Source: Streptomyces sp. NBC_01260 | GTDB lineage: Bacteria; Actinomycetota; Actinomycetes; Streptomycetales; Streptomycetaceae | Assembly: GCF_036226405.1 (NCBI RefSeq) | Contig: NZ_CP108464.1 | Location: 6,820,001-6,884,000 of the forward strand | Direction of reading: 5' to 3' | DNA length: 64,000 nt | Shown: positions 1-64,000 of the stretch, in pieces | How the letters are laid out: each line of letters opens with the position of its first letter | Numbering within the stretch: position 1 is the stretch's first letter | Made by a program: the position numbers and the translations under genes | Notes under the pieces: generated by a model | Told to the model about the DNA's origin: nothing | Database searches by the model: none | The model's input: only the letters and a program-made list of their open reading frames with translations

Positions 1-1238
<1,238 letters not shown>

Positions 1239-1263
1239 CGGCACCCCCGCAGGCGTTACGGTT

Positions 1264-1312
1264 GACCGGGGTACGCGTCCTTCGAGGACGGGTACCCCGG
1301 TCACTGTTTTTT
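1264..1312 (+). terminator. Rho-independent terminator after pyrG
   Basis: Perfect 11-bp stem GACCGGGGTAC / GTACCCCGGTC (1264-1274 and 1292-1302) enclosing a second stem CGTCCT/AGGACG. After four more bases comes a run of six T. It sits between pyrG and the NUDIX gene. Confidence 0.9.
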
Positions 1313-1326
1313 GTGGGAGGACGTAG

Positions 1327-1953
1327 ATGGGTTTCCAGGACACGCCCGAGGAGTGGCCGGTCACCGCGACCGAGACTCCGTTCCGGGGCAACAAGACCAG
1401 CGTCCGCACCGATGACGTCGCGATGCCGGACGGCACGGTTGTGCGCCGCGACTACCAGGTCCACCCGGGCTCGGTCGCCGTGCTCGCACTCGACGACGAG
1501 GGTCGCGTCCTGGTGCTGCGCCAGTACCGCCACCCGGTGCGTCACAAGCTGTGGGAGATCCCGGCCGGACTGCTCGACATCCCCGGTGAGAACCCGCTGC
1601 ACGCCGCGCAGCGCGAGCTCTACGAGGAGGCGTACGTCAAGGCCGAGGACTGGCGGGTGCTGACCGACGTCTACACCACGCCGGGCGGCTGCGACGAAGC
1701 CGTACGGATCTTCCTCGCCCGGAACATCTCCGAGGCGGACGGCGAGCGTTTCGAGGTCTCCGAGGAGGAGGCCGACATGGAGCTGGCCAGGGTGCCGCTC
1801 CAGGACCTCGTACGAGGCGTGCTCGCCGGGGACCTGCACAACAACTGCCTGGTGGTGGGTGTGCTGTCGCTCGCCGCGGTGCTCGCGGGCGACGGGGTCG
1901 AATCGCTGCGGCCCGCCGAGGCGCCTTGGCCCGCCCGGCCGTTCGAGGCCTGA
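1327..1953 (+). CDS. NUDIX hydrolase, ADP-ribose pyrophosphatase type
   Basis: Probably hydrolyses ADP-ribose or related nucleoside diphosphate sugars to AMP and a sugar phosphate. 208 aa. ATG follows GGGAGGA with good spacing. The Nudix box lies around residues 78-100 (GLLDIPGENP then RELYEEA). It has one extra residue between Gly and the first Glu, and Tyr where Gly is usual near the end. From memory actinobacterial members of this clade share that variant. It lies between pyrG, from which a terminator separates it, and a TPR ATPase. Substrate is inferred from family only. Confidence 0.88.
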   Translation: MGFQDTPEEWPVTATETPFRGNKTSVRTDDVAMPDGTVVRRDYQVHPGSVAVLALDDEGRVLVLRQYRHPVRHKLWEIPAGLLDIPGENPLHAAQRELYEEAYVKAEDWRVLTDVYTTPGGCDEAVRIFLARNISEADGERFEVSEEEADMELARVPLQDLVRGVLAGDLHNNCLVVGVLSLAAVLAGDGVESLRPAEAPWPARPFEA

Positions 1954-2159
1954 CGGACCGTCGGTGATCCCGGGGAGCCGCCGCCGCGCGGCCGCTCCCC
2001 GGGATCACCCGGAGTTCCCTCGGTCGGAAAAAATGCTGATCCGATCGAGGGATGTATCCGCCGCGCTCCACCGGATTCGCCCACCCGCCTGAACTACGCT
2101 CGGAACGCCCTGGCCGGAGTCCCGGCGGGCGACGCGTGCAGCGAAGTGGAGCGTGGCCC

Positions 2160-4223
2160 GTGACGGATCAGGCGGTGGACACCAGCGGACCGGCCGAGGC
2201 AGCGGGGACCGAGGAGCCGGCCGTCGTCGAACCAACCCAATTCTGCGGGCGCGAGCGCGAGTTGAAGGCGCTCCGGGCCGACATCGAACGGGCCGGACTG
2301 GACACCATGGCCGGCCGCAAGAGCGGCCGGGCCCGGGTCCTGCTGATCGCCGGACGCCCCGGTTCCGGCCGCACCGCGCTGGCCGGCGAACTCACCCGAC
2401 GGCTGCTCGGCACCGGCGACTACCCCGACGGCCTGCTCCGTGTCCGGCTCACCGAACCCGGCGGCGCCCCGGTTCCCACCGAACGCGCCGCCCGGGACCT
2501 GCTGGGCCAGCTGGACGTGGTGGGACCGCCCGGCGCGGACGAGGACGAACTCTCCGAGATGGTGCGCGAGGCCCTCGCCGTACGCCGGGCCCTGCTCCTG
2601 ATCGACGACGCGCCGGACGCCGGACAGGTCGACCCGCTGCTCCCGGACAACCCGGACTGCCTGGTCGTCGCCACCGCGCAGGGCCCGCTGACCGGTATCC
2701 CCGGCGTCCGCCCCTGCACCATCGGCGGACTGGAGGCCGGGCCGGCGGTCCAGTTGCTCTCCCGCACCATCGGACAGGTCCGCATCACCGTCGATCCGCG
2801 GACCGCCGAGACGCTGGCCGAGGAGTGCGGAGGTCAGCCCGCCGCACTCGTCATGGTCGGGGGCTGGCTGGCCGCGCACCCGACGGCCTCGGTGGCCGAC
2901 GTCACCAAGCGGCTGCGGGAACTGCCGGACGACACCGAGCAGTCCACCGGCGCCCGTCCGCTGGCCCGCGCCTTCCGGCTGATCCACGACTCACTGCCGC
3001 CGACCGCCGCCCGGATACTGCGACTGCTCTCCCTCGCCCCCGCCGGACTCGCCGACGCCCATACCGCGTCCGCCCTGGCCGGCTGCTCCGTCTCGGCCGC
3101 CCAGACCACGCTCGACGACTTCGTGCGGCTCGGGGTGCTGCGCGGCGACGGGGCCGGCCTGCCGCAGTACGAGGTGCCCGGCTGCCTGGCCCCGCTGCTG
3201 CGGGCGCTGCTGGAGGACCGGGGCCGGCCGGGCGAGATCCAGCTCGCGCAGGCGAGGATGCTGGAGCGGACCGTGCGCCGGCTCCAGTCCTGCCGGGCGG
3301 TCACCGAACCCGAGGGCTCCCCGGCCCGGCGCAGACTCGCCGGGCTGCCGCGCTCGCTGCGCTTCCCCGGCCCCGAGGCCGCCGCCGAATGGCTGCGGAT
3401 CCGCCGCCCCGCACTGCTCGCCTCCGCCCGGATCGCCGTGGAGGACGGTGAACTCGACACGCTGGCAAGGCGGTTGGTGGCCGCGCTGGTGCGGGCGCTG
3501 GCGGTGCACGAAGGCACCGAGGCGGCCGCGCCCGAGCTGTACGGACTGCACGGTCTGGTGCTGGCGGTCGCCGAGCGGCGCGAACTGCCGCGTGAACGGG
3601 CGGCGGCCCTGCTCAACCTCGCCGACCTGGACGCCGGGACCGGCCGGACCCGGGAGGCGCTGGCCCGCTACCGGGCCGCGCTGGATGCCGGACGGGCCGC
3701 GAAGGATCCGTACGCCACCGGACGCGCGATGGAATCCGTAGGCGGTGCCTACGCGGAGCTGGGGGACTTCCACCGGGCCTCCGACTGGTACGGCCGGGCG
3801 CTCGCCCAGCGGCTGACCCAGGGCGAGAAGGCCGACGAGGCGCGGCTGTACGGGCGCCTCGGCACCGTCCACACCTACTCCGGCCGGTACGGCGAGGCGC
3901 TGCGGAACTGGCGGGCCGCGGCGGCCGGCTACCGCAGGCTCGGCGATCTGCTCGCCCAGGCGCGGGCGCTCAGCGAGGTCGCCCGGGTCCAGGAGTACGC
4001 GGGCCGTCCGCAGGAGTCGTTGCAGACCTGCCGGGAGGCCGTGGAGTGGGCGCGGCAGGCCAAGGACGTACGGCTGCAGGCCGCCCTTGAGCTGCGGCTG
4101 GCCGACACGCTGGACCGGCTCGGTGACCCGGCAGCCGCGGCACTGCACCGGGGTACGGCCGACAGATTGCTGGGCGAGAAGAGCGCAACCTACGAAATCC
4201 GTAGTGCGGTGACGGAAAATTAA
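2160..4223 (+). CDS. NTP-binding protein with C-terminal TPR repeats (STAND/AfsR-like core)
   Basis: 687 aa from GTG 2160. The reading frame is open upstream to 2052, but that stretch has poor codon bias, so the GTG is preferred. Residues 27-80 hold a leader motif (FCGRERELKAL) and a P-loop-like GRPGSGRT. A Walker B-like ALLLIDDA follows near residue 145. The P-loop carries Arg where Lys is normal, so ATP hydrolysis is uncertain. Residues about 400-680 are helical TPR units (for example LADLDAGTGRTREAL). No SARP or DNA-binding domain is visible, so this looks like a scaffold or signalling ATPase of unknown role. It is regularly found upstream of ald in Streptomyces. Confidence 0.82.
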   Translation: MTDQAVDTSGPAEAAGTEEPAVVEPTQFCGRERELKALRADIERAGLDTMAGRKSGRARVLLIAGRPGSGRTALAGELTRRLLGTGDYPDGLLRVRLTEPGGAPVPTERAARDLLGQLDVVGPPGADEDELSEMVREALAVRRALLLIDDAPDAGQVDPLLPDNPDCLVVATAQGPLTGIPGVRPCTIGGLEAGPAVQLLSRTIGQVRITVDPRTAETLAEECGGQPAALVMVGGWLAAHPTASVADVTKRLRELPDDTEQSTGARPLARAFRLIHDSLPPTAARILRLLSLAPAGLADAHTASALAGCSVSAAQTTLDDFVRLGVLRGDGAGLPQYEVPGCLAPLLRALLEDRGRPGEIQLAQARMLERTVRRLQSCRAVTEPEGSPARRRLAGLPRSLRFPGPEAAAEWLRIRRPALLASARIAVEDGELDTLARRLVAALVRALAVHEGTEAAAPELYGLHGLVLAVAERRELPRERAAALLNLADLDAGTGRTREALARYRAALDAGRAAKDPYATGRAMESVGGAYAELGDFHRASDWYGRALAQRLTQGEKADEARLYGRLGTVHTYSGRYGEALRNWRAAAAGYRRLGDLLAQARALSEVARVQEYAGRPQESLQTCREAVEWARQAKDVRLQAALELRLADTLDRLGDPAAAALHRGTADRLLGEKSATYEIRSAVTEN

Positions 4224-4357
4224 TGCTTTGTAAGGCTAGACAGCGGGAAGCCCTTCATTAGACTGGCTCTGCCGCGGGTGTTCGCGGTGTCTCCATTTAC
4301 GCTGCGTATATCCGGGTATGGCGTGCCATGTCCGGGTAACCCTCTGAGTCAAGGACC

Positions 4358-5482
<1,125 letters not shown>

Positions 5483-5542
5483 CGGCCCACCGCCTTCCGA
5501 AGGGAGTGGCGGGGGCGCTCTTCCGCTTCCCGTCAACCTCGT

Positions 5543-5583
5543 GCGTCCGGCCGGACCTTGCCGAGCAAGGTCCGGCCGGACGC
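5543..5583 (+). terminator. Terminator hairpin after ald
   Basis: Perfect 19-bp stem (5543-5561 paired with 5565-5583, starting GCGTCCGGCC) with a 3-base loop CGA. No U-tract follows, which is common in Streptomyces terminators. Confidence 0.8.
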
Positions 5584-5736
5584 GTGTCGGGGCTCCTGCG
5601 GGCCCCGCGCAACTCGCCTCGAACGTAACCCTTTAACCGATTCGTGCACCCGTGAAGAGTGCGCCCGGAGGGCTGTGCGCCCTTGACAGCGGGGTGTTCG
5701 ATTGCCGACACATCGGGCCGGGTCCGGCGGATTGTG

Positions 5737-5766
5737 TTGCTGCGGACCGGTGACACGCCATAGAGT
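5737..5766 (+). promoter_or_regulatory. Candidate vegetative promoter for the parA operon
   Basis: TTGCTG at 5737-5742, an 18-base spacer, then TAGAGT at 5761-5766 resembles the Streptomyces consensus TTGACN / TAGNNT. Predicted start near 5773, about 70 bases before the parA start. Another TTGACA at 5683-5688 has no good -10 partner. Confidence 0.4.
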
Positions 5767-5841
5767 CGCCAATCGTCGGCATGGTGCCACGCTGACCTAT
5801 CGATAAGTTTCCTGGTCACGTCCAAGGAGGTAAGACGACTT

Positions 5842-7002
5842 GTGAATGAGTCGACATTTACTCCCGGGGGTGTTCATCCAGGGATGCCTGCACGGGGCCA
5901 GAGCCCGAACGGGCTGGAGGCTGTCGGCTCCGTCGCTGTCCGCACCTTCGCCACCCACCAGCACATGACGACAGCCCCCCAGATGATGGACGGCCTACAC
6001 GTGAACGCCATGGCCGGCAACGAGAGTGGCCGGGACACCGCCCACTTCGCCGACTTCGACGAGGCGCCCCAAGGGCGCTTCTACGACCCCGACGCCGAGT
6101 ACGAGCCCGATCCGGAGTACGCGGCCACTCTCGCGCCCGACGCCGCCCGGCAGCGCCGCGAGCGAGTCGGCCCGACCGGCCGGCCCCTGCCCTACTTCCC
6201 GATCCCGGGCCCGCTGACCGATCACGGCCCCGCGAAGATCATTGCGATGTGCAACCAGAAGGGCGGCGTCGGCAAGACCACGTCGACCATCAATCTGGGT
6301 GCCGCGCTCGCGGAGTACGGACGGCGTGTCCTGCTCGTCGACTTCGACCCGCAGGGAGCCCTGTCGGTCGGTCTCGGCGTGAACCCGATGGAGCTCGACC
6401 TCACCGTCTACAACCTGCTCATGGAGCGGGGCATGGCGGCCGACGAGGTCCTCCTGAAGACCGCCGTGCCCAACATGGACCTGCTGCCGAGCAACATCGA
6501 CCTGTCGGCCGCCGAGGTCCAGCTGGTCAGCGAGGTGGCCCGGGAGTCCACCCTGCAGCGCGCCCTGAAGCCGCTGATGGCCGACTACGACTACATCGTG
6601 ATCGACTGCCAGCCCTCGCTGGGCCTGCTCACCGTGAACGCCCTGACGGCCGCGCACAAGGTCATAGTGCCGCTCGAGTGCGAGTTCTTCGCCCTGCGAG
6701 GTGTGGCGTTGCTCACCGAGACCATCGAGAAGGTCCAGGAGCGGCTCAACCCCGAGCTGGAACTCGACGGCATCCTCGCCACCATGTACGACTCCCGTAC
6801 GGTCCACAGCCGCGAGGTCCTCGCGCGCGTCGTCGAGGCCTTCGACGATCACGTGTACCACACGGTGATCGGGCGCACGGTCCGCTTCCCGGAGACCACG
6901 GTCGCCGGCGAGCCCATCACCACGTACGCCTCCAATTCGGTCGGTGCCGCCGCCTATCGCCAGCTCGCCAGGGAGGTGCTCGCCCGGTGTCACGCCGAGT
7001 GA
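5842..7002 (+). CDS. ParA-family ATPase (chromosome-partition-like)
   Basis: 386 aa. GTG start preceded by an excellent SD, AAGGAGGT (5824-5831). Residues 1-130 are a disordered acidic/Pro-rich extension (for example YDPDAEYEPDPEY) absent from the classical chromosomal ParA. The deviant Walker A is KGGVGKT at 140-146, followed by LLVDFDPQGALSVGLG and a long ParA core with VIDCQPSLG. The downstream gene overlaps by 16 bases and ends in a ribbon-helix-helix-like segment, then scpA and scpB follow. This is therefore not the oriC parAB pair but a second ParA system next to the condensin adaptors. Role in nucleoid segregation is inferred from context. Confidence 0.9.
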   Translation: MNESTFTPGGVHPGMPARGQSPNGLEAVGSVAVRTFATHQHMTTAPQMMDGLHVNAMAGNESGRDTAHFADFDEAPQGRFYDPDAEYEPDPEYAATLAPDAARQRRERVGPTGRPLPYFPIPGPLTDHGPAKIIAMCNQKGGVGKTTSTINLGAALAEYGRRVLLVDFDPQGALSVGLGVNPMELDLTVYNLLMERGMAADEVLLKTAVPNMDLLPSNIDLSAAEVQLVSEVARESTLQRALKPLMADYDYIVIDCQPSLGLLTVNALTAAHKVIVPLECEFFALRGVALLTETIEKVQERLNPELELDGILATMYDSRTVHSREVLARVVEAFDDHVYHTVIGRTVRFPETTVAGEPITTYASNSVGAAAYRQLAREVLARCHAE

Positions 7003-7595
7003 GTCTGCCGGGGGCCGACGAACTGTTCCGTACCACCGGGGGGATGGGGCTGCAGTCCTCGTCCCCCGCGGAGCGGCGGCGCAAGGCGAACGGCGAGGCC
7101 CGGGTGCCCGCACCGGCCGGCGAGAGCGATTCCGGGGCCGACGCCCCGGGGACGGGCTCCGAGGCCCCCGCGGGAACGGCTCCCTCCGCGCAGGAGGAGC
7201 ACTCCGCGGCCAGGGCCGACGCGGGCGATTCGCGCAGCCGGGGCGCTGAGAACGACCGGGTCGCGGTGGCCGCACAGGCCGGGCGCCGCCCGCAGGTGCC
7301 GTCCTCGCAGGAGCCGGTTCCCGCGCCTGTCGTCCAGCAGCAGCGCAGACGGGGTGGCGGGCGCGGCGCGAACCGGCGGCCCAGCGGCCGGGAGCGCCAC
7401 GACGAGAAGATCACGGTCTACGTCTCCGCCGAGGAGCTGATGGATCTCGAACACGCGCGGCTGGTGCTGCGCGGCGAGCACGGGCTGGCCATCGACCGCG
7501 GGCGGATCGTCCGTGAGGCGGTCGCCGTCGTCCTCGCCGACCTGGAGTCGCGGGGCGACGCGAGCATCCTCGTACGGCGGCTGCGCGGCCGCTGA
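6987..7595 (+). CDS. Putative DNA-binding partner of ParA (ribbon-helix-helix-like C-terminus)
   Basis: 202 aa from GTG 6987, which has GGGAGG at 6971-6976 and overlaps the parA stop; GTG 6999 is a poorer alternative. Residues 1-135 are low-complexity (Ala/Glu/Ser/Arg, with RRRGGGRGANRR). The last 65 residues begin EKITVYVSAEELMDLE and continue through a helix to VREAVAVVLADLE. That is a beta-strand plus two helices, as in CopG/ParG-type ribbon-helix-helix proteins. Its position behind ParA suggests it is the centromere-binding partner. I know no characterised homologue; the fold is inferred from pattern only. Confidence 0.75.
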   Translation: MSRRVSLPGADELFRTTGGMGLQSSSPAERRRKANGEARVPAPAGESDSGADAPGTGSEAPAGTAPSAQEEHSAARADAGDSRSRGAENDRVAVAAQAGRRPQVPSSQEPVPAPVVQQQRRRGGGRGANRRPSGRERHDEKITVYVSAEELMDLEHARLVLRGEHGLAIDRGRIVREAVAVVLADLESRGDASILVRRLRGR

Positions 7596-7672
7596 CGGGC
7601 ACGGCGCCGGTAGCCTGCCCCGGAGGGCGGGCCGCCGTCCGTCGCCCGTGTCCCGCCGCACCCTGGATCCCC

Positions 7673-8719
7673 ATGCCATCACCCGACGAGCCCGCCCGCA
7701 CCTCCCGCCGCCCGCTGGGCCGCGGGCCGGGGGGCGGGCCCGCGCCCGGGTGGGCGGGGAACGACGACGGTGCGGGGGTCGAGCTCCTCGCCCCGCCCCT
7801 TCCTTCCGAGGCCGCGGAAGCACTCCCGGGAGTTCCCGGCATCCCGGAGGCCCCGGAGGCCCCGGACGACGTCCCCGAGCCCCCGGCCGCCCCCGCAGCC
7901 GACAACGGTCGCTTCACCGTCCGGCTGGCGAACTTCGAGGGGCCGTTCGATCTGCTGCTCCAGCTCATCTCCAAGCACAAGCTGGATGTGACCGAGGTCG
8001 CCCTGTCCAAGGTCACCGATGAGTTCATGGTCCACATCCGGGCCATGGGGCCGGACTGGGACCTGGACCAGACCACCGAGTTCCTCGTCGTCGCGGCGAC
8101 CCTCCTGGACCTCAAGGCCGCCCGGCTGCTGCCCACCGCCGAGGTGGAGGACGAGGGGGACCTGGCGCTGCTCGAAGCCAGGGACCTGCTCTTCGCCCGG
8201 CTGCTGCAGTACCGCGCGTACAAGCGCATCGCCGAGATCTTCAGCGCGCGCCTCGAATCGGAGGGCCGCCGCTTCCCCCGTACCGTCGGGCTGGAACCGC
8301 ACCATGCGGAGCTGCTGCCCGAGGTCGTGATCAGCATCGGGGCCGAGGGCTTCGCCAGGCTGGCCGTGAAGGCGATGCAGCCCAGGCCCCGGCCGCAGGT
8401 CTACATCGACCACATCCACGCCCCGCTGGTCAGCGTGCGCGAGCAGGCCGGGGTCGTGATGGCGCGGCTGCGGGAGGCGGGGGAGATCAGCTTCCGGGAG
8501 CTGACCGAGGACGCTGCGGACACCCTCACCGTCGTCGCCCGGTTCCTCGCGTTGTTGGAGCTCTACCGCGAGAAGGCCGTCGTCCTGGACCAGGACGAGG
8601 CGCTGGGGGAGCTGATGGTGCGCTGGGCCGGGGAGCAGGGGGCCGAGCCCATCGTGACGGACGAGTTCGACCAGGAGACACCGGACGTGCGGGACGAGCG
8701 GCAGGACGTGAAGGCATGA
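7673..8719 (+). CDS. scpA: Segregation and condensation protein A (ScpA, kleisin)
   Basis: Kleisin subunit that bridges SMC heads and recruits ScpB. 348 aa. The ScpA core begins near residue 80 with FTVRLANFEGPFDLLLQLI, the family's opening signature. It continues through TTEFLVVAATLLDLKAARLLP and ends in a winged-helix region. Residues 1-78 are a Pro/Gly/Ala-rich extension; the ATG has no strong SD, so the exact start is uncertain. Its stop overlaps the scpB ATG by four bases (ATGA). Confidence 0.93.
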   Translation: MPSPDEPARTSRRPLGRGPGGGPAPGWAGNDDGAGVELLAPPLPSEAAEALPGVPGIPEAPEAPDDVPEPPAAPAADNGRFTVRLANFEGPFDLLLQLISKHKLDVTEVALSKVTDEFMVHIRAMGPDWDLDQTTEFLVVAATLLDLKAARLLPTAEVEDEGDLALLEARDLLFARLLQYRAYKRIAEIFSARLESEGRRFPRTVGLEPHHAELLPEVVISIGAEGFARLAVKAMQPRPRPQVYIDHIHAPLVSVREQAGVVMARLREAGEISFRELTEDAADTLTVVARFLALLELYREKAVVLDQDEALGELMVRWAGEQGAEPIVTDEFDQETPDVRDERQDVKA

Positions 8720-9363
8720 GCGAACAGGACGTCACCGGATCCACCGTCGCGGATCTCGGTCTCAAGCCCGCCCTGGAGGCCGTCCTCATGGTCGTCGACG
8801 AGCCCGCCACCGAGGAGCACCTGGCCAAGGTGCTGGAGCGGCCCAGGCGGGCCGTCGCCGACGCGCTGCGCGAGCTGGCCGACGAGTACACCGTGCAGCG
8901 CCGCGGCTTCGACCTCAGGCTGGTCGCGGGCGGCTGGCGGTTCTACACCCGCCCGGAGTACGCGGCGGCGGTCGAGGGCTTCGTCCTGGACGGCCAGCAC
9001 GCCCGTCTCACCCAGGCGGCGCTGGAGACTCTCGCGGTGGTCGCCTACCGGCAGCCGGTGAGCCGTTCGCGGGTCTCCGCGGTGCGCGGCGTGAACTGTG
9101 ACGGGGTCATGCGGACCCTGTTGCAGAGGGGCCTGGTCGAGGAAGCGGGCGCGGAACCCGAAACAGGTGCGATCCTGTACAGGACGACGAACTACTTTCT
9201 GGAGCGAATGGGCCTGCGTGGCCTGGACGAGCTCCCGGAGCTCGCGCCCTTCCTCCCAGAGGCGGACGCGATCGAGGCTGAGACGCTAGAGGGTGTGCCG
9301 TCGTTCGATCCGGACGCACCGGACACCCCGGATACTCACGCAGACGACAAGACGGAATTTTGA
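8716..9363 (+). CDS. scpB: Segregation and condensation protein B (ScpB)
   Basis: Dimeric winged-helix partner of ScpA in the SMC complex. 215 aa. The double winged-helix family signature is seen in LKPALEAVLMVVDEPATEEHLA and the later LTQAALETLAVVAYRQPVSR, then VRGVNCDGVMRTLLQRGLVEE. Translationally coupled to scpA (ATGA) and to the following pseudouridine synthase (TGATG), so the five genes from parA probably form one operon. Confidence 0.94.
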   Translation: MSEQDVTGSTVADLGLKPALEAVLMVVDEPATEEHLAKVLERPRRAVADALRELADEYTVQRRGFDLRLVAGGWRFYTRPEYAAAVEGFVLDGQHARLTQAALETLAVVAYRQPVSRSRVSAVRGVNCDGVMRTLLQRGLVEEAGAEPETGAILYRTTNYFLERMGLRGLDELPELAPFLPEADAIEAETLEGVPSFDPDAPDTPDTHADDKTEF

Positions 9364-10589
9364 TGCGAAGCAGTGGCAGGAACAGCGGAAGCGGCAGCGG
9401 CGGCGGCAGGAGCGGCGGCAGCGGCGGCGGCGGAGCCAGGAGCGGCGGCGGTACCGGCGGCAGGAGCGGCGGCAGCGGCGGCGGCGGAGCCAGGAGCGGC
9501 GGCAGGAACAACACCGGCACCGGCAGGAACAGCAACCCGAACCCTCGGGTCTCCGGCTCCGAGCGTGACGACAAGCAGGAGCAGCGCGCCCGCCGGCCCC
9601 GTCCCGAGGAGCGCCGCTACGACGTCGGCAACGACAAGCCGGGCGGCGACGGCGGCACCCGCAAGGGCCGCGGCGCGGCGGCCCGCGGCGGCGCCAAGGG
9701 CGGCCCGAAGGCGGCGACGGGCGGCGCCAGGAGCGCCGGCCGGCGTGCCCCGTACGGCGCCCCCGCCCGTCCGCGCGAGCTCGACGCCAAGATCGAGCAG
9801 CGCAACCGCGACAGGTACGCGGACAAGCCCGAGATCAAGACGCCCAGGACCAACCCGGGCGCCGAGGAGGAGGGCGAGCGCCTGCAGAAGGTGCTGGCCC
9901 GTGCCGGCATGGGCTCGCGCCGCTCGTGCGAGGAGCTGATCGACCAGTCCCGCGTCGAGGTGAACGGCGAGATCGTCGTCGAGCAGGGCATGCGCGTCGA
10001 TGTGAACAGGGACGAGATCAAGGTCGACGGCCTGACCGTGGCCACCCAGTCGTACCTCTTCTTCGCGCTGAACAAGCCGGCCGGCGTCGTCTCCTCCATG
10101 GAGGACCCGGACGGCCGCCAGTGCCTCGGCGACTACGTCACCAACCGTGAGACGCGGCTCTTCCACGTCGGCCGGCTGGACACCGAGACCGAGGGCATCA
10201 TCATGCTCACCAACCACGGCGAGCTGGCCCACCGTCTCACCCACCCCCGGTACGGCGTGAAGAAGACCTACCTGGCCGCCATCCAGGGACCGCTCCCGCG
10301 CGACCTGGGCAAGCGGCTCAAGGACGGCATCCAGCTGGAGGACGGGTACGCCCGCGCCGACCACTTCCGCGTCGTCGAGAACACCGGCAAGAACTACCTC
10401 GTCGAGGTGACCCTCCACGAGGGCCGCAAGCACATCGTCCGCCGGATGCTGGCCGAGGCCGGCTTCCCGGTCGAGCGGCTCGTGCGGACGTCGTTCGGAC
10501 CGATCCCGCTGGGCGACCAGAAGTCGGGCTGGCTGCGCCGGCTCACCAACACCGAGGTGGGCATGCTGATGCGCGAGGTCGGTCTGTAG
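9363..10589 (+). CDS. Pseudouridine synthase, RsuA/RluB family, with Gly-Ser-Arg-rich N-terminal tail
   Basis: Isomerises uridine in rRNA, most likely 23S as in RluB. 408 aa from ATG 9363, which overlaps the scpB stop (TGATG). Residues 1-165 are a very basic, disordered tail of GGS, GGR and RGG blocks. An S4 RNA-binding domain follows (RLQKVLARAGMGSRRSCEEL), then the catalytic block HVGRLDTETEGIIML with the family Asp, and KTYLAAIQG. The tail contains an exact 48-bp tandem duplication. A U-tailed terminator closes the operon. Confidence 0.9.
   Translation: MRSSGRNSGSGSGGGRSGGSGGGGARSGGGTGGRSGGSGGGGARSGGRNNTGTGRNSNPNPRVSGSERDDKQEQRARRPRPEERRYDVGNDKPGGDGGTRKGRGAAARGGAKGGPKAATGGARSAGRRAPYGAPARPRELDAKIEQRNRDRYADKPEIKTPRTNPGAEEEGERLQKVLARAGMGSRRSCEELIDQSRVEVNGEIVVEQGMRVDVNRDEIKVDGLTVATQSYLFFALNKPAGVVSSMEDPDGRQCLGDYVTNRETRLFHVGRLDTETEGIIMLTNHGELAHRLTHPRYGVKKTYLAAIQGPLPRDLGKRLKDGIQLEDGYARADHFRVVENTGKNYLVEVTLHEGRKHIVRRMLAEAGFPVERLVRTSFGPIPLGDQKSGWLRRLTNTEVGMLMREVGL
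9402..9503 (+). repeat. Exact 48-bp direct repeat inside the pseudouridine synthase tail
   Basis: Bases 9402-9449 and 9456-9503 are identical over 48 bases (unit starts GGCGGCAGGAGCGGCGGC), offset 54. Because 54 is a multiple of three, the repeat encodes the same peptide twice (GGRSGGSGGGGARSGG). Confidence 0.9.
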
Positions 10590-10612
10590 ACCGCCCCGCA
10601 CCCACAGCTCAC

Positions 10613-10670
10613 GGCCCGCGGCCGGTTCCTGGATTTCGATTTTCGGACAGGAACCGGCCGCGGGCCTTTT
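10613..10670 (+). terminator. Terminator after the parA-scpAB operon
   Basis: Perfect 19-bp stem (10613-10631 with 10648-10666, beginning GGCCCGCGGCCGG), a 16-base AT-rich loop and TTTT immediately after. Confidence 0.9.
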
Positions 10671-10689
10671 GCTACCTGCGTTCGACCTT

Positions 10690-10707
10690 TATAGTCAGAA
10701 TGACTAT
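10690..10707 (+). promoter_or_regulatory. Candidate NrtR operator overlapping a -10 element
   Basis: ATAGTCA-gaa-TGACTAT (10691-10707) is a perfect 7-bp inverted repeat in otherwise GC-rich DNA. It overlaps a likely -10 hexamer TATAGT (10690-10695). The SD AAGGAGG (10709-10715) and the pnuC GTG (10721) follow at once. The operon encodes the NUDIX-type repressor NrtR, so autoregulation by occlusion of the promoter is the simplest reading. Agreement with published NrtR consensus sites was not checked. Confidence 0.7.
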
Positions 10708-10720
10708 TAAGGAGGCGGGT

Positions 10721-11374
10721 GTGAGTCTCGCGAACGTCCTCGATCCCCTGCGGCAGCCCCTGGTGACGGTCCTGGACACCCCGGTCAGCTGGACCGAGGT
10801 GCTGGGATTCGGCAGCGGGGCGCTGTGTGTCCGGCTCGTGGCCCGACAGCACCTCGCCAACTGGCCGATCGGCATCGCCAACAACCTCTTCTTCATCCTG
10901 CTGTTCACCCAGTCCGGTCTGTACGCCGACGCCGGGCTCCAGATCGTCTTCATCGCCCTTGCCGCGTACGGCTGGTGGACCTGGACCCACGGGGGTGGAC
11001 CAGGGACGGACGGCCTGCCGGTGCGGAGCACCACCCGCGCCGAGTGGGTCCTGCTGCTCGCGGCAGGGGTGGTGGGGACCCTCGCGCTGACCGTCCTGCT
11101 GGACCGGGCCACCGACTCCACGGTGCCCTTCTGGGACGCGCTGACGACCGCGCTGTCGCTGGCGGCGACGTACGGGCAGTGCCGGAAGCTCGTCGAGTCG
11201 TGGTGGCTGTGGATCGCCGCCGACGTGGTGTACATCCCGCTCTACGCGTACAAGGAGCTCTACCTCACCTCGCTGCTGTACGCCGGCTTCCTGACGCTGT
11301 GCCTGATCGGCCTGCGCAACTGGAGGCGTGATCTCACCAGTGACCGGCCGGTACCCGCGGAGGTCGTGGCATGA
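10721..11374 (+). CDS. pnuC: Nicotinamide mononucleotide/riboside transporter, PnuC family
   Basis: Membrane facilitator for an NAD precursor, which the next gene product would trap by phosphorylation or adenylylation. 217 aa from GTG 10721. That start has AAGGAGG five bases before it; an ATG at 10700 lies inside the operator palindrome and has no SD. About seven hydrophobic helices are visible. The family hallmark NWPIGIANNLFF is at about 50-61, followed by LYADAGLQIVF and GWWTW. The stop overlaps nadR (ATGA). First gene of a four-gene NAD operon. Confidence 0.9.
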   Translation: MSLANVLDPLRQPLVTVLDTPVSWTEVLGFGSGALCVRLVARQHLANWPIGIANNLFFILLFTQSGLYADAGLQIVFIALAAYGWWTWTHGGGPGTDGLPVRSTTRAEWVLLLAAGVVGTLALTVLLDRATDSTVPFWDALTTALSLAATYGQCRKLVESWWLWIAADVVYIPLYAYKELYLTSLLYAGFLTLCLIGLRNWRRDLTSDRPVPAEVVA

Positions 11375-12450
11375 AGCGTTTCGCGCACGGACTGGTGCTC
11401 GGCAAGTTCTACCCGCCGCACGCCGGCCACCACCACCTCGTCCGCACCGCCCAGGACCGCTGCGAGCGGCTGACCGTGCTGGTCTGCGCCGCCTCGGTGG
11501 AATCGGTCCCGCTCGCCGACCGGGTCGCCTGGATGCGCGAGGTGCACCCGGACGTGACGGTGGTGGGCGCCGTCGACGACACCCGGATGGATCTCCACGA
11601 CCCGGCGGTCTGGGACGCCCACATGGCGGTCTTCACCCAGGCCGTGCCCGAGCCAGTGGACGCCGTCTTCACCTCGGAGCCGTACGGGGACGAACTGGCC
11701 CGCCGCTTCGGCGCCGAGCCCGTCTGCGTCGACCCCGGCCGCACGGTCTTCCCGGTCTCCGGTACCGCTGTGCGCGAGGACCCGGCGAGCTGCTGGGACT
11801 TCCTCGAACCGCCGGTGCGGGCCGCGCTCACCCGCCGGGTCGTCGTCCTGGGCGCCGAGTCCACCGGCACCACCACCCTGGCCCGCGCCCTCGCCGCCCA
11901 CTACCGCCGGCGCGGCGGCGTCTGGGCGCTCACCGGGTACGTCGCCGAGTACGGGCGCGAGTTCAGCGAACAGAAGCTGGCCGCGCTGCGCGCCCGGTGG
12001 CCCCGCGCCCAGTGGGAGGACGTCGCCTTCACCACCGACGACTTCCCGCTGATAGCCGAGGCCCAGAACGCCCGGGAGGAGGCGGCCGCCCGCACCGGGT
12101 CCCCGGTGCTCATCTGCGACACCGACTCCTTCGCCACCACGGTCTGGCACGAGCGGTACGTCGGCGGCCGCAACCCGCTCGTCGAGCGCACGGCCGACCG
12201 GGCCGGCCACCACCTGTGGCTGCTGACCGACCACGAGGGCGTCGCCTTCGAGGACGACGGGCTGCGCGACGGCGAGGAGCTGCGGCCCTGGATGACCGAC
12301 CGCTTCCGCGCCGAACTCACTCGTACCGGAAGGGACTTCATCGAACTCACCGGAAGCCGCCAGGAGCGCCTGGCCACGGCCGTCGAGGCGGTCGACGCCC
12401 TGCTCGCCGAGGGCTGGGACTTCGCCGCGCCCCTCCCGGAGCGGCGATGA
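11371..12450 (+). CDS. nadR: NadR-like NMN adenylyltransferase / ribosylnicotinamide kinase
   Basis: Predicted to convert nicotinamide riboside to NMN and NMN to NAD. 359 aa. The N-terminal nucleotidyltransferase half has GKFYPPHAGHHHL (residues 11-23). The C-terminal kinase half starts near residue 155 at VVVLGAESTGTTTLA. It lacks the E. coli N-terminal DNA-binding domain, so regulation is left to NrtR. The Walker A of the kinase half has Thr where Lys is expected (GAESTGTT), so kinase activity is doubtful unless another residue compensates. Coupled on both sides by four-base overlaps. Confidence 0.88.
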   Translation: MKRFAHGLVLGKFYPPHAGHHHLVRTAQDRCERLTVLVCAASVESVPLADRVAWMREVHPDVTVVGAVDDTRMDLHDPAVWDAHMAVFTQAVPEPVDAVFTSEPYGDELARRFGAEPVCVDPGRTVFPVSGTAVREDPASCWDFLEPPVRAALTRRVVVLGAESTGTTTLARALAAHYRRRGGVWALTGYVAEYGREFSEQKLAALRARWPRAQWEDVAFTTDDFPLIAEAQNAREEAAARTGSPVLICDTDSFATTVWHERYVGGRNPLVERTADRAGHHLWLLTDHEGVAFEDDGLRDGEELRPWMTDRFRAELTRTGRDFIELTGSRQERLATAVEAVDALLAEGWDFAAPLPERR

Positions 12451-13181
12451 GCGGCGCCGCACCCGAGGGCTACGACCCGCACGCCTTCGAACCGTTCGCG
12501 GTCACCGTCGACCTGGCCGTCTTCACGGTCCGCGACACCCGGCTGCACGTCCTGCTCGTCGAGCGGGGCGAGGACCCGTACAAGGGCCACTGGGCGCTGC
12601 CCGGCGGCTTCGTCCTGCCCCGCGAGTCCGCCGGGAGCGCGGCCCGCCGGGAGCTGGCCGAGGAGACCGGGCTGAGCGAGGAAACCGTCTCGGCCCTCCA
12701 CCTGGAACAGCTGCGGACCTACAGCGACCCGGACCGCGACCCGAGGATGCGCGTCGTCTCCGTCGCCTACGCCGCGCTCGTCCCGGATCTGCCCGAACCG
12801 CGCGGCGGCGGCGACGCGGCCAGCGCCCGCTGGTGGGACGCCGAAGAGCTCGGCGCGCTCGCCTTCGACCACGACCGCATCCTCGCCGACGCACGCATCA
12901 GGATCGGCGCCAAGCTCGAGTACACCTGTCTGGCCACCGCGTTCTGCCCGCCCGAATTCACCCTGGGGGAGCTCCAGCAGGTGTACGAGACGGTCTGGTG
13001 CGTCGAGCTGGACCGGCCCAACTTCCGGCGCAAGGTCCTCACCACACCCGGCTTCGTCCAGGCCGTGGAGGGATCACCGCGCCGCACCGGCGGACGGGGG
13101 AAACCGGCCGCCCTCCACCGGGCGGGTGCCGCGACCGCCCTGCACCCCCCACTGCTGCGACCGGAAGGAAGAAGCACGTGA
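12447..13181 (+). CDS. nrtR: NrtR, NUDIX-related transcriptional repressor of NAD metabolism
   Basis: 244 aa. An N-terminal Nudix fold (VDLAVFTVRDTRLHVLLVERG, then GHWALPGGFVLPRES and RRELAEETGL) is joined to a C-terminal winged helix (FTLGELQQVYETVWC, then NFRRKVL). This two-domain layout defines NrtR, which binds ADP-ribose through the Nudix fold and releases DNA. The Nudix box is largely intact, so residual hydrolysis cannot be excluded. Residues after about 215 are a short basic tail. Cotranscribed with pnuC and nadR, with a matching palindrome upstream of pnuC. Confidence 0.9.
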   Translation: MSGAAPEGYDPHAFEPFAVTVDLAVFTVRDTRLHVLLVERGEDPYKGHWALPGGFVLPRESAGSAARRELAEETGLSEETVSALHLEQLRTYSDPDRDPRMRVVSVAYAALVPDLPEPRGGGDAASARWWDAEELGALAFDHDRILADARIRIGAKLEYTCLATAFCPPEFTLGELQQVYETVWCVELDRPNFRRKVLTTPGFVQAVEGSPRRTGGRGKPAALHRAGAATALHPPLLRPEGRST

Positions 13182-14200
13182 TCGTGACCAGGACCATCAC
13201 CAAACAGGCCGCCACCGGCGCGCTGACCGGGCTCGCGCTCGGCGACGCGCTGGGCTTCCCGACCGAGTTCAACAACGTCCCCTCGATCCTCGCCAAGTGC
13301 GGGCCGTGGCGCCAGATGCGGCTGCCGAAGCCGGCCATCGTCAGCGACGACACCCAGATGACACTGGCCCTGGGGCGCGGCATCCGCACCGCCATGGACC
13401 GCGGACTGCTCACCCCGCTGCGGCTGGTGCGCCCGGTGCGCGACGAGTTCGTCGACTGGTACCACTCGCCCGACAACAACCGCGCTCCCGGACGCACTTG
13501 TATGACCGCCTGCCGGATGCTCGACAGCGACCGGATCTGGCAGGAGGCCAGCCAGACCGGCTCCAAGGGCTGCGGCGCCAACATGCGGGTCGCGCCCGTC
13601 GGGCTCGTGCCCGGACTGAGCGACGAACAGCGCGCCGGAGCAGCCCAGTTGCAGGCTGCCCTCACCCACGGACACCCGACCGCGCTCGCCGCGTCCGACC
13701 TGATGGCTCGCGCGGTGTACCTGCTGGCGCAGGGCGCCGAGCCGGTGGGACTGATCGGGCAGCTGCGCAGCTACGCGTACGAGAACAGCGGCCACTACCT
13801 CACGCGCTGGCTCGGCGACCTCTGGCGGTACGCGGGCGACTCCTCGCCGGAGCTCTACATCCAGCGGGGCTGGGAGGAGTGCCTCACCGCGCTGGCCCGC
13901 GTCCAGGACGCGCTGCGCAACCCGTCCCCGGAGACCGATCCCTGTGAGGCGACCGGCGACGGCTGGGTCGCCGAGGACGCCCTGGCCACGGCCCTGCACT
14001 GCTTCCTGCTCTTCCCGGACGAACCGGTCACCGCGCTGCGCCGTGCCGCCTGCACCCGGGGCGACTCGGACTCGCTCGGCTGCCTGACCGGCGCGCTCGC
14101 CGGGGCGCACCTGGGCTCGGGGGCCTGGCCCAAGGAGTGGTCGGAGCGGATCGAGTACCGCAGCGACCTGCTGTCGCTGGGGGCGCTCTGGGACTCTTGA
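13178..14200 (+). CDS. ADP-ribosylglycohydrolase family protein (DraG-like)
   Basis: Predicted to remove ADP-ribose from a protein or small-molecule acceptor, feeding the same metabolite that NrtR senses. 340 aa from GTG 13178 (GTG 13184 also possible), SD AAGGAA about 10 bases upstream. Family motifs: GALTGLALGDALGFPTEF near the N-terminus, the metal-site SDDTQMTLALG at about 50-60 and SKGCGANMRVAPVG at about 128-141. It overlaps the nrtR stop by four bases, so it is the fourth gene of the NAD operon. Confidence 0.9.
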   Translation: MIVTRTITKQAATGALTGLALGDALGFPTEFNNVPSILAKCGPWRQMRLPKPAIVSDDTQMTLALGRGIRTAMDRGLLTPLRLVRPVRDEFVDWYHSPDNNRAPGRTCMTACRMLDSDRIWQEASQTGSKGCGANMRVAPVGLVPGLSDEQRAGAAQLQAALTHGHPTALAASDLMARAVYLLAQGAEPVGLIGQLRSYAYENSGHYLTRWLGDLWRYAGDSSPELYIQRGWEECLTALARVQDALRNPSPETDPCEATGDGWVAEDALATALHCFLLFPDEPVTALRRAACTRGDSDSLGCLTGALAGAHLGSGAWPKEWSERIEYRSDLLSLGALWDS

Positions 14201-14203
14201 GCC

Positions 14204-14992
14204 ATGCGCACGGACATGACACCACTGCAGGAAGCCGGGCTGCCGGTCACCGACCTCGGCCCGGTCGTCGCCGGGGAGCGCCACCCGCTGCTGTTCACCA
14301 CGGTCTCCGGGGCACATCTGTACGGGTTCCCCTCCCGCGACTCGGACGTGGACCTGCGGGGGGCCCACCTCCTGCCCGCCGCGGACCTCGTCGGGCTCCG
14401 CGAGCCGCAGGAGACGCGCTCACGGATGTGGGACCAGGACGGCGTGGAGATGGATCTCGTCACCCATGACCTGCGCAAGTTCGTCCGGCTGATGCTGAAG
14501 CCGAACGGATACGTGCTGGAGCAGCTGCTCTCCCCACTGGTCGTGCACACGACGCCGCTGCACGCGGAGCTGGTGGCCCTCGCCCCGGCCGTCCTCACCC
14601 GCAACCACGCCCACCACTACCGGGGCTTCGCGAACACCCAGTGGCGGCTCTTCGAGCGGACGGGGGAGCTGAAGCCGCTCCTCTACACCTTCCGGGCGCT
14701 GCTCACCGGCATCCATCTGATGCGCAGCGGTGAGGTGCTGGCCCACCTGCCGGCCCTCCTCGCCGACGTGCCGGCGCCCGCGTTCCTCCCCGGCCTGATC
14801 AAGGCCAAGGCCGAGGCCGAGCACGGGGCCGCGGAGGGAGTGGACCGTACGGAGATGGCCCGGGAGACCGCTTCGCTGCACCAGGTGCTCGACGAGGCGC
14901 AGGCGGCCTCGGGGCTCCCGGACAGCCCCGGCGGGTTCGACGCGCTGCACGAACTGGTGGTGCGGGCGCGGCTGGCGGCGTCAGCCGGCTGA
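14204..14992 (+). CDS. Predicted nucleotidyltransferase (pol-beta superfamily, COG3541-like)
   Basis: 262 aa. The minimal nucleotidyltransferase motif is SGAHLYGFPSRDSDVDLRG (residues 35-53, GS-like turn plus DxD), followed by EMDLVTHDLRKFV supplying a third acidic residue. The rest is helical. Substrate unknown; proteins of this type are usually annotated only by domain. It starts three bases after the ADP-ribosylglycohydrolase stop and may belong to that operon. Its 3' end overlaps the opposite-strand paralogue by 12 bases. Confidence 0.8.
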   Translation: MRTDMTPLQEAGLPVTDLGPVVAGERHPLLFTTVSGAHLYGFPSRDSDVDLRGAHLLPAADLVGLREPQETRSRMWDQDGVEMDLVTHDLRKFVRLMLKPNGYVLEQLLSPLVVHTTPLHAELVALAPAVLTRNHAHHYRGFANTQWRLFERTGELKPLLYTFRALLTGIHLMRSGEVLAHLPALLADVPAPAFLPGLIKAKAEAEHGAAEGVDRTEMARETASLHQVLDEAQAASGLPDSPGGFDALHELVVRARLAASAG

Positions 14993-15703
14993 ACCGCCTC
15001 GGACCGGCGGCTCGGCCAGGGCCGAGGCCCGCCGGGCGCGGATCAGGAAGTCCTCGATCCGCGCCCGGTCCGGCTCGGCCGGCAGCGGGGACACGGCGGC
15101 CGCCGCGTCGTTCTCCTCGGCCAGCCCGGTCATGCGCCGCTCCACCTCCGGCCACGGCACCTCGCCCCGCCTGACCGCCAGCAGCTCGTCGCGGGCCGCG
15201 CCCACGTCGATCGTGAGCTCCCCCGTACGCAGCAGGTCCCGGCTGCTCGCCAGCAGCCGCAGCAGGTGCATGGCGTGCTTCCAGCGCGGCGCCCCGTGCT
15301 GCCGTACGTCCGCGTCCAGCTTCCTGCGCTGGCCCAGCGCGTAGCGGACGAAGGTTCCGTGGGCCTGCCGGGACAGGAACGCGCCGCGCAGCGAGAGGAG
15401 CTCGCGGCCGGTCGCGTCGGCCTGTTCCACCAGGGGCGAGTGCAGGCACTCCAGCACATTGGGATTGGCCCGCAGCGCCAGTTCGCAGAAGCGTTCCAGC
15501 TCCCAGGAGAACTGTTCGTCGGCCGGTCCCTCGACATGGGCCGGCGGCTTGTCGAACCGCCAGAACAACGGGGTCGGCGCGAGGAACACACCGCGCCGGT
15601 CGGTGTCGCTGTCGTCCGTGGCGAGCCCGAAGGCGCGCGAGCCCATCACACAGGAGTAGACGGTGTGGTCGCGCACCAGCGCCTCGTCGGACGGAGTGAT
15701 CAT
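14981..15703 (-). CDS. Second predicted nucleotidyltransferase, convergent with its paralogue
   Basis: 240 aa from ATG 15703; no SD is visible, but no other start codon lies just upstream. The motif SCVMGSRAFGLATDDSDTDRRG (shown in part as GSRAFGLATDDSDTDRRG) carries the pol-beta G-S and D-x-D residues. FDKPPAHVEG and ELERFCELALRANPN follow, typical of the same COG3541-like group. Convergent with and overlapping the gene at 14204-14992. The two are related in fold but clearly divergent in sequence, so this is not a recent duplication. Confidence 0.8.
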   Translation of the reverse strand: MITPSDEALVRDHTVYSCVMGSRAFGLATDDSDTDRRGVFLAPTPLFWRFDKPPAHVEGPADEQFSWELERFCELALRANPNVLECLHSPLVEQADATGRELLSLRGAFLSRQAHGTFVRYALGQRRKLDADVRQHGAPRWKHAMHLLRLLASSRDLLRTGELTIDVGAARDELLAVRRGEVPWPEVERRMTGLAEENDAAAAVSPLPAEPDRARIEDFLIRARRASALAEPPVRGGSAG

Positions 15704-15865
15704 GCGGGGAGGGTACGCGAGAGCCGTAACGTGCCACTCCGGGACCCGACGCCACCTACGCGTCTCACGGACAGGGCGGCCCGGCGCGGGACCGCACCAC
15801 CCCTCTACGCTTGAAACAGCCGGAACACAGGCGCACGAAACGTACGGACAGACAAGGAGCACGAC

Positions 15866-16228
15866 GTGGCGGTACGAGCGGTCCGCGGAGCCGTCCAGCT
15901 GGACCGGGACGAGGCCGGGCACATGGGCGAGCAGGTCAGTGCCCTCCTCACCGCCGTCCTGGAGCGCAACAGCCTCGTCGCGGACGACCTGATCAGCATC
16001 TGGTTCACGGCCACCCCCGATCTGCACAGCGACTTCCCGGCCGCCGCCGCGCGCGGGATCGGTATCGTCGACGTACCGCTGATCTGCGCCCAGGAGCTGG
16101 ACATCGAGGGGGCGATGCCCCGGGTGGTCCGGATCCTCGCCCACATCGAGACCTATCTCCCCAAGTCCGAGATCGCCCACGTCTACCTCGGCGCCACCGC
16201 CGCCCTTCGCAAGGACATCGCCCAGTGA
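15866..16228 (+). CDS. aroH: Chorismate mutase, AroH type
   Basis: Rearranges chorismate to prephenate, the branch point to Phe and Tyr. 120 aa, the normal size of the trimeric AroH class. It starts at GTG with AAGGAG 6 bases upstream. The family N-terminus VRAVRGAVQLDRDE carries the active-site Arg, and IGIVDVPLICAQELDIEGAMPRV (in part DVPLICAQELDI) supplies the conserved Glu-containing region. Overlaps tyrA by four bases (GTGA), so substrate production and use are coupled. Confidence 0.95.
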   Translation: MAVRAVRGAVQLDRDEAGHMGEQVSALLTAVLERNSLVADDLISIWFTATPDLHSDFPAAAARGIGIVDVPLICAQELDIEGAMPRVVRILAHIETYLPKSEIAHVYLGATAALRKDIAQ

Positions 16229-17310
16229 GAACCGCCGTTGTCATCGGAACGGGCCTCGTCGGCACCTCCGCGGCCCTCGCCCTCGCCGGGCGCGGCATCA
16301 AGGTCCACCTCGTCGACCAGGACCCGGAGTCCGCCCGGACGGCGGCCGCGCTCGGCGCGGGCACCGACGAGGCGCCCGGGGGACGGGTCGACCTGGCGAT
16401 CGTCGCTGTACCGCCGGCCCACACCGCCACCGTGCTCGCCACCGCCATGCGCGGCGGCGTCGCCCGCGGCTACCTGGACGTGGCCAGCGTCAAGGGCGGC
16501 CCGCGCCGCGAACTGGAAGCGCTCGGCGCCGACCTCACCCCGTACATCGGTACCCACCCCATGGCCGGCAAGGAACGCTCCGGTCCGCTCGCGGCCACCG
16601 CGGACCTCTTCGAGGGCCGCCCCTGGGTCCTCACTCCGACCCGGGACACCGACACCGAGGTGCTCAACCTCGCCCTGGAACTCGTCGCGCTCTGCCGGGC
16701 CGTCCCGGTCGTCATGGACGCCGACGCCCACGACAGGGCCGTCGCCCTCGTCTCCCACACCCCGCAGCTGATCTCGTCGATGGTCGCCGCCCGGCTGGAG
16801 GAGGCCGACGAGACCGCGGTACGCCTCTGCGGGCAGGGCATCAGGGACGTCACCAGGATCGCCGCATCCGATCCCCGGATGTGGGTGGAGATCCTCTCCG
16901 CCAACCCCGGACCGGTCGCCGACGTCCTCGCCGGGGTCGCCGCCGACCTGGAGGAGACCGTACGGGCGCTGCGCGGGCTGCAGTCCGCCGACGAGGACGA
17001 GCGCCGCGAGGGCACCGAAGGCATCCACGACGTCCTGCGCCGCGGCAACGCCGGCCGGGTCAGGGTGCCGGGCAAGCACGGAGCGGCCCCCGCCTCGTAC
17101 GAGATCGTGGCCGTCCTGATCAGCGACCGGCCGGGCGAGCTGGCCGGGATCTTCGCGGACGCGGGCCGGGCCGGGGTCAACGTCGAGGACGTACGGATCG
17201 AGCACGCCACCGGCCAGCAGGCGGGTCTCGTGCAGCTCATGGTCGAGCCGAGCGCCGCCCCGGGCCTCAGCGCCGCCCTGCGCGAGCGCGGCTGGTCGAT
17301 CCGGCAGTAG
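16225..17310 (+). CDS. tyrA: Prephenate dehydrogenase with ACT domain
   Basis: Oxidative decarboxylation of prephenate to 4-hydroxyphenylpyruvate for tyrosine synthesis, NAD(P)-dependent. 361 aa. Rossmann motif VIGTGLVGTSAALAL at residues 6-20, catalytic-site THPMAGKERSG near 112-122. The C-terminal ACT domain (about 290-361) begins YEIVAVLISDRPGELAGIF and is likely the tyrosine feedback sensor. Coupled to aroH upstream. A weak hairpin follows the stop. Confidence 0.95.
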   Translation: MRTAVVIGTGLVGTSAALALAGRGIKVHLVDQDPESARTAAALGAGTDEAPGGRVDLAIVAVPPAHTATVLATAMRGGVARGYLDVASVKGGPRRELEALGADLTPYIGTHPMAGKERSGPLAATADLFEGRPWVLTPTRDTDTEVLNLALELVALCRAVPVVMDADAHDRAVALVSHTPQLISSMVAARLEEADETAVRLCGQGIRDVTRIAASDPRMWVEILSANPGPVADVLAGVAADLEETVRALRGLQSADEDERREGTEGIHDVLRRGNAGRVRVPGKHGAAPASYEIVAVLISDRPGELAGIFADAGRAGVNVEDVRIEHATGQQAGLVQLMVEPSAAPGLSAALRERGWSIRQ

Positions 17311-17317
17311 CGGCCGG

Positions 17318-17347
17318 CTCCCGGCCCTTGCGGCAACCGGCCGGGAG
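17318..17347 (+). terminator. Possible terminator hairpin after tyrA
   Basis: 9-bp stem CTCCCGGCC / GGCCGGGAG with a 12-base loop, eight bases after the tyrA stop. No U-tract; it may only attenuate read-through into cmk. Confidence 0.45.
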
Positions 17348-17459
17348 GCACTTTTCCACAGGGGTGGTCGGGCCCGCGCCCGCACTCGGTAACCTTGTGC
17401 GGGGCGGGTTCGCGCGTCCCGTCCCGCCCACCCCGTGTACCAGGAAGGTGTCCACCACC

Positions 17460-18164
17460 GTGGAAACCGTAAGCGCCGCCGCCCGGACCGCCCCGGCCGC
17501 AGTGATCGTCGCCATCGACGGGCCCTCCGGCACCGGCAAGTCCAGCACGTCCAAGGCCGTCGCCACCCAGCTCGGCCTGAGCTATCTGGACACCGGTGCC
17601 CAGTACCGGGCGATCACCTGGTGGATGCTGAACAACGGCATCGACGTGCAGGACGCGATGGAGGTGGCCACCGCGGCCGCCAAGCCCGTCATCGTCTCCG
17701 GCACCGACCCCACCGGCCCGACGATCACCGTCGACGGTGAGGACGCCTCCGGCCCGATCCGTACGCAGGAGGTCACCTCCAAGGTCAGCGCCGTCAGCGC
17801 CGTCCCCGAAGTGCGCACCCGGATCACCGAGCTGCAGCGCACCATCGCCGAGAGCGCGGAGAAGGGCATCGTGGTCGAGGGGCGGGACATCGGCACGACC
17901 GTGCTGCCCGACGCCGACATCAAGATCTTCCTGACCGCTTCGCCGGAGGCGCGCGCCGCCCGCCGCAGCGGAGAGGTGAAGGGCTCCGATCTCGCCGCCA
18001 CCAAGGAGGCGCTGATCAAGCGCGACGCCGCGGACTCCGGCCGCAAGACCTCTCCGCTCGCCAAGGCGGACGACGCCGTGGAGGTGGACACCACCGAGCT
18101 GACCCTCCAGCAGGTCATCGAGTGCGTCGTCACCCTCGTCGGGGAGAAGCAGGCCGCGAAGTGA
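17460..18164 (+). CDS. cmk: Cytidylate kinase
   Basis: Phosphorylates CMP and dCMP with ATP. 234 aa from GTG 17460; GTG 17448 in the same frame is an alternative, and AGGAAGG at 17442-17448 suits the later start better. P-loop IDGPSGTGKSST at about residues 17-28, then the NMP-binding LDTGAQYRAITW. The stretch EGRDIGTTVLPDADIKIFLTA (in part EGRDIGTTVLPDA) is diagnostic for Cmk, and the lid region contains KRDAADSGR. Four-base overlap with the acyltransferase gene. Confidence 0.95.
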   Translation: METVSAAARTAPAAVIVAIDGPSGTGKSSTSKAVATQLGLSYLDTGAQYRAITWWMLNNGIDVQDAMEVATAAAKPVIVSGTDPTGPTITVDGEDASGPIRTQEVTSKVSAVSAVPEVRTRITELQRTIAESAEKGIVVEGRDIGTTVLPDADIKIFLTASPEARAARRSGEVKGSDLAATKEALIKRDAADSGRKTSPLAKADDAVEVDTTELTLQQVIECVVTLVGEKQAAK

Positions 18165-18847
18165 GCCCAGCCACCGGCGCGCCCACCCTGCGCGGAGCAG
18201 CGGTCGGGCGCGGCATCGGGATCGGGCTGATGTACGGGCTGTTCAGGCCCCGGGTGCTCGGCGCGTGGCGGGTCCCCGCCTCGGGACCCGTCATACTCGC
18301 GGTGAACCACTCGCACAACGTCGACGGTCCGATGCTGATGGGCACCGCGCCCCGGCCCGTCCACTTCCTGATCAAGAAAGAGGCGTTCGTCGGCCCCCTC
18401 GACCCGTTCCTGCGCGGAATCGGACAGCTGAAGGTGGACCGGACGACCGCCGACCGCACCGCCATCACCCACGCCCTCGGCGTGCTGGGGGACGGTGGGG
18501 TGCTCGGGATCTTCCCCGAGGGCACCAGGGGCGAAGGAGACTTCGCCTCGCTGCGCGCCGGGCTCGCGTACTTCGCGGTACGCAGCGGGGCGCCGATCGT
18601 GCCCGTGGCCGTCCTGGGAAGCACCGAGCGGCGCGGACGGCTGATATCGGCTCTGCCGCCGCTGCGCAGCCGTGTCGATGTCGTCTTCGGGGAGGCGTTC
18701 GAAGCGCAAGAAGGTGCGCGGAGCTCGGACAAGGGCGGCAGCGTACGGCGCACGCGCAAGGCGCTGGACGAGGCGACGTTGCGTATCCAGGGACGGCTGA
18801 CCGGCCACCTGGAGCAGGCCAGACGCCTCACCGGGCGTGCTGAGTAA
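18161..18847 (+). CDS. 1-acyl-glycerol-3-phosphate acyltransferase (PlsC family)
   Basis: Transfers an acyl chain to lysophosphatidate or a similar acceptor at the membrane. 228 aa from GTG 18161 (GTGA overlap with cmk). The catalytic HX4D motif is NHSHNVDGPML (about residues 47-57). The acceptor motif is GIFPEGTRGEGDF, and IVPVAVLGS follows. Its place between cmk and der is conserved in streptomycetes. Confidence 0.9.
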   Translation: MSPATGAPTLRGAAVGRGIGIGLMYGLFRPRVLGAWRVPASGPVILAVNHSHNVDGPMLMGTAPRPVHFLIKKEAFVGPLDPFLRGIGQLKVDRTTADRTAITHALGVLGDGGVLGIFPEGTRGEGDFASLRAGLAYFAVRSGAPIVPVAVLGSTERRGRLISALPPLRSRVDVVFGEAFEAQEGARSSDKGGSVRRTRKALDEATLRIQGRLTGHLEQARRLTGRAE

Positions 18848-18911
18848 GACTTGAGTAGTGGACCGCGTGCTGCGTGGTCCATCGATGATGATGCAAAGAG
18901 GAACGGACTTC

Positions 18912-20381
18912 ATGAACGACCAGATTCACTCCGGCGGCTCGGACCACGAGCACGGAGCGCTTGGCGATGCCGAGTACGCGGAGTTCATGGAGCTCGCCGC
19001 GCAGGAGGGGTTCGACCCCGAGGACGTCGAGGGCGCCATCGGTGAGGCCGGTCACGGACCGCTTCCCGCTCTCGCCGTCGTCGGCCGCCCCAACGTCGGC
19101 AAGTCGACGCTGGTGAACCGGATCATCGGCCGTCGTGAGGCCGTCGTCCAGGACAAGCCCGGCGTCACCCGTGACCGCGTCAGCTACGAGGCCGAATGGG
19201 CGGGCCGCCGCTTCAAGGTCGTCGACACCGGCGGCTGGGAGCAGGACGTGCTGGGGCTGGACGCCTCCGTCGCCGCTCAGGCCGAGTACGCGATCGAGAT
19301 GGCCGACGCGGTCGTCTTCGTCGTCGACTCCACCGTCGGCGCCACCGACACCGACGAGGCCGTAGTCAAGCTGCTGCGCCGGTCCGGCAAGCCCGTCGTG
19401 CTCTGCGCCAACAAGGTCGACGGACAGAGCGGCGAGGCGGACGCCACCGCGCTCTGGTCGCTCGGCCTCGGCCAGCCGCACCCGGTCTCCTCGCTGCACG
19501 GCCGCGGCACCGGCGACATGCTGGACGCCGTCCTGGAGGCGCTCCCCGAGGCGCCCGCGCAGTCGTTCGGCACCGCCGTCGGCGGCCCGCGCCGCATCGC
19601 GCTGATCGGCCGCCCCAACGTCGGCAAGTCCTCGCTGCTGAACAAGGTGGCCAACGAGGACCGGGTCGTCGTCAACGAGCAGGCCGGCACCACCCGTGAC
19701 CCGGTCGATGAGCTGATCACGCTCGGCGGCATCACCTGGAAGTTCATCGACACTGCCGGTATCCGGCGCCGGGTCCACCTCCAGGAGGGCGCGGACTACT
19801 ACGCCTCGCTGCGTACCGCGGCCGCCGTGGAGAAGGCCGAGGTCGCCGTGATCCTGATCGACTCCAGTGAGTCGATCAGCGTCCAGGACCAGCGCATCGT
19901 GACCATGGCCGTCGAGGCGGGCCGTGCGATCGTTGTCGCCTTCAACAAGTGGGACACCCTCGACGAAGAGCGCCGCTACTACCTGGAGCGCGAGATCGAG
20001 ACGGAGCTTGCGCAGGTCGCGTGGGCCCCGCGGGTCAATGTCTCGGCCCTCACCGGCCGCCACATGGAGAAGCTGGTCCCGGCGATCGAGACCGCGCTGG
20101 ACGGCTGGGAGACCCGTGTTCCGACGGGCCGGCTGAACGCGTTCCTCGGCGAGATCGTCGCCTCCCACCCGCACCCGATCCGTGGCGGCAAGCAGCCCCG
20201 TATCCTCTTCGGCACCCAGGCGGGCACCAAGCCGCCGCGGTTCGTGCTCTTCGCCTCGGGCTTCCTGGAGCACGGCTACCGGCGCTTCGTCGAGCGCCGG
20301 CTGCGCGAGGAGTTCGGCTTCGAGGGCACTCCGATCCACATCTCGGTGCGGGTCCGCGAGAAGCGCGGCCGCAACAAGTAG
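18912..20381 (+). CDS. der: Ribosome biogenesis GTPase Der (EngA)
   Basis: Essential double GTPase in 50S assembly. 489 aa from ATG 18912 with AAGAGGA nine bases upstream; the open frame continues upstream but without an SD. Two G domains in tandem: first P-loop [12 protein letters not shown] (about residue 58), with DTGGWE and NKVDG. The second is [12 protein letters not shown] (about 232), with DTAGIRRR and NKWD. It ends with the KH-like domain ([10 protein letters not shown]). An acidic N-terminal extension of about 50 residues is typical of actinobacterial Der. Confidence 0.96.
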
Positions 20382-20452
20382 GCAGCAGATGACGCGGTCC
20401 CGGCGCGCGAGCGCCCGGGCCGGGCTCCGGGCTTCACGGAGCCCCGGACATG

Positions 20453-20497
20453 ACGGAGCCCCGGACCACTCGTTCTCCGAGTGGTCCGGGGCTCCGT
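20453..20497 (+). terminator. Bidirectional terminator between der and the opposing hypothetical gene
   Basis: Perfect 20-bp stem (20453-20472 with 20478-20497, starting ACGGAGCCCCGG), loop TTCTC. It ends 8 bases from the stop of the convergent gene, so it probably serves both. Confidence 0.85.
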
Positions 20498-20504
20498 CGT
20501 GCGG

Positions 20505-20939
20505 TCAGGCTCCGCGGGAGCCCGGCGGCAGCGCGGCCTGGACCCGGCCCGCGTGCCGCCCCACCCGCTTCCAGGAGCCGAGGCTCCCGGTGTGCGTACC
20601 GGGGCTGCCGCTGCCGTGCCCGGCTGCCCCGCCCGTGCCACCGGACGCTCCCGCTCCGCCGTGAGCCGAGTGACCGCTCAGCGGGGCGCGGGAGCCGAAG
20701 AACCCGCTGCCGAAACTCGGAAGCCCCAGGCTCTCCTCCCCGCTCCGGTCACCCGGCAACGCCCTGAACGACCGGCGGTACTCGGAGTACAGCGCGTCGT
20801 AGATCGGGGTGCGGGACGGGCCACCCGATGGGTCCTGCGCGGGACGCATGGCAGGGATCGGGCTCGGACGCTGGTGGGAGGGGTCGTATGAGTGCACGTA
20901 TGTGCCAACGACCCCACCGCCCGTCGGATGCGGGCCCAC
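20505..20939 (-). CDS. Conserved hypothetical protein, Gly/Ser/His-rich C-terminus
   Basis: 144 aa; not recognised as any known family. The N-terminal half contains GTYVHSYDPSHQRPSPIPAM and PIYDALYSEYRRSFRALPGD, whose aromatic and charged pattern looks like a genuine conserved segment. The second half (about 75-130) is low-complexity GASGGTGGAAGHGSG. Start ATG 20939 is approximate: it has no clear SD, and a GTG at 20897 is possible. It converges on der and shares its terminator. Just upstream lies the 168-bp inverted-repeat element. Confidence 0.6.
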   Translation of the reverse strand: MGPHPTGGGVVGTYVHSYDPSHQRPSPIPAMRPAQDPSGGPSRTPIYDALYSEYRRSFRALPGDRSGEESLGLPSFGSGFFGSRAPLSGHSAHGGAGASGGTGGAAGHGSGSPGTHTGSLGSWKRVGRHAGRVQAALPPGSRGA

Positions 20940-20958
20940 CGGAGAAATAGCTGTTCGC

Positions 20959-21126
20959 CTAAGGGCTGTCCCGCAATTCCTGGCGGATCAGCGCGCGGCG
21001 TCAGATGCGGTGCATCGCAAGGCGGAGGGGCGTCCGCATACTGGATGTATGTGGACGTTCCGACAACGCGGCGAGGTGCCGTAGCTGTCGTCGCGCGCCC
21101 GCCGGGAATTGCGGGACAGCCCTTAG
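20959..21126. repeat. 168-bp inverted-repeat element, MITE-like
   Basis: Bounded by perfect 22-bp inverted repeats: 20959-20980 (CTAAGGGCTGTCCCGCAATT plus CC) and 21105-21126. The interior is also self-complementary in part; for example CGTCCgCATAC and GTATGtGGACG flank TGGAT at the centre, so the whole unit can fold into one long imperfect hairpin. No protein-coding frame is convincing. I recall very similar sequences scattered in other Streptomyces genomes, which would make it a non-autonomous mobile element; this must be checked by search. Confidence 0.7.
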
Positions 21127-21221
21127 GGCGTGCCGGTAAACAACTTGCTGTCGAACACCCTGCTTGAGCAGCGGTGTCAAGGGCTACAACACGCAAGTTA
21201 ATGCTCTGCACGCCCTTAGGG
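21120..21221. repeat. Second, abutting inverted repeat of about 100 bp
   Basis: CCCTTAGGGCGTGC (21120-21133) and GCACGCCCTTAGGG (21208-21221) match as an inverted repeat at 13 of 14 positions. Inside it AACTTG (21142-21147) pairs with CAAGTT (21194-21199). It shares its left end with the right end of the 168-bp element, so the two are either nested or parts of one composite repeat. Confidence 0.5.
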
Positions 21222-21243
21222 AGCCCGGGGTGCGCGGACACGG

Positions 21244-22074
21244 TCAGGTACCGGCCAGCGGCATCGCCGCCGCGACCAGGATTCCGCTCGCCGAGGCCTT
21301 CTCCAGCGCATCGCGCAGCAGGTCCTCGCGGGGCTGCTGGCCGATCGAACCGGCCGGGGCGGCGTAGAGGAGCACGGTCTGCGACTTGTTGGCCGCGGTC
21401 CGCCAGCCCTCGGTCACCTGGAGGGGCGCGTGGGCCTGCCACCAGGCCACCGGGGCGCCACCGCCGGTGCCCGGCTGGAGCACCGCGTGCAGCTGTCCCA
21501 TGGCGAGCAGGATCGACCAGCCGTGCAGCACCTCGGGGACCTGATCCATCCGCTGGACCGGGTGGAAGCCCTGCTCCAGCAGCAACTGCAGGAACTCGTC
21601 GCCTCCGCTGCCGTCCGTGCCGGGCCGGGCGATCGGCCCGGTCGGTTCGACGACCAGGGCCGGGTGAAGCTCGTCGTCGATCAGGACGAGACCGCTGGTG
21701 ATCCCCAGCACGGCCTGCTCGGGGCCCAGCCGGTCCTCGGCCTCCTGTTCGTTTCCGGTGATGCTGCGCACGGCTCCCTGCAACTGCTCCTCGGCGACCT
21801 GGACGACCTGGGAGGGGATGCAGGTCGCGTGGGCGAAGGCGAGGACCGCGGTCTCGTCGCCGACGAACAGCACCGTGCTGGTGCGTTCCTGCTCGGAGTC
21901 GCCGGGGGTGCGGCAGGAGGTGCAGTCGTAGCTGCCGGGGGCGTTGTCGCCGACGAGCAGCCGGTCGGCTTCGGCGTCGCCGATCTCGGCGCGTACGTCC
22001 TCGCTGACGTCGAGCATGCGCGGCACGGGTGGCTCCTCGAACTCGGTACGTGCGCCGGGCGGTTCCCGGCTCAT
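21244..22074 (-). CDS. Conserved hypothetical protein with a central CxxC
   Basis: 276 aa from ATG 22074. The frame is open to a TTG at 22167 and no start has a clear SD. Product not recognised. Visible features: PVPRMLDVSEDVRAEIG, then YDCTSCRTPGD with a CxxC that could bind metal, then TAVLAFAHATCIPSQVV. The C-terminal part (WRTAANKSQTVLLYAAPAGS) is well-structured. No signal peptide or membrane segment, so probably cytoplasmic. Codon bias is typical of a real gene throughout. Confidence 0.7.
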   Translation of the reverse strand: MSREPPGARTEFEEPPVPRMLDVSEDVRAEIGDAEADRLLVGDNAPGSYDCTSCRTPGDSEQERTSTVLFVGDETAVLAFAHATCIPSQVVQVAEEQLQGAVRSITGNEQEAEDRLGPEQAVLGITSGLVLIDDELHPALVVEPTGPIARPGTDGSGGDEFLQLLLEQGFHPVQRMDQVPEVLHGWSILLAMGQLHAVLQPGTGGGAPVAWWQAHAPLQVTEGWRTAANKSQTVLLYAAPAGSIGQQPREDLLRDALEKASASGILVAAAMPLAGT

Positions 22075-22167
22075 GAAGAAGACAACGGGTGAGCCGCTGC
22101 CGGGGTCACGCGAGAAGGCGAACGGAATCGAACCGGGGAGCCGGCCGGTTCGGCGATACACGGACAA

Positions 22168-22685
22168 GTCAGGAAATCGAGGAGCGTGGGATGCGGCCGC
22201 TGCCCGTGGATGAAGCGGTGCCCGCAGGGAGGCAACGGCGCCCGTGCCGTCCCCGGGCGGCGGTGCCCGCAGCGGCTGCTCCGATGCCGGAAAGCGGGTG
22301 ATTCGGGTCGTCCGCTATACGGGCGGAACCGTACGGCCGAGTCGGTCCGATGGTGTGGATATTGTGAGCATGAGATAAGGGTGCGATAAGGAAGGATGAA
22401 TTCCCGACGGTCCTCTTGCTTACGGGAGGATATTCCGGAGGGAAATCGATGCCGTCGGGCAGCGAATATCCGACCCGTTTTCCGGCCCTCCCTGTTGATC
22501 ATTTTCGGACCGGTGCGATTACTGTGCGTCCGGTTGCGAATCGCCCGTTCGGGTGAGGGAGCGCAGCCGGAACCCGTGTGGTGATCCTGTGACACAAGCG
22601 TGACCGGTGTGGGACGTGAGGATGCCGTGCGACCGGTCGGCGCCCCGGCTACCACCGTCGCCCGGGGCCGCCTACGGTGAGAGGC
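22168..22685. other. Intergenic region without a recognisable gene
   Basis: About 500 bases between a leftward and a rightward gene. Around 22300-22530 it is noticeably AT-richer than its surroundings. I see no convincing coding frame, tRNA or repeat. It presumably carries promoters for both neighbours. Confidence 0.5.
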
Positions 22686-22901
22686 ATGGCACCCATACCG
22701 ACTCCTTCCGCCCAGCCCGACGACTCACCCGGCACGTATGTCGGCCTCACCGCCGAGACCGCCGAACAGCGGGCCCGGAAGCGTGGCTGGACCACGGTCA
22801 GAGCCCTGCCGCCGGGCACCGTCATCACCATGGAGTTCCAGGGCGGCCGGATCAACTTCGAGGTCGACGGCGGCGCCGTGAAGCGCTGCTGGATCGGCTG
22901 A
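22686..22901 (+). CDS. Small I78-family peptidase-inhibitor-like protein
   Basis: 71 aa from ATG 22686. The sequence GLTAETAEQRARKRGW, then TVRALPPGTVITMEFQGGRI and NFEVDGGAVKRCWIG, resembles the proteinase inhibitor I78 family: a small fold with an exposed loop, related to potato inhibitor I. No signal peptide is evident, so the target would be intracellular or export is non-classical. A single gene ended by a strong hairpin. Inhibitory activity is inferred only. Confidence 0.75.
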   Translation: MAPIPTPSAQPDDSPGTYVGLTAETAEQRARKRGWTTVRALPPGTVITMEFQGGRINFEVDGGAVKRCWIG

Positions 22902-22990
22902 GGCCCCGGTAACGGCCCCGTACGGCCCGGGGCCGGCCCCGGGTGAGGCCCCGGCCCGCCCGGACCGGCGCGGACGCTTCCCGGCCGCAT

Positions 22991-23036
22991 CGCATGGGTG
23001 AAGGCCCCGACCGGAGTCGGGGCCTTCACCCATGCG
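22991..23036. terminator. Bidirectional terminator
   Basis: Perfect 21-bp stem (22991-23011 with 23016-23036, starting CGCATGGGTGAAGG), loop CGGA. Lies between the I78 gene (+) and the PAP2 gene (-), both of which end towards it. Confidence 0.85.
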
Positions 23037-23078
23037 GGGGAGCGGCTGTGCGTACCGCCCCCCCGCCACTCGTAGGGG

Positions 23079-24119
23079 TCAGCCGCCCGCCACCGGCCGG
23101 GCCGGCGCCGTGCCGCCGCGCGGTGTGCGGTCCGCGTGCGGCGGGCGGCGGCTGCCGGCCGGGGTGACCGGGGTGCGTTCCGAGCGCACCGCGTGGACCT
23201 GGTGCACGGGAGGTGCGGTGTGGGCGCGCGGGCGGCTGCCCGCGGCCGTGGCCACCGCCGCCTGGCGGCTGCCCGCGCCGACCGGTTCGCGGACCGGGCT
23301 CTGGGCCGCGGTCCCGCCCATGGCCGGCTGCCCGGCCGGGACCGGCCGGGGACCGCCTGCTGCGACGGGCGGGGCCGGTACGAGCCTGCTGTGGGCGCTC
23401 AGCCGCTCGCGGGCGGCGAAGATCCAGTTCTCGGCCCGGGTGATCAGCGGCTCGACCCACGGCAGGCCGAGCAGGATCAGCAGACCCGCCGCCCAGCCGA
23501 GCACCACATCGCTGAGCCAGTGCGTACCGAGGTAGACGGTCGTCAGGCCGACGCCGAGCGACACGACAGCGGACATCGCCGACAGATAGCGCCTGGCTCG
23601 CGGGGTGGCGGCCAGGTAGGCAAGGATTCCCCAGGTCACAACCGCGTTGGCGGTGTGCCCGGACGGAAATATATCGCCGCCGGCGAAGAGTTCGGCCGAG
23701 CCGATCTGCGTCGCGTAGTGCGGGCCGAGCCGGCCGAGGCCGTACTTGACCGCCCCCACCGTCGCGTTGAGCAGCAGCAGTGAGGCGCCCAGCGTCAGCA
23801 GCGGGCGCAGGGTGTGCTGCCGCCAGGAGCGCCAGCCGAGCCAGCAGGCGACCATGACGGCCGTGGGCCCGCGCTGACCGAGTACGACGTAGTAGTCGAG
23901 GAAGGCATGGATCCCGGGCCACTGCTGGTACGGCCGGAAGAGCATGACCTTCCAGTCCAGGGTCACCAGCCAGGACGACATGAGCACGGCAATGACGATG
24001 GCGAGATAGAACGCCAACGTCCCGCCGAAGAGAGCGATGCGGTGACGGCTCATCCGCGGTGTCTCTATCTTCGGCGGTTCCGGCTCCCGGTCCAGGCGGG
24101 CAAAGATGTCGGTACGCAC
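23079..24119 (-). CDS. PAP2-superfamily membrane phosphatase
   Basis: 346 aa, GTG start. Likely hydrolyses a lipid phosphate (phosphatidate or an isoprenyl diphosphate) at the membrane. About six hydrophobic helices span residues 28-235. PAP2 motifs: KYGLGRLGP, PSGHTANAV with the catalytic His, and TTVYLGTHWLSD with the second His and Asp. The usual Arg just before the third motif (SRxxxxxH) is Thr here. Residues about 240-346 are a Pro/Ala/Arg-rich tail, presumably cytoplasmic and disordered. Confidence 0.87.
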   Translation of the reverse strand: MRTDIFARLDREPEPPKIETPRMSRHRIALFGGTLAFYLAIVIAVLMSSWLVTLDWKVMLFRPYQQWPGIHAFLDYYVVLGQRGPTAVMVACWLGWRSWRQHTLRPLLTLGASLLLLNATVGAVKYGLGRLGPHYATQIGSAELFAGGDIFPSGHTANAVVTWGILAYLAATPRARRYLSAMSAVVSLGVGLTTVYLGTHWLSDVVLGWAAGLLILLGLPWVEPLITRAENWIFAARERLSAHSRLVPAPPVAAGGPRPVPAGQPAMGGTAAQSPVREPVGAGSRQAAVATAAGSRPRAHTAPPVHQVHAVRSERTPVTPAGSRRPPHADRTPRGGTAPARPVAGG

Positions 24120-24674
24120 CCAATCGACGTTACAGCGAGTGAGTGGGTGACTTGGTCGATCCGGCCGCTTTGTGATGACGATGTGATGTGGACTATGTCT
24201 CAGCGCGGCCGGATTTCCTGAGCCTCCGAAGAATCCCGGATTCCTTCCGTTCTCTTTCTTTGGCGGTCGCGTCGGAAGGGTTTTTGGATATTGACGGAAA
24301 AGCGCACGGGATGCCGAAGCGTATTTAACGGGAGCTTCCGGGAAGTCGAACGGACGGTACCCGTCCGGTTACTCGATGACTTCACCCGCCGTCCGGCGAG
24401 CGGTCCGCGACGCCCCCGGAGCCCGGCGTGCGCGCCGCCGAACGGTCGGTCTCCGCAGGTCATCAGGGGTCTCCGGGCGGGCCCTGTCGACGGGAAGCAG
24501 TGGCGTACACCACAGTCGGAGGCTGTCGGCGGTATGAGATGGGCCACGTGTAGCCCTGCCGAACTCGCGTACGCTGACGCATCACTCGCCCGTCGATGCC
24601 GGGCCCGGAGGGACAGCGGACGCTGAATCCCCAGGGGCCTGCCGAGCGCGAGGGATCTTTTGGGAGGTAGATGC
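24120..24674. other. Divergent intergenic region between PAP2 and MFS genes
   Basis: 555 bases with no convincing gene. It includes an AT-richer block (24240-24330) with TTGACG at 24291-24296 but no -10 at suitable spacing. Expected to hold promoters for both flanking genes. Confidence 0.5.
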
Positions 24675-26402
24675 ATGTCCGGGACGACCACAGCCCGAAC
24701 CCGCCTGCGCGCAGCCGCCGACGGTGCCAATCGATGGGTCGTCCTGGTCGTCCTCTGTCTCAGTCTGCTGCTCGTGGCACTCGACGCGACCGTGCTGCAC
24801 GTCGCCGTCCCCGCCGTCACCGAGGACCTGCGGCCCAGCGCCGTCGGCCTGCTGTGGATCGTGGACGCGTATCCGCTGGTCTGCGCCTCACTGCTGATCC
24901 TCTTCGGTACTCTCGGTGACCGGGTCGGGCGGCGGCGCATCCTGCTGCTCGGCTACGCGCTCTTCGGGGTCGCCTCCGCCGTCGCCGCCATGGCCGACAG
25001 CGCGGGCGTGCTCATCGCGGCCCGGGCCCTGCTCGGCGTCGGCGGCGCGATGATCATGCCGGCCACCCTGTCGATCCTGCGCCAGGTCTTCCCGGACCGG
25101 CGCGAGCGGGCCGTGGCGATCGGCGTGTGGTCCGCGGTCGCCGCGGTCGGCGCCGCCACCGGACCGGTCATCGGCGGCTTCCTCGTCGAGCACTTCTGGT
25201 GGGGCTCGGTCTTCCTGATCAACATCCCGCTGATGGCCCTGATCCTTCCGATCGGCCGGCTGCTGCTCCCGGAGTCCCGGGGCAGCGACGACGGCCCCTG
25301 GGACGTGCTCGGCGCGCTGATGGCCGCGGCCGGTGTGCTCGGTGTGGTCCTGGGCGTGAAGCGGGCGGGCACCGGCGAGGGACTCCTCGGACCGGCCACG
25401 CTCGCGCCCCTGCTGATCGGGACCGCACTCCTCGTCGCGTTCGTCCGCCGCCAGAAGCGGCGCACGCACCCGCTGATCGACATGGGGATGTTCGCCAGGC
25501 CGGCCTTCTCCACCGCGGTGGGCTGCATCGTCCTCGCCATGCTGGCCCTGGTCGGCCTGGAGCTGATCGCCGTCCAGTACCTCCAGCTCGTCCTGGGCCT
25601 CAGCCCGCTGGAGACCGGCCTGCGGCTGCTGCCGCTCACCTTCGCCGCGATGGCGGCGGGCGCCACCGGCTCGCACACCCTGCGCCGGATCGGGCCGCGC
25701 CGGATGGTCGGCTGGGGCTTCGTCCTGACGGCTGCCGCGGTGCTGATGCTGACCGCGATGGGGCAGCACGACCGGCCCGGCCTGCTGACGGTGTCCTTCG
25801 TCGCGCTCGGCTTCGGCCTCCAGTCCACCCTCTTCGGCGCGTACGAGTCGATGCTCAGCGAGGCCCCCGCGGACCGGGCCGGCGGGGCGGCCGCGATCGG
25901 CGAGACCTCGTACCAGCTGGGCGCCGGCATGGGGATCGCGCTGCTCGGCAGTGTCATGAACGCCGCGTACGCCCCGGGCCTCGCGCGGCTCCCCGAAGCG
26001 GGCGTCCCCGCCTCGGCCGGTGCCGCCGCCTCCCACTCGCTCGGCGAGGCCTATCAGGTGGCCGCGCAGCTGGGCGGCCCGCTCGGCCAGGTGCTGCGCT
26101 CCACGGCCCGGCACGCCTTCATCGACGGGCTGCACATCACGCTGCTGGTCAGCGCCGCTCTGCTGCTGCTCGGGGGGCTCGCCGCGCTGCGGCTGCCGCG
26201 GGTGATGGAGTGCCCGCCGGCGCTCTGCGAACCCCGCGAATCCATGGACGGCCGCCAGCCCGCCGAGGCCCGGGAGGGCGAGGATCCCCGCGGTCACCGG
26301 GGCCTCGAAGCGCCGGTGGCGGACCGGCCCAAGGTGCTGCTGCCGCTCCCCGCCGCGCGGCGGCCCGCCGAGGCGACCGGCTCTGGACGCGCGGCACACT
26401 GA
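24675..26402 (+). CDS. MFS transporter, DHA2 family (14-TM drug exporter type)
   Basis: 575 aa from ATG 24675 with GGGAGG seven bases upstream. Proton-driven export of hydrophobic compounds is the usual role. Residues 20-510 are strongly hydrophobic with about 14 segments. Motif A is GDRVGRRRILLLG after the second helix, and the helix-1 signature LDATVLHVAVPAV is typical of the EmrB/QacA group. The C-terminal 65 residues are soluble and charged. No regulator is adjacent. Substrate unknown. Confidence 0.92.
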   Translation: MSGTTTARTRLRAAADGANRWVVLVVLCLSLLLVALDATVLHVAVPAVTEDLRPSAVGLLWIVDAYPLVCASLLILFGTLGDRVGRRRILLLGYALFGVASAVAAMADSAGVLIAARALLGVGGAMIMPATLSILRQVFPDRRERAVAIGVWSAVAAVGAATGPVIGGFLVEHFWWGSVFLINIPLMALILPIGRLLLPESRGSDDGPWDVLGALMAAAGVLGVVLGVKRAGTGEGLLGPATLAPLLIGTALLVAFVRRQKRRTHPLIDMGMFARPAFSTAVGCIVLAMLALVGLELIAVQYLQLVLGLSPLETGLRLLPLTFAAMAAGATGSHTLRRIGPRRMVGWGFVLTAAAVLMLTAMGQHDRPGLLTVSFVALGFGLQSTLFGAYESMLSEAPADRAGGAAAIGETSYQLGAGMGIALLGSVMNAAYAPGLARLPEAGVPASAGAAASHSLGEAYQVAAQLGGPLGQVLRSTARHAFIDGLHITLLVSAALLLLGGLAALRLPRVMECPPALCEPRESMDGRQPAEAREGEDPRGHRGLEAPVADRPKVLLPLPAARRPAEATGSGRAAH

Positions 26403-26426
26403 GTCGTAACGTCAGCACGGCGCCGT

Positions 26427-26443
26427 AACTACCAGTGCTAGTT
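26427..26443. promoter_or_regulatory. Candidate operator palindrome upstream of the acyl-CoA dehydrogenase
   Basis: AACTACCAGTGCTAGTT is a 17-base near-palindrome (mismatches only at the centre and one pair). It lies 55 bases before the acyl-CoA dehydrogenase start and 24 bases after the MFS stop, in an AT-richer patch. The size and symmetry suit a TetR-family site; no such regulator lies next to it. Confidence 0.4.
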
Positions 26444-26498
26444 TTCGGCGTTCCCGTACCGACCTCAGTACCGTGCGAGCCGCCGGAGGCACATCCTC

Positions 26499-27710
26499 AT
26501 GTCCACCGCTCCGTCCTCGAAACTCCCGCCCTTCGACCCCCGCGACCCGATCGGCATCGACGACCTCCTGGGCGCCGAGGATCTCGCGATCCGCGACACC
26601 GTCCGGGCCTGGGCCGCCGACCGGGTCCTGCCGCACATCGCCCAGTGGTACGAGAACGGCGAGCTGCCCGGCATCCGCGAACTGGCCCGCGAACTCGGTT
26701 CGCTCGGGGCCCTTGGCATGTCCCTGGAGGGCTACGGCTGTGCGGGCGCCACCGCCGTGCAGTACGGGCTGGCCTGCCTGGAGCTCGAAGCCGCCGACTC
26801 CGGAATCCGCTCGCTCGTCTCCGTGCAGGGCTCCCTCGCCATGTACGCCATCCACCGCTTCGGCTCCGAGGAGCAGAGGCGACAGTGGCTGCCCGGCATG
26901 GCGGCCGGCGAGATCATCGGCTGCTTCGGCCTCACCGAGCCGGACCACGGCTCCGACCCGGCCGGGATGCGGACCTACGCCAGGCGTGACGGCGAGGACT
27001 GGGTGCTCAGCGGCCGCAAGATGTGGATCACCAACGGCTCGGTCGCCGGGGTCGCCGTCGTCTGGGCGCAGACCGACGAGGGCACCGCGGGCGCCGGTAT
27101 CCGCGGTTTCGTCGTGCCGGCCGGTGCCCCGGGATTCTCCGCACCCGAGATCAGGCACAAATGGTCCCTGCGTGCCTCGGTCACCAGTGAGCTGGTCCTC
27201 GACGAGGTGCGGCTGCCGGCCGATGCCGTGCTGCCCGGCGTCACCGGTCTGCGCGGGCCGCTCAGCTGTCTCAGCCATGCCCGCTACGGCATCGTCTGGG
27301 GAGCCATGGGTGCCGCACGGGCCAGCTTCGAGGCGGCCGTCGACTACGCGCGGACCCGTGAGCAGTTCGGGAAGCCGATCGGCGGCTTCCAGCTCACCCA
27401 GGCCAAGCTCGCCGACATGGCCGTCGAACTCCACAAGGGCATCCTGCTCGCCCACCACCTGGGCCGCCGGATGGACGCGGGCAGCCTCCGCCCGGAACAG
27501 GTCAGCTTCGGGAAGCTGAACAACGTGCGGGAGGCCATCGAGATCTGCCGCACCTCGCGCACGATCCTCGGCGCCAACGGGATCTCGCTGGAGTACCCGG
27601 TGATGCGGCACGCGACGAATCTGGAGTCGGTGCTCACCTACGAAGGAACCGTGGAGATGCACCAGCTGGTGCTGGGCAAGGCGCTCACCGGCCTGGACGC
27701 GTTCCGGTGA
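26499..27710 (+). CDS. Acyl-CoA dehydrogenase, glutaryl-CoA dehydrogenase type
   Basis: FAD-dependent alpha,beta-dehydrogenation; the closest pattern is glutaryl-CoA dehydrogenase, which also decarboxylates to crotonyl-CoA in lysine/tryptophan catabolism. 403 aa. FAD/substrate-site motifs: GCFGLTEPDHGSDPAGM (about 138-154), KMWITNGSVAG and TREQFGKPIGGFQL. The catalytic Glu is in LTYEGTVEMHQLVLG near the C-terminus, matching the GCDH rather than the short-chain type. Monocistronic. Exact substrate not provable here. Confidence 0.87.
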   Translation: MSTAPSSKLPPFDPRDPIGIDDLLGAEDLAIRDTVRAWAADRVLPHIAQWYENGELPGIRELARELGSLGALGMSLEGYGCAGATAVQYGLACLELEAADSGIRSLVSVQGSLAMYAIHRFGSEEQRRQWLPGMAAGEIIGCFGLTEPDHGSDPAGMRTYARRDGEDWVLSGRKMWITNGSVAGVAVVWAQTDEGTAGAGIRGFVVPAGAPGFSAPEIRHKWSLRASVTSELVLDEVRLPADAVLPGVTGLRGPLSCLSHARYGIVWGAMGAARASFEAAVDYARTREQFGKPIGGFQLTQAKLADMAVELHKGILLAHHLGRRMDAGSLRPEQVSFGKLNNVREAIEICRTSRTILGANGISLEYPVMRHATNLESVLTYEGTVEMHQLVLGKALTGLDAFR

Positions 27711-27746
27711 AGGACGGCGACCGGACCGATCCGGTGAGCGCCCCGC

Positions 27747-28190
27747 TCAGCTCTGGTTGAAGAAGCCGTCGGCCGGCCGGCCGGCGGCTTCGCCGCTGAC
27801 CACCTGGGTGTCCGCGGGGGTCAGCAGGAAGACCCGGGTGGCCACGCGGTCGATCGACCCGCGCAGACCGAAGATCAGCCCTGCGGCGAAATCCACCACG
27901 CGCTTGGCGTCGGCGGAGTCCATGGAGGTGAGGTTCATGATCACCGGGACGCCGTCCCGGAAGAGCTCACCGATGCTCCGGGCGTCCCGGAAGCTGTCCG
28001 GGGTCACGGTGGCGATCCGGCGGCCCGTCTCCTGGGCCGCCTCGGACGCCACCTGCACGCGCGGATCGGTCACCCAGGCCTGTCCGGTCCCGGTCCGTGC
28101 ACCCTCGGAGTACTCGTCGTCGTCGTAGTACCGCTCGTCGTTGTCCTCTACGAGGCCCAGCCAGGCACTCGCCTTGCGCACCGATCCCAT
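27747..28190 (-). CDS. sepF: SepF-like cell division protein
   Basis: 147 aa. ATG preceded on the minus strand by GAGAGGAGG. SepF anchors FtsZ to the membrane through an N-terminal amphipathic helix, and streptomycetes keep several copies. Here residues 1-14 ([14 protein letters not shown]) would be that helix. An acidic linker follows ([10 protein letters not shown]), then the C-terminal DUF552 domain ([26 protein letters not shown]). It is outside the dcw cluster, so it is an accessory paralogue. Confidence 0.88.
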
Positions 28191-28496
28191 GGACGCCTCC
28201 TCTCACCGCGGTTCCTTGGCGTTCCGCATCTCTTTCGTGCCCCTATGGTCGTCCATGATGCGGATCGTGCGCCAAGGGGATAGGCGGCGCGCAGGGCGTT
28301 CGTGACGGTACTGGTGCAGAAGATGTGGCGATTCGTCAAGGTTCCTCCCGCAAAAGGGCCCTGAAGAAAGAAAATATGATGCTCGGGCCGTACGGGTGAC
28401 GTGGGGGGCGTACGGGTGAACGGGGCGCTCGATACGATGCACGGCGCGCACTCGCCCGAGCGTGGCGCACGGCTGAACGGCACCCGGGGGATCGTC

Positions 28497-29759
28497 GTGT
28501 TCGGAATAGTCAGGCCCTGCACCCATCGACTGTCGGAGGGGCTCAAGGCCGAGTGGATGGCCCATCTCTGCGGGCTCTGTCTGGCACTTCGATCCGACCA
28601 TGGGCAATTCGCCCGGATCGTCACGAACTATGACGGCCTGATCGTCTCGGTCCTGACGGAGGCTCAGACCGACCGCACCCCCGCACAGCGCCGCACGGCG
28701 GGTCCCTGTCCGCTGCGCGCCATGCGGACCGCGCCGGTCGCGCGAGGTGAGGGTGCCAGGCTGGCGGCCGCCGTCTCGCTGGTGCTGGCGTCGGCGAAGG
28801 TGCGGGACCACGTCGCCGACCGGGACGGCCTGTTGAAGCGGCGCCCGGTGGCGGCGGCGGCCCGCAGGGTGGCGGCGGGCTGGGACCGCGCCGGGGCGCG
28901 TACCGGCGCACAGCTCGGTTTCGACACCGCGTTGCTCGTCGACGCCGTCGACCGGCAGACCGGCATCGAACTGCTCGCGGGTCCCGGCACCCCGCTGCTG
29001 ACGGTCACCGAACCCACCGAGACGGCCACCGCCGCGGCCTTCGCGCACACCGCCGTACTCGCGGGCAAGCCGCGGAACGCCGAGCCGCTGGCCGAGGCGG
29101 GACGCCTCTTCGGGCGTCTCGCGCATCTGCTGGATGCCGTGGAGGACCAGGAAGCTGACGCCGTGTCGGGCGCCTGGAACCCGCTCACCGCGACCGGCAC
29201 CTCGCGCACCGAGGCCCGGCGGCTGTGCGACGACGCGCTGCGCGGCGTAAGGCTGGCACTGCGCGAAGCGGAGTTCACCGACGGCAGACTGGCGCATGTG
29301 CTGCTGGCGCACGAACTGCGGCGCTCGGTGGACCGGGCCTTCGCCACGGACGTCTGTTCCCATCAGCCGGGGGGCCAGCTGACCCAGGGGCTCACGGGGC
29401 CGGGCGGAGCCGGTCATCCGTCAGGAGGGCGGCACACGGGGGCGTTCGGGCCGCCGCCGGGCAACCCGTACGCCCCCTCGGGGCCCGGCGCACCCTTCGG
29501 CCCGCCGCAGCCACCGCCGGAGCCCCCGCGCGACCGGCGCGGGCTCGTCGTGGGGTGCCTGGTGTGGGCGGGTCTCGCCTGTACCTGCCAGATGTGCTGC
29601 GGCACCTTCGACGACCCGTGGAGCCGTCAGCGCCGCGAGGGCCTGTGCAGCCGGTGCGACTGCGGTGACTGCTGCGATGGCTGCGACTGCTGCAGCAACT
29701 GCGGCGATTGCTGTGACGGGTGTGACTGCTGCGACTGTGGCTGCGACTGCGGCTGCTGA
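28497..29759 (+). CDS. DUF5685 family protein with extremely Cys-rich C-terminal tail
   Basis: 420 aa from GTG 28497, chosen because homologues begin at MFGIVRPC; an upstream extension to 28401 is possible. N-terminal domain: VFGIVRPCTHRLSE, then HLCGLCLALRSDHGQFAR and VTNYDGLIVSVLTEAQ, with Cys and His placed like a metal site. The middle is helical. After a Pro/Gly linker (about 315-365) the last ~58 residues contain 22 Cys, in blocks such as CDCGDCCDGCDCC, resembling a metallothionein. Function unknown; metal binding is inferred. Confidence 0.75.
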   Translation: MFGIVRPCTHRLSEGLKAEWMAHLCGLCLALRSDHGQFARIVTNYDGLIVSVLTEAQTDRTPAQRRTAGPCPLRAMRTAPVARGEGARLAAAVSLVLASAKVRDHVADRDGLLKRRPVAAAARRVAAGWDRAGARTGAQLGFDTALLVDAVDRQTGIELLAGPGTPLLTVTEPTETATAAAFAHTAVLAGKPRNAEPLAEAGRLFGRLAHLLDAVEDQEADAVSGAWNPLTATGTSRTEARRLCDDALRGVRLALREAEFTDGRLAHVLLAHELRRSVDRAFATDVCSHQPGGQLTQGLTGPGGAGHPSGGRHTGAFGPPPGNPYAPSGPGAPFGPPQPPPEPPRDRRGLVVGCLVWAGLACTCQMCCGTFDDPWSRQRREGLCSRCDCGDCCDGCDCCSNCGDCCDGCDCCDCGCDCGC

Positions 29760-29766
29760 GTCGGCG

Positions 29767-30708
29767 TCATCTGATCTCGGGCGGCGAGATCTGCGAGGTC
29801 CCGATCGCCGACTCGCCGATGCCCCACTTCTTCAGGATCCGGTCATAGGTGCCGTCCGCCTTGAGACTGTTGACCGCGGCCCGGAAGGCGGGGGCCAGCA
29901 CGGTGCCCTTCTTGAACGCGAAGCCGACATCGAGGCGCTTGAACTCGTTGAGGAAGCGCACACCCTCCTGCTGTTTCACGGCGTACCGCAGCCCGTTGAT
30001 GGTCGACATCACGACGTCGGTCCGCCCCTGCTGGAGCGAGCTCCAGACCGCGGCCAGGTCGGAGTACGTCTTCACGTCGTACGGCTTCTCGCCGACCTCG
30101 GAGCAGCGGTGCCTGTTCTCCTCCAGCGTCACCTCGAACGTGGTGCCCGCGGCGGTGCCCACCGTCAGCCCGCAGAGCTGGGTCAGGTCGGTGACCTTGC
30201 TCAACGTGCTGTCGTCGCGGACCGCGAAGCCCTGCCCGTCGTTGAGGTAGGTGACGAAGTCGATCGTCTTGCGGCGCTCGTCGGTGACCCCGAAGTTTCC
30301 GGTGCCCACGTCGTACTTCCCGCTCCCGAGCGCGGGCAGGATCGCCTCGAACGCGGCGACCTCCCGTTTCGGCTTCAGGCCGAGCACCCTGGCCACGGCA
30401 TCCGCGAAGTCGATGTCGGTACCGGCCAGGGTCCTGCCGTCCGCCAGATAAGTGGCACCGGGCGGGGTGCCGACGCTGGAGGCGATGTTCAGGGTTCCGG
30501 AGGAACGGACGGCGGCCGGCAGCAGGCCGGCCGCGGCCTTGTCCCGCTTCACCCCCGACACGACGTCGGTCGTGGGGATCGCGTTCTTGGCGGCGGGACC
30601 GGCCGCGCCGGCGGGGGCGGCCGCCGGATCGCCGGAACCGCACGCGGTGAGAGCCAGCGTGGCCGCGGTGATCAGCGCGAAGGCAGCGGTGTGCCGGGTA
30701 CGGGGCAT
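29767..30708 (-). CDS. ABC transporter solute-binding lipoprotein (family 3, polar amino acid type)
   Basis: 313 aa. Lipoprotein signal peptide with lipobox LTAC (Cys at about 23). SBP family 3 motifs: ATYLADGRTLAGTDIDFADAVARVLG, shown in part as GTDIDFADAVA; later FEAILPALGSGKYDVG and VGTAAGTTFE. It captures a substrate outside the cell for the divergently encoded permease and ATPase (31224 and 33969). The 220-base leader and the short Cys-ending peptide gene upstream suggest cysteine-responsive attenuation, so the ligand may be a sulfur-containing amino acid; that is inference. Confidence 0.9.
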   Translation of the reverse strand: MPRTRHTAAFALITAATLALTACGSGDPAAAPAGAAGPAAKNAIPTTDVVSGVKRDKAAAGLLPAAVRSSGTLNIASSVGTPPGATYLADGRTLAGTDIDFADAVARVLGLKPKREVAAFEAILPALGSGKYDVGTGNFGVTDERRKTIDFVTYLNDGQGFAVRDDSTLSKVTDLTQLCGLTVGTAAGTTFEVTLEENRHRCSEVGEKPYDVKTYSDLAAVWSSLQQGRTDVVMSTINGLRYAVKQQEGVRFLNEFKRLDVGFAFKKGTVLAPAFRAAVNSLKADGTYDRILKKWGIGESAIGTSQISPPEIR

Positions 30709-30732
30709 CAGGGAAGGTTCTCCAGTTTCGGC

Positions 30733-30774
30733 GGCCGTGGACGGGTGCCGGGCAGCGCGAGGCAGCCCACGGCC
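30733..30774 (-). promoter_or_regulatory. Hairpin in the 5' leader of the solute-binding-protein gene
   Basis: GGCCGTGG (30733-30740) pairs with CCACGGCC (30767-30774), ending 25 bases before the ATG. Further upstream in the same leader are GCGCCGgtcaCGGCGC (30873-30888) and the palindrome TCGCGTACGCGA (30837-30848). Together they give this ~220-base leader enough structure for attenuation. No U-rich terminator tail is present. Confidence 0.4.
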
Positions 30775-30928
30775 GGGGCGGAGGAAGACGTGCTGCGACG
30801 TCGGAGGGCTCAGTGCGAGGGGAGGGTGATGCGCTGTCGCGTACGCGAGGGCACGCAGGGAGAAACGCTCAGGCGCCGGTCACGGCGCGGGAAGAAGCGG
30901 GAGAAAAGCGGAAACGCAGGGGGTCAGC

Positions 30929-31000
30929 TCAACAGGAACAGGACCACACGCGACCGAAGTCGATGTGGGAGCGCTTGACCAGCCACTTCTGCGAATGCAT
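30929..31000 (-). CDS. Cysteine-ending leader peptide (putative attenuator uORF)
   Basis: 23-codon ORF on the minus strand: starts MHSQKW, contains RSHIDFGRV and ends SCSC before TGA. The R-x-HID-x-x-RV core followed by terminal Cys codons matches the 'putative leader peptide' class found upstream of sulfur-metabolism transporters in actinobacteria. There, ribosome stalling at Cys codons controls downstream expression. No SD precedes the ATG; a promoter-like TTGACG with a poor -10 is placed so that transcription could start at the ATG itself (leaderless). It lies 220 bases before the solute-binding protein on the same strand. Confidence 0.8.
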   Translation of the reverse strand: MHSQKWLVKRSHIDFGRVWSCSC

Positions 31001-31006
31001 GGCCCA

Positions 31007-31035
31007 AGTGGAACAGGCATCCGGTGGTCCGTCAA
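31007..31035 (-). promoter_or_regulatory. Possible promoter for the leader peptide and solute-binding gene
   Basis: On the minus strand TTGACG (31035-31030), a 17-base spacer, then TCCACT (31012-31007). The -35 is good, the -10 weak. The predicted start is at or near 31000, the leader-peptide ATG. Confidence 0.35.
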
Positions 31036-31071
31036 CTGGCCCCATGGGTACGGCTCACAGTGTGGACAGGC

Positions 31072-31101
31072 TTGACATCCCGTTGTGAACAGCGCTTACC
31101 T
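31072..31101 (+). promoter_or_regulatory. Possible promoter for the permease operon
   Basis: Perfect -35 TTGACA at 31072-31077, an 18-base spacer and a weak -10 TTACCT at 31096-31101, about 120 bases before the permease ATG. Confidence 0.35.
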
Positions 31102-31223
31102 CGGAGGCGGATCGCGCTGAGGGGCCCGGTCCGCCTCGTTCTCCGAGCTGTCGCGTTCCAAGCTGTCGTGTTCGTGCCGAGGGCACGCCCCGTGTCCGAT
31201 CGCCGCATCCACGGAGCCCTCGT

Positions 31224-32090
31224 ATGTCCGCCCAGACAGACACCCTCCCGCCGGCATTCCCGGCCCCGCCCCTCAAGGACGACGACGCCGGCCGGCTGCG
31301 CATCGTCCCGGTACGCCGGACCGGCCAGTGGACCGCGGCCGTCGCCGTACTGGCCCTGCTGGCCCTCGCGCTGAACTCCGTCATCCGCAACGACGCCTTC
31401 CAGTGGGACGTCGTCGGCGACTACTTCCTGACCACCGCGGTGCTGCGCGGCCTCTGGCTCACCCTCTGGCTCACCGCGCTCGTCATGGTGCTCGGCTTCG
31501 CGCTCGGCACGCTGCTCGCCGTCCTCAGACTCTCCGCCAACCGCGTTCTCCAGGCCGTCGGCTGGGGGTACGTCTGGCTCTTCAGATCCACCCCGATCCT
31601 GGTCCAGCTGCTGTTCTGGTTCAACATCGGCGCCCTCTACCCGGAGATACTCGGTGTCCGCACGGTGAACCTCCTCGGCCCCGTCACGGTCGCCGTCATC
31701 GGACTGACGCTCCACGAGGCCGCGTACGCGGCGGAGGTCGTGCGCGGCGGCATCCTCTCGGTGGAACGCGGACAGCTGGAGGCCGCCCAGTCCCTGGGCC
31801 TCGGCCCGTGGCGGCGGCTGCACCGGATCGTGCTGCCCCAGGCGATGCGCTCCATCGTGCCGCCCGCCGGGAACATGCTGATCGGCACCCTCAAGGGCAC
31901 CTCGATCGTCAGCATCATCGCCGTGCAGGACCTGCTGTACTCGGTCCAGCTCGTGTACCACCGCACCTACCAGGTCATCCCGCTGCTGCTGGTCGCCACC
32001 CTCTGGTACGTCGTGGTGACCTCACTGCTCGGCATCGGCCAGCACTACGTCGAACGGCACTACGCCCGCGGCACCGCGGACGCCCGGTGA
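31224..32090 (+). CDS. Amino-acid-type ABC transporter permease (HisM/GlnP family)
   Basis: 288 aa. Inner-membrane channel subunit, probably a homodimer since there is only one permease gene. About five to six helices. The family signature is VWLFRSTPILVQLLFWFNIG, and the cytoplasmic EAA loop is EAAQSLGLGPWRRLHRIVLPQ. The N-terminal 35 residues are soluble. Overlaps the next gene by four bases (GTGA). Functions with the divergent lipoprotein and the ATPase at 33969. Confidence 0.92.
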   Translation: MSAQTDTLPPAFPAPPLKDDDAGRLRIVPVRRTGQWTAAVAVLALLALALNSVIRNDAFQWDVVGDYFLTTAVLRGLWLTLWLTALVMVLGFALGTLLAVLRLSANRVLQAVGWGYVWLFRSTPILVQLLFWFNIGALYPEILGVRTVNLLGPVTVAVIGLTLHEAAYAAEVVRGGILSVERGQLEAAQSLGLGPWRRLHRIVLPQAMRSIVPPAGNMLIGTLKGTSIVSIIAVQDLLYSVQLVYHRTYQVIPLLLVATLWYVVVTSLLGIGQHYVERHYARGTADAR

Positions 32091-33928
32091 GCGGCCGGCC
32101 GTCGCTGGTCGTCATCGGCGCGGGCCCGCGCGGCACCGGCCTGGTCGAGCGCATCGCCGCCAACGCCCCCGGCCTGTACGGCCACCGGCCGCTGGACCTG
32201 CACCTCGTCGACCCGTACCCGCCCGGCGCCGGACGGATCTGGCGCCACGACCAGTCGCCGCTGCTGTGGATGAACTCCATGGCCGAGGACGTCACCATGT
32301 TCACCGACGACACCGTCCCCCAGGAGGGGCCCGTACGGCCGGGGCCCGCGCTCGACGCCTGGGCGGCGGACGTGCGCGAGGGGCGGACCGAGCCGTCCGG
32401 TGACGCGGCCGAGCCCGGACTCCGCGCCGAGATCGAGACGTTGAGGGGGCAGGACTTCCCGAGCCGGCGGCTGCAGGGCGCCTATCTGCGCTGGGTGTAC
32501 GAGCAGTCCGTGGCCGCCCTCCCGCCCTCGGTCACCGTCCACGAACACCGCGGCCGGGCCCTGCGCGTCACCGGTCCGCCCGACGGCCGTCAGCGTGTCC
32601 GGCTGGAGGGCCGCGCCGAACCGCTCGTCGCCGACCTCGTGGTCCTCACCATCGGCCACCTGGACGCCGAACCGGACACCGAGCAGCAGAGGCTGTCCGC
32701 CTTCGCGGACCGGCACGGTCTCGTCCATCTGCCGCCCGACTTCACCGCCGACAGTGATCTGACCGCCCTGCGCGCGGGCGAACCCGTCATAGTCCGTGGC
32801 TTCGGACTCGCCTTCATCGATCTGATGGTGCTGCTCACCGAGGGCCGCGGCGGACGGTACGAGAACGGTGTCTACGTGCCCTCCGGCCAGGAGCCCGTCC
32901 TGCATGTCGGATCACGGCGCGGTGTCCCGTACCACTCCAAGATCGGATACGGCTGGCAGGGCGAGCGGCCGCCGCTGCCGCGGTTCCTCGGCCCCGACCG
33001 TACCGAGGAGCTGCTCAGCCGGGCGGGACCGCTCGACTTCCGCCGCGACATCTGGCCACATGTCGACAAAGAGCTCGGGTACGCCCACTACCACCGGCTC
33101 TTCACGGCCCACCCCGAGCGCACCTCCGCCGACCGGGCCGCCTTCGAGGAGAAGTACGCGGCCGCCGAGCCCGGAAGTGACGATCTGCGGGCCCTGATCG
33201 CCGCGGCCGTCCCCGACCCCGCCGACCGGCTCGACACCGAGGCGCTCGACCACCCGCTGGACGGGGTGCGCCACTCCTCGTACGACGCCCTCCAGGAGGC
33301 GACGCGCCACTACATCGCCGCCGACCTCGACCGACGGCACGATCCCGGGCACAGCGAGGACCTCGCCGTCTTCCTCGGACTGCTCAGCGCCTACGGCCAG
33401 TTGATCCGGTTCGGCGACATCGGGAGCTGGTGGCACGGCTTCTTCAGCTACCTCGCCTCCGGTCCGCCGGGCCCCCGGCTGCGGCAGTTGCTCGCGCTCT
33501 CCCGGGCCGGAGTCGTCCGCTTCCTCGGCGCCGGGACGACGGTCGAGGCCGATGAGCGCCACGGCGTCTTCCGGGCCGCCAGCGCCACCGTGCCCGGGGA
33601 ACGGATCGAGGCCCGCGCCCTCGTCGAGGCCCGGCTGCCGGACCCCTCGCCGGAACGCACCCGCAGCACCCTGCTCCGGGCGCTGCACGCGGACGGCGCC
33701 GCCGCCACCGCCACCGGACTGCTCGCGGTCGACCCCGGCGACGGCCGGATCCTGGACCAGGAAGGACGCCCGCACCCGCGCCGCTTCGCGCTCGGCCCGA
33801 ACACCGCGGCCCGCACGAGCGGCGCTTTCACCCGGCCGCGCACCGGCGGCCCGGCCTTCCGGCAGAACGACGCCACCGCGCGCGCCGCCCTCACCTTCCT
33901 GCGCGGCCTCACCGGCACCGATGGCTGA
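32087..33928 (+). CDS. FAD/NAD(P)-binding protein (putative flavin monooxygenase-like)
   Basis: 613 aa from GTG 32087 (GTGA overlap with the permease). N-terminal dinucleotide motif [16 protein letters not shown] at about 7-22. Then [20 protein letters not shown], seen in the FAD-NAD(P)-binding family that includes N-hydroxylating and related oxygenases. A second pyridine-nucleotide segment is near [17 protein letters not shown]. It ends with an active-site-like [14 protein letters not shown]. Its place inside an uptake-plus-monooxygenase operon suggests oxidation or reduction of the imported compound. The reaction is unknown. Confidence 0.8.
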
Positions 33929-33968
33929 CCGGTCCGCGCACCCCGATCCGAACCGCCCGAGGAACCCC

Positions 33969-34790
33969 ATGACAACGACCAGCCGTCCACCGAAGAGCGC
34001 CCCGGCCGCCGACCCCGCCCCGGGTCCCGCCGACACCATGGTGGAGATCCGCGGCGTCCACAAGAGCTTCGGCTCCCTCCACGTGCTGCGGGGTATCGAC
34101 CTGTCCGTGCGCCCCGGCGAAGTGACCGTGATCCTCGGCCCCTCCGGCTCCGGGAAGTCCACCCTGCTGCGCACCGTCAACCACCTGGAGAAGGCGGACC
34201 GCGGCTCGATCACCGTCGGCGGTGACTTCGTCGGCTACCGCAGGAAGGGCGACAAGCTCTACGAACTCCCCGAACGCGAGGTCCTGCGCCGCCGCACCCG
34301 GATCGGCTTCGTCTTCCAGAACTTCCACCTCTTCCCGCATCTCACCGTCCTGGAGAACATCACCGAGGCCCCGGTCGCCGCGCTCGGCCGCCCCAGGGCG
34401 CGGGCCGCCGCCACCGCGCACGAACTCCTCGACCGGGTCGGCCTCGCCGACAAGGCGCGGGCCTACCCCCGGCAGCTCTCCGGCGGCCAGCAGCAGCGCG
34501 TCGCCATCGCCCGGGCACTCGCCCTCGAACCGAAGCTGCTGCTCTTCGACGAACCCACCTCCGCGCTCGACCCCGAACTGGTCGGTGAGGTCCTCGACGT
34601 CATCAAGGACCTGGCGGACCGCGGCACCACGATGATCGTCGTCACCCACGAGATCGGGTTCGCCCGCGAGGCCGCCGACACCGTCGTCTTCATGGACGAG
34701 GGACGGATCGTCGAACAGGGCCCGCCCGCCGACGTGCTCGACCACCCCCGGCACGAGCGCACCCGCGCCTTCCTCTCCAAGGTCCTGTGA
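33969..34790 (+). CDS. Amino-acid-type ABC transporter ATP-binding protein
   Basis: 273 aa from ATG 33969 with GAGGA upstream; an ATG at 33921 is in frame but lacks an SD. Walker [14 protein letters not shown]-loop [13 protein letters not shown], signature [15 protein letters not shown], Walker [15 protein letters not shown] and the H-loop His in VVTHEIGFA are all intact. A 20-residue insertion before the Q-loop ([18 protein letters not shown]) is seen in some sulfur/amino-acid importers. Energises the permease at 31224. Confidence 0.94.
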
Positions 34791-34815
34791 CCCGGAATGC
34801 CAAGGTCCTGTGACC
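34777..34815 (+). repeat. Short tandem duplication across the ABC ATPase stop codon
   Basis: CCAAGGTCCTGTGACC occurs at 34777-34792 and again at 34800-34815 (offset 23). The first copy holds the last codons and stop of the ATPase gene; the second is in the intergenic gap. Confidence 0.85.
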
Positions 34816-34850
34816 GGGACCGCCTTCGAACCGTGCCGAAAGGGCCCGCC

Positions 34851-35930
34851 ATGCCTCCGATCCGCCCCCTCCACCTGGCCGCCGAGATCGGCGGCCCGCC
34901 CCGCTACGACCCCGGGCACTACACCGCCCTGGCCCGGCTCGCCGAGCGCGGCGCCCTCGACTTCGTCACCCTCGGCGACTCGTTCGCCCGGCCGGGACCC
35001 GACGCGCTCGCCGTGCTGTCCCGGGTGGCACCGGCCACCCGCCGGGTCGGGCTCGTTCCGACGGTCACCACCACGCACACCGAGCCGTTCCATGTGTCGT
35101 CCGCCGTGGCCACCCTGGACTGGGTGAGCCGGGGCCGCGCGGGCTGGCAGGTGGACGTGTCGACGACCGGGGCCGAGGCCCGGCTGTTCGGCCGCCGCCC
35201 GGCCGCACCCGCCGCCGAGCTGTGGCGCGAGGCCGGCGAGGTGGCGGACGCCGGTGCGCGGCTCTGGGACAGCTGGGAGGACGACGCCGAGATCCGGGAC
35301 ACAGCATCCGGTCGCTTCATCGACCGCGACAAGCTGCACCATGTCGACTTCGAGGGGGCCACGTTCAGCGTCCGCGGACCGGCCATCGTGCCCCGGCCCC
35401 CGCAGGGCCGCCCGGTCACCGTCGTCGACGGCACCGCGGACCCGGCCCGGGAGACCGCCGCCCGCCACGCCGACGTCGTACTCGTACGGGCCACCACACC
35501 CGAGCGGACCGCCGGTATCCGGGCCGATGTGCGCCGCCGCGCCGCCGCCCACGGGCGCGACCCCGACACCCTCCGGGTGCTCGCCGCGCTCACCGTCGAC
35601 CTCGGCGACGCCGAATCCGCCCCGGAACCAGGACTGGAGAGCGGGCCACCGCTCGCCGCGCACGGCACGTACTACCGGGGCGGCCCGGTCGACCTCGCCG
35701 ATCTGATCACCCAGTGGCACCGCGCCGGGGCCGTGGACGGCTTCCACCTCACACCGATCACCCCCGAACGCGATCTCGAACGGATCGTCAACGGCACGGT
35801 GGCCCTGCTCCAGCACCGCAGCCTCTTCCGCACCTTCCACCCCGGCGGAACCCTCCGTGAGCACCTGGGCCTGGCCCGCCCGGCCAGCCGGTACGCCCCG
35901 GGCCGTGTCCTCCAAGGAGAACGGACATGA
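34851..35930 (+). CDS. Luciferase-like (LLM class) flavin-dependent monooxygenase
   Basis: 359 aa from ATG 34851. TIM-barrel flavin enzyme using FMNH2 and O2. Signature stretches: PLHLAAEIGG at the N-terminus, LARLAERGALDFVTLGDS, LVPTVTTTHTEPFHVSSAVATLD, and GRAGWQVDVSTTGAEARLFG. The C-terminal end (FRTFHPGGTLREHLGLARP) is shared with the next gene product. Its stop overlaps the next start by four bases (ATGA). The pair probably oxidises an imported organosulfur or amine compound; substrate unknown. Confidence 0.88.
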   Translation: MPPIRPLHLAAEIGGPPRYDPGHYTALARLAERGALDFVTLGDSFARPGPDALAVLSRVAPATRRVGLVPTVTTTHTEPFHVSSAVATLDWVSRGRAGWQVDVSTTGAEARLFGRRPAAPAAELWREAGEVADAGARLWDSWEDDAEIRDTASGRFIDRDKLHHVDFEGATFSVRGPAIVPRPPQGRPVTVVDGTADPARETAARHADVVLVRATTPERTAGIRADVRRRAAAHGRDPDTLRVLAALTVDLGDAESAPEPGLESGPPLAAHGTYYRGGPVDLADLITQWHRAGAVDGFHLTPITPERDLERIVNGTVALLQHRSLFRTFHPGGTLREHLGLARPASRYAPGRVLQGERT

Positions 35931-37267
35931 CGACCGCCCCGAAACAGCTGCATCTCGCCGCCCACTTCCCGGGTGTGGACAACACCACCGTCTGGGCGGA
36001 CCCCCGGTCCCGCAGCCAGATCGACTTCTCCTCCTTCGAACATCTCGCGCGTACGGCCGAACGCGGCCTGTTCGACTTCTTCTTCCTCGCCGAGGGGCTG
36101 CGCCTGCGTGAGCACAACGGGCTGATCCACGACCTGGACGTGGCCGGCTGCCCCGAGCCCCTCACCGTGCTGGCCGCGCTGGCCGCCGTCACCGACCGGC
36201 TCGGCCTCGCCGCGACCGTCAACGCCACCTTCAACGAGCCCTACGAACTGGCCCGCAGGCTCGCCACCCTCGACCACCTCAGCGCCGGCCGGGCCGGGTG
36301 GAACGTCGTCACCTCGTCCGACGCCTTCACCGGTGAGAACTTCCGCCGCGGCGGCTGTCTGAACCGGGCCGGCCTCCCCCAAGCCCTCGGCTCCGCTCGA
36401 ACAGAGGGGAACCCCCTCACCCGCGCCGCCGAACTCGTCGCCACCGCCCGCGGGCTGTGGGACTCCTGGACCCCCGACGGCACCCCGCGCCGCTTCGCCC
36501 ACCGCGGCGAGCACTTCCGCGTCGAGGGAGAGTTCACCGTCCCGCGCCCCCCGCAGGGCCACCCCGTCGTCATCCAGGCCGGGGACTCCCCGGAGGGCCG
36601 GGAGTTCGCCGCGTCCGCCGCCGACATCATCTTCACCCGGCACGGCACCCTGGAAGCGGGCCGCACCTTCTACGCGGACGTCAAGGCACGACTGGCGAAG
36701 TACGGCCGGGAGCCCGACGAGCTGAAGATCATGCCCGGCGTCGGCTTCGTGCTCGGCGACAGCGACGCCGAGGCGCAGGAGAAGGCGTCCGAGATCCGCC
36801 GTCAGCAGATCTCGCCGCAGCACGCGATGCTGGCCCTGGAGCAGGTCTGGGGCCAGGACCTCTCCTCGTACGATCCGGACGGGCCGCTCCCCGAGAGCGA
36901 CCCTGTTCCCGATGCGGCGCTGGTCCAGGGCCGGGTCAGGACCGGCGACGCCCTCGCGGTCGCGGCCCGCTGGCGCGCGCTGTCCCGGGAGAAGGGGCTC
37001 TCCATCCGGCAGACGGTCATCGAGGCGACGGGCCGGCGGTCGTTCATCGGCAGCCCGCGGACCGTCGCGGCGGAGCTGGCCGAATACGTCGCCGCCGAAG
37101 CCGCCGACGGCTTCGTCCTCGTACCGCACCTCACCCCGGGCGGGCTCGACGACTTCGTCGACGAGGTCGTCCCGCTCCTCCAGGAGCGCGGGGTCTTCCG
37201 CACCGCGTACACCGGTTCCACACTCCGGTCGCACCTCGGGCTCGCGGAGCCCGTATGGAAAGGTTGA
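35927..37267 (+). CDS. NtaA/SnaA/DszA-family flavin monooxygenase carrying an in-frame repeat insertion
   Basis: 446 aa. Family of FMNH2-dependent monooxygenases acting on nitrilotriacetate, pristinamycin precursors and dibenzothiophene sulfones. Motifs: LHLAAHFPGVDNTTVW, LDHLSAGRAGWNVVTSSDAFTGENFRRGG and VPRPPQGHPVVIQAGDSPEG (each given in part as LSAGRAGWNVVTSSD and PQGHPVVIQAGDS). After FRRGG, homologues normally run into a short link before TRAAE. Here about 15 extra residues (LPQALGSARTEGNPL) are encoded by a Streptomyces-type repeat. The insertion keeps the frame but sits close to the flavin site. Confidence 0.88.
   Translation: MTTAPKQLHLAAHFPGVDNTTVWADPRSRSQIDFSSFEHLARTAERGLFDFFFLAEGLRLREHNGLIHDLDVAGCPEPLTVLAALAAVTDRLGLAATVNATFNEPYELARRLATLDHLSAGRAGWNVVTSSDAFTGENFRRGGCLNRAGLPQALGSARTEGNPLTRAAELVATARGLWDSWTPDGTPRRFAHRGEHFRVEGEFTVPRPPQGHPVVIQAGDSPEGREFAASAADIIFTRHGTLEAGRTFYADVKARLAKYGREPDELKIMPGVGFVLGDSDAEAQEKASEIRRQQISPQHAMLALEQVWGQDLSSYDPDGPLPESDPVPDAALVQGRVRTGDALAVAARWRALSREKGLSIRQTVIEATGRRSFIGSPRTVAAELAEYVAAEAADGFVLVPHLTPGGLDDFVDEVVPLLQERGVFRTAYTGSTLRSHLGLAEPVWKG
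36373..36418 (+). repeat. Streptomyces-type intergenic repeat embedded in a coding frame
   Basis: 46 bases beginning CCTCCCCCAAGCCCTCGG and ending GGGGAACCCCCTC. From memory, near-identical units (CCCCCAAGCTCTCGGCTTCG type) are abundant between genes in Streptomyces. Here the unit is translated inside a monooxygenase gene. Identity to other copies was not searched. Confidence 0.65.
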
Positions 37268-37271
37268 GCCC

Positions 37272-38072
37272 ATGAGCACGGACGCACAGCAGCAGGCAGC
37301 GCGGGACTGGGACCACTGGCACGAGGAGCGCACCGCCACGGTCTCGGCACCGTACGGACCGCTCTCACTCACCGGCACGCACTGGCTCTCCGACTACCCG
37401 GAAGGCCGAATTCCGGCCATTGAGGGGCAGTGGCGGGAGGACGGCGACGAGCTGGAGCTCACCGCCGGTCCCGAGGACGGGCTGACCGTCGACGGGAAGC
37501 CGTTCACCGGACAGGTCCGGCTCGGCGCCGACCGCGGTCCGATCGGCGGGTCCCGGGTCGCCCACGGCGAGCGGCGGCTGTTCGTGCTGAGCCGAGAAGG
37601 GCTCTGGGCGGTACGGGACTTCGACCCGGACTCCGCGGCGCGGCGGGCCTTCCGCGCGATCCAGGCCACGCATTACGACCCGCGCTGGGCGCTGCCCGGC
37701 ACCTTCCGCCCGTACGACACCTCCCGCACCGTCCGGGTCGAGAACGCCGACGGCGTCGAGCGCGGACTCGGCCTCGGCGGGGAGATCGCCTTCGAGCTGG
37801 ACGGCGTCGAGCGGACGCTCCAGGTCGCCGTGGAGCACGACGGCTCGCTCTGGGCGGTCTTCGCCGACGCCACCAGCGGGAACAGTAGCTACCGCTTCCG
37901 GTTCCTGCGGCCCGCCGCCCCGGCCGCCGACGGCACGGTGACGGTCGACCTCAACCGTGCGCTGCTGCCGCCCTGCGCCTTCGCGGACCACTTCATCTGC
38001 CCCTTCCCGCCGCCCGGCAACACCCTTCCCGTGGCCGTCGAGGCGGGGGAGCGGAACCGGGTCGACGGCTGA
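37272..38072 (+). CDS. DUF1684 domain protein
   Basis: 266 aa; ATG four bases after the monooxygenase stop. The sequence has the DUF1684 pattern: WHEERTATVSAPYGPLSLTG near the N-terminus, RDFDPDSAARRAFRAIQ in the middle. The C-terminus has the conserved LNRALLPPCAFADHFICPFP (PPCAF and the Cys-Pro pair). No known activity; soluble, beta-rich. It closes the permease / oxidoreductase operon, followed by a strong hairpin. Confidence 0.85.
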   Translation: MSTDAQQQAARDWDHWHEERTATVSAPYGPLSLTGTHWLSDYPEGRIPAIEGQWREDGDELELTAGPEDGLTVDGKPFTGQVRLGADRGPIGGSRVAHGERRLFVLSREGLWAVRDFDPDSAARRAFRAIQATHYDPRWALPGTFRPYDTSRTVRVENADGVERGLGLGGEIAFELDGVERTLQVAVEHDGSLWAVFADATSGNSSYRFRFLRPAAPAADGTVTVDLNRALLPPCAFADHFICPFPPPGNTLPVAVEAGERNRVDG

Positions 38073-38095
38073 ATCACCGCCTCCGTTCCGGCGAT

Positions 38096-38132
38096 GTCCG
38101 GCCCCGGCCCGCGTGGTGTGCCGGGGCCGGAC
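38096..38132 (+). terminator. Terminator after the DUF1684 gene
   Basis: Perfect 13-bp stem GTCCGGCCCCGGC / GCCGGGGCCGGAC (38096-38108, 38120-38132) with an 11-base loop. Confidence 0.8.
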
Positions 38133-38220
38133 GCATGGGTGCGGGGCAAAGCTCAGGCCAAGAGGCCCTCTTGCGCGGGAAGTTGACGCCTTGAATACTC
38201 CCGAGCAGCGCTTGTCAGGA

Positions 38221-38256
38221 GCACGGCAGATCCGGAATCCGGTCAGCCTGCCGTGC
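38221..38256 (+). promoter_or_regulatory. Hairpin in the leader of the protease gene
   Basis: GCACGGCAG (38221-38229) pairs with CTGCCGTGC (38248-38256), enclosing CCGGaatCCGG. About 70 bases before the protease start; possible mRNA-stabilising or operator structure. Confidence 0.35.
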
Positions 38257-38326
38257 GGCTGACTGCGCCTCACGGGTCCGGCCACCCCACGGGCGGACCC
38301 CCAACCCCCCTCGGGAGGAATGACAA

Positions 38327-39226
38327 GTGAGGATCAAGCGCACCACCCCCCTCAGCGGTACCGCGAGACGCAGCAGGGCTGTTGCCATTGCCGCAGGTCT
38401 CATAGCGGTCGCCGCGCTCGCCGTCCCCAGCGCACAGGCCAGCTCCCCCGGAACGTACAGCGCGAACCAGCTCTCCGCCGCAGCCGACGCCGTCCTCGGT
38501 GCCGACGTGGCCGGCACCGCCTGGACCGTCGACCCCGCGACCAAGAAGGTCGTGGTCACGGTCGACAGTACGGTCTCCGCGGCGGAGATCCAGCAGATCA
38601 AGGACTCCGCGGGCGCCAACGCGGGCGCCCTGAGTGTCGAACGCACGTCCGGCAAGATCCGCAAGCTGCTCTCGGGCGGTGACGCTGTCTACGGGCCCGG
38701 CTTCCGCTGCTCCCTGGGCTTCAACGTCCGCAGCGGCAGCACCTACTACTTCCTGACGGCCGGCCACTGCACCGAAGGCAGCCCGCCGTTCTACAGCAAC
38801 TCGTCGAACTCGACGAGCATCGGTGCGACGGTCGGGTCCAGCTTCCCGACCAACGACTACGGCCTGGTGCGCTACGACAACGCCTCGGTCTCCCACGAGG
38901 GCACCGTGGGCAGCGTCGACATCACCAGCGCGGCCAATGCCACGGTCGGCATGTCCGTCACCCGCCGGGGCTCCACCACCGGCATCCACAGCGGTACGGT
39001 CTCCGCGCTCAACGCCACGGTCAACTACGGCGGCGGTGATGTCGTCTACGGCATGATCCAGACCAACGTGTGTGCGGAGCCCGGTGACTCCGGCGGTCCG
39101 CTCTACTCCGGCTCCAAGGCGATCGGCCTCACCTCGGGCGGCAGCGGCAACTGCTCCTCGGGCGGCACGACGTTCTTCCAGCCGGTCACCGAGGCGCTCA
39201 GCGCGTACGGCGTCAGCGTCTACTGA
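38327..39226 (+). CDS. Secreted streptogrisin-type serine protease (S1/S2A, alpha-lytic class)
   Basis: 299 aa, the length of streptogrisin B precursor. GTG start with GGGAGGA upstream. Signal peptide about residues 1-38 ending at AQA, a short pro-region to about 115, then the mature chymotrypsin-like domain. Catalytic His in FLTAGHC, Asp in PTNDYGLV, Ser in [10 protein letters not shown]. Three Cys pairs are placed as in streptogrisins. A paralogue lies at 50424, on the other side of the FxSxx block. Confidence 0.94.
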
Positions 39227-39292
39227 CACCCGGGCGGCCGGTTCCGTCCCCCGGGACCGGCCCCTGCCTCGAAAGGGCAAGTCGAACACGCC

Positions 39293-39323
39293 GAGCCCCC
39301 GCCCGAATTCCGGGCGGGGGCTC
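39293..39323 (+). terminator. Terminator after the first protease
   Basis: Perfect 13-bp stem GAGCCCCCGCCCG / CGGGCGGGGGCTC with loop AATTC. Confidence 0.85.
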
Positions 39324-39399
39324 CCGCTGACCCCGCGGCTTTTGAGAGGATGTGGCACAGGACGGTCGCGCAGGAACAACGGGGGCGGACACTGTGCCT

Positions 39400-39420
39400 C
39401 CCGGAGGGATGCCCTCCGGG
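39400..39420 (+). promoter_or_regulatory. Perfect hairpin upstream of the SLOG-family gene
   Basis: CCCGGAGGG-atg-CCCTCCGGG, nine paired bases with a 3-base loop, 36 bases before the GTG. It is part of a C/G-rich block (39395-39445) that reads like a dispersed Streptomyces repeat. It could terminate read-through or occlude translation. Confidence 0.4.
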
Positions 39421-39455
39421 AACCCCCGGCAGAGACCCCAGGGGGATCCAGGTCC

Positions 39456-39935
39456 GTGAATCGCATCGGAGTGACCGGCCACCGCAGCATTCCGCGAGAG
39501 GTGCACGCCCATGTGCTGGCCGCGATGCGTGCGGCGCTCAGCGCCTTCGACGGCTCGGTGGAGGCACTGTCCAGCCTGGCCGTGGGGGCGGACCAGCTCT
39601 TCGCCGACCTCGCGCTCGCCCACGGCGCCGAACTGACCGCGGTCATCCCCAGCGGCGACTACGAGGCCTGCTTCGCCGACGGCGCCGAACTGGCCCGCTA
39701 CCGGAGCCTCAAGGCCCGCGCCGCGCGGGAGGTCCGGCTGGACTACCCGCACTCCACCGACGAGGCGTACTACGCGGCCGGCGCCTATATCGCCGACCAC
39801 TGCGACCGGCTGCTCGCCGTCTGGGACGGACTGCCCGCCCGCGGCCTCGGCGGCACGGGCGACATCGTGACCTACGCCCGTGAGCTCGGCCGCCCGGTCA
39901 CGGTGATCTGGCGCGACGGGGTCGTACGCGCCTGA
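39456..39935 (+). CDS. SLOG-superfamily (YspA/YpsA-like) nucleotide-binding protein
   Basis: 159 aa from GTG 39456; SD weak. N-terminus NRIGVTGHRSIPREV is the glycine loop of the SLOG/Rossmann group. It is followed by SLAVGADQLFADLALAHGAE, ELTAVIPSGDYE and CDRLLAVWDGLPARGLGGTGDIV, a typical SLOG C-terminal strand and loop. SLOG domains sense or make nucleotide-derived ligands and are often paired with SLATT membrane effectors. Here the next gene, on the opposite strand and 26 bases away, encodes exactly that. The ligand is unknown. Confidence 0.78.
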   Translation: MNRIGVTGHRSIPREVHAHVLAAMRAALSAFDGSVEALSSLAVGADQLFADLALAHGAELTAVIPSGDYEACFADGAELARYRSLKARAAREVRLDYPHSTDEAYYAAGAYIADHCDRLLAVWDGLPARGLGGTGDIVTYARELGRPVTVIWRDGVVRA

Positions 39936-39961
39936 CCTGACCGGGGCGGCCGCTCGGTCCG

Positions 39962-40888
39962 TCACATCTGGTGCCGGGCCAGCCAGTCGGTGTGCTGGGG
40001 GGAGACGATGCGCTCGGTCTCGAACACCGCCCGCGGCCACTGGCGCTCGTTCAGCGTGGTCTCCATCGCGACCTGCATCGACTCGAGATCCTTCTCCACC
40101 AGGGAGTGGGCCGAGATGAGCGGGTGGTGGCGGCGCATCTCGGCCCAGGCCAGACAGGCCGCGGCGGCGGCGGACAGCACCCCGGTCAGCGCGAAGGACT
40201 GGCCCACGGAGAACGCCCTGAACAGGGCGAGGACCAGGGCGAGAGCCGTCAGGGCGGCGATGGTGGTCGACCAGACCACGGTGGCCCGGCGGGACACCTC
40301 CTGGCGCCTGCGGTACCAACTGCGCTGTTCGATCAGCCGGTCCCGTACATAGGTCTCCTTGCGCACGGTGAATGCCTTGTCCCGTAATGCGTGCATGGAA
40401 TCGGTGATGAGACCTCCGGAATCGGCGGTCCGGTCCCGGGGATCGGACCAGCCCACCTTGCGGAGCTCCTGGAGGCCCTCTTCGAGGCGATTGGCGAACA
40501 CCGCCTCAGGGTGCTGGGTGCCGGTGTCGAAAGGTGAGCCGTGCACGGAGTAACGCCAGCACATCGATTTGATGAACTCCGCCGCGGAGCGATTAAGTTG
40601 CCAATGCGACTTTGCTTTCCGCCGAGAGGTGAGGTAGGTCGCGATCAGGACGCCCAGGTAGGCCAACGCTGCCGCGCAGTCGCTGAGTTGGAGCCTGCCC
40701 GCGACCTCGGCGCGCCAGGGGAGCGCGGCCGGTACGGTGCCCGCGACCAGCAGTATCAGCTGCCAGCGGGTGGTATTCACGGCCTCCCGCTGGCGTGCGA
40801 CCGCAATGGCATCCGTGTGGTGAAAGAGCTCGGGCAGATCAGCGTTCCTGAAGACCATGCTCTGCAGTGGTCCGGGAATCGCCGTCAT
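39962..40888 (-). CDS. Tandem SLATT (DUF4231-type) membrane protein
   Basis: 308 aa from ATG 40888, which has GGGAG five bases upstream; a GTG at 40894 is too close to that SD. Two units can be seen, each with a helix pair. Unit 1 has WQLILLVAGTVPAALPW and AALAYLGVLIATYL, followed by SAAEFIKSMCWRY. Unit 2 is preceded by YVRDRLIEQRSWYRRR and has TTIAALTALALVLALF and TGVLSAAAAACLAW. It ends with SPQHTDWLARH, typical of SLATT_1. SLATT proteins are predicted pore-forming or membrane effectors in conflict systems. An in-frame TTA codon lies at 40385-40387. Divergent from fxsA. Confidence 0.8.
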   Translation of the reverse strand: MTAIPGPLQSMVFRNADLPELFHHTDAIAVARQREAVNTTRWQLILLVAGTVPAALPWRAEVAGRLQLSDCAAALAYLGVLIATYLTSRRKAKSHWQLNRSAAEFIKSMCWRYSVHGSPFDTGTQHPEAVFANRLEEGLQELRKVGWSDPRDRTADSGGLITDSMHALRDKAFTVRKETYVRDRLIEQRSWYRRRQEVSRRATVVWSTTIAALTALALVLALFRAFSVGQSFALTGVLSAAAAACLAWAEMRRHHPLISAHSLVEKDLESMQVAMETTLNERQWPRAVFETERIVSPQHTDWLARHQM

Positions 40889-40925
40889 GTTCACTCCCGT
40901 CTGCGGTTATGTGGTCACTCCGATG

Positions 40926-40944
40926 GCGGAACCTGTAGTTCCGC
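40926..40944. promoter_or_regulatory. Perfect interrupted palindrome between the SLATT gene and fxsA
   Basis: GCGGAAC-ctgta-GTTCCGC: 7-bp arms with a 5-base spacer, 38 bases upstream of the SLATT start. It is either an operator for the divergent pair or a stem-loop in the SLATT leader. Confidence 0.55.
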
Positions 40945-40996
40945 TTGATCGGGGCAGGTCCCGTGTGACGCTCTTGTTCCAAGTAGCCGTCCTCAG

Positions 40997-41024
40997 TTGC
41001 CAACCGAGGCCATGAGAGTAAAGT
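40997..41024 (+). promoter_or_regulatory. Candidate promoter for fxsA
   Basis: TTGCCA (40997-41002), a 16-base spacer, TAAAGT (41019-41024), in the AT-richest part of this intergenic region. Predicted start near 41031, about 85 bases before the fxsA GTG. Confidence 0.45.
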
Positions 41025-41114
41025 CGTGCCGCCGGACACTGCAATGGTGCAGGTACCAACGCTGGTTTCCTGTCCGGAACCATTCCATTGGAACGAACCC
41101 CCTCAAGGACGGCC

Positions 41115-41282
41115 GTGAAGACCTCTGAATCCTCCCTCTCCTTCGCCGTTGCGAAGAAGAGCCGTGTGCCGCTCACCGCGATCGACGCGCGTGGTGGCGA
41201 AGCTGCCAGGAAGCTCGGTCGGGTGCATGTCGCCTCCGCCGGTCGCTCCCTCCGGGCAGCCACCTTCAACTCCGCCCTCTGA
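41115..41282 (+). CDS. fxsA: FxsA: FxSxx-COOH RiPP precursor peptide
   Basis: 55 aa from GTG 41115, with AAGGA five bases upstream. The peptide ends AATFNSAL and thus has the F-x-S-x-x-COOH terminus that defines the precursors of this system. FxsB-type radical SAM enzymes modify the terminal Phe/Ser region, by cyclophane formation according to family knowledge. Residues 1-45 are a leader rich in Ser, Ala, Arg and Lys with no signal peptide. fxsB starts 74 bases downstream on the same strand. Confidence 0.9.
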   Translation: MKTSESSLSFAVAKKSRVPLTAIDARGGEAARKLGRVHVASAGRSLRAATFNSAL

Positions 41283-41356
41283 CCCCGTACGACGGATCAC
41301 TCCTCCGGTGCGGCCGGTTGCCGGATCACCCCTTCCGGGCTGGCTAGACTGGGTGA

Positions 41357-43594
41357 ATGACAGGACCCCTGGTCCCTTTCCGTGAAGTAGTTCTCAAGGT
41401 TCACAGCAGGTGCGACCTTGCCTGTGACCATTGCTATGTCTACGAACATGCCGATCAGAGCTGGCGAACCCGTCCGAAAACAATCTCTGATGGAGTCATT
41501 TTCCGGACTGCTCAGCGCCTGGCTGAGCATGCCAAGACACACGCACTGCCCTCCGTGTCAGTAATCCTGCACGGAGGGGAGCCTCTGCTCGCCGGCCCCG
41601 CCCGGCTGCGGCGCATCTGCGAAGAGCTGAGTTCCGCCTTCGACGGCGTCGCCGCGCTCGATCTCCGGATCCACACCAACGGTCTGCAGCTCAGCCCGCG
41701 CTATCTCGACCTCTTCAGCGAGTACGACGTCAAGGTCGGCATCTCCCTCGACGGCGACCGCGCGGCCAACGACCGCCACCGCCGCTTCGCCGACGGACGC
41801 AGCAGCCACCCCCTGGTGCTCAAGGCCGTCGAACTGCTCCGGCAGGAGCGCTACCGCCATCTCAACCTCGGTCTCCTGTGCACCATCGACATCGAGAACG
41901 ACCCGCGCGCGGTCCTGGACGCCCTCACCGAACTCGAACCGCCGCACATCGACTTCCTGCTTCCCCACGCCACCTGGGACGACCCGCCGCCGCGTCCGGA
42001 CGGATCGCCCACCGCCTACGCCGACTGGCTCCTCGCGGTCCATGACCGCTGGCAGGAGCTGGGGCGGCCGGTTCCGGTGCGGATCTTCTCCTCGGTCCTC
42101 TCCACGCTGAACGGCGGACCGAGCCTCACCGAGTCCCTGGGCCTGGCCCCCACGGACCTCGTCGTCGTCGAGACCGACGGGAGCCTGGAACAGGTCGACT
42201 CGCTCAAGAGCGCCTACGAGGGCGCGGCGGCCACCGGGTTCGACGTCTTCACGCATGCCTTCGACGAGGTCGCGGCGCATCCCGGGGTGCGGGCCAGACA
42301 GCTGGGGCTGGCGGGCGTCAGCGAGACGTGCCGCCGCTGCCCCGTCGTACGCTCGTGCGGCGGCGGCCTGTACACCCACCGCTACAGCTCCGCGGGTCCG
42401 GACGAGGGGTTCGACAACCCGTCCGTGTACTGCCACGATCTCGCCGCCCTGGTGCGCGGCATCGAGGCCCGTACGCCGGCGGACTCGGTCGCGCCCGCGG
42501 TGGCCGATCGCGGCGAACTGCTCGCGGCCCAGGAGGACCTCACCCGCACGCTGCTGGCGCGGCTCAACGGAGACCTGGACGGCCGGGGCGGCGAGCGGTG
42601 GGCGGCGGCATGGGAACTGGCGGCCGTTCTGGACGGCTCGGAGCAGGGTTCCGGCGGCCTGGACCACGTGCTCGCCCACCCGTACACCCGCACCTGGCTG
42701 CTCGACGCGCTGGACGCCTTGCACGAGGACCGGCCGGGGGCCGCCTCGGACGCCGCGGACGGCCTGCCGGCCCGTCTGGCGGCCGCCGTCGTGCGGGCGG
42801 GGCGCGACGTCTGGGTGCCGGTGCCCTACCGGGACGGTGGGCTGGTCCTGCCCACCCTGGGCCGGGTGGCCGTCGACGGTGCGGGGGAGCACGGCACGGC
42901 CCGGGTGCGCGCCGTCGAGGGCGGCTTCCTGATCGGGCGGGACGGGGGATCGGGCGAGCGGCGGATCGAGTGGCCCGGACCGGCGGTCCCCGGCTGGCTT
43001 CCGGTGCGCGGGTACGCCCTGCCCGGGAGCGGGCCCGGCTTCGTGATCGACGACCTCGATCCGTACCGCGACTGCTTCGCCGAGCCCGCCGCGGCCGCGC
43101 TCGACGCGTCAGCGGCCGGCCGGCTGGCCGCCGCGCTCACCGGGGCCTGGGCGCTGATCGAGGAGCGGGCTCCCGAGTACGGAGCGCGCTCCGCCGGCGG
43201 ACCGCTGACGCTCACGCCGCTGACCGGCCTGAAGCCGGGCGAAGCCTCCGTGGGGCGGCACGGGCACGGCGCGCTGGGCATCGGAGCGGACGACGAGGCG
43301 GGAACGCTCGCTCTCGCGCTGGTGCGCGGAGTACGGCGGGCCGGATTCCGCGCACTTGTGGACGTCACGGATCTTTACGCGGCGGACGGCTCCTGGGAAC
43401 ATCGAATGCCCTGGGGGGAGGAATTGGTTCCGTTTTCCCGGTTGTTGGCGGGTGCATATGAACGGCTGGCGCTCGCGGCATTCGACCCCCGGTATCGGGA
43501 CGGAGTGCCGCAGGCGCTCGACACGCTGGAGGGGGCGGCCGAACTCACCGTCGGCGGGAAACAGCTGCTGACCCTGATGCGGAAAGAATTCTGA
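41357..43594 (+). CDS. fxsB: FxsB: radical SAM/SPASM peptide maturase with degenerate HExxH C-terminal domain
   Basis: 745 aa. Radical SAM cluster motif C19-x3-C23-x2-C26 (RCDLACDHCYVYEHADQSW, diagnostic for FxsB). SPASM-like Cys cluster around 324-360 (CRRCPVVRSCGGG). Residues from about 400 are an extension of the type that in other proteins is an aKG-HExxH peptide hydroxylase. At the equivalent position this protein reads R657-G-V-R-R661, so both metal-binding His and the Glu are absent and the domain is probably structural or peptide-binding. The first ~70 codons and last ~40 codons use far more A/T third bases than the middle. Modifies FxsA. Confidence 0.93.
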   Translation: MTGPLVPFREVVLKVHSRCDLACDHCYVYEHADQSWRTRPKTISDGVIFRTAQRLAEHAKTHALPSVSVILHGGEPLLAGPARLRRICEELSSAFDGVAALDLRIHTNGLQLSPRYLDLFSEYDVKVGISLDGDRAANDRHRRFADGRSSHPLVLKAVELLRQERYRHLNLGLLCTIDIENDPRAVLDALTELEPPHIDFLLPHATWDDPPPRPDGSPTAYADWLLAVHDRWQELGRPVPVRIFSSVLSTLNGGPSLTESLGLAPTDLVVVETDGSLEQVDSLKSAYEGAAATGFDVFTHAFDEVAAHPGVRARQLGLAGVSETCRRCPVVRSCGGGLYTHRYSSAGPDEGFDNPSVYCHDLAALVRGIEARTPADSVAPAVADRGELLAAQEDLTRTLLARLNGDLDGRGGERWAAAWELAAVLDGSEQGSGGLDHVLAHPYTRTWLLDALDALHEDRPGAASDAADGLPARLAAAVVRAGRDVWVPVPYRDGGLVLPTLGRVAVDGAGEHGTARVRAVEGGFLIGRDGGSGERRIEWPGPAVPGWLPVRGYALPGSGPGFVIDDLDPYRDCFAEPAAAALDASAAGRLAAALTGAWALIEERAPEYGARSAGGPLTLTPLTGLKPGEASVGRHGHGALGIGADDEAGTLALALVRGVRRAGFRALVDVTDLYAADGSWEHRMPWGEELVPFSRLLAGAYERLALAAFDPRYRDGVPQALDTLEGAAELTVGGKQLLTLMRKEF

Positions 43595-43667
43595 ATACCG
43601 GATTCCGGTTCGAGGAAGACCGCCCGCGGAGTCGGGACAACTGGGAGGAACGGGCGCAGACCGAATC

Positions 43668-43685
43668 CGATCACGAGTGTGATCG
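43668..43685. promoter_or_regulatory. Palindrome in the fxsB-fxsC gap
   Basis: CGATCAC-gagt-GTGATCG, 7-bp perfect arms, in a 235-base AT-richer gap. It may be an operator or hairpin giving fxsC-fxsT its own control. No good small ORF is seen in this gap. Confidence 0.4.
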
Positions 43686-43829
43686 ATAGGGGCTGGGCGC
43701 AGATGACTGAAAAGTGGCGTTGAATGACCGAACGCCATGGGGGTGGAGCAAGGTCCGCTCCGGAATGATGAATTCGCTCGCATTCTCTTCACTCATCGAG
43801 TGCGGGTGCTCACACAGGACGGGGGTCGT

Positions 43830-45164
43830 GTGCACGCGACGACGCAGCAGCGAGCGGCGGACCATCGGCCGTACTTCTTCTTGAGCTACGCCCACACACC
43901 GGGGTACGGCGGTGGAACGGACCCCGACATGTGGGTCGAACGGCTCTTCCAGGATCTCTGCGGCCATGTGATGGCCATGACCGATCTGCCCGCCGGCGCG
44001 CCGGCGGGGTTCATCGACCGCGAGATACGTTCCGGCGAGGGCTGGTCGGAACGGCTCGGTGAGGTGCTCGCCACCTGCCGGGTGTTCGTCCCACTGTTCT
44101 CGCCGCGCTACTTCGCCAGCGAGATGTGCGGCAAGGAGTGGTACGCCTTCGCCCAGCGCGCCATCCACTACCGGGCCCGCTCCAACCAGTCGGCCGAGGC
44201 GATCGTCCCGGCGCTCTGGGTGCCGGTACCGCCCAGCCAGCTCCCCGGACCGGCCGAGCGATTACAGTTCAACCACCGTGATTTCGGGGACCGTTACGTC
44301 AGCGACGGGCTGTACGGGCTGATCAAGCTCAGGCTCTTCGCCGAGGACTACGAGCGCGCGGTGTACGAACTCGCCAAGCGCATCGTCAGCGTCGCCGACA
44401 CGGTACGGATCGGCACCGGCCGGCCCGTCGACTACCGGCTCGCCCCCAGTGCCTTCGGCTCGACGGGCAGCGGAGCCGGCGGACCCCGCCCGATGCAGGT
44501 CACCATCGCCGCCGCCACCCGCCACGACCTGCCCGAGGGGCGCAACGCCGACTACTACGGCGACAACCCGCAGGACTGGAACCCCTACCATCCGGATGCC
44601 GCACGCCCCCTGGCCTATGTCGCCGAGGACCTGGTGCGCTCCCTCAACTACCAGGCCACCGTCGCGTCCTTCGACGAGGAACCCGGCCACCAGGGAGGCA
44701 AACAGCCCCCGACCACGCCGGAGATCCTGCTCGTCGACCGCTGGGCGCTCCAGGACGAGGACCGGTGCCGCCGGCTCGCCGCCTTCGACGCGGAGAACCG
44801 CCCCTGGGTGACGATGGTCGTCCCGTGGAACCGCGACGACCACGAGAGCAGAGCCGCCGAGGCGGAGCTGACCGCGAAGCTCGAACGGACCATGCCGACC
44901 AAGATGCGCCAGGGGCGGGCCTACTGTCGCGCCGCGGCCAAGGGGGTACCGAGCATGGAGGCCTTCGGCCAGATCCTGCCGCAGGTGGTCGAGGTGGCCG
45001 CCCAGCAGTACCTGAGACATGCGGCCGTCTATCTGCCCGCCACCGGCGGCGGAGGTCACACCGAACGGACGCGGCTGATGGGACCCATGGCGCAGACCCA
45101 GTACATCCCTGGAACACATGACGCTGCGACGGATGCGGAGGACACGGATGACGGCCAGTCGTGA
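43830..45164 (+). CDS. fxsC: FxsC: TIR-like protein of the FxSxx-COOH system
   Basis: 444 aa from GTG 43830. The frame is open to ATG 43737, but that stretch has AT-rich, non-Streptomyces codon use; AGGA at 43816-43819 supports the later start. Residues about 12-190 are TIR-like: PYFFLSYAHTPGYGGG, then CRVFVPLFSPRYFASEMCGKEW (in part FVPLFSPRYFASEMCGKEW) and ALWVPV. The C-terminal half (about 225-400) is a second alpha/beta domain starting MQVTIAAATRHDLP. Residue 145 is encoded by TTA (44262-44264). It overlaps fxsT by 17 bases. Proposed role: NAD-dependent or signalling effector; unproven. Confidence 0.9.
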   Translation: MHATTQQRAADHRPYFFLSYAHTPGYGGGTDPDMWVERLFQDLCGHVMAMTDLPAGAPAGFIDREIRSGEGWSERLGEVLATCRVFVPLFSPRYFASEMCGKEWYAFAQRAIHYRARSNQSAEAIVPALWVPVPPSQLPGPAERLQFNHRDFGDRYVSDGLYGLIKLRLFAEDYERAVYELAKRIVSVADTVRIGTGRPVDYRLAPSAFGSTGSGAGGPRPMQVTIAAATRHDLPEGRNADYYGDNPQDWNPYHPDAARPLAYVAEDLVRSLNYQATVASFDEEPGHQGGKQPPTTPEILLVDRWALQDEDRCRRLAAFDAENRPWVTMVVPWNRDDHESRAAEAELTAKLERTMPTKMRQGRAYCRAAAKGVPSMEAFGQILPQVVEVAAQQYLRHAAVYLPATGGGGHTERTRLMGPMAQTQYIPGTHDAATDAEDTDDGQS

Positions 45165-48100
45165 CGGGCGCATCGTCACCTTCTACTCGTACAAGGGCGG
45201 CACCGGGCGCACCATGGCCCTTGCCAACACCGCCTGGATTCTCGCCGCCAACGGCAAACGGGTACTGGCTGTCGACTGGGATCTGGAGGCGCCCGGCCTC
45301 CACCGGTTCTTCCACCCGTTCCTCGACCCCTCGACCCTCGGTGCCACCACCGGCGTCATCGATCTGATCACCGAGTACGCCTGGGCCGCGACCAGCCCGG
45401 TGCAGCGGGCCGACGACTGGCACCGGGAGTACGCCCGGATCCAGCCGCACGCGGTCTCCCTCACTCCCGAGGCGCTCGGCTGGGAGTTCCCGCAGGGCGG
45501 AACGCTCGACTTCGTCTCCGCCGGACGGCAGAACCGCGAATACTCGGCGACCGTCTCCACCTTCGACTGGGACAACTTCTACGACCGCCTCGGCGGCGGC
45601 CACTTCTTCGACGCGCTGCGCGACGACATGAAGGCCAACTACGACTACGTCCTCATCGACAGCCGCACCGGTCTCAGCGACATCGCCGACATCTGCACGG
45701 TCCATCTGCCCGACGTGCTCGTCGACTGCTTCACCCTCAGCGACCAGTCCATCGACGGCGCCGCCTCGGTCGCCCGGCAGATCTCCGAGCGGTACACCGG
45801 CCGCCAGATCTCCATCTTCCCCGTCCCGATGCGCATCGACGAGGGCGAGAAGGAGAAGGCGGACGCCGGACGGGCCCTGGCCCGGCTGAAGTTCGACCGG
45901 CTGCCGCGCGATCTGTCCGGCGACGAACTCACCGCCTACTGGGGCGCGGTGGAGATTCCGTACCGCCCCTACTACGCGTACGAGGAGACACTCGCCACCT
46001 TCGGGGACGAGGCGGGGCTCACCAACTCGCTGCTCTCCGCCTTCGAACGGCTCACCTCCGTCATCACCGACCGGCAGATCACCTCGATGCCCCCGATCGG
46101 CGAGGAGGTACGGCTGCGCATCCGTGACGCGTTCACGCGGCGCCGGCCCGCCCTGCCCGCCGACCTCTTCCTCTGCTACGTGGCGGAGAACCGGATGTGG
46201 GCCGACTGGATCGAGTCCGCGCTCACCCGGGCCGGCTTCCGGGTCGTGCCGCGTGATGTGTCCGCCGAGCGGGGGCCGCAGGAACCCGCGGCCGTCACCG
46301 CCGAGAACGCGGCCCGGACCGTGGTGCTGCTCTCCAGCGCCTACCTCAAGTCGCAGCGTGCGGTGAGCCTGTGGGACCGGGCCGTCGCCGAGGACCCGGG
46401 CGGCGGGCGGCGCCATCTGGTGCCGCTCAGGGTCGGTGACGTACGGCTGTCCGCGCCCTACATCGACCGCAACCCCGTCGACCTCTTCCGGCTCGACGAG
46501 GTGCACGCCACAGCTGCCCTGTTACGGGCCCTGGACCGGCCCGTGCAGGTCACGGACGGGGTGTCGCCCGGACCGCGCTTCCCCGGAACCGTCCCGCGGA
46601 TCTGGAACGCACCGCCGCGCAACCCCGGATTCACCGGCCGCTCCATGGTCCTGGAGCGGATGCGCGACCAGCTCGGCGGCGGCATGGCCGTCGTGCTGCC
46701 GCAGCCGCAGACGCTGTACGGGCTCGGCGGCGTCGGCAAGACCCAGGTCGCCCTGGAGTACGTGCACCGGTTCATGGCCGACTACGACCTGGTCTGGTGG
46801 ATATCGTCCGAGCAGACCGACGACGTGGTCGCCGGTCTCGCCGAACTCGCCGTCCGGCTCGGTGCCCAGGGCGGTGACGACATGGCGGCCGCCTCCCAGG
46901 AGGCGGTCGACCTGCTGCGGCGCGGGGTGCCGTCGGACCGCTGGCTGCTGGTCTTCGACAACGCCGACGACCCGGAACGGCTCCGCCGCTACTTCCCGCA
47001 GGGCGGCTCCGGGCACATCCTGGTCACCTCCCGCAACCAGGCCTGGTCCCAGCACGGCGACGCACTGCCCGTCGACGTCTTCATGCGTGAGGAGTCCATC
47101 GAACACCTCCAGCGCCGGGCACCGGGGCTGAGCGACGAGGACGCCGCCCAGGTGGCCACCGCGGTGGGGGACCTGCCGCTCGCCGTCGAACAGGCCGCGG
47201 CCTGGATCGCGGAGACCGCCACCCCGATCGACACCTATCTGGAACAGCTGGCCCAGCAGGCGCCGGAGGTCCTGGCGCTCAACCAGCCGGCCGGCTACCC
47301 GGAGCCGGTCGCCGCGACCTGGAACATCTCCATCGAACGCCTCAAGGAGCGCTCGCCCGCCGCGGTGCGGCTGCTCCAGCTCTGCGCCTTCTTCGCCCCC
47401 GAGCCGATCTCGGGGAACCTGCTGTACAGCAAGGAGATGATCGAGGCGCTGAAGCCGTACGACGCCTCGCTCCAGGAGAAGCTGGTACTGGGCCGGGTCA
47501 TCCGGGAGATCGGCCGGTTCGCCCTCGCCAAGGTCGACCAGGTCTCCAACTCCATCCAGGTGCACCGGCTTGTCCAGGCCGTCATCCGGGCGCAGCTCAG
47601 TCAGGAGGAGCAGCGGGACGCCCGGCACGCCGTCCACCGCATTCTGGCGGGTGCCCGGCCCGATGACGACGAGCCGATCGACAACCCGGCCAACTGGCCC
47701 CAGTTCGCCACCATATGGCCGCACCTCGGCCCGTCCGACGCGCGCAACTGCAAGGAGCCGGAAGCCCGCAGGCTGCTGATCGACCGGGTCCGCTACCTGT
47801 GGAAGCGCGGTGACTTCAGGACGGCCACCACGCTCTGCGAGGAGCTGCGCGAGATCTGGCGCGAGACGCTGGGGGAGCGGGACATCCAGTACCTCTACCT
47901 CTGCTTCCACCTGTCCAACATCTACCGCTCGCGCGGCCGTTACGTGGAGGCGAGGGAGCTCGACGAGATCACCCTGGCGACCCAGCGGGAGGTGCTGGGC
48001 CCGGAGCATCCGCACACGTACATGAGCACCAGCAGCCTGGCGACGGACCTCGGGACGCTCGGGGAGTACACCCGGGCGATCGAGCTGGCGACCGAGGCGA

Positions 48101-49083
48101 CCGACGGGTTCAACCAGATCTTCCACGACTCGCACCCCAGGGCCCTGGCCGCGGCCAACAACCTGGCGTTCACCCTGCGGTCCATCGGCCAGTACGCCAA
48201 GGCACGCGAGATCGACCAGGACGTCTTCGACCGGCGCCGGGAGGTGCTCGGCGAGGAACACCCCTACAGCCTCTCCTCGGCCATGAGTCTGGCCCGCGAC
48301 CTGCGTGACGTCGGCCGGTACGAGGACTCGGTGGGCCTGCTGAGCCGTACGTACGACAGCTACAAGGCCACCCTCGGCCGGTCCTTCCCCGGCACCCTCA
48401 GCGCGGCGAAGGCCCTGGCCGTGTCGCTGCGCCGGGCGGGGCGGCTGGAGGACGCCCGCCGGCTCACGGTGGCGACCCGGGCCCGGTACCGGGCCAAGTA
48501 CACCTCCGCCAACCCGGAGTCGCTGGCCTGCGATCTCAATCTGGCGGCCGACCTGTTCGCGGCCGGAGAGGCGGGCGAGGCCAGGGATACCGCCCGGGAG
48601 GTCGTCGACCAGTACATGAAGGTGCCGGGAGAGAAGCATCCGTACACTCTGGCCGCGCTGAACAACCTGGGCGTCTACCTCCTGGGGGCCGGTGAGGCCG
48701 AGGAGTCGGAGCTGGTGCTGACCCGGGTGGTCGCCTCGATGCGGGAGGTGTACGGGCGGGAGCACCCCAACACGCTGTTCAGCGTGATGAACCTGGCCAA
48801 CACCACCGCGGACCGGGGCGATCTGGACCTGGTGCTGGTGACCGAGCGGCAGCTGGCCGGACAGTTCCGGGTGGCCCTGGGGGCGCATCACCCGGAGACA
48901 CTGGCCATGAAGTCGAACATGGCGGTCACGCTCGACGCCATGGGGCGCAAGGACGAGGCGCTCCAGATCAGGGCGGAGACGGTCGAGGAGCTGACCCGGC
49001 AGCTCGGCGACGAACATCCGCTCACCCGGATCGCCCGGGACGAGCGCCGGTTCCAGCGTGAACTGGAACCGCTCGCGGTATGA
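45148..49083 (+). CDS. fxsT: FxsT: ParA-like / TIR / NB-ARC / TPR protein of the FxSxx-COOH system
   Basis: 1311 aa from ATG 45148 (GGAGG six bases upstream; ATG 45118 is less likely). Domains in order: ParA/MinD-like NTPase with FYSYKGGTGRTMALANTAW at residues 12-30 and LIDSRTGLSDIADI; TIR-like segment about 335-460 starting ADLFLCYVAENRMWADWIE; NB-ARC STAND ATPase about 510-800 with P-loop YGLGGVGKTQVALEY and WLLVFDNADD; TPR repeats from about 885 to the end, with the recurring GxxHPxT pattern of kinesin-light-chain-type TPRs. Residue 459 is encoded by TTA (46522-46524). The architecture is that of a sensor-effector. Closed by a bidirectional terminator. Confidence 0.93.
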   Translation: MTASRDGRIVTFYSYKGGTGRTMALANTAWILAANGKRVLAVDWDLEAPGLHRFFHPFLDPSTLGATTGVIDLITEYAWAATSPVQRADDWHREYARIQPHAVSLTPEALGWEFPQGGTLDFVSAGRQNREYSATVSTFDWDNFYDRLGGGHFFDALRDDMKANYDYVLIDSRTGLSDIADICTVHLPDVLVDCFTLSDQSIDGAASVARQISERYTGRQISIFPVPMRIDEGEKEKADAGRALARLKFDRLPRDLSGDELTAYWGAVEIPYRPYYAYEETLATFGDEAGLTNSLLSAFERLTSVITDRQITSMPPIGEEVRLRIRDAFTRRRPALPADLFLCYVAENRMWADWIESALTRAGFRVVPRDVSAERGPQEPAAVTAENAARTVVLLSSAYLKSQRAVSLWDRAVAEDPGGGRRHLVPLRVGDVRLSAPYIDRNPVDLFRLDEVHATAALLRALDRPVQVTDGVSPGPRFPGTVPRIWNAPPRNPGFTGRSMVLERMRDQLGGGMAVVLPQPQTLYGLGGVGKTQVALEYVHRFMADYDLVWWISSEQTDDVVAGLAELAVRLGAQGGDDMAAASQEAVDLLRRGVPSDRWLLVFDNADDPERLRRYFPQGGSGHILVTSRNQAWSQHGDALPVDVFMREESIEHLQRRAPGLSDEDAAQVATAVGDLPLAVEQAAAWIAETATPIDTYLEQLAQQAPEVLALNQPAGYPEPVAATWNISIERLKERSPAAVRLLQLCAFFAPEPISGNLLYSKEMIEALKPYDASLQEKLVLGRVIREIGRFALAKVDQVSNSIQVHRLVQAVIRAQLSQEEQRDARHAVHRILAGARPDDDEPIDNPANWPQFATIWPHLGPSDARNCKEPEARRLLIDRVRYLWKRGDFRTATTLCEELREIWRETLGERDIQYLYLCFHLSNIYRSRGRYVEARELDEITLATQREVLGPEHPHTYMSTSSLATDLGTLGEYTRAIELATEATDGFNQIFHDSHPRALAAANNLAFTLRSIGQYAKAREIDQDVFDRRREVLGEEHPYSLSSAMSLARDLRDVGRYEDSVGLLSRTYDSYKATLGRSFPGTLSAAKALAVSLRRAGRLEDARRLTVATRARYRAKYTSANPESLACDLNLAADLFAAGEAGEARDTAREVVDQYMKVPGEKHPYTLAALNNLGVYLLGAGEAEESELVLTRVVASMREVYGREHPNTLFSVMNLANTTADRGDLDLVLVTERQLAGQFRVALGAHHPETLAMKSNMAVTLDAMGRKDEALQIRAETVEELTRQLGDEHPLTRIARDERRFQRELEPLAV

Positions 49084-49088
49084 GGAAG

Positions 49089-49120
49089 CGGGAGCGTCCG
49101 GCCGTCGCCGGACGCTCCCG
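49089..49120. terminator. Bidirectional terminator after fxsT
   Basis: Perfect 14-bp stem CGGGAGCGTCCGGC / GCCGGACGCTCCCG, loop CGTC, between fxsT (+) and the alpha/beta hydrolase (-). Confidence 0.85.
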
Positions 49121-49130
49121 CCCCCGCTGC

Positions 49131-50006
49131 TCACCGCTCCGTCGTGTCCAGCAGCCAGGTGAGGATCCGGGGGAGCGCGTGCAGCGCGTCGAAATGCGCT
49201 GCCGCCGGCTCCACCACGACGGTGGCGCCCGGAATGCGGCTCGCCAGCCAGCGGGTGTGCCCGACCGGTGAGAAGACGTCCTTCTCGCCGTGCCACAACA
49301 GCACCGGACCGGTGATGTCGGCCGGGTCGAACCCCCAGGGACGGCTGAACGCGAGCGCGTCGTCGATCCAGCCGTACGCCGAAGTGCGCAATCCCTCACG
49401 GTAGTTCCGCAACAGCATGGTGCGGACGCCGGCGTCGTTGACCACCATCCGGTCGGAGTCGGTCAGCTCCCGGCGCAGATCGTCGATGAGCCGGACCGGA
49501 TCCCTTCTGATCACGGCGGACCGTGAGATGAACGACTCCGCGAGCCCGTCCGGATCGTCGGCCGCAGTGGTGTACGCCTCCACATTGGAGGCGGCCATCC
49601 CGTCGAACCAGTCGAGGCCGACGGCGTCCCAGGGGGCCAGACCCACCAGGGCCGCGGTACGGGTGACCCGTTCGGGCATCAGCGCGGCGCAGGCCAGGGC
49701 GTGAGAGGCGCCGCCGGACCGGCCCACGACGGCGAACTGTTCGATCCCGATATGGTCCGCGATGGCCCGGACGTCCTCCACCGCGTCGGCGACACAGCGG
49801 CCCGGCTGCCGGTCGGAATCGCCGTATCCCGGCCGGTCGTAGGTGATCAGCTGCGTCTTGCGCTGGTAGAGCACCATGCCGCGCGGAGCCGGCCCGAGCC
49901 TGCTGCCGGGCATTCCGTGCAGCAGGAAGACCGGTCTGCCACGAGGATCCCCCAGACGTTCCACCACCAGTTGCCGTCCGTCGGTTGCGCGCACGCGACT
50001 GCGCAC
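49131..50006 (-). CDS. Alpha/beta hydrolase
   Basis: 291 aa, GTG start with AAGGAGG seven bases upstream on the minus strand. Fold markers: VFLLHGMPGSRLGP oxyanion loop, TYDRPGYGDSDRQPGR, nucleophile elbow VVGRSGGASHA (Ser), and the late HGEKDVFSP and AAHFDALH supplying Asp and His. No signal peptide, so intracellular. Substrate unknown. A 13-base palindrome TGATGGaCCATCA lies at 50067-50079, upstream of its start. Confidence 0.87.
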   Translation of the reverse strand: MRSRVRATDGRQLVVERLGDPRGRPVFLLHGMPGSRLGPAPRGMVLYQRKTQLITYDRPGYGDSDRQPGRCVADAVEDVRAIADHIGIEQFAVVGRSGGASHALACAALMPERVTRTAALVGLAPWDAVGLDWFDGMAASNVEAYTTAADDPDGLAESFISRSAVIRRDPVRLIDDLRRELTDSDRMVVNDAGVRTMLLRNYREGLRTSAYGWIDDALAFSRPWGFDPADITGPVLLWHGEKDVFSPVGHTRWLASRIPGATVVVEPAAAHFDALHALPRILTWLLDTTER

Positions 50007-50423
50007 TCCGCGCCTCCTTGTGTCCGTGCGGGCACGACGTGCCCGGCTTTCCCCGCAATGATTCGATGATGGACCATCAAAGCGCTTATTGGGACTGCGC
50101 GTTGAACGAATACGGGGCGCGTCGAGGGGGCGCGCGGGCGCGATTTCGCCGGACGCATCGACAACCGGACCCGCAGGGGTGAATACCGGACAGGACTAGT
50201 CCTCACCCGCTGCTGAACGGACGATCGCACCGGGTGTTCGCAGAAGGGATCGGCAAGGCCTGACCTCCGGTAAGTGAACGCGAGGAGACCGAAGGGGTGT
50301 TGTCATGTGTGCGTCCTGAAGTCGGCCTTGTGTGCTATCTGCTCCGTCGGAATAGTGGGCGCCCCATCCTCCGTGTACGGGCGACCCCACATCACCCGTG
50401 CGCGGCCCCACAGGAGGTCGAAG
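50007..50423. other. Divergent intergenic region between hydrolase and protease
   Basis: 417 bases without a convincing gene. Contains the palindrome TGATGG-a-CCATCA (50067-50079), which could be an operator for the hydrolase gene, and the leader of the protease gene. Nothing else is recognisable. Confidence 0.5.
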
Positions 50424-51509
50424 TTGAAGCATCGACGCATATCCAGGAAGCGTGCAGTGCTGGCGGGTTCGGCGGTGGTCGCCCTGGTCGCAGCGGGAGC
50501 GACGTTCCAGAGTGCGAACGCCAGTGAAGGAACGCCTGAGGTCACCGCGCGGACACTGACGGCCGACGCGGCCGGAAAGCTCGCCACCGGTCTGGGGAAG
50601 GACCTGGGCGCCGACGCGGCGGGTTCGTACTACGACGCCAAGTCGAAGAACCTGGTGATGAACGTGGTCGACCAGGCCGCCGCCGAGCAGGTGCGGCAGG
50701 CGGGCGGCCGGGCCAGAGTCGTGCAGAACTCGCTCGCCGAGCTGAAGTCGGCCCGGCAGACCCTGGCCGGCAAGGCCGCGATCCCCGGCACCTCATGGGC
50801 CGTCGACCCGGTCAGCAACAGGGTCGTCGTCACCGCCGACCGTACGGTCAAGGGCGCCGAGCTGAGCCGGCTCAGCTCGGTGGTCGAGGGGCTGGGCGGC
50901 AAGGCCCGGCTCAAGAAGTCCGCCGGGGAGTTCAAGCCGCTCATCGCGGGCGGCGACGCGATCTGGGGCGACGGCGGGCGCTGCTCGCTCGGCTTCAACG
51001 TGGTCAAGGGCGGCGAACCGTACTTCCTGACCGCCGGGCACTGCACCGAGGCGATCTCCAACTGGTCGGACTCGCAGGGCGGCGGGGAGATCGGCACCAA
51101 CGCGGGCTCGGATTTCCCGGACAACGACTTCGGGCTGGTGAAGTACACCTCGGGCACCGCGCACCCCAGCGAGGTCGACCTCTACAACGGCTCCACCCAG
51201 CCGATCACCAAGGCGGGCGAGGCGACCGTCGGGATGACGGTGACGCGCAGCGGTTCCACCACCCAGGTGCACGACGGCCAGGTGACGGGGCTGGACGCCA
51301 CGGTCAACTACGGCAACGGCGACATCGTCAACGGGCTGATCCAGACGACGGTCTGCGCCGAGCCCGGCGACAGCGGCGGCTCACTCTTCGCCGGTGACAC
51401 GGCGATCGGGCTGACCTCGGGCGGCAGCGGCGACTGCTCCTCGGGCGGCGAGACGTTCTTCCAGCCGGTGCCGGAGGCGCTGGCGGCCTTCGGGGCGGAG
51501 ATCGGCTGA
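50424..51509 (+). CDS. Secreted streptogrisin-type serine protease with long pro-region
   Basis: 361 aa from a TTG start at 50424, strongly supported by AGGAGGTC five bases upstream. Signal peptide about 1-34 ([15 protein letters not shown], ending SANA). A pro-domain of about 135 residues is longer than in the paralogue at 38327 and resembles streptogrisin C/D-type precursors. Mature domain from about 170 with [15 protein letters not shown] and [10 protein letters not shown]. The paralogue has Pro after GDSGG where this enzyme has Ser. Confidence 0.93.
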
Positions 51510-51528
51510 CAGCTCTTCCCGCAGTGGT

Positions 51529-51559
51529 GAATGGCCCCCGGCGATGCCGGGGGCCATTC
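51529..51559 (+). terminator. Terminator after the second protease
   Basis: Perfect 14-bp stem GAATGGCCCCCGGC / GCCGGGGGCCATTC with loop GAT. Confidence 0.85.
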
Positions 51560-51765
51560 CTCTGTGTTCGCGCGGGTGCGAGGCGCGGTCAACGAGGGCC
51601 CCCGCGTCTGCGCCTGCTCGCCGAGCCCGCGGTGCTCGGCCGCCGCGCGGACGTGAAGACGGTTGTGAGGGGGAGAGGGGAGAGAGAAGGGTGCCGACGG
51701 GTCTTTTGCCCCCCCTGAAGGCACATGCTCGCTAATGCTCGAAACGTGATGGCGATGAACAACTC

Positions 51766-51795
51766 TTGACATGTCGCGGACATTCCCGCGAGAGT
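51766..51795 (+). promoter_or_regulatory. Candidate promoter for the GH109-like operon
   Basis: Perfect -35 TTGACA at 51766-51771, 18-base spacer and GAGAGT at 51790-51795, about 45 bases before the ATG. The preceding 200 bases (from 51560) contain no gene that I can support. Confidence 0.45.
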
Positions 51796-51840
51796 CGTCC
51801 ACGCCAGTGATGCCGGTCGAGTATCGAGGAGCGTTGTCGC

Positions 51841-53307
51841 ATGCCCGAAACCCCCGAAGTCTCACGCCGTTTGGTCCTGGGAGGAACACTGGCCGCAGGG
51901 GCCCTCGCCGCAGGGATCGGATCCGCCGGGAGCGCCTCAGCGGCTCCCGCGTCCGGATCCGTATCCGGAACGGCTTCCGCTTCCGCACTCGCCGGGGCCG
52001 CCGGCCCCCGTCGCCGGGCCGGTCAGAAGTCCATGGTCAACGTCCCCTTCGAGCCTCACAAGACGGTCCGCGTCGGTGTCATCGGGCTCGGCAACCGGGG
52101 CTCCGGGATGACCACGGGCTGGTCCGTCATCCCCGGCTGCGTCGTCGCGGCGGTCTGCGACATCCGCGCCGACCGTGCGAAGCGCACCGCGGACCAGCTC
52201 GTCGCCGCCGGGAAGGCGCGTCCGGCGGAGTTCGGCGGCTCCGCCGACTCCTACGCGCAGATGCTCAAGCGCGACGACATCGATCTCGTGTACATCGCGA
52301 CGCCCTGGGAATTCCACTACGAGCAGGGCAGGGCCGCGCTCCTGTCCGGCAAGCACGTCGTCGTCGAGCTGCCCATCGCGACCCGGCTCGAGGAGCTGTG
52401 GGACCTCGTGGACACCTCGGAACGCACCCGCAGGAACCTGATGCTGTCCGAGAACTGCAGTTACGGCCGCAACGAGCTGGCCATGCTCAAGATGGCCCAC
52501 GAGGGCCTGTTCGGCGATGTCACCAACGGGCACGGCGGCTACATGCACGACCTGCGTTCCCTGCTCTTCTCGGACACGTACTACACCGACTCCTGGCGTC
52601 GCCTCTGGCACACCCGCTCCACCGCGTCCTTCTACGCCATGCACGGTCTCGCCCCCATCGCGGCGGCCATGGACATCAACCGCGGCGACCGGATGACCAC
52701 GCTGAAGGCCACCGCGACCGCTGCGAAGGGGCTCGCCGACTACCGCGAGCGCTTCATGCCCAAGTCCCACCCGTCCTGGAACGAGACGTACATCAACGGT
52801 GACCTCGTCACCTGCCAGATCGAGACGGCGAAGGGCCGGATGATCCGGGCCGAGCACGCGGTCAGCTCACCCCGCCCGTACAGCAGGATCAACTCACTCG
52901 TGGGCAGCCGGGGCATCTTCGAGGACTACGCGGGCACCTCGCCCACCGGTGGACGCATCTACGTCGAGCCGGATCACGGCGGCGACACGTGGCGCGACTT
53001 CGACGCGTACCGCAAGGAGTTCGACCACTGGCTGTGGAAGGAGCTCGGTGACGAGGCCGAGAACGGCGGCCACGGGGGCATGGACTACATCCTCCAGTGG
53101 CGCACGGTCCAGCTGATGCGGGCCGGACTGGTCCCCGACATCGACGTGTACGACTCCGCGTCGTGGTGCGCGCCGGTTCCGCTGAGCGTCAAGTCCCTCG
53201 CGGCCAAGGGCCGTCCCGTCGACATCCCGGACTTCACCCGCGGCTCCTGGGTCAACCTGCGCACCGGCCTCGACTCGCGCACCACCGAGATGCCCCCCGT
53301 CGTCTGA
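51841..53307 (+). CDS. Tat-exported Gfo/Idh/MocA-fold protein, GH109 (alpha-N-acetylgalactosaminidase)-like
   Basis: 488 aa. Twin-arginine signal SRRLVLGGTLAAGALAAG at residues 8-25. Mature part: NAD-binding VRVGVIGLGNRGSGMTTGW, then AVCDIRADRA. Also present are MLSENCSYGRNELAML, GYMHDLRSLL, YAMHGLAPIAAAMDINRGDR and HGGMDYILQWR. This set, with the His in HGL and the MDINRGDR block, is the GH109 pattern: retaining glycosidases that use tightly bound NAD by an oxidation-elimination mechanism. Expected to cleave terminal alpha-GalNAc outside the cell. Followed 26 bases later by a secreted NEW3-type protein. Confidence 0.86.
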   Translation: MPETPEVSRRLVLGGTLAAGALAAGIGSAGSASAAPASGSVSGTASASALAGAAGPRRRAGQKSMVNVPFEPHKTVRVGVIGLGNRGSGMTTGWSVIPGCVVAAVCDIRADRAKRTADQLVAAGKARPAEFGGSADSYAQMLKRDDIDLVYIATPWEFHYEQGRAALLSGKHVVVELPIATRLEELWDLVDTSERTRRNLMLSENCSYGRNELAMLKMAHEGLFGDVTNGHGGYMHDLRSLLFSDTYYTDSWRRLWHTRSTASFYAMHGLAPIAAAMDINRGDRMTTLKATATAAKGLADYRERFMPKSHPSWNETYINGDLVTCQIETAKGRMIRAEHAVSSPRPYSRINSLVGSRGIFEDYAGTSPTGGRIYVEPDHGGDTWRDFDAYRKEFDHWLWKELGDEAENGGHGGMDYILQWRTVQLMRAGLVPDIDVYDSASWCAPVPLSVKSLAAKGRPVDIPDFTRGSWVNLRTGLDSRTTEMPPVV

Positions 53308-53333
53308 AGACCTCCCTCACCAAGGAGCACGTC

Positions 53334-54353
53334 ATGAGACCGGCCCGACTGATCAACCCGCTCAGAGCCGTCGCCGTGACGGCGGCGATCATGCTCGTTC
53401 CCGTGCAGGCGGCCACGGCCGCGCCCGCCGAGCCGGCCGCGGCCACGCAGCAGGCGGCCGCTTCCGACGCGCGGACCGAAGTGACCGTCTCTCCCGTGGA
53501 TCTCGACGGACCGGCCATCTCGGCGGTGGAGGTCACCGTCAAGAACACCGCCCCGCAGCGGCTGCGTTCCCTCAAGGTGTCGTTCGCCGGGCCTGTCGGG
53601 TGGGCGGTCCAGCCGTCCGTACGCGGCGTGGACGGCTCCCTCGCGACAGGCGCCTCCGCCTCCGCGACGTTCCGGATCCAGGTCCCGGAGAAGCGTTCCG
53701 GCTTTGTGCTCCGTACGTTCACGGCGACCGCGGTCTACCAGGGCGGGGACGGCCGCGGAACGGCCACCGGCACCCGGTCCGAGCGCTCCGGATCGCCGCA
53801 GGCGAACCTGGCGGCGGCGTACAACGGTGTGGCCGTCACCGACGAGTCCGCCACGACGGCCGGCGACTACGACGGCGAGGGCAACACCTTCTCGGCGCAG
53901 AAGCTCGCCGCGGTCGGCCTCACTCCCGGGGCGACCGTCGAGGCCCTGGGCGCGAGACTGACCTGGCCGGACGTGCCGGCCGGCTCGAAGGACAACGTGG
54001 CGAGTTCCGGGCAGGCCGTCGAGCTGACCGGCAAGGGCACCGAGCTGGTGTTCCTCGGCTCCGGCGTCGGCAGCGGGGCCACGGGCAGCGCCACCGTCTT
54101 CTACACCGACGGCACATCCGACACGGCGTCGTTCGGCTTCCCCAACTGGTCGTTCGACCCGGTCACGGCGCATGGTGCGACGCTGGTCAAGTCCACCGAC
54201 GGCCGCAACCGGCCCGACGGGTACGGCAACGCCACGGTGAAGTACAGCGTGTTCGCCAACTCGATCCCGCTGGACGCGTCCAGAACGGTCGAGTTCGTGG
54301 TCCTGCCCGCGAACGCGAATGTCCACATCTTCGACATGGCGATCGCTTCCTGA
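53334..54353 (+). CDS. Secreted NEW3/NPCBM-associated-type protein
   Basis: 339 aa from ATG 53334 with CAAGGAG six bases upstream. Signal peptide about 1-30 (AVTAAIMLVPVQAATA). Residues about 48-125 form an Ig-like NEW3 domain (VTVKNTAPQRLRSLKVSFAG). Residues about 160-300 begin NLAAAYNGVAVTDESATTAG, a beta-sandwich often appended to glycosidases. No catalytic domain is visible, so it is probably a carbohydrate-binding or stabilising partner of the GH109-like enzyme just upstream. Terminator follows. Confidence 0.75.
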   Translation: MRPARLINPLRAVAVTAAIMLVPVQAATAAPAEPAAATQQAAASDARTEVTVSPVDLDGPAISAVEVTVKNTAPQRLRSLKVSFAGPVGWAVQPSVRGVDGSLATGASASATFRIQVPEKRSGFVLRTFTATAVYQGGDGRGTATGTRSERSGSPQANLAAAYNGVAVTDESATTAGDYDGEGNTFSAQKLAAVGLTPGATVEALGARLTWPDVPAGSKDNVASSGQAVELTGKGTELVFLGSGVGSGATGSATVFYTDGTSDTASFGFPNWSFDPVTAHGATLVKSTDGRNRPDGYGNATVKYSVFANSIPLDASRTVEFVVLPANANVHIFDMAIAS

Positions 54354-54396
54354 CGTCCGAGGGCGGAGGCGGCGCCCCTTCCGGGGCGTCGGCATG

Positions 54397-54445
54397 ACAA
54401 CGGGCCCGCCCGCATCACCTCAAGTGACGCGGGCGGGCCCGTTGT
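54397..54445 (+). terminator. Terminator after the NEW3-type gene
   Basis: 17-bp perfect stem starting ACAACGGGCCCGCC (54397-54413) with its complement 54429-54445; the loop region can pair further. Confidence 0.85.
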
Positions 54446-54601
54446 TCCGCGCGCCCCGCACGAGGCATGGCCGTCTCCGTGGCCGCACACCCTGTTTGTG
54501 TCGGATTTTGTTACTTCCCTTGTTCTCCTGGTGAGTTGGCCTCTGTCTTCCCGTGGAGTCGATTCACCGGATGTCGAGCTCGTTTCCCAGGAAGGGACGC
54601 C

Positions 54602-55021
54602 ATGAGGTCCATGCAGCCGCGGGCTGCCCGCACTCCCCGCCGCCTCAAGGTGCTTGCCGCCACTGCCACGGTGTGTGGTGTTGTGGTCCTCTGTGCTGCG
54701 CCACCCGCTGTCGCCACCGAGAAGAATGCGGGCCAAGGGCAACAGGCTTCAGTCATCGGATCCGTGTCGAGCGGGGCGTCGGTCGACAACGCCAGGCGTA
54801 CCGTCGAGGTCACGTACACCGGCTCGGACCCCTCCGTCGCCACGGTCGACAGCCGCGGTCTGGTCACGGTGGTCGGTACCGGGCGGACCGTCATCACGGC
54901 CCGGGCCACGATCGGCGGTCACCGGGTCGTCTCCAACCCGGTGACCGTGTCGGTGTCGCCCCCGCCGCAGGCCTCCCCGTCCGCTACCTCGCCGTCGAGC
55001 CGCCGCCCGCCGTCCCCGTGA
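54602..55021 (+). CDS. Small secreted BIG2-like protein
   Basis: 139 aa from ATG 54602 with GGAAGGGA upstream. Signal peptide about 1-39 (VLAATATVCGVVVLCAAPPAVA). One bacterial Ig-like (BIG2) unit: YTGSDPSVATVDSRGLVTVV then GTGRTVITARATIGG. A Ser/Pro tail of about 20 residues follows. Only one Ig unit and no catalytic domain, so it may be a surface or matrix protein. Its 3' end overlaps the opposite-strand membrane-protein gene by 38 bases. Confidence 0.7.
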   Translation: MRSMQPRAARTPRRLKVLAATATVCGVVVLCAAPPAVATEKNAGQGQQASVIGSVSSGASVDNARRTVEVTYTGSDPSVATVDSRGLVTVVGTGRTVITARATIGGHRVVSNPVTVSVSPPPQASPSATSPSSRRPPSP

Positions 55022-56033
55022 GCGGGGCGTCGTCCGCCGCCTCCGGCTTTCTGCGCATGGCCATCAGCAGGGTGACGACCGTGCCCACCACCGCCCACGC
55101 GGACAGCACCAGCAGCGGACCGGTCACCGCGTTGCCCTTGAAGTACGCGATCGAGCGCGCCACCCAGGTTCCGGCCCCCGGCGGCAGCGCGGGGCCGATC
55201 GCCCGCCAGAAGTCCGGCAGCATCGGGAGCGGGAAGGCGCCGCCCGCGCTCGGGTTGCCCGCGATCACCACGAGCAGGACGGCCAGGCCGATGCCGACGA
55301 TGCCGGTGAGCGCCTGCAGGGCGAGCGTGATCATGCCGACGGAGAAGACGGTCAGCGCGCCCAGGCCCGACAGTCCCCAGAAGCTTCCGGGGAGCGCGCC
55401 GAGGATCGGCCCGATGATCACCGCGCCGCCGATTCCGCCCGCGATCGAGTACAGGGCCATGACCCCGGTCCTGATCGTGGCGCGCTGACGGTTGGCGGGG
55501 CGGCTGCCGGCGCTGATCGCCAGGATCGAGGCGCAGAGGTATCCGCCGACGCACCAGCCCACCACCAGGTAGAAGGACGAGAGCCCGTCGAAGTCCTCGT
55601 CCGAGGCGGGGGCCACGTCCACGGAGCGGACCGTGCGCCGCTGGGAGAGGTCGACCTTCGTGATGATCTTCGTCAGCGATTCGGCCAGCACGGCGCCCCC
55701 GCCGGAGGCGACCAGCACGGTGTCGGTGGTGCTCCGAGGGCTGACGATCAGGGCGCCGTCGATGTCGCGGTTGAGGATCTGTTGGCGGGCGGTGGCCGCG
55801 TCGCTGACCGCGCGGGGGTCCAGCGGGCCGCCGGGGAGGTCCTTGAGTTCGGTGAGGAGCCGGGCGGAGATCCGCTGGGGTGCGACGACCCCGAAGGGGA
55901 CGTCCGTCGGCTTCGGCTTGTGCAGCGCTCCGACGTAGGACGCGATGAACAGCAGTTGCAGCGCCAGTACGCCGATGACGAGCAGCGCGGCCCGCGGAGT
56001 GACGGCGTTCTTCACCTCATCAGCGAAAGTCAT
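54984..56033 (-). CDS. Multi-spanning membrane protein, ABC-2/YhgE-Pip (DUF3533)-like
   Basis: 349 aa. One N-terminal helix (AALLVIGVLALQLLFIASYV) is followed by an extracytoplasmic domain of about 130 residues (PFGVVAPQRISARLLTEL; DIDGALIVSP). About five C-terminal helices start near FYLVVGWCVGGYLCASILA. This one-plus-five layout is that of YhgE/Pip and ABC-2-type exporter permeases. No ATPase partner is adjacent. Role unknown. The start ATG at 56033 lies upstream of and divergent from dnaE2. Confidence 0.78.
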   Translation of the reverse strand: MTFADEVKNAVTPRAALLVIGVLALQLLFIASYVGALHKPKPTDVPFGVVAPQRISARLLTELKDLPGGPLDPRAVSDAATARQQILNRDIDGALIVSPRSTTDTVLVASGGGAVLAESLTKIITKVDLSQRRTVRSVDVAPASDEDFDGLSSFYLVVGWCVGGYLCASILAISAGSRPANRQRATIRTGVMALYSIAGGIGGAVIIGPILGALPGSFWGLSGLGALTVFSVGMITLALQALTGIVGIGLAVLLVVIAGNPSAGGAFPLPMLPDFWRAIGPALPPGAGTWVARSIAYFKGNAVTGPLLVLSAWAVVGTVVTLLMAMRRKPEAADDAPLTGTAGGGSTAR

Positions 56034-56138
56034 GACCCCACCGTCCGGGGTGCCCGTCGTTCGTGCAGTCGGGGCCGGGCCGAATGGCTTAGGGGGCGGC
56101 TGGGGGATGGGCCGAGGGGTGGCTCGCCTCTCGGGTAT

Positions 56139-56152
56139 CGCACGAATGTTCG
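56139..56152 (+). promoter_or_regulatory. LexA-type SOS box upstream of dnaE2
   Basis: CGCACGAATGTTCG matches the actinobacterial SOS-box pattern CGAACRNRYGTTCG at 13 of 14 positions (third base differs). It lies 62 bases before the chosen dnaE2 start. Confidence 0.7.
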
Positions 56153-56213
56153 AACGTGGTCTATGGTGGAGAGCGAGGGGGTGGTGGGTAACGGATCGGT
56201 CCAGGAGGTGCGG

Positions 56214-59200
56214 GTGTCAGGGTTCACGCATCTGCATACCGTTTCCGGGTTCTCCCTGCGGTACGGGGCCTCGCACCCGGAGCGGCTGGCGGAGCGCGCC
56301 GCCGAGCGGGGGATGGACGCTCTCGCGCTGACCGACCGCGACACCCTCGCGGGCACGGTCCGGTTCGCCAAGGCCTGCGAGCGGGCAGGTGTGCGGCCGC
56401 TCTTCGGGGTGGAGCTCGCGGTCACCCCCGCCGGACGTGCACAGGGCGACGGGCGTACGCACCGGCTGCGGACCCCGGTCCGCGGTGGTGCCTTTGTCGA
56501 TGAATCCGCCCCCCGGGTCACCTTCCTCGCCCGCGACGGAGCGCAGGGCTGGGCCGAACTGTGCCGCCTCGTCACCGCCTCCCACGCCGCCGTCCCCGAC
56601 GGTGGCCGGCCCCTGCTCGACCGGTCCTCGCTGCCCGCCGAAGGACTCACCGTGCTGCTCGGCCCGGCCTCCGAGGTGGGCAGGGCGCTGGCCGCGGGCC
56701 GTCCCGACCGGGCCGCCGTCCTGCTCGCCCCCTGGCGGGAGCTGTACGGCGACGGTCTGCGGCTCGAAGCCGTCCACCACGGCCGGGACGGCACCGGACC
56801 CGGTTCACTGCGGCTCGCCGCCCGTACCGTGGGCTTCGCCGCCGAGCAGGGGATACGGGCCGTGCTGACCAACGCCGTCCGGTACGCCGACGCGGGGCAG
56901 GGCCCGGTCGCCGATGTGCTCGACTCGGCCCGCGGGCTCGTCCCCGTCGACCCGCGCCGCGCCCCGCTCGACAGCGGTGAGCGCTGGCTCAAGGGCGCCC
57001 GCGCGATGGCCGAGGCCGCCGAGCGGATCACCTCCGCCGCCGGACTCGGCCCCGGCGCGGGGGCCCGGCTGCTCGCGGAGACCCGGCACACCGCCGACGC
57101 CTGCGCCGTCGACCCCGAGGGCGACATCGGCCTCGGCTCCGTCCACTTCCCCGAACCGCATCTCGTCGGCGCCGGCCGCCGCACCGCCCAGCGGGTGCTG
57201 GCCTCCCGTGCCGCCGCCGGCATGGTGCTGCGCGGCTACGACCGCAGGCCCGGCTACTGGGACCGGATGCACCACGAGCTGGACATCATCGCCCACCACG
57301 GCTTCGCCTCGTACTTCCTGACCGTCGCCCGAGTGGTCGACGACGTGAGGGAGATGAAGGTACGGGTGGCCGCCCGCGGCTCCGGGGCGGGCTCCCTGGT
57401 CAACCACCTCCTCGGCATCGCCCACGCCGACCCGGTCGAGCACGGGCTGCTGATGGAGCGCTTCCTGTCCAAGCGCCGCTTCGTGCTGCCCGACATCGAC
57501 ATCGACGTCGAGTCGGCCCGCCGCCTCGACGTCTACCGCGCGATCATCGGCCGCTTCGGCGCCGAACGGGTCGCCACCGTCGCCATGCCCGAGACCTACC
57601 GGGTGCGTCACGCCATCCGGGACGTCGGCGCCGCGCTCTCGATGAACCCGGCCGAGACCGACCGGCTCGCCAAGGCCTTCCCGCACATCCGGGCCCGCGA
57701 CGCCCGCGCGGCCATGGAGGAACTGCCCGAACTGCGCGAGGTGGCGAGGGCGCAGGAGAAGTACGGGCGGCTGTGGGAACTGGTGGAGGCGCTGGACGGG
57801 CTGCCGCGCGGTATCGCCATGCACCCGTGCGGGGTCCTCCTCTCCGACGCCTCGCTGCTGCGCCGCACCCCCGTCATGCCCACCAGCGGCGAGGGCTTCC
57901 CGATGGCGCAGTTCGACAAGGAGGACGTGGAGGACCTCGGGCTGCTCAAGCTCGATGTGCTGGGCGTACGGATGCAGTCGGCGATGGCGCACGCGGTCAC
58001 GGAGGTGAAGCGGGCCTCGGGGCGGGAGGTGGACCTGGACGCCGTGCCGCCGGGTGACCCGGAGACGTACCGGCTGATCAGGACCGCTGAGACACTGGGC
58101 TGCTTCCAGATCGAGTCGCCCGGCCAGCGTGATCTGATCGGCAGGCTCCAGCCGGCCGGCTTCCACGACCTGGTCGTCGACATATCGCTCTTCCGGCCCG
58201 GTCCGGTCGCCGCCGACATGGTGCGGCCGTTCATCGAGGCCCGGCACGGCCGGGCGCCCGTCCGCTATCCGCACCCCGACCTGGAGGGGCCGCTGCGCGA
58301 GACCTACGGGGTGGTGGTCTTCCACGAGCAGATCATCGAGATGGTCGACATCATGACCGGCTGTGGCCGGGATGAGGCCGACCGGGTCCGGCGCGGACTC
58401 TCCGACCCCGAGTCGCAGGGCCGGATCAGGCTCTGGTTCGCACAGCACGCGGCGGCCCGGAAATACGGCGCCGAAGTGATCGCCCGCGCCTGGGAGATCA
58501 TCGAGGCGTTCGGCAGCTACGGCTTCTGCAAGGCGCACGCGGTCGCCTTCGCGGTGCCGACGTACCAGTCGGCATGGCTGAAGGCGCACCACCCGGCGGC
58601 CTTCTACGCCGGGCTGCTCACCCACGACCCCGGGATGTACCCGAAGCGGCTGCTGCTCGCCGACGCGCGGCGGCGCGGGGTGCCGGTGCTGCCGCTGGAC
58701 GTGAACCGGTCGGCGGCCGCCCATCGAATCGAACTGATGTCTGATCGTGAGGCGGAGAGGGAGGTCTGGGGTCTGCGGCTGGCGCTCTCGGACGTCCACG
58801 GCATCAGCGCGGCCGAGGTCGCCCGGATCGAGGCCGGACAGCCCTACACCTCGCTGCTGGACTTCTGGCAGCGGGCCCGTCCGGGCAAGCCGGCCGCCGA
58901 ACGGCTGGCCCAGGTCGGCGCGTTGGACGCGTTCGGCGCCAACCGCCGTGATCTGCTGCTGCATCTGTCCGAGCTGCACCGCGCCCAGCGGGGCGCGGGT
59001 TCCGGCGGCGCGGGCGCGCAGCTCCCGCTCGGCGGTGGGCACCGGACCGGCTCCATCGGCCTGCCCGACCTCAACGAGGCGGAGCGGCTCAGTGCCGAGC
59101 TGGGCGTGCTGAGCATGGATGTCTCACGCCATCTGATGAGCGATCACCACGCCTTCCTGGAGGAGCTCGGAGCGGTCTCCGCCAAGCGGCTGCGCGAGGC

Positions 59201-59693
59201 ACGGCACGGGGAGACCGTGCTGGTCGCGGGCGCCAAGGCGGCCACCCAGACCCCGCCGGTCCGCTCCGGGCGCCGGGTCGTCTTCACCACCCTGGACGAC
59301 GGTACGGGCCTGGTCGACCTGGCGTTCTTCGACGACAGCCACGCCGCCTGCGCGTACACCGTCTTCCACTCCTGGCTGCTGCTGGTGCGCGGGGTGGTCC
59401 AGCGGCGCGGGCCGCGGAGCCTGAGCGTGGTCGGCGCCGCCGCCTGGAATCTGGCCGAGCTGGCCGAACTGCGGCGCACCGGCGGGCTCGACGCGGTCGC
59501 GGCCCGGCTGGCGCAGGAGCCCGCGCCGGAGGCGACCGGCCCGGAGGGGGAGGCGCCCGCCGACGGCGACGGCCGCCGCATCCGGATGCCCACCGGTTAC
59601 GAGATGAACCCCTGGGCGGACCTCCAGCCGCCCGGTGAGGGGACGCCCACCGGACGGAAGCTGTGGCACCAGAGCCCGGGGAGCGCGGGATGA
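56214..59693 (+). CDS. dnaE2: Error-prone DNA polymerase DnaE2
   Basis: 1159 aa from GTG 56214, which has AGGAGG five bases upstream (an ATG at 56163 is in frame but lacks an SD). Damage-inducible C-family polymerase for translesion synthesis. N-terminal PHP domain (FTHLHTVSGFSLRYGASHPE). Polymerase core with DIIAHHGFASYFLTVARVVDD, AARGSGAGSLVNHLLGI and the catalytic PDIDIDVESARR. Also KLDVLGVRMQSAM, GRDEADRVRRGLSDPE and FGSYGFCKAHAVAFA. C-terminal OB fold (VVFTTLDDGTGLVDLAFF). It overlaps the ImuB-like gene by four bases and has a LexA box upstream. Confidence 0.95.
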   Translation: MSGFTHLHTVSGFSLRYGASHPERLAERAAERGMDALALTDRDTLAGTVRFAKACERAGVRPLFGVELAVTPAGRAQGDGRTHRLRTPVRGGAFVDESAPRVTFLARDGAQGWAELCRLVTASHAAVPDGGRPLLDRSSLPAEGLTVLLGPASEVGRALAAGRPDRAAVLLAPWRELYGDGLRLEAVHHGRDGTGPGSLRLAARTVGFAAEQGIRAVLTNAVRYADAGQGPVADVLDSARGLVPVDPRRAPLDSGERWLKGARAMAEAAERITSAAGLGPGAGARLLAETRHTADACAVDPEGDIGLGSVHFPEPHLVGAGRRTAQRVLASRAAAGMVLRGYDRRPGYWDRMHHELDIIAHHGFASYFLTVARVVDDVREMKVRVAARGSGAGSLVNHLLGIAHADPVEHGLLMERFLSKRRFVLPDIDIDVESARRLDVYRAIIGRFGAERVATVAMPETYRVRHAIRDVGAALSMNPAETDRLAKAFPHIRARDARAAMEELPELREVARAQEKYGRLWELVEALDGLPRGIAMHPCGVLLSDASLLRRTPVMPTSGEGFPMAQFDKEDVEDLGLLKLDVLGVRMQSAMAHAVTEVKRASGREVDLDAVPPGDPETYRLIRTAETLGCFQIESPGQRDLIGRLQPAGFHDLVVDISLFRPGPVAADMVRPFIEARHGRAPVRYPHPDLEGPLRETYGVVVFHEQIIEMVDIMTGCGRDEADRVRRGLSDPESQGRIRLWFAQHAAARKYGAEVIARAWEIIEAFGSYGFCKAHAVAFAVPTYQSAWLKAHHPAAFYAGLLTHDPGMYPKRLLLADARRRGVPVLPLDVNRSAAAHRIELMSDREAEREVWGLRLALSDVHGISAAEVARIEAGQPYTSLLDFWQRARPGKPAAERLAQVGALDAFGANRRDLLLHLSELHRAQRGAGSGGAGAQLPLGGGHRTGSIGLPDLNEAERLSAELGVLSMDVSRHLMSDHHAFLEELGAVSAKRLREARHGETVLVAGAKAATQTPPVRSGRRVVFTTLDDGTGLVDLAFFDDSHAACAYTVFHSWLLLVRGVVQRRGPRSLSVVGAAAWNLAELAELRRTGGLDAVAARLAQEPAPEATGPEGEAPADGDGRRIRMPTGYEMNPWADLQPPGEGTPTGRKLWHQSPGSAG

Positions 59694-60703
59694 GCGAGCA
59701 GCCCGAAACCCTCCAGCCCGCAATCCTCTGTCTGCGGTTTCGCCGGGTCGGCGGCGGCGCTCCGGACGGGGCCGGCTACGCGGGGTTGCTGGCCCTGCTC
59801 GGTTCGTTCACCCCGGCCGTGGAGGCGGCGCCGCCCGACGGGGCGCTCGCCGATGTGCGGGGCGCGCTGCGCTACTTCGGGCGGGACGCGGCCGGCCTGG
59901 CCGCGGTGGTCCGGGTCCGCGCGCTGGCCCTGCACGGGGTGGACTGCGCGATCGGGGCCGCCGAGAACCCGATGCTGGCGCGGATGGCGGCGCGGCGGGC
60001 CGTGCCCGGGACGACCTTCGTGGTGCCCGTCGGCGGGGCCGCCGCCTTCCTCGCGGACCGGCCGGCCGCCGCACTGGACGGCGTCGGGGCCGCGACGGCC
60101 CGCACCCTGTGCGGATACGGGCTCGACTCCGTCGGCCGGATCGCGGCCGCCCCGCTCGGCACCCTCCAGCGGATCACCGGGGTGCGGACCGGGCGCGAGC
60201 TGTGGGAGCGGTCGCGGGGCATCGACCGTACGGCGGTGGTGCCGAACGCCGCCGCCCGGTCGGTCGCCGCCGAACGCACCTTCCCGCGCGACGAGCTGGG
60301 CCGGGAGCGGCAGCGGCGCGCGCTCATGTCGCTCACCGAGGAACTGGGGGCGAGGATGCGCGGCGAGGGGCAGGTGTGCCGCTCGCTCGCGGTCTCCGTG
60401 CGCTATGCCGACCGGACCGGTTACTCGACGCTGACCCGCAGCCGTACGCTCCGCGAGCCCACCGCCCACTCCGCGGAGCTCACCGCGCTCGCGTACCGGA
60501 TCCATGACTCGTTCGCCCTGCAGCGGGCCCGGGTGCGGGGGATCGCCCTGCGCGCCGAGGGGCTCGGTGACGCCGGGCGGGCCGCGCACCAGCTGACGTT
60601 CGATCCGGTGGACGAACGGGCGCGGCGGATCGAGGCGGTGGCGGACCGGCTGCGGGCCAGATTCGGACCGCAGGCCGTGATGCCGGGGCGACTCGCGGCC
60701 TGA
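59690..60703 (+). CDS. ImuB-like Y-family polymerase homologue, apparently non-catalytic
   Basis: 337 aa, ATGA overlap with dnaE2. Y-family features: helix-hairpin-helix region ALDGVGAATARTLCGYGLDS near residue 130 and a little-finger-like C-terminal half. The two acidic catalytic motifs are missing: the N-terminus reads CLRFRRVGGG where MDAFFASVE is expected. The SxDEA block is PDGALADVRGALRYFG, the ImuB-like form. In the known mutasome ImuB is an inactive adaptor linking DnaE2 to the beta clamp. No clear ImuA homologue is adjacent. Confidence 0.85.
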   Translation: MSEQPETLQPAILCLRFRRVGGGAPDGAGYAGLLALLGSFTPAVEAAPPDGALADVRGALRYFGRDAAGLAAVVRVRALALHGVDCAIGAAENPMLARMAARRAVPGTTFVVPVGGAAAFLADRPAAALDGVGAATARTLCGYGLDSVGRIAAAPLGTLQRITGVRTGRELWERSRGIDRTAVVPNAAARSVAAERTFPRDELGRERQRRALMSLTEELGARMRGEGQVCRSLAVSVRYADRTGYSTLTRSRTLREPTAHSAELTALAYRIHDSFALQRARVRGIALRAEGLGDAGRAAHQLTFDPVDERARRIEAVADRLRARFGPQAVMPGRLAA

Positions 60704-60752
60704 ACCTCGGGCCGCGGAGTGTCCTGAAGCTACGGTTACCACCGCGTCAGTT

Positions 60753-60798
60753 TTTACCGACGCGTAACTTCCCAGGCAACCTTACTCGTGCGTAAGTT
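60753..60798. promoter_or_regulatory. Two tandem TTAC-GTAA palindromes upstream of the lipase
   Basis: TTTACCGACGCGTAACTT (60753-60770) and CTTACTCGTGCGTAAGTT (60781-60798) are related sites, 28 bases apart. Each is an imperfect palindrome TTAC-N6-GTAA, typical of TetR-family operators. They lie 94-139 bases before the lipase start. Confidence 0.55.
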
Positions 60799-60891
60799 GG
60801 CATGAGCACGCAGAACATCGTCAGAACTTGTGGTCCGGGCCGCAGGGTGCACAGACATCGCAACTCCCTTGAGCCGCAAGGAGAACACACG

Positions 60892-61785
60892 ATGCTGCCC
60901 TGGACCCGTGCGCCGCGCACCCCACGAGCGCGCAGAATCCTCGCCGCACTGCTCCTCGCAGTCGCCGCGGTCGCCACCCCCACGGCCACTGCCGCTGCGG
61001 CCACCCCCACCGCCGCCACGGCCACCTCGCGTGGCTGGAACGACTACTCCTGCAAACCCTCCGCAGCCCACCCCCGGCCGGTCGTCCTGGTCCACGGAAC
61101 CTTCGGGAACTCGGTCGACAACTGGCTCGTCCTCGCCCCCTACCTGGTGAACCGGGGCTACTGCGTCTACTCGCTCGACTACGGGCAGCTCCCCGGTGTG
61201 CCGCTCTTCAACGGCCTGGGACCGATCGACAAGTCGGCCGGGCAGCTCGCGGTCTTCGTCGACAAGGTGCTCGCCTCCACCGGGGCGCCCAAGGCGGACA
61301 TCGTCGGCCACTCCCAGGGCGGCATGATGCCGAACTACTACCTGAAGTTCCTCGGCGGGGGAGCCAAGGTGAACGCCATGATCGGGCTCGCGCCCGACAA
61401 CCACGGCACCACCCTCCTGGGCCTGACCAAGCTGCTCCCGTACTTCCCCGGCGCCGAGGACCTGCTCAACGCCGGCACGCCCGGACTCGCCGACCAGGTG
61501 GCCGGATCCCCCTTCGTCACCAAGCTCAACGCGGGCGGCGACACCGTGCCCGGCGTGCACTACACCGTCATCTCGACCAGGTACGACGAGGTCGTGACCC
61601 CGTACCGGACGCAGTTCCTGGACGGGCCCGACGTGCACAACGTCCTGCTCCAGGACCTGTGCCCGGCCGACCTGTCCGAGCACGTCGCGATCGGGACCGT
61701 GGACCGGGTCGCCTACCACGAGGTGGCGAACGCCCTGGACCCGGCGCACGCCACCCGGACCACCTGCGCCTCGGTCGTCGGATAG
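60892..61785 (+). CDS. Secreted triacylglycerol lipase (alpha/beta hydrolase)
   Basis: 297 aa from ATG 60892 with AAGGAG seven bases upstream. Signal peptide about residues 1-42 (ILAALLLAVAAVATPTATAA). Mature enzyme: oxyanion region VVLVHGTFGNSVDNW, nucleophile VGHSQGGMMPNYYL, DNHGTTLLGL, then YDEVVTPYRTQFL and LSEHVAIG supplying Asp and His. It has the layout of Streptomyces family I lipases. Probably regulated through the two palindromes upstream. Confidence 0.9.
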   Translation: MLPWTRAPRTPRARRILAALLLAVAAVATPTATAAAATPTAATATSRGWNDYSCKPSAAHPRPVVLVHGTFGNSVDNWLVLAPYLVNRGYCVYSLDYGQLPGVPLFNGLGPIDKSAGQLAVFVDKVLASTGAPKADIVGHSQGGMMPNYYLKFLGGGAKVNAMIGLAPDNHGTTLLGLTKLLPYFPGAEDLLNAGTPGLADQVAGSPFVTKLNAGGDTVPGVHYTVISTRYDEVVTPYRTQFLDGPDVHNVLLQDLCPADLSEHVAIGTVDRVAYHEVANALDPAHATRTTCASVVG

Positions 61786-61812
61786 GGCCTTTCGTCCGGA
61801 TCGGGCCGGGAC

Positions 61813-61844
61813 CGGACGGCCCCGGGAGCGCCCGGGGCCGTCCG
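61813..61844. terminator. Bidirectional terminator between lipase and LPMO genes
   Basis: Perfect 14-bp stem CGGACGGCCCCGGG / CCCGGGGCCGTCCG, loop AGCG; both genes end towards it. Confidence 0.85.
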
Positions 61845-61849
61845 CCCGC

Positions 61850-62890
61850 TCAGCGGCCGCGCCGTGCGCTGGGGACGGCCCGGCGCCTGACCGAGGCGAA
61901 CAGTGCGGCCGCGCCCACGGCGAGCGCGGCCGCGCCGCCGATCGTCAGGTACGACGTGCCGCTGCCGCCACCCGTCTCGGCGAGGCCGGGGCCGCCCGTG
62001 GCGGGTGCGACGGAGGCGCTGTCCGGCTCGGGGGCGTTGGCCGCCGCACTGGGAGTGCCGGCCGCCTCCGTGACCGCCGCGCCCGTATCGGCGTCGTCGT
62101 CACCGTGGCCGCCGTGCTCCACCGACGACTTGGCCTCGGCCCCGGTGATCTCCTGCTCGGACGGGGCGGACGCGGACGGAGCCGGAACCGCGGCGACCGA
62201 CCCGCTTCCGCCCGCGTCGCCGCTGCCCGCAGCGCCCTTGTCCGCACCGCCGAAGACCACGTCGGAGCAGGCGTAGAACGCTTCCGGTGAGTCGGAGCGC
62301 TGCCAGACGGTGTAGATCAGCTGCCGTCCCGCGCGCTTCGGCACGGTGCCGTCGAAGACGTACGACCCGTCCACCAGCTTCGGGTCGGTCGCTCCCGCGA
62401 ACGGCCTCTCCTCCAGGTCCGACCACTTCAGCGGCTTCGCCGGGTCGTAGCCGGCCGTGGTGAGATACAGCGCGAAGGAGCCCCTGTGCGGGGCGGTGGC
62501 CCGGAAGCGGAAGGTGTGGCTGCCCGCCGCCAGCTTCGTCGCCGGCCAGTCCGCGCGCGGCAGATCGAGCCCCTTGAACTTGTCGTTGCCCGCGCTGCAC
62601 AGCTTGCCGTCCGGGATCAACTGCCGGTGCTTGCCCGCCGCGTTGGCGATGTTGACGCCGTTCCAGTCGTACAGCGCCTGGGTGCCGGCCGCCGCGACCG
62701 CCGCCACGCAGGCCGCGGACCGCGGGTGTTCGGGCCCTTCGGCGAAACAGGCCGAGACCCGGCTGACCGGGTCCGACAGCGAGCCGTGCGCCGAGGCCGG
62801 GGCCGCGGCCAGAACGGTCAGCGCGAGCGGTGCCGCACCGAGCACGGCGATACCGGCGGCCCTGCGACGGGCGGTGGTGATGACGGCCAT
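61850..62890 (-). CDS. AA10 lytic polysaccharide monooxygenase with C-terminal sortase signal
   Basis: 346 aa from ATG 62890 with AAGGAG upstream. Signal peptide about 1-34, cleaved so that His (HGSLSDPVSRV) becomes the N-terminal residue of the copper histidine brace. AA10 motifs follow: ALYDWNGVNIANAAG, DGKLCSAGNDKFKGLDLPRADWP (in part KFKGLDLPRADWP), HTFRFRATAPHRGSFALYLT with the second His, and IYTVWQRSDSPEAFYACSDV. A Ser/Ala/Glu linker of about 100 residues leads to LAETGG, a hydrophobic helix and a basic tail: a class E (LAxTG) sortase signal. It therefore appears wall-anchored rather than free. Confidence 0.92.
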   Translation of the reverse strand: MAVITTARRRAAGIAVLGAAPLALTVLAAAPASAHGSLSDPVSRVSACFAEGPEHPRSAACVAAVAAAGTQALYDWNGVNIANAAGKHRQLIPDGKLCSAGNDKFKGLDLPRADWPATKLAAGSHTFRFRATAPHRGSFALYLTTAGYDPAKPLKWSDLEERPFAGATDPKLVDGSYVFDGTVPKRAGRQLIYTVWQRSDSPEAFYACSDVVFGGADKGAAGSGDAGGSGSVAAVPAPSASAPSEQEITGAEAKSSVEHGGHGDDDADTGAAVTEAAGTPSAAANAPEPDSASVAPATGGPGLAETGGGSGTSYLTIGGAAALAVGAAALFASVRRRAVPSARRGR

Positions 62891-63103
62891 GGTGGCGGTA
62901 CTCCTTCGGCGGTCCACGTCTGGTGTGTGCAAGCTAGCTGCCGCCAGGCCCCGGACCGGCCTCGGAACGGGCCTGGTGGCGATCGTTATGACGGTCTTAA
63001 GGAGCCCCTCAGAATCGATTAAGAACGACCGGCCCGGATCGCGGTCCCCGATTGCCCCGGACCGAATTCAGCCGCTGTCAGAGGCAGATGGCACGATCGG
63101 TGC

Positions 63104-64000
63104 ATGACGACGATCGACTGGGACTCCGCCGCCGATTCCTTCGACGAGGAGCCCGACCACGGTCTGCTCGACCCCGTGGTCCGGCACGCCTGGGCGCAGC
63201 GGCTGGAGAGCTGGCTGCCCCGGGAGCGTGCCGAGGTTCTCGACCTGGGGTGCGGCACCGGAAGCCTGGCGCTGCTCGTCGCCGGGCAGGGGCACCGGGT
63301 CACCGCGGTGGACCGCTCGCCGCGCATGGTGGAGCAGGCGCGCGCCAAGCTGGCCGGGACGGGCACCGAGGTGCTGGCCGGGGACGCCGCCGCGCCGCCC
63401 GTCGGCAAGCAGCGGTTCGATGTGATCCTGGCCCGGCACGTGGTGTGGCTGCTGTCCGACCCGGCGGCGGTCCTGCGGCACTGGTTCGGTCTGCTGCGGC
63501 CCGGCGGCAGGCTGGTGCTGATCGAGGGCGTGTGGAACGGGGTCGGGCTGTCCGCCGGGCAGCTCACCGCGCTGCTCGCCCCGTTCACCGAGCGCATCCA
63601 CCACGAGCGGCTCTCCGGCGACCGTGATCTCTGGGGCAAGGACGTCGACGACGAGCGCTACGCCCTGGTCGCCCGTGCCGAACCGCCGCGCCGGCACACC
63701 GAGGTCGTGGACGTGCATCTGATCCTGCGGCGCGGCTCCGACGTCCTGCTCGCCCGCCGAGCCGGTACGGGGTACGCGGACGGGCTGCTGCACGCCCCGT
63801 CCGGACATGTCGAGGACGGCGAGGACGTCCGCGAGGGCATGATCCGCGAGGCGGCCGAGGAGACCGGGATCGCCCTCGATCCGGAGGAGTTGCGGGTGGC
63901 CCTCGTCATGCAGCACCGGGGGCCCGGCGGCACTCCCCGGACCGGCTGGTTCTTCGAGGCGGAGTACGACCCGGCCCGGCCGCCGTACAACCGCGAACCG
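63104..64000 (+). CDS. SAM methyltransferase-NUDIX hydrolase fusion (3' end outside window)
   Basis: 299 codons visible from ATG 63104 with no stop before the window ends. Residues about 1-195: class I methyltransferase with VLDLGCGTGSLALLVAGQG (motif I), VTAVDRSPRMVEQA and LRPGGRLVLIEG. From about 207 a NUDIX domain begins (VVDVHLILRRGSDVLLARRAG). It has a complete Nudix box, GHVEDGEDVREGMIREAAEE then TGI. The join is continuous in frame. Such bifunctional proteins are known in streptomycetes but the substrates are not. SD weak. Confidence 0.88.
   Translation, partial: MTTIDWDSAADSFDEEPDHGLLDPVVRHAWAQRLESWLPRERAEVLDLGCGTGSLALLVAGQGHRVTAVDRSPRMVEQARAKLAGTGTEVLAGDAAAPPVGKQRFDVILARHVVWLLSDPAAVLRHWFGLLRPGGRLVLIEGVWNGVGLSAGQLTALLAPFTERIHHERLSGDRDLWGKDVDDERYALVARAEPPRRHTEVVDVHLILRRGSDVLLARRAGTGYADGLLHAPSGHVEDGEDVREGMIREAAEETGIALDPEELRVALVMQHRGPGGTPRTGWFFEAEYDPARPPYNREP

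Follow-up and report, generated by a model that had tools for sequence, protein, structure and literature searches.

A SLOG-Fold Protein and a Tandem SLATT Membrane Protein Are Linked to an FxSxx-COOH Peptide System in Streptomyces

The window, a 64,000-nucleotide stretch of contig NZ_CP108464.1 from Streptomyces sp. NBC_01260, carries between positions 39456 and 49083 the genes for SLOG, SLATT, FxsA, FxsB, FxsC, and FxsT, all six of which are present as judged by profiles and predicted fold. The first (39456–39935, forward strand) encodes a stand-alone SLOG-fold protein of 159 residues, recognized from its predicted structure and aligned relatives. On the reverse strand (39962–40894) lies the gene of a 310-residue membrane protein with SLATT_3 and SLATT_1 domains in tandem (Pfam PF18184 and PF18181). 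It is divergent from the fxs set and separated from it by a 220-bp intergenic region (40895–41114), in which alignment reveals a conserved promoter-like block. The four fxs genes are all on the forward strand. fxsA (41115–41282) encodes an FxSxx-COOH precursor peptide of 55 residues ending in FNSAL (TIGR04268), and fxsB (41357–43594) a radical SAM/SPASM maturase with an inactivated HExxH-type extension at its C terminus (TIGR04269, NF040587). fxsC (43737–45164) encodes an N-terminal TIR domain, with the predicted catalytic Glu134 retained, joined to an FxsC_Cterm domain (NF040588, TIGR04276). fxsT (45118–49083; the start may be 45148 rather than 45118) encodes a protein with KGGVGR/ParA-like, TIR, NB-ARC, and TPR regions (NF047398, NF040586; TIR_2, NB-ARC, TPR). 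An α/β hydrolase gene (49131–50006, reverse strand; PF00561, PF12146) is convergent with fxsT.

The sequence-only reading had placed a tandem SLATT protein at 39962 and a complete fxsA-B-C-T set divergent from it, and profile searches bear out both assignments, the second over 41115–49083. The SLATT protein matches PF18184 at 1.5e-37 (129.7 bits) and PF18181 at 7e-36 (123.4 bits) against a cut-off of 26.3 bits, and has hydrophobic stretches at residues 70–88 and 204–251. The opening of a SLATT pore by a nucleotide is itself a prediction in the available text of the sources (PMC7159879, PMC9503650). The assignment of the gene at 39456 to SLOG fared differently in the same check of family placement, as it stands on the predicted fold and not on a profile. 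Its product gave no Pfam, NCBIfam, or PADLOC match over cut-off (PF02481, 11.6 versus 29.6 bits). The predicted structure (pLDDT 93.6) matches YpsA, DprA, and LOG, and across 24 aligned relatives the TGH and GGT motifs are invariant and GAD nearly so. Membership in the SLOG superfamily is thus claimed by predicted fold rather than through one named profile family.

Every Fxs protein scored over its NCBIfam cut-off: FxsA with TIGR04268 (31.5 bits versus 28), FxsB with TIGR04269 (588.9 versus 370; NF040587, 415.8 bits), FxsC with TIGR04276 (243.4 versus 55) and NF040588 (233.7 versus 130), and FxsT with NF040586 (1030.2 versus 300). The CxxxCxxC motif of FxsB begins at residue 19. Glu134 of FxsC was placed by the stretch S-Y-S-x-C-xx-E, which we take to be the catalytic Glu motif of TIR domains. 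In the alignment of 105 FxsC sequences, many of them from close relatives, this Glu is found in 101 and the Cys three residues before it (C131) in all 105. Against the TIR protein 3h16, a weakly scoring alignment (E 1.3) pairs it with a Glu, and the predicted structure of FxsC is poor (pLDDT 57.6). At the corresponding position of the FxsT TIR domain, 89 of 106 aligned sequences, again largely close relatives, have Leu or Val, and the P-loops of the ParA-like and NB-ARC regions are nearly invariant. The retention of the Glu in FxsC, its replacement in FxsT, and the conserved P-loops of the latter point to FxsC as a probable enzyme and FxsT as a probable switch. Systems of the FxSxx type with an AP-ATPase and a ParA/MinD-like domain have already been described, in the available text of Kaur et al. 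2020 (PMC7159879). Among the module proteins, PADLOC reported only a weak viperin-like match for FxsB and PDC-M28B for the FxsT ATPase, and no phage-related evidence was found for the window locus. Two plasmids encode, downstream of AAA/MoxR-family ATPase genes, very large proteins whose C-terminal part is the FxsC domain (4605–9179 in L205 and 9181–13194 in L206); these belong to ternary-type arrangements.

The SLATT-fxsA intergenic regions were aligned for 45 of 74 loci, namely the shorter ones of 150–400 bp. The block GAGAGTAAAGTCGT-CCGCC is kept in nearly all of the 45 and, with up to two mismatches allowed, has a single match in its own genome. Such a promoter-like block fits locus-specific control, which is not proof of shared control.

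Within Streptomyces, SLATT and FxsC occur together. Among 372 genomes, a count that omits four with weak SLATT matches, SLATT was found in 107 and FxsC in 129; 106 have both, one has SLATT only, 23 have FxsC only, and 242 have neither. The Fisher p value of 1e-68 ignores relatedness and overstates independence, since much of the co-occurrence within the genus reflects one syntenic site. Among the FxsC matches listed, at least 93 of 110 strong SLATT rows have FxsC on the same contig, and the distance is 10 kb or less in 86 of those 93. In all 86 of these pairs it is the 5′ end of SLATT that faces Fxs, with 67 pairs divergent and 19 sharing a strand. The same-strand arrangement is, in L040–L043, an inversion of the fxs block between SLATT and the hydrolase gene. 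Across 200 Streptomycetaceae genomes, all 24 SLOG matches with E ≤ 4.1e-39 are within 414 bp of SLATT. The 23 strongest SLATT rows of that set have FxsC within 5 kb in 19 cases, 10 kb in 21, and 20 kb in 22, and in the remaining row (G094) tblastn placed fxsC at a distance of about 3.6 kb (L049). SLOG is present in all 66 named Streptomyces SLATT loci, fxsB in 65, the hydrolase gene in 59, and fxsT in 58, in counts that include several contigs ending early. The flanking genes are retained at similar frequency, a protease gene in 61 and a DUF1684 gene in 58.

Synteny therefore explains the linkage in part. Ten divergent loci (L045–L054) all retain SLOG, SLATT, and fxs genes, some 12 kb apart in L053, and seven of them retain the hydrolase gene, which was not seen in L052, L053, and L054. 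Only L047 among them has the flanking genes of the window as likely orthologues; the other matches to the flanks are one distant match in L045 (33 percent) and one ABC-transporter match in L051 (37 percent). At eight loci from other genera, a SLATT protein of 27–31 percent identity adjoins the hydrolase, with fxsT near, and the two of these that were scanned have the SLATT_3 plus SLATT_1 make-up. A locus from another family (L201) has the order hydrolase-fxsT-fxsC-TIR-AAC(3)-fxsB-SLATT, with a SLATT_1 match of 3.2e-15. The presence of so divergent a SLATT_1 protein next to fxsB in another family argues for a functional tie between SLATT and fxs. The gene at 8664–9422 of L201, between fxsC and the AAC(3)-like gene, encodes a second TIR-domain protein.

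The tie is not a general one. In L202, from the same genus as L201, fxs genes occur without SLATT, and none of 13 fxsC loci read in other families showed a SLATT. Of 296 genomes sampled across the class, 26 exceed the cut-off for FxsC and 16 that for SLATT_3; outside the family, none exceeds both. In G289, from which L201 comes, FxsC stays under its cut-off. One Streptomyces SLATT at 33 percent identity (L055, genome G125) has neither SLOG nor an fxs gene in its vicinity. The proposed association of SLATT with fxs, examined through a form of the neighborhood test put forward in the sequence-only reading, holds for Streptomyces (106/1/23/242, with 86 of the 93 listed pairs within 10 kb), and no SLATT showed in the 13 outside-family fxsC loci read.

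The conserved hydrolase, which the sequence-only reading did not name, belongs to the module, and the unit is larger and looser than six genes. It matches PF00561 at 4.6e-21 and the serine aminopeptidase S33 family PF12146 at 4.1e-9, and of 41 sources, made up of the window and 40 loci, 32 have it clustered with fxs. Outside the family, it adjoins fxsT in four of the 13 loci without SLATT and also in L201 and L202. An AAC(3)-like acyltransferase gene, absent from the window and its nearest relatives, is present in 22 of the 41 sources and lies in many relatives between fxsB and fxsC; in one locus Pfam confirms the assignment (Antibiotic_NAT, 1.5e-70). Examples are found at 8407–9186 of L039 and at 10643–12463 of L052, where a short fxsB is followed by a frame of 606 residues whose C-terminal portion is AAC(3)-like. 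Other arrangements were also seen. In L056 and L067, SLATT, hydrolase, fxsT, and fxsC occur with fxsB not detectable, and L060 has at 3167–5100 two tandem SLATT genes beside the hydrolase gene, with a second fxsT further along.

The locus can come apart into two blocks. In seven genomes (L117, L147, L155, L157, L161, L191, and L193), SLOG and SLATT are intact and fxsC and fxsT are missing at the locus; L190 and L192 were left out of this count, as they are apparently the same records as L117 and L157. fxsA and fxsB survive whole or as remnants in L117, L147, L155, and L161, and no fxs gene or hydrolase was seen at the locus in L191 and L193. In genome G626 (L189), the hydrolase and fxs genes are retained and a single deletion removed the 3′ ends of SLATT and SLOG, the leftovers matching SLOG 1–40 and SLATT 12–45. 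Seven further FxsC-bearing Streptomyces loci that were read show no SLATT. Comparison of the seven half-loci with their nearest complete loci gave dN/dS values of 0.10–0.26 for SLATT, six of seven above the control median of 0.11, and 0.12–0.39 for SLOG, three of seven above the control median of 0.20 (22 control pairs for each gene). Because SLOG and SLATT are intact, with these values, where fxsC and fxsT are missing, the pair may do something alone. The earlier proposal that the six genes form one module is supported at the level of the locus, through co-occurrence and the divergent loci, as a module made of two separable blocks; an obligate six-gene machine is unsupported, since the blocks occur apart.

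SLOG and SLATT reportedly form nucleotide-centered conflict modules, described by Burroughs et al. in 2015, a study cited in PMC7159879. The pair in the window resembles these modules in joining SLATT to a nucleotide-related partner, here the SLOG-fold protein, but is tied to a RiPP and to TIR/STAND proteins, and no model in Pfam or NCBIfam recognizes its SLOG group above cut-off. The stand-alone FxSxx system (fxsABCT), as presented in the available text of Kaur et al. 2020 (PMC7159879), is matched by FxsA-B-C-T over NCBIfam cut-offs and by the AP-ATPase with a ParA/MinD-like domain; the window differs from it by the addition of SLOG, the tandem SLATT, and the conserved α/β hydrolase. The main text of that paper names SLATT three times, each time in its GAP1 sections. 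Thoeris (TIR ThsB with a SIR2-SLOG or TM-macro ThsA), in the portion of its description available (PMC11204291), is alike in concept: a SLOG domain or a membrane effector responds to a signal produced by a TIR protein. In contrast to Thoeris, the SLOG and membrane parts of the window are separate proteins, and a STAND sensor and a RiPP are present; no SIR2 or macro domain and no PADLOC Thoeris match were found among the module proteins, and FxsC scored below cut-off with NCBIfam ThcB4 (11.7 versus 220 bits). Nor was a vWA protein or MoxR ATPase of the vWA-MoxR ternary system found among the module proteins, the hydrolase, and three scanned neighbors. In firmicute phages, TIR genes lie next to SLATT genes whose products are predicted to respond to ADP-ribose derivatives (PMC9503650), and phage defense by DRT10 requires SLATT (PMC12632851). 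The window resembles the phage neighborhoods in having SLATT beside a TIR gene and DRT10 in having SLATT, which DRT10 needs for defense, and differs in that no RiPP, STAND, or SLOG partner is described for them in the available text of either source. No published link of SLATT or SLOG with FxSxx was found among the literature matches listed, and an earlier mention in the 2015 SLOG/SLATT paper is possible. Two conflict modules that were already known are joined in this locus, and the union is genuine and conserved.

The side-by-side placement of the SLATT-SLOG pair and the FxSxx set suggests the membrane as the site of action. Taken whole, the locus is best explained as a conflict-type system, immune or self-monitoring, of two linked blocks with SLATT as output, an explanation held tentatively and with slightly less than even confidence. 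It builds on the gene content, the conserved linkage, the SLOG fold, the Glu present in FxsC and absent in FxsT, and the separable blocks. One block would be the known stand-alone FxSxx system, fxsA-B-C-T with the hydrolase, in which FxsB is predicted to cross-link FxsA; the other, SLOG with the tandem SLATT, would be the membrane output stage. FxsT, as a STAND sensor, would be activated by a trigger or by an altered state of the modified peptide, its Glu-less TIR domain serving as a docking surface. The TIR domain of FxsC would then cleave NAD to an ADP-ribose-type signal, which would open the SLATT pore so that the cell is stopped or killed, and SLOG might bind, sense, or remove the signal and thereby set the threshold. 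We infer the trigger, the role of the peptide, the signal chemistry, the ligand of SLOG, and the pore function as parts of this model. A TIR-made signal acting on SLATT is the most economical reading, given the Glu pattern of FxsC and FxsT, the plasmid FxsC proteins, and the published TIR-SLATT and DRT10 precedents. A more specific form, in which the modified cyclophane peptide is itself the gate, so that FxsT triggers FxsC when the peptide is missing or altered, the NAD-derived product opens SLATT, and SLOG buffers the signal, seems improbable; if it is true, no earlier system would have a RiPP in control of nucleotide-signaled membrane killing.

It is somewhat unlikely that SLOG-SLATT is instead a self-contained conflict cassette sharing a site with FxSxx, with no signal passing between them. 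That either block is found without the other, that SLOG and SLATT are intact where fxsC and fxsT are missing, that the whole neighborhood is syntenic in most named Streptomyces loci, and that no outside-family genome of the class-wide sample exceeds both the SLATT_3 and FxsC cut-offs all count in favor of such a cassette. However, just one of the 107 SLATT genomes is without any FxsC, and the linkage persists with different flanks (L045, L046, L048–L052, and L054), with the fxs block inverted (the 19 same-strand rows), and in distant form where SLATTs adjoin fxs genes in other genera and another family. Less probable still is a role outside defense. The cyclophane peptide would then serve as a developmental signal that is exported or acts on membranes, or as a product resembling a bacteriocin, with self-protection or processing of the peptide left to SLATT, SLOG, the hydrolase, and the AAC(3)-like enzyme. 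FxsA and FxsB are RiPP genes, the hydrolase could process a peptide because it also matches PF12146, and the AAC(3)-like gene recurs, fused in L052 to the stretch after the short fxsB; yet no exporter family was found among the module proteins, and L056 and L067 keep the other genes with fxsB not detectable. TIR and STAND-TPR proteins are not known as typical of RiPP export, which also counts against this role.

Two parallel effectors, with the FxsC TIR killing by NAD depletion and the SLATT signal produced by SLOG in the manner of a LOG-like nucleotide hydrolase, are likewise given a low probability; the resemblance of SLOG to LOG as well as to the YpsA/DprA folds and the two plasmids whose large proteins, encoded behind AAA/MoxR ATPase genes, carry FxsC at the C terminus are consistent with this arrangement. 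Under the preferred reading of two linked blocks, conserved linkage to a TIR enzyme, to a protein of the SLOG fold, and to a predicted pore would give the FxSxx cyclophane peptides a concrete output in NAD use and membrane flux. The locus also offers a specific promoter-like element and natural half-locus strains for telling the blocks apart.

Genes for alpha-lytic-type serine proteases flank the locus on both sides (38327–39226 and 50274–51509) and were rejected as module genes; the first, that found in 61 of the 66 named loci, is read as synteny because only L047 of the divergent loci L045–L054 has it. A tRNA-Ser reported by ARAGORN (50762–50851, reverse strand) is probably a false call, as it lies inside a protease gene and Rfam reports nothing in 36000–52500. 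On an Agrobacterium plasmid (L207, 1–4864), a SLATT-related DUF4231 gene is found near TRAFs-binding and TIR-domain genes.
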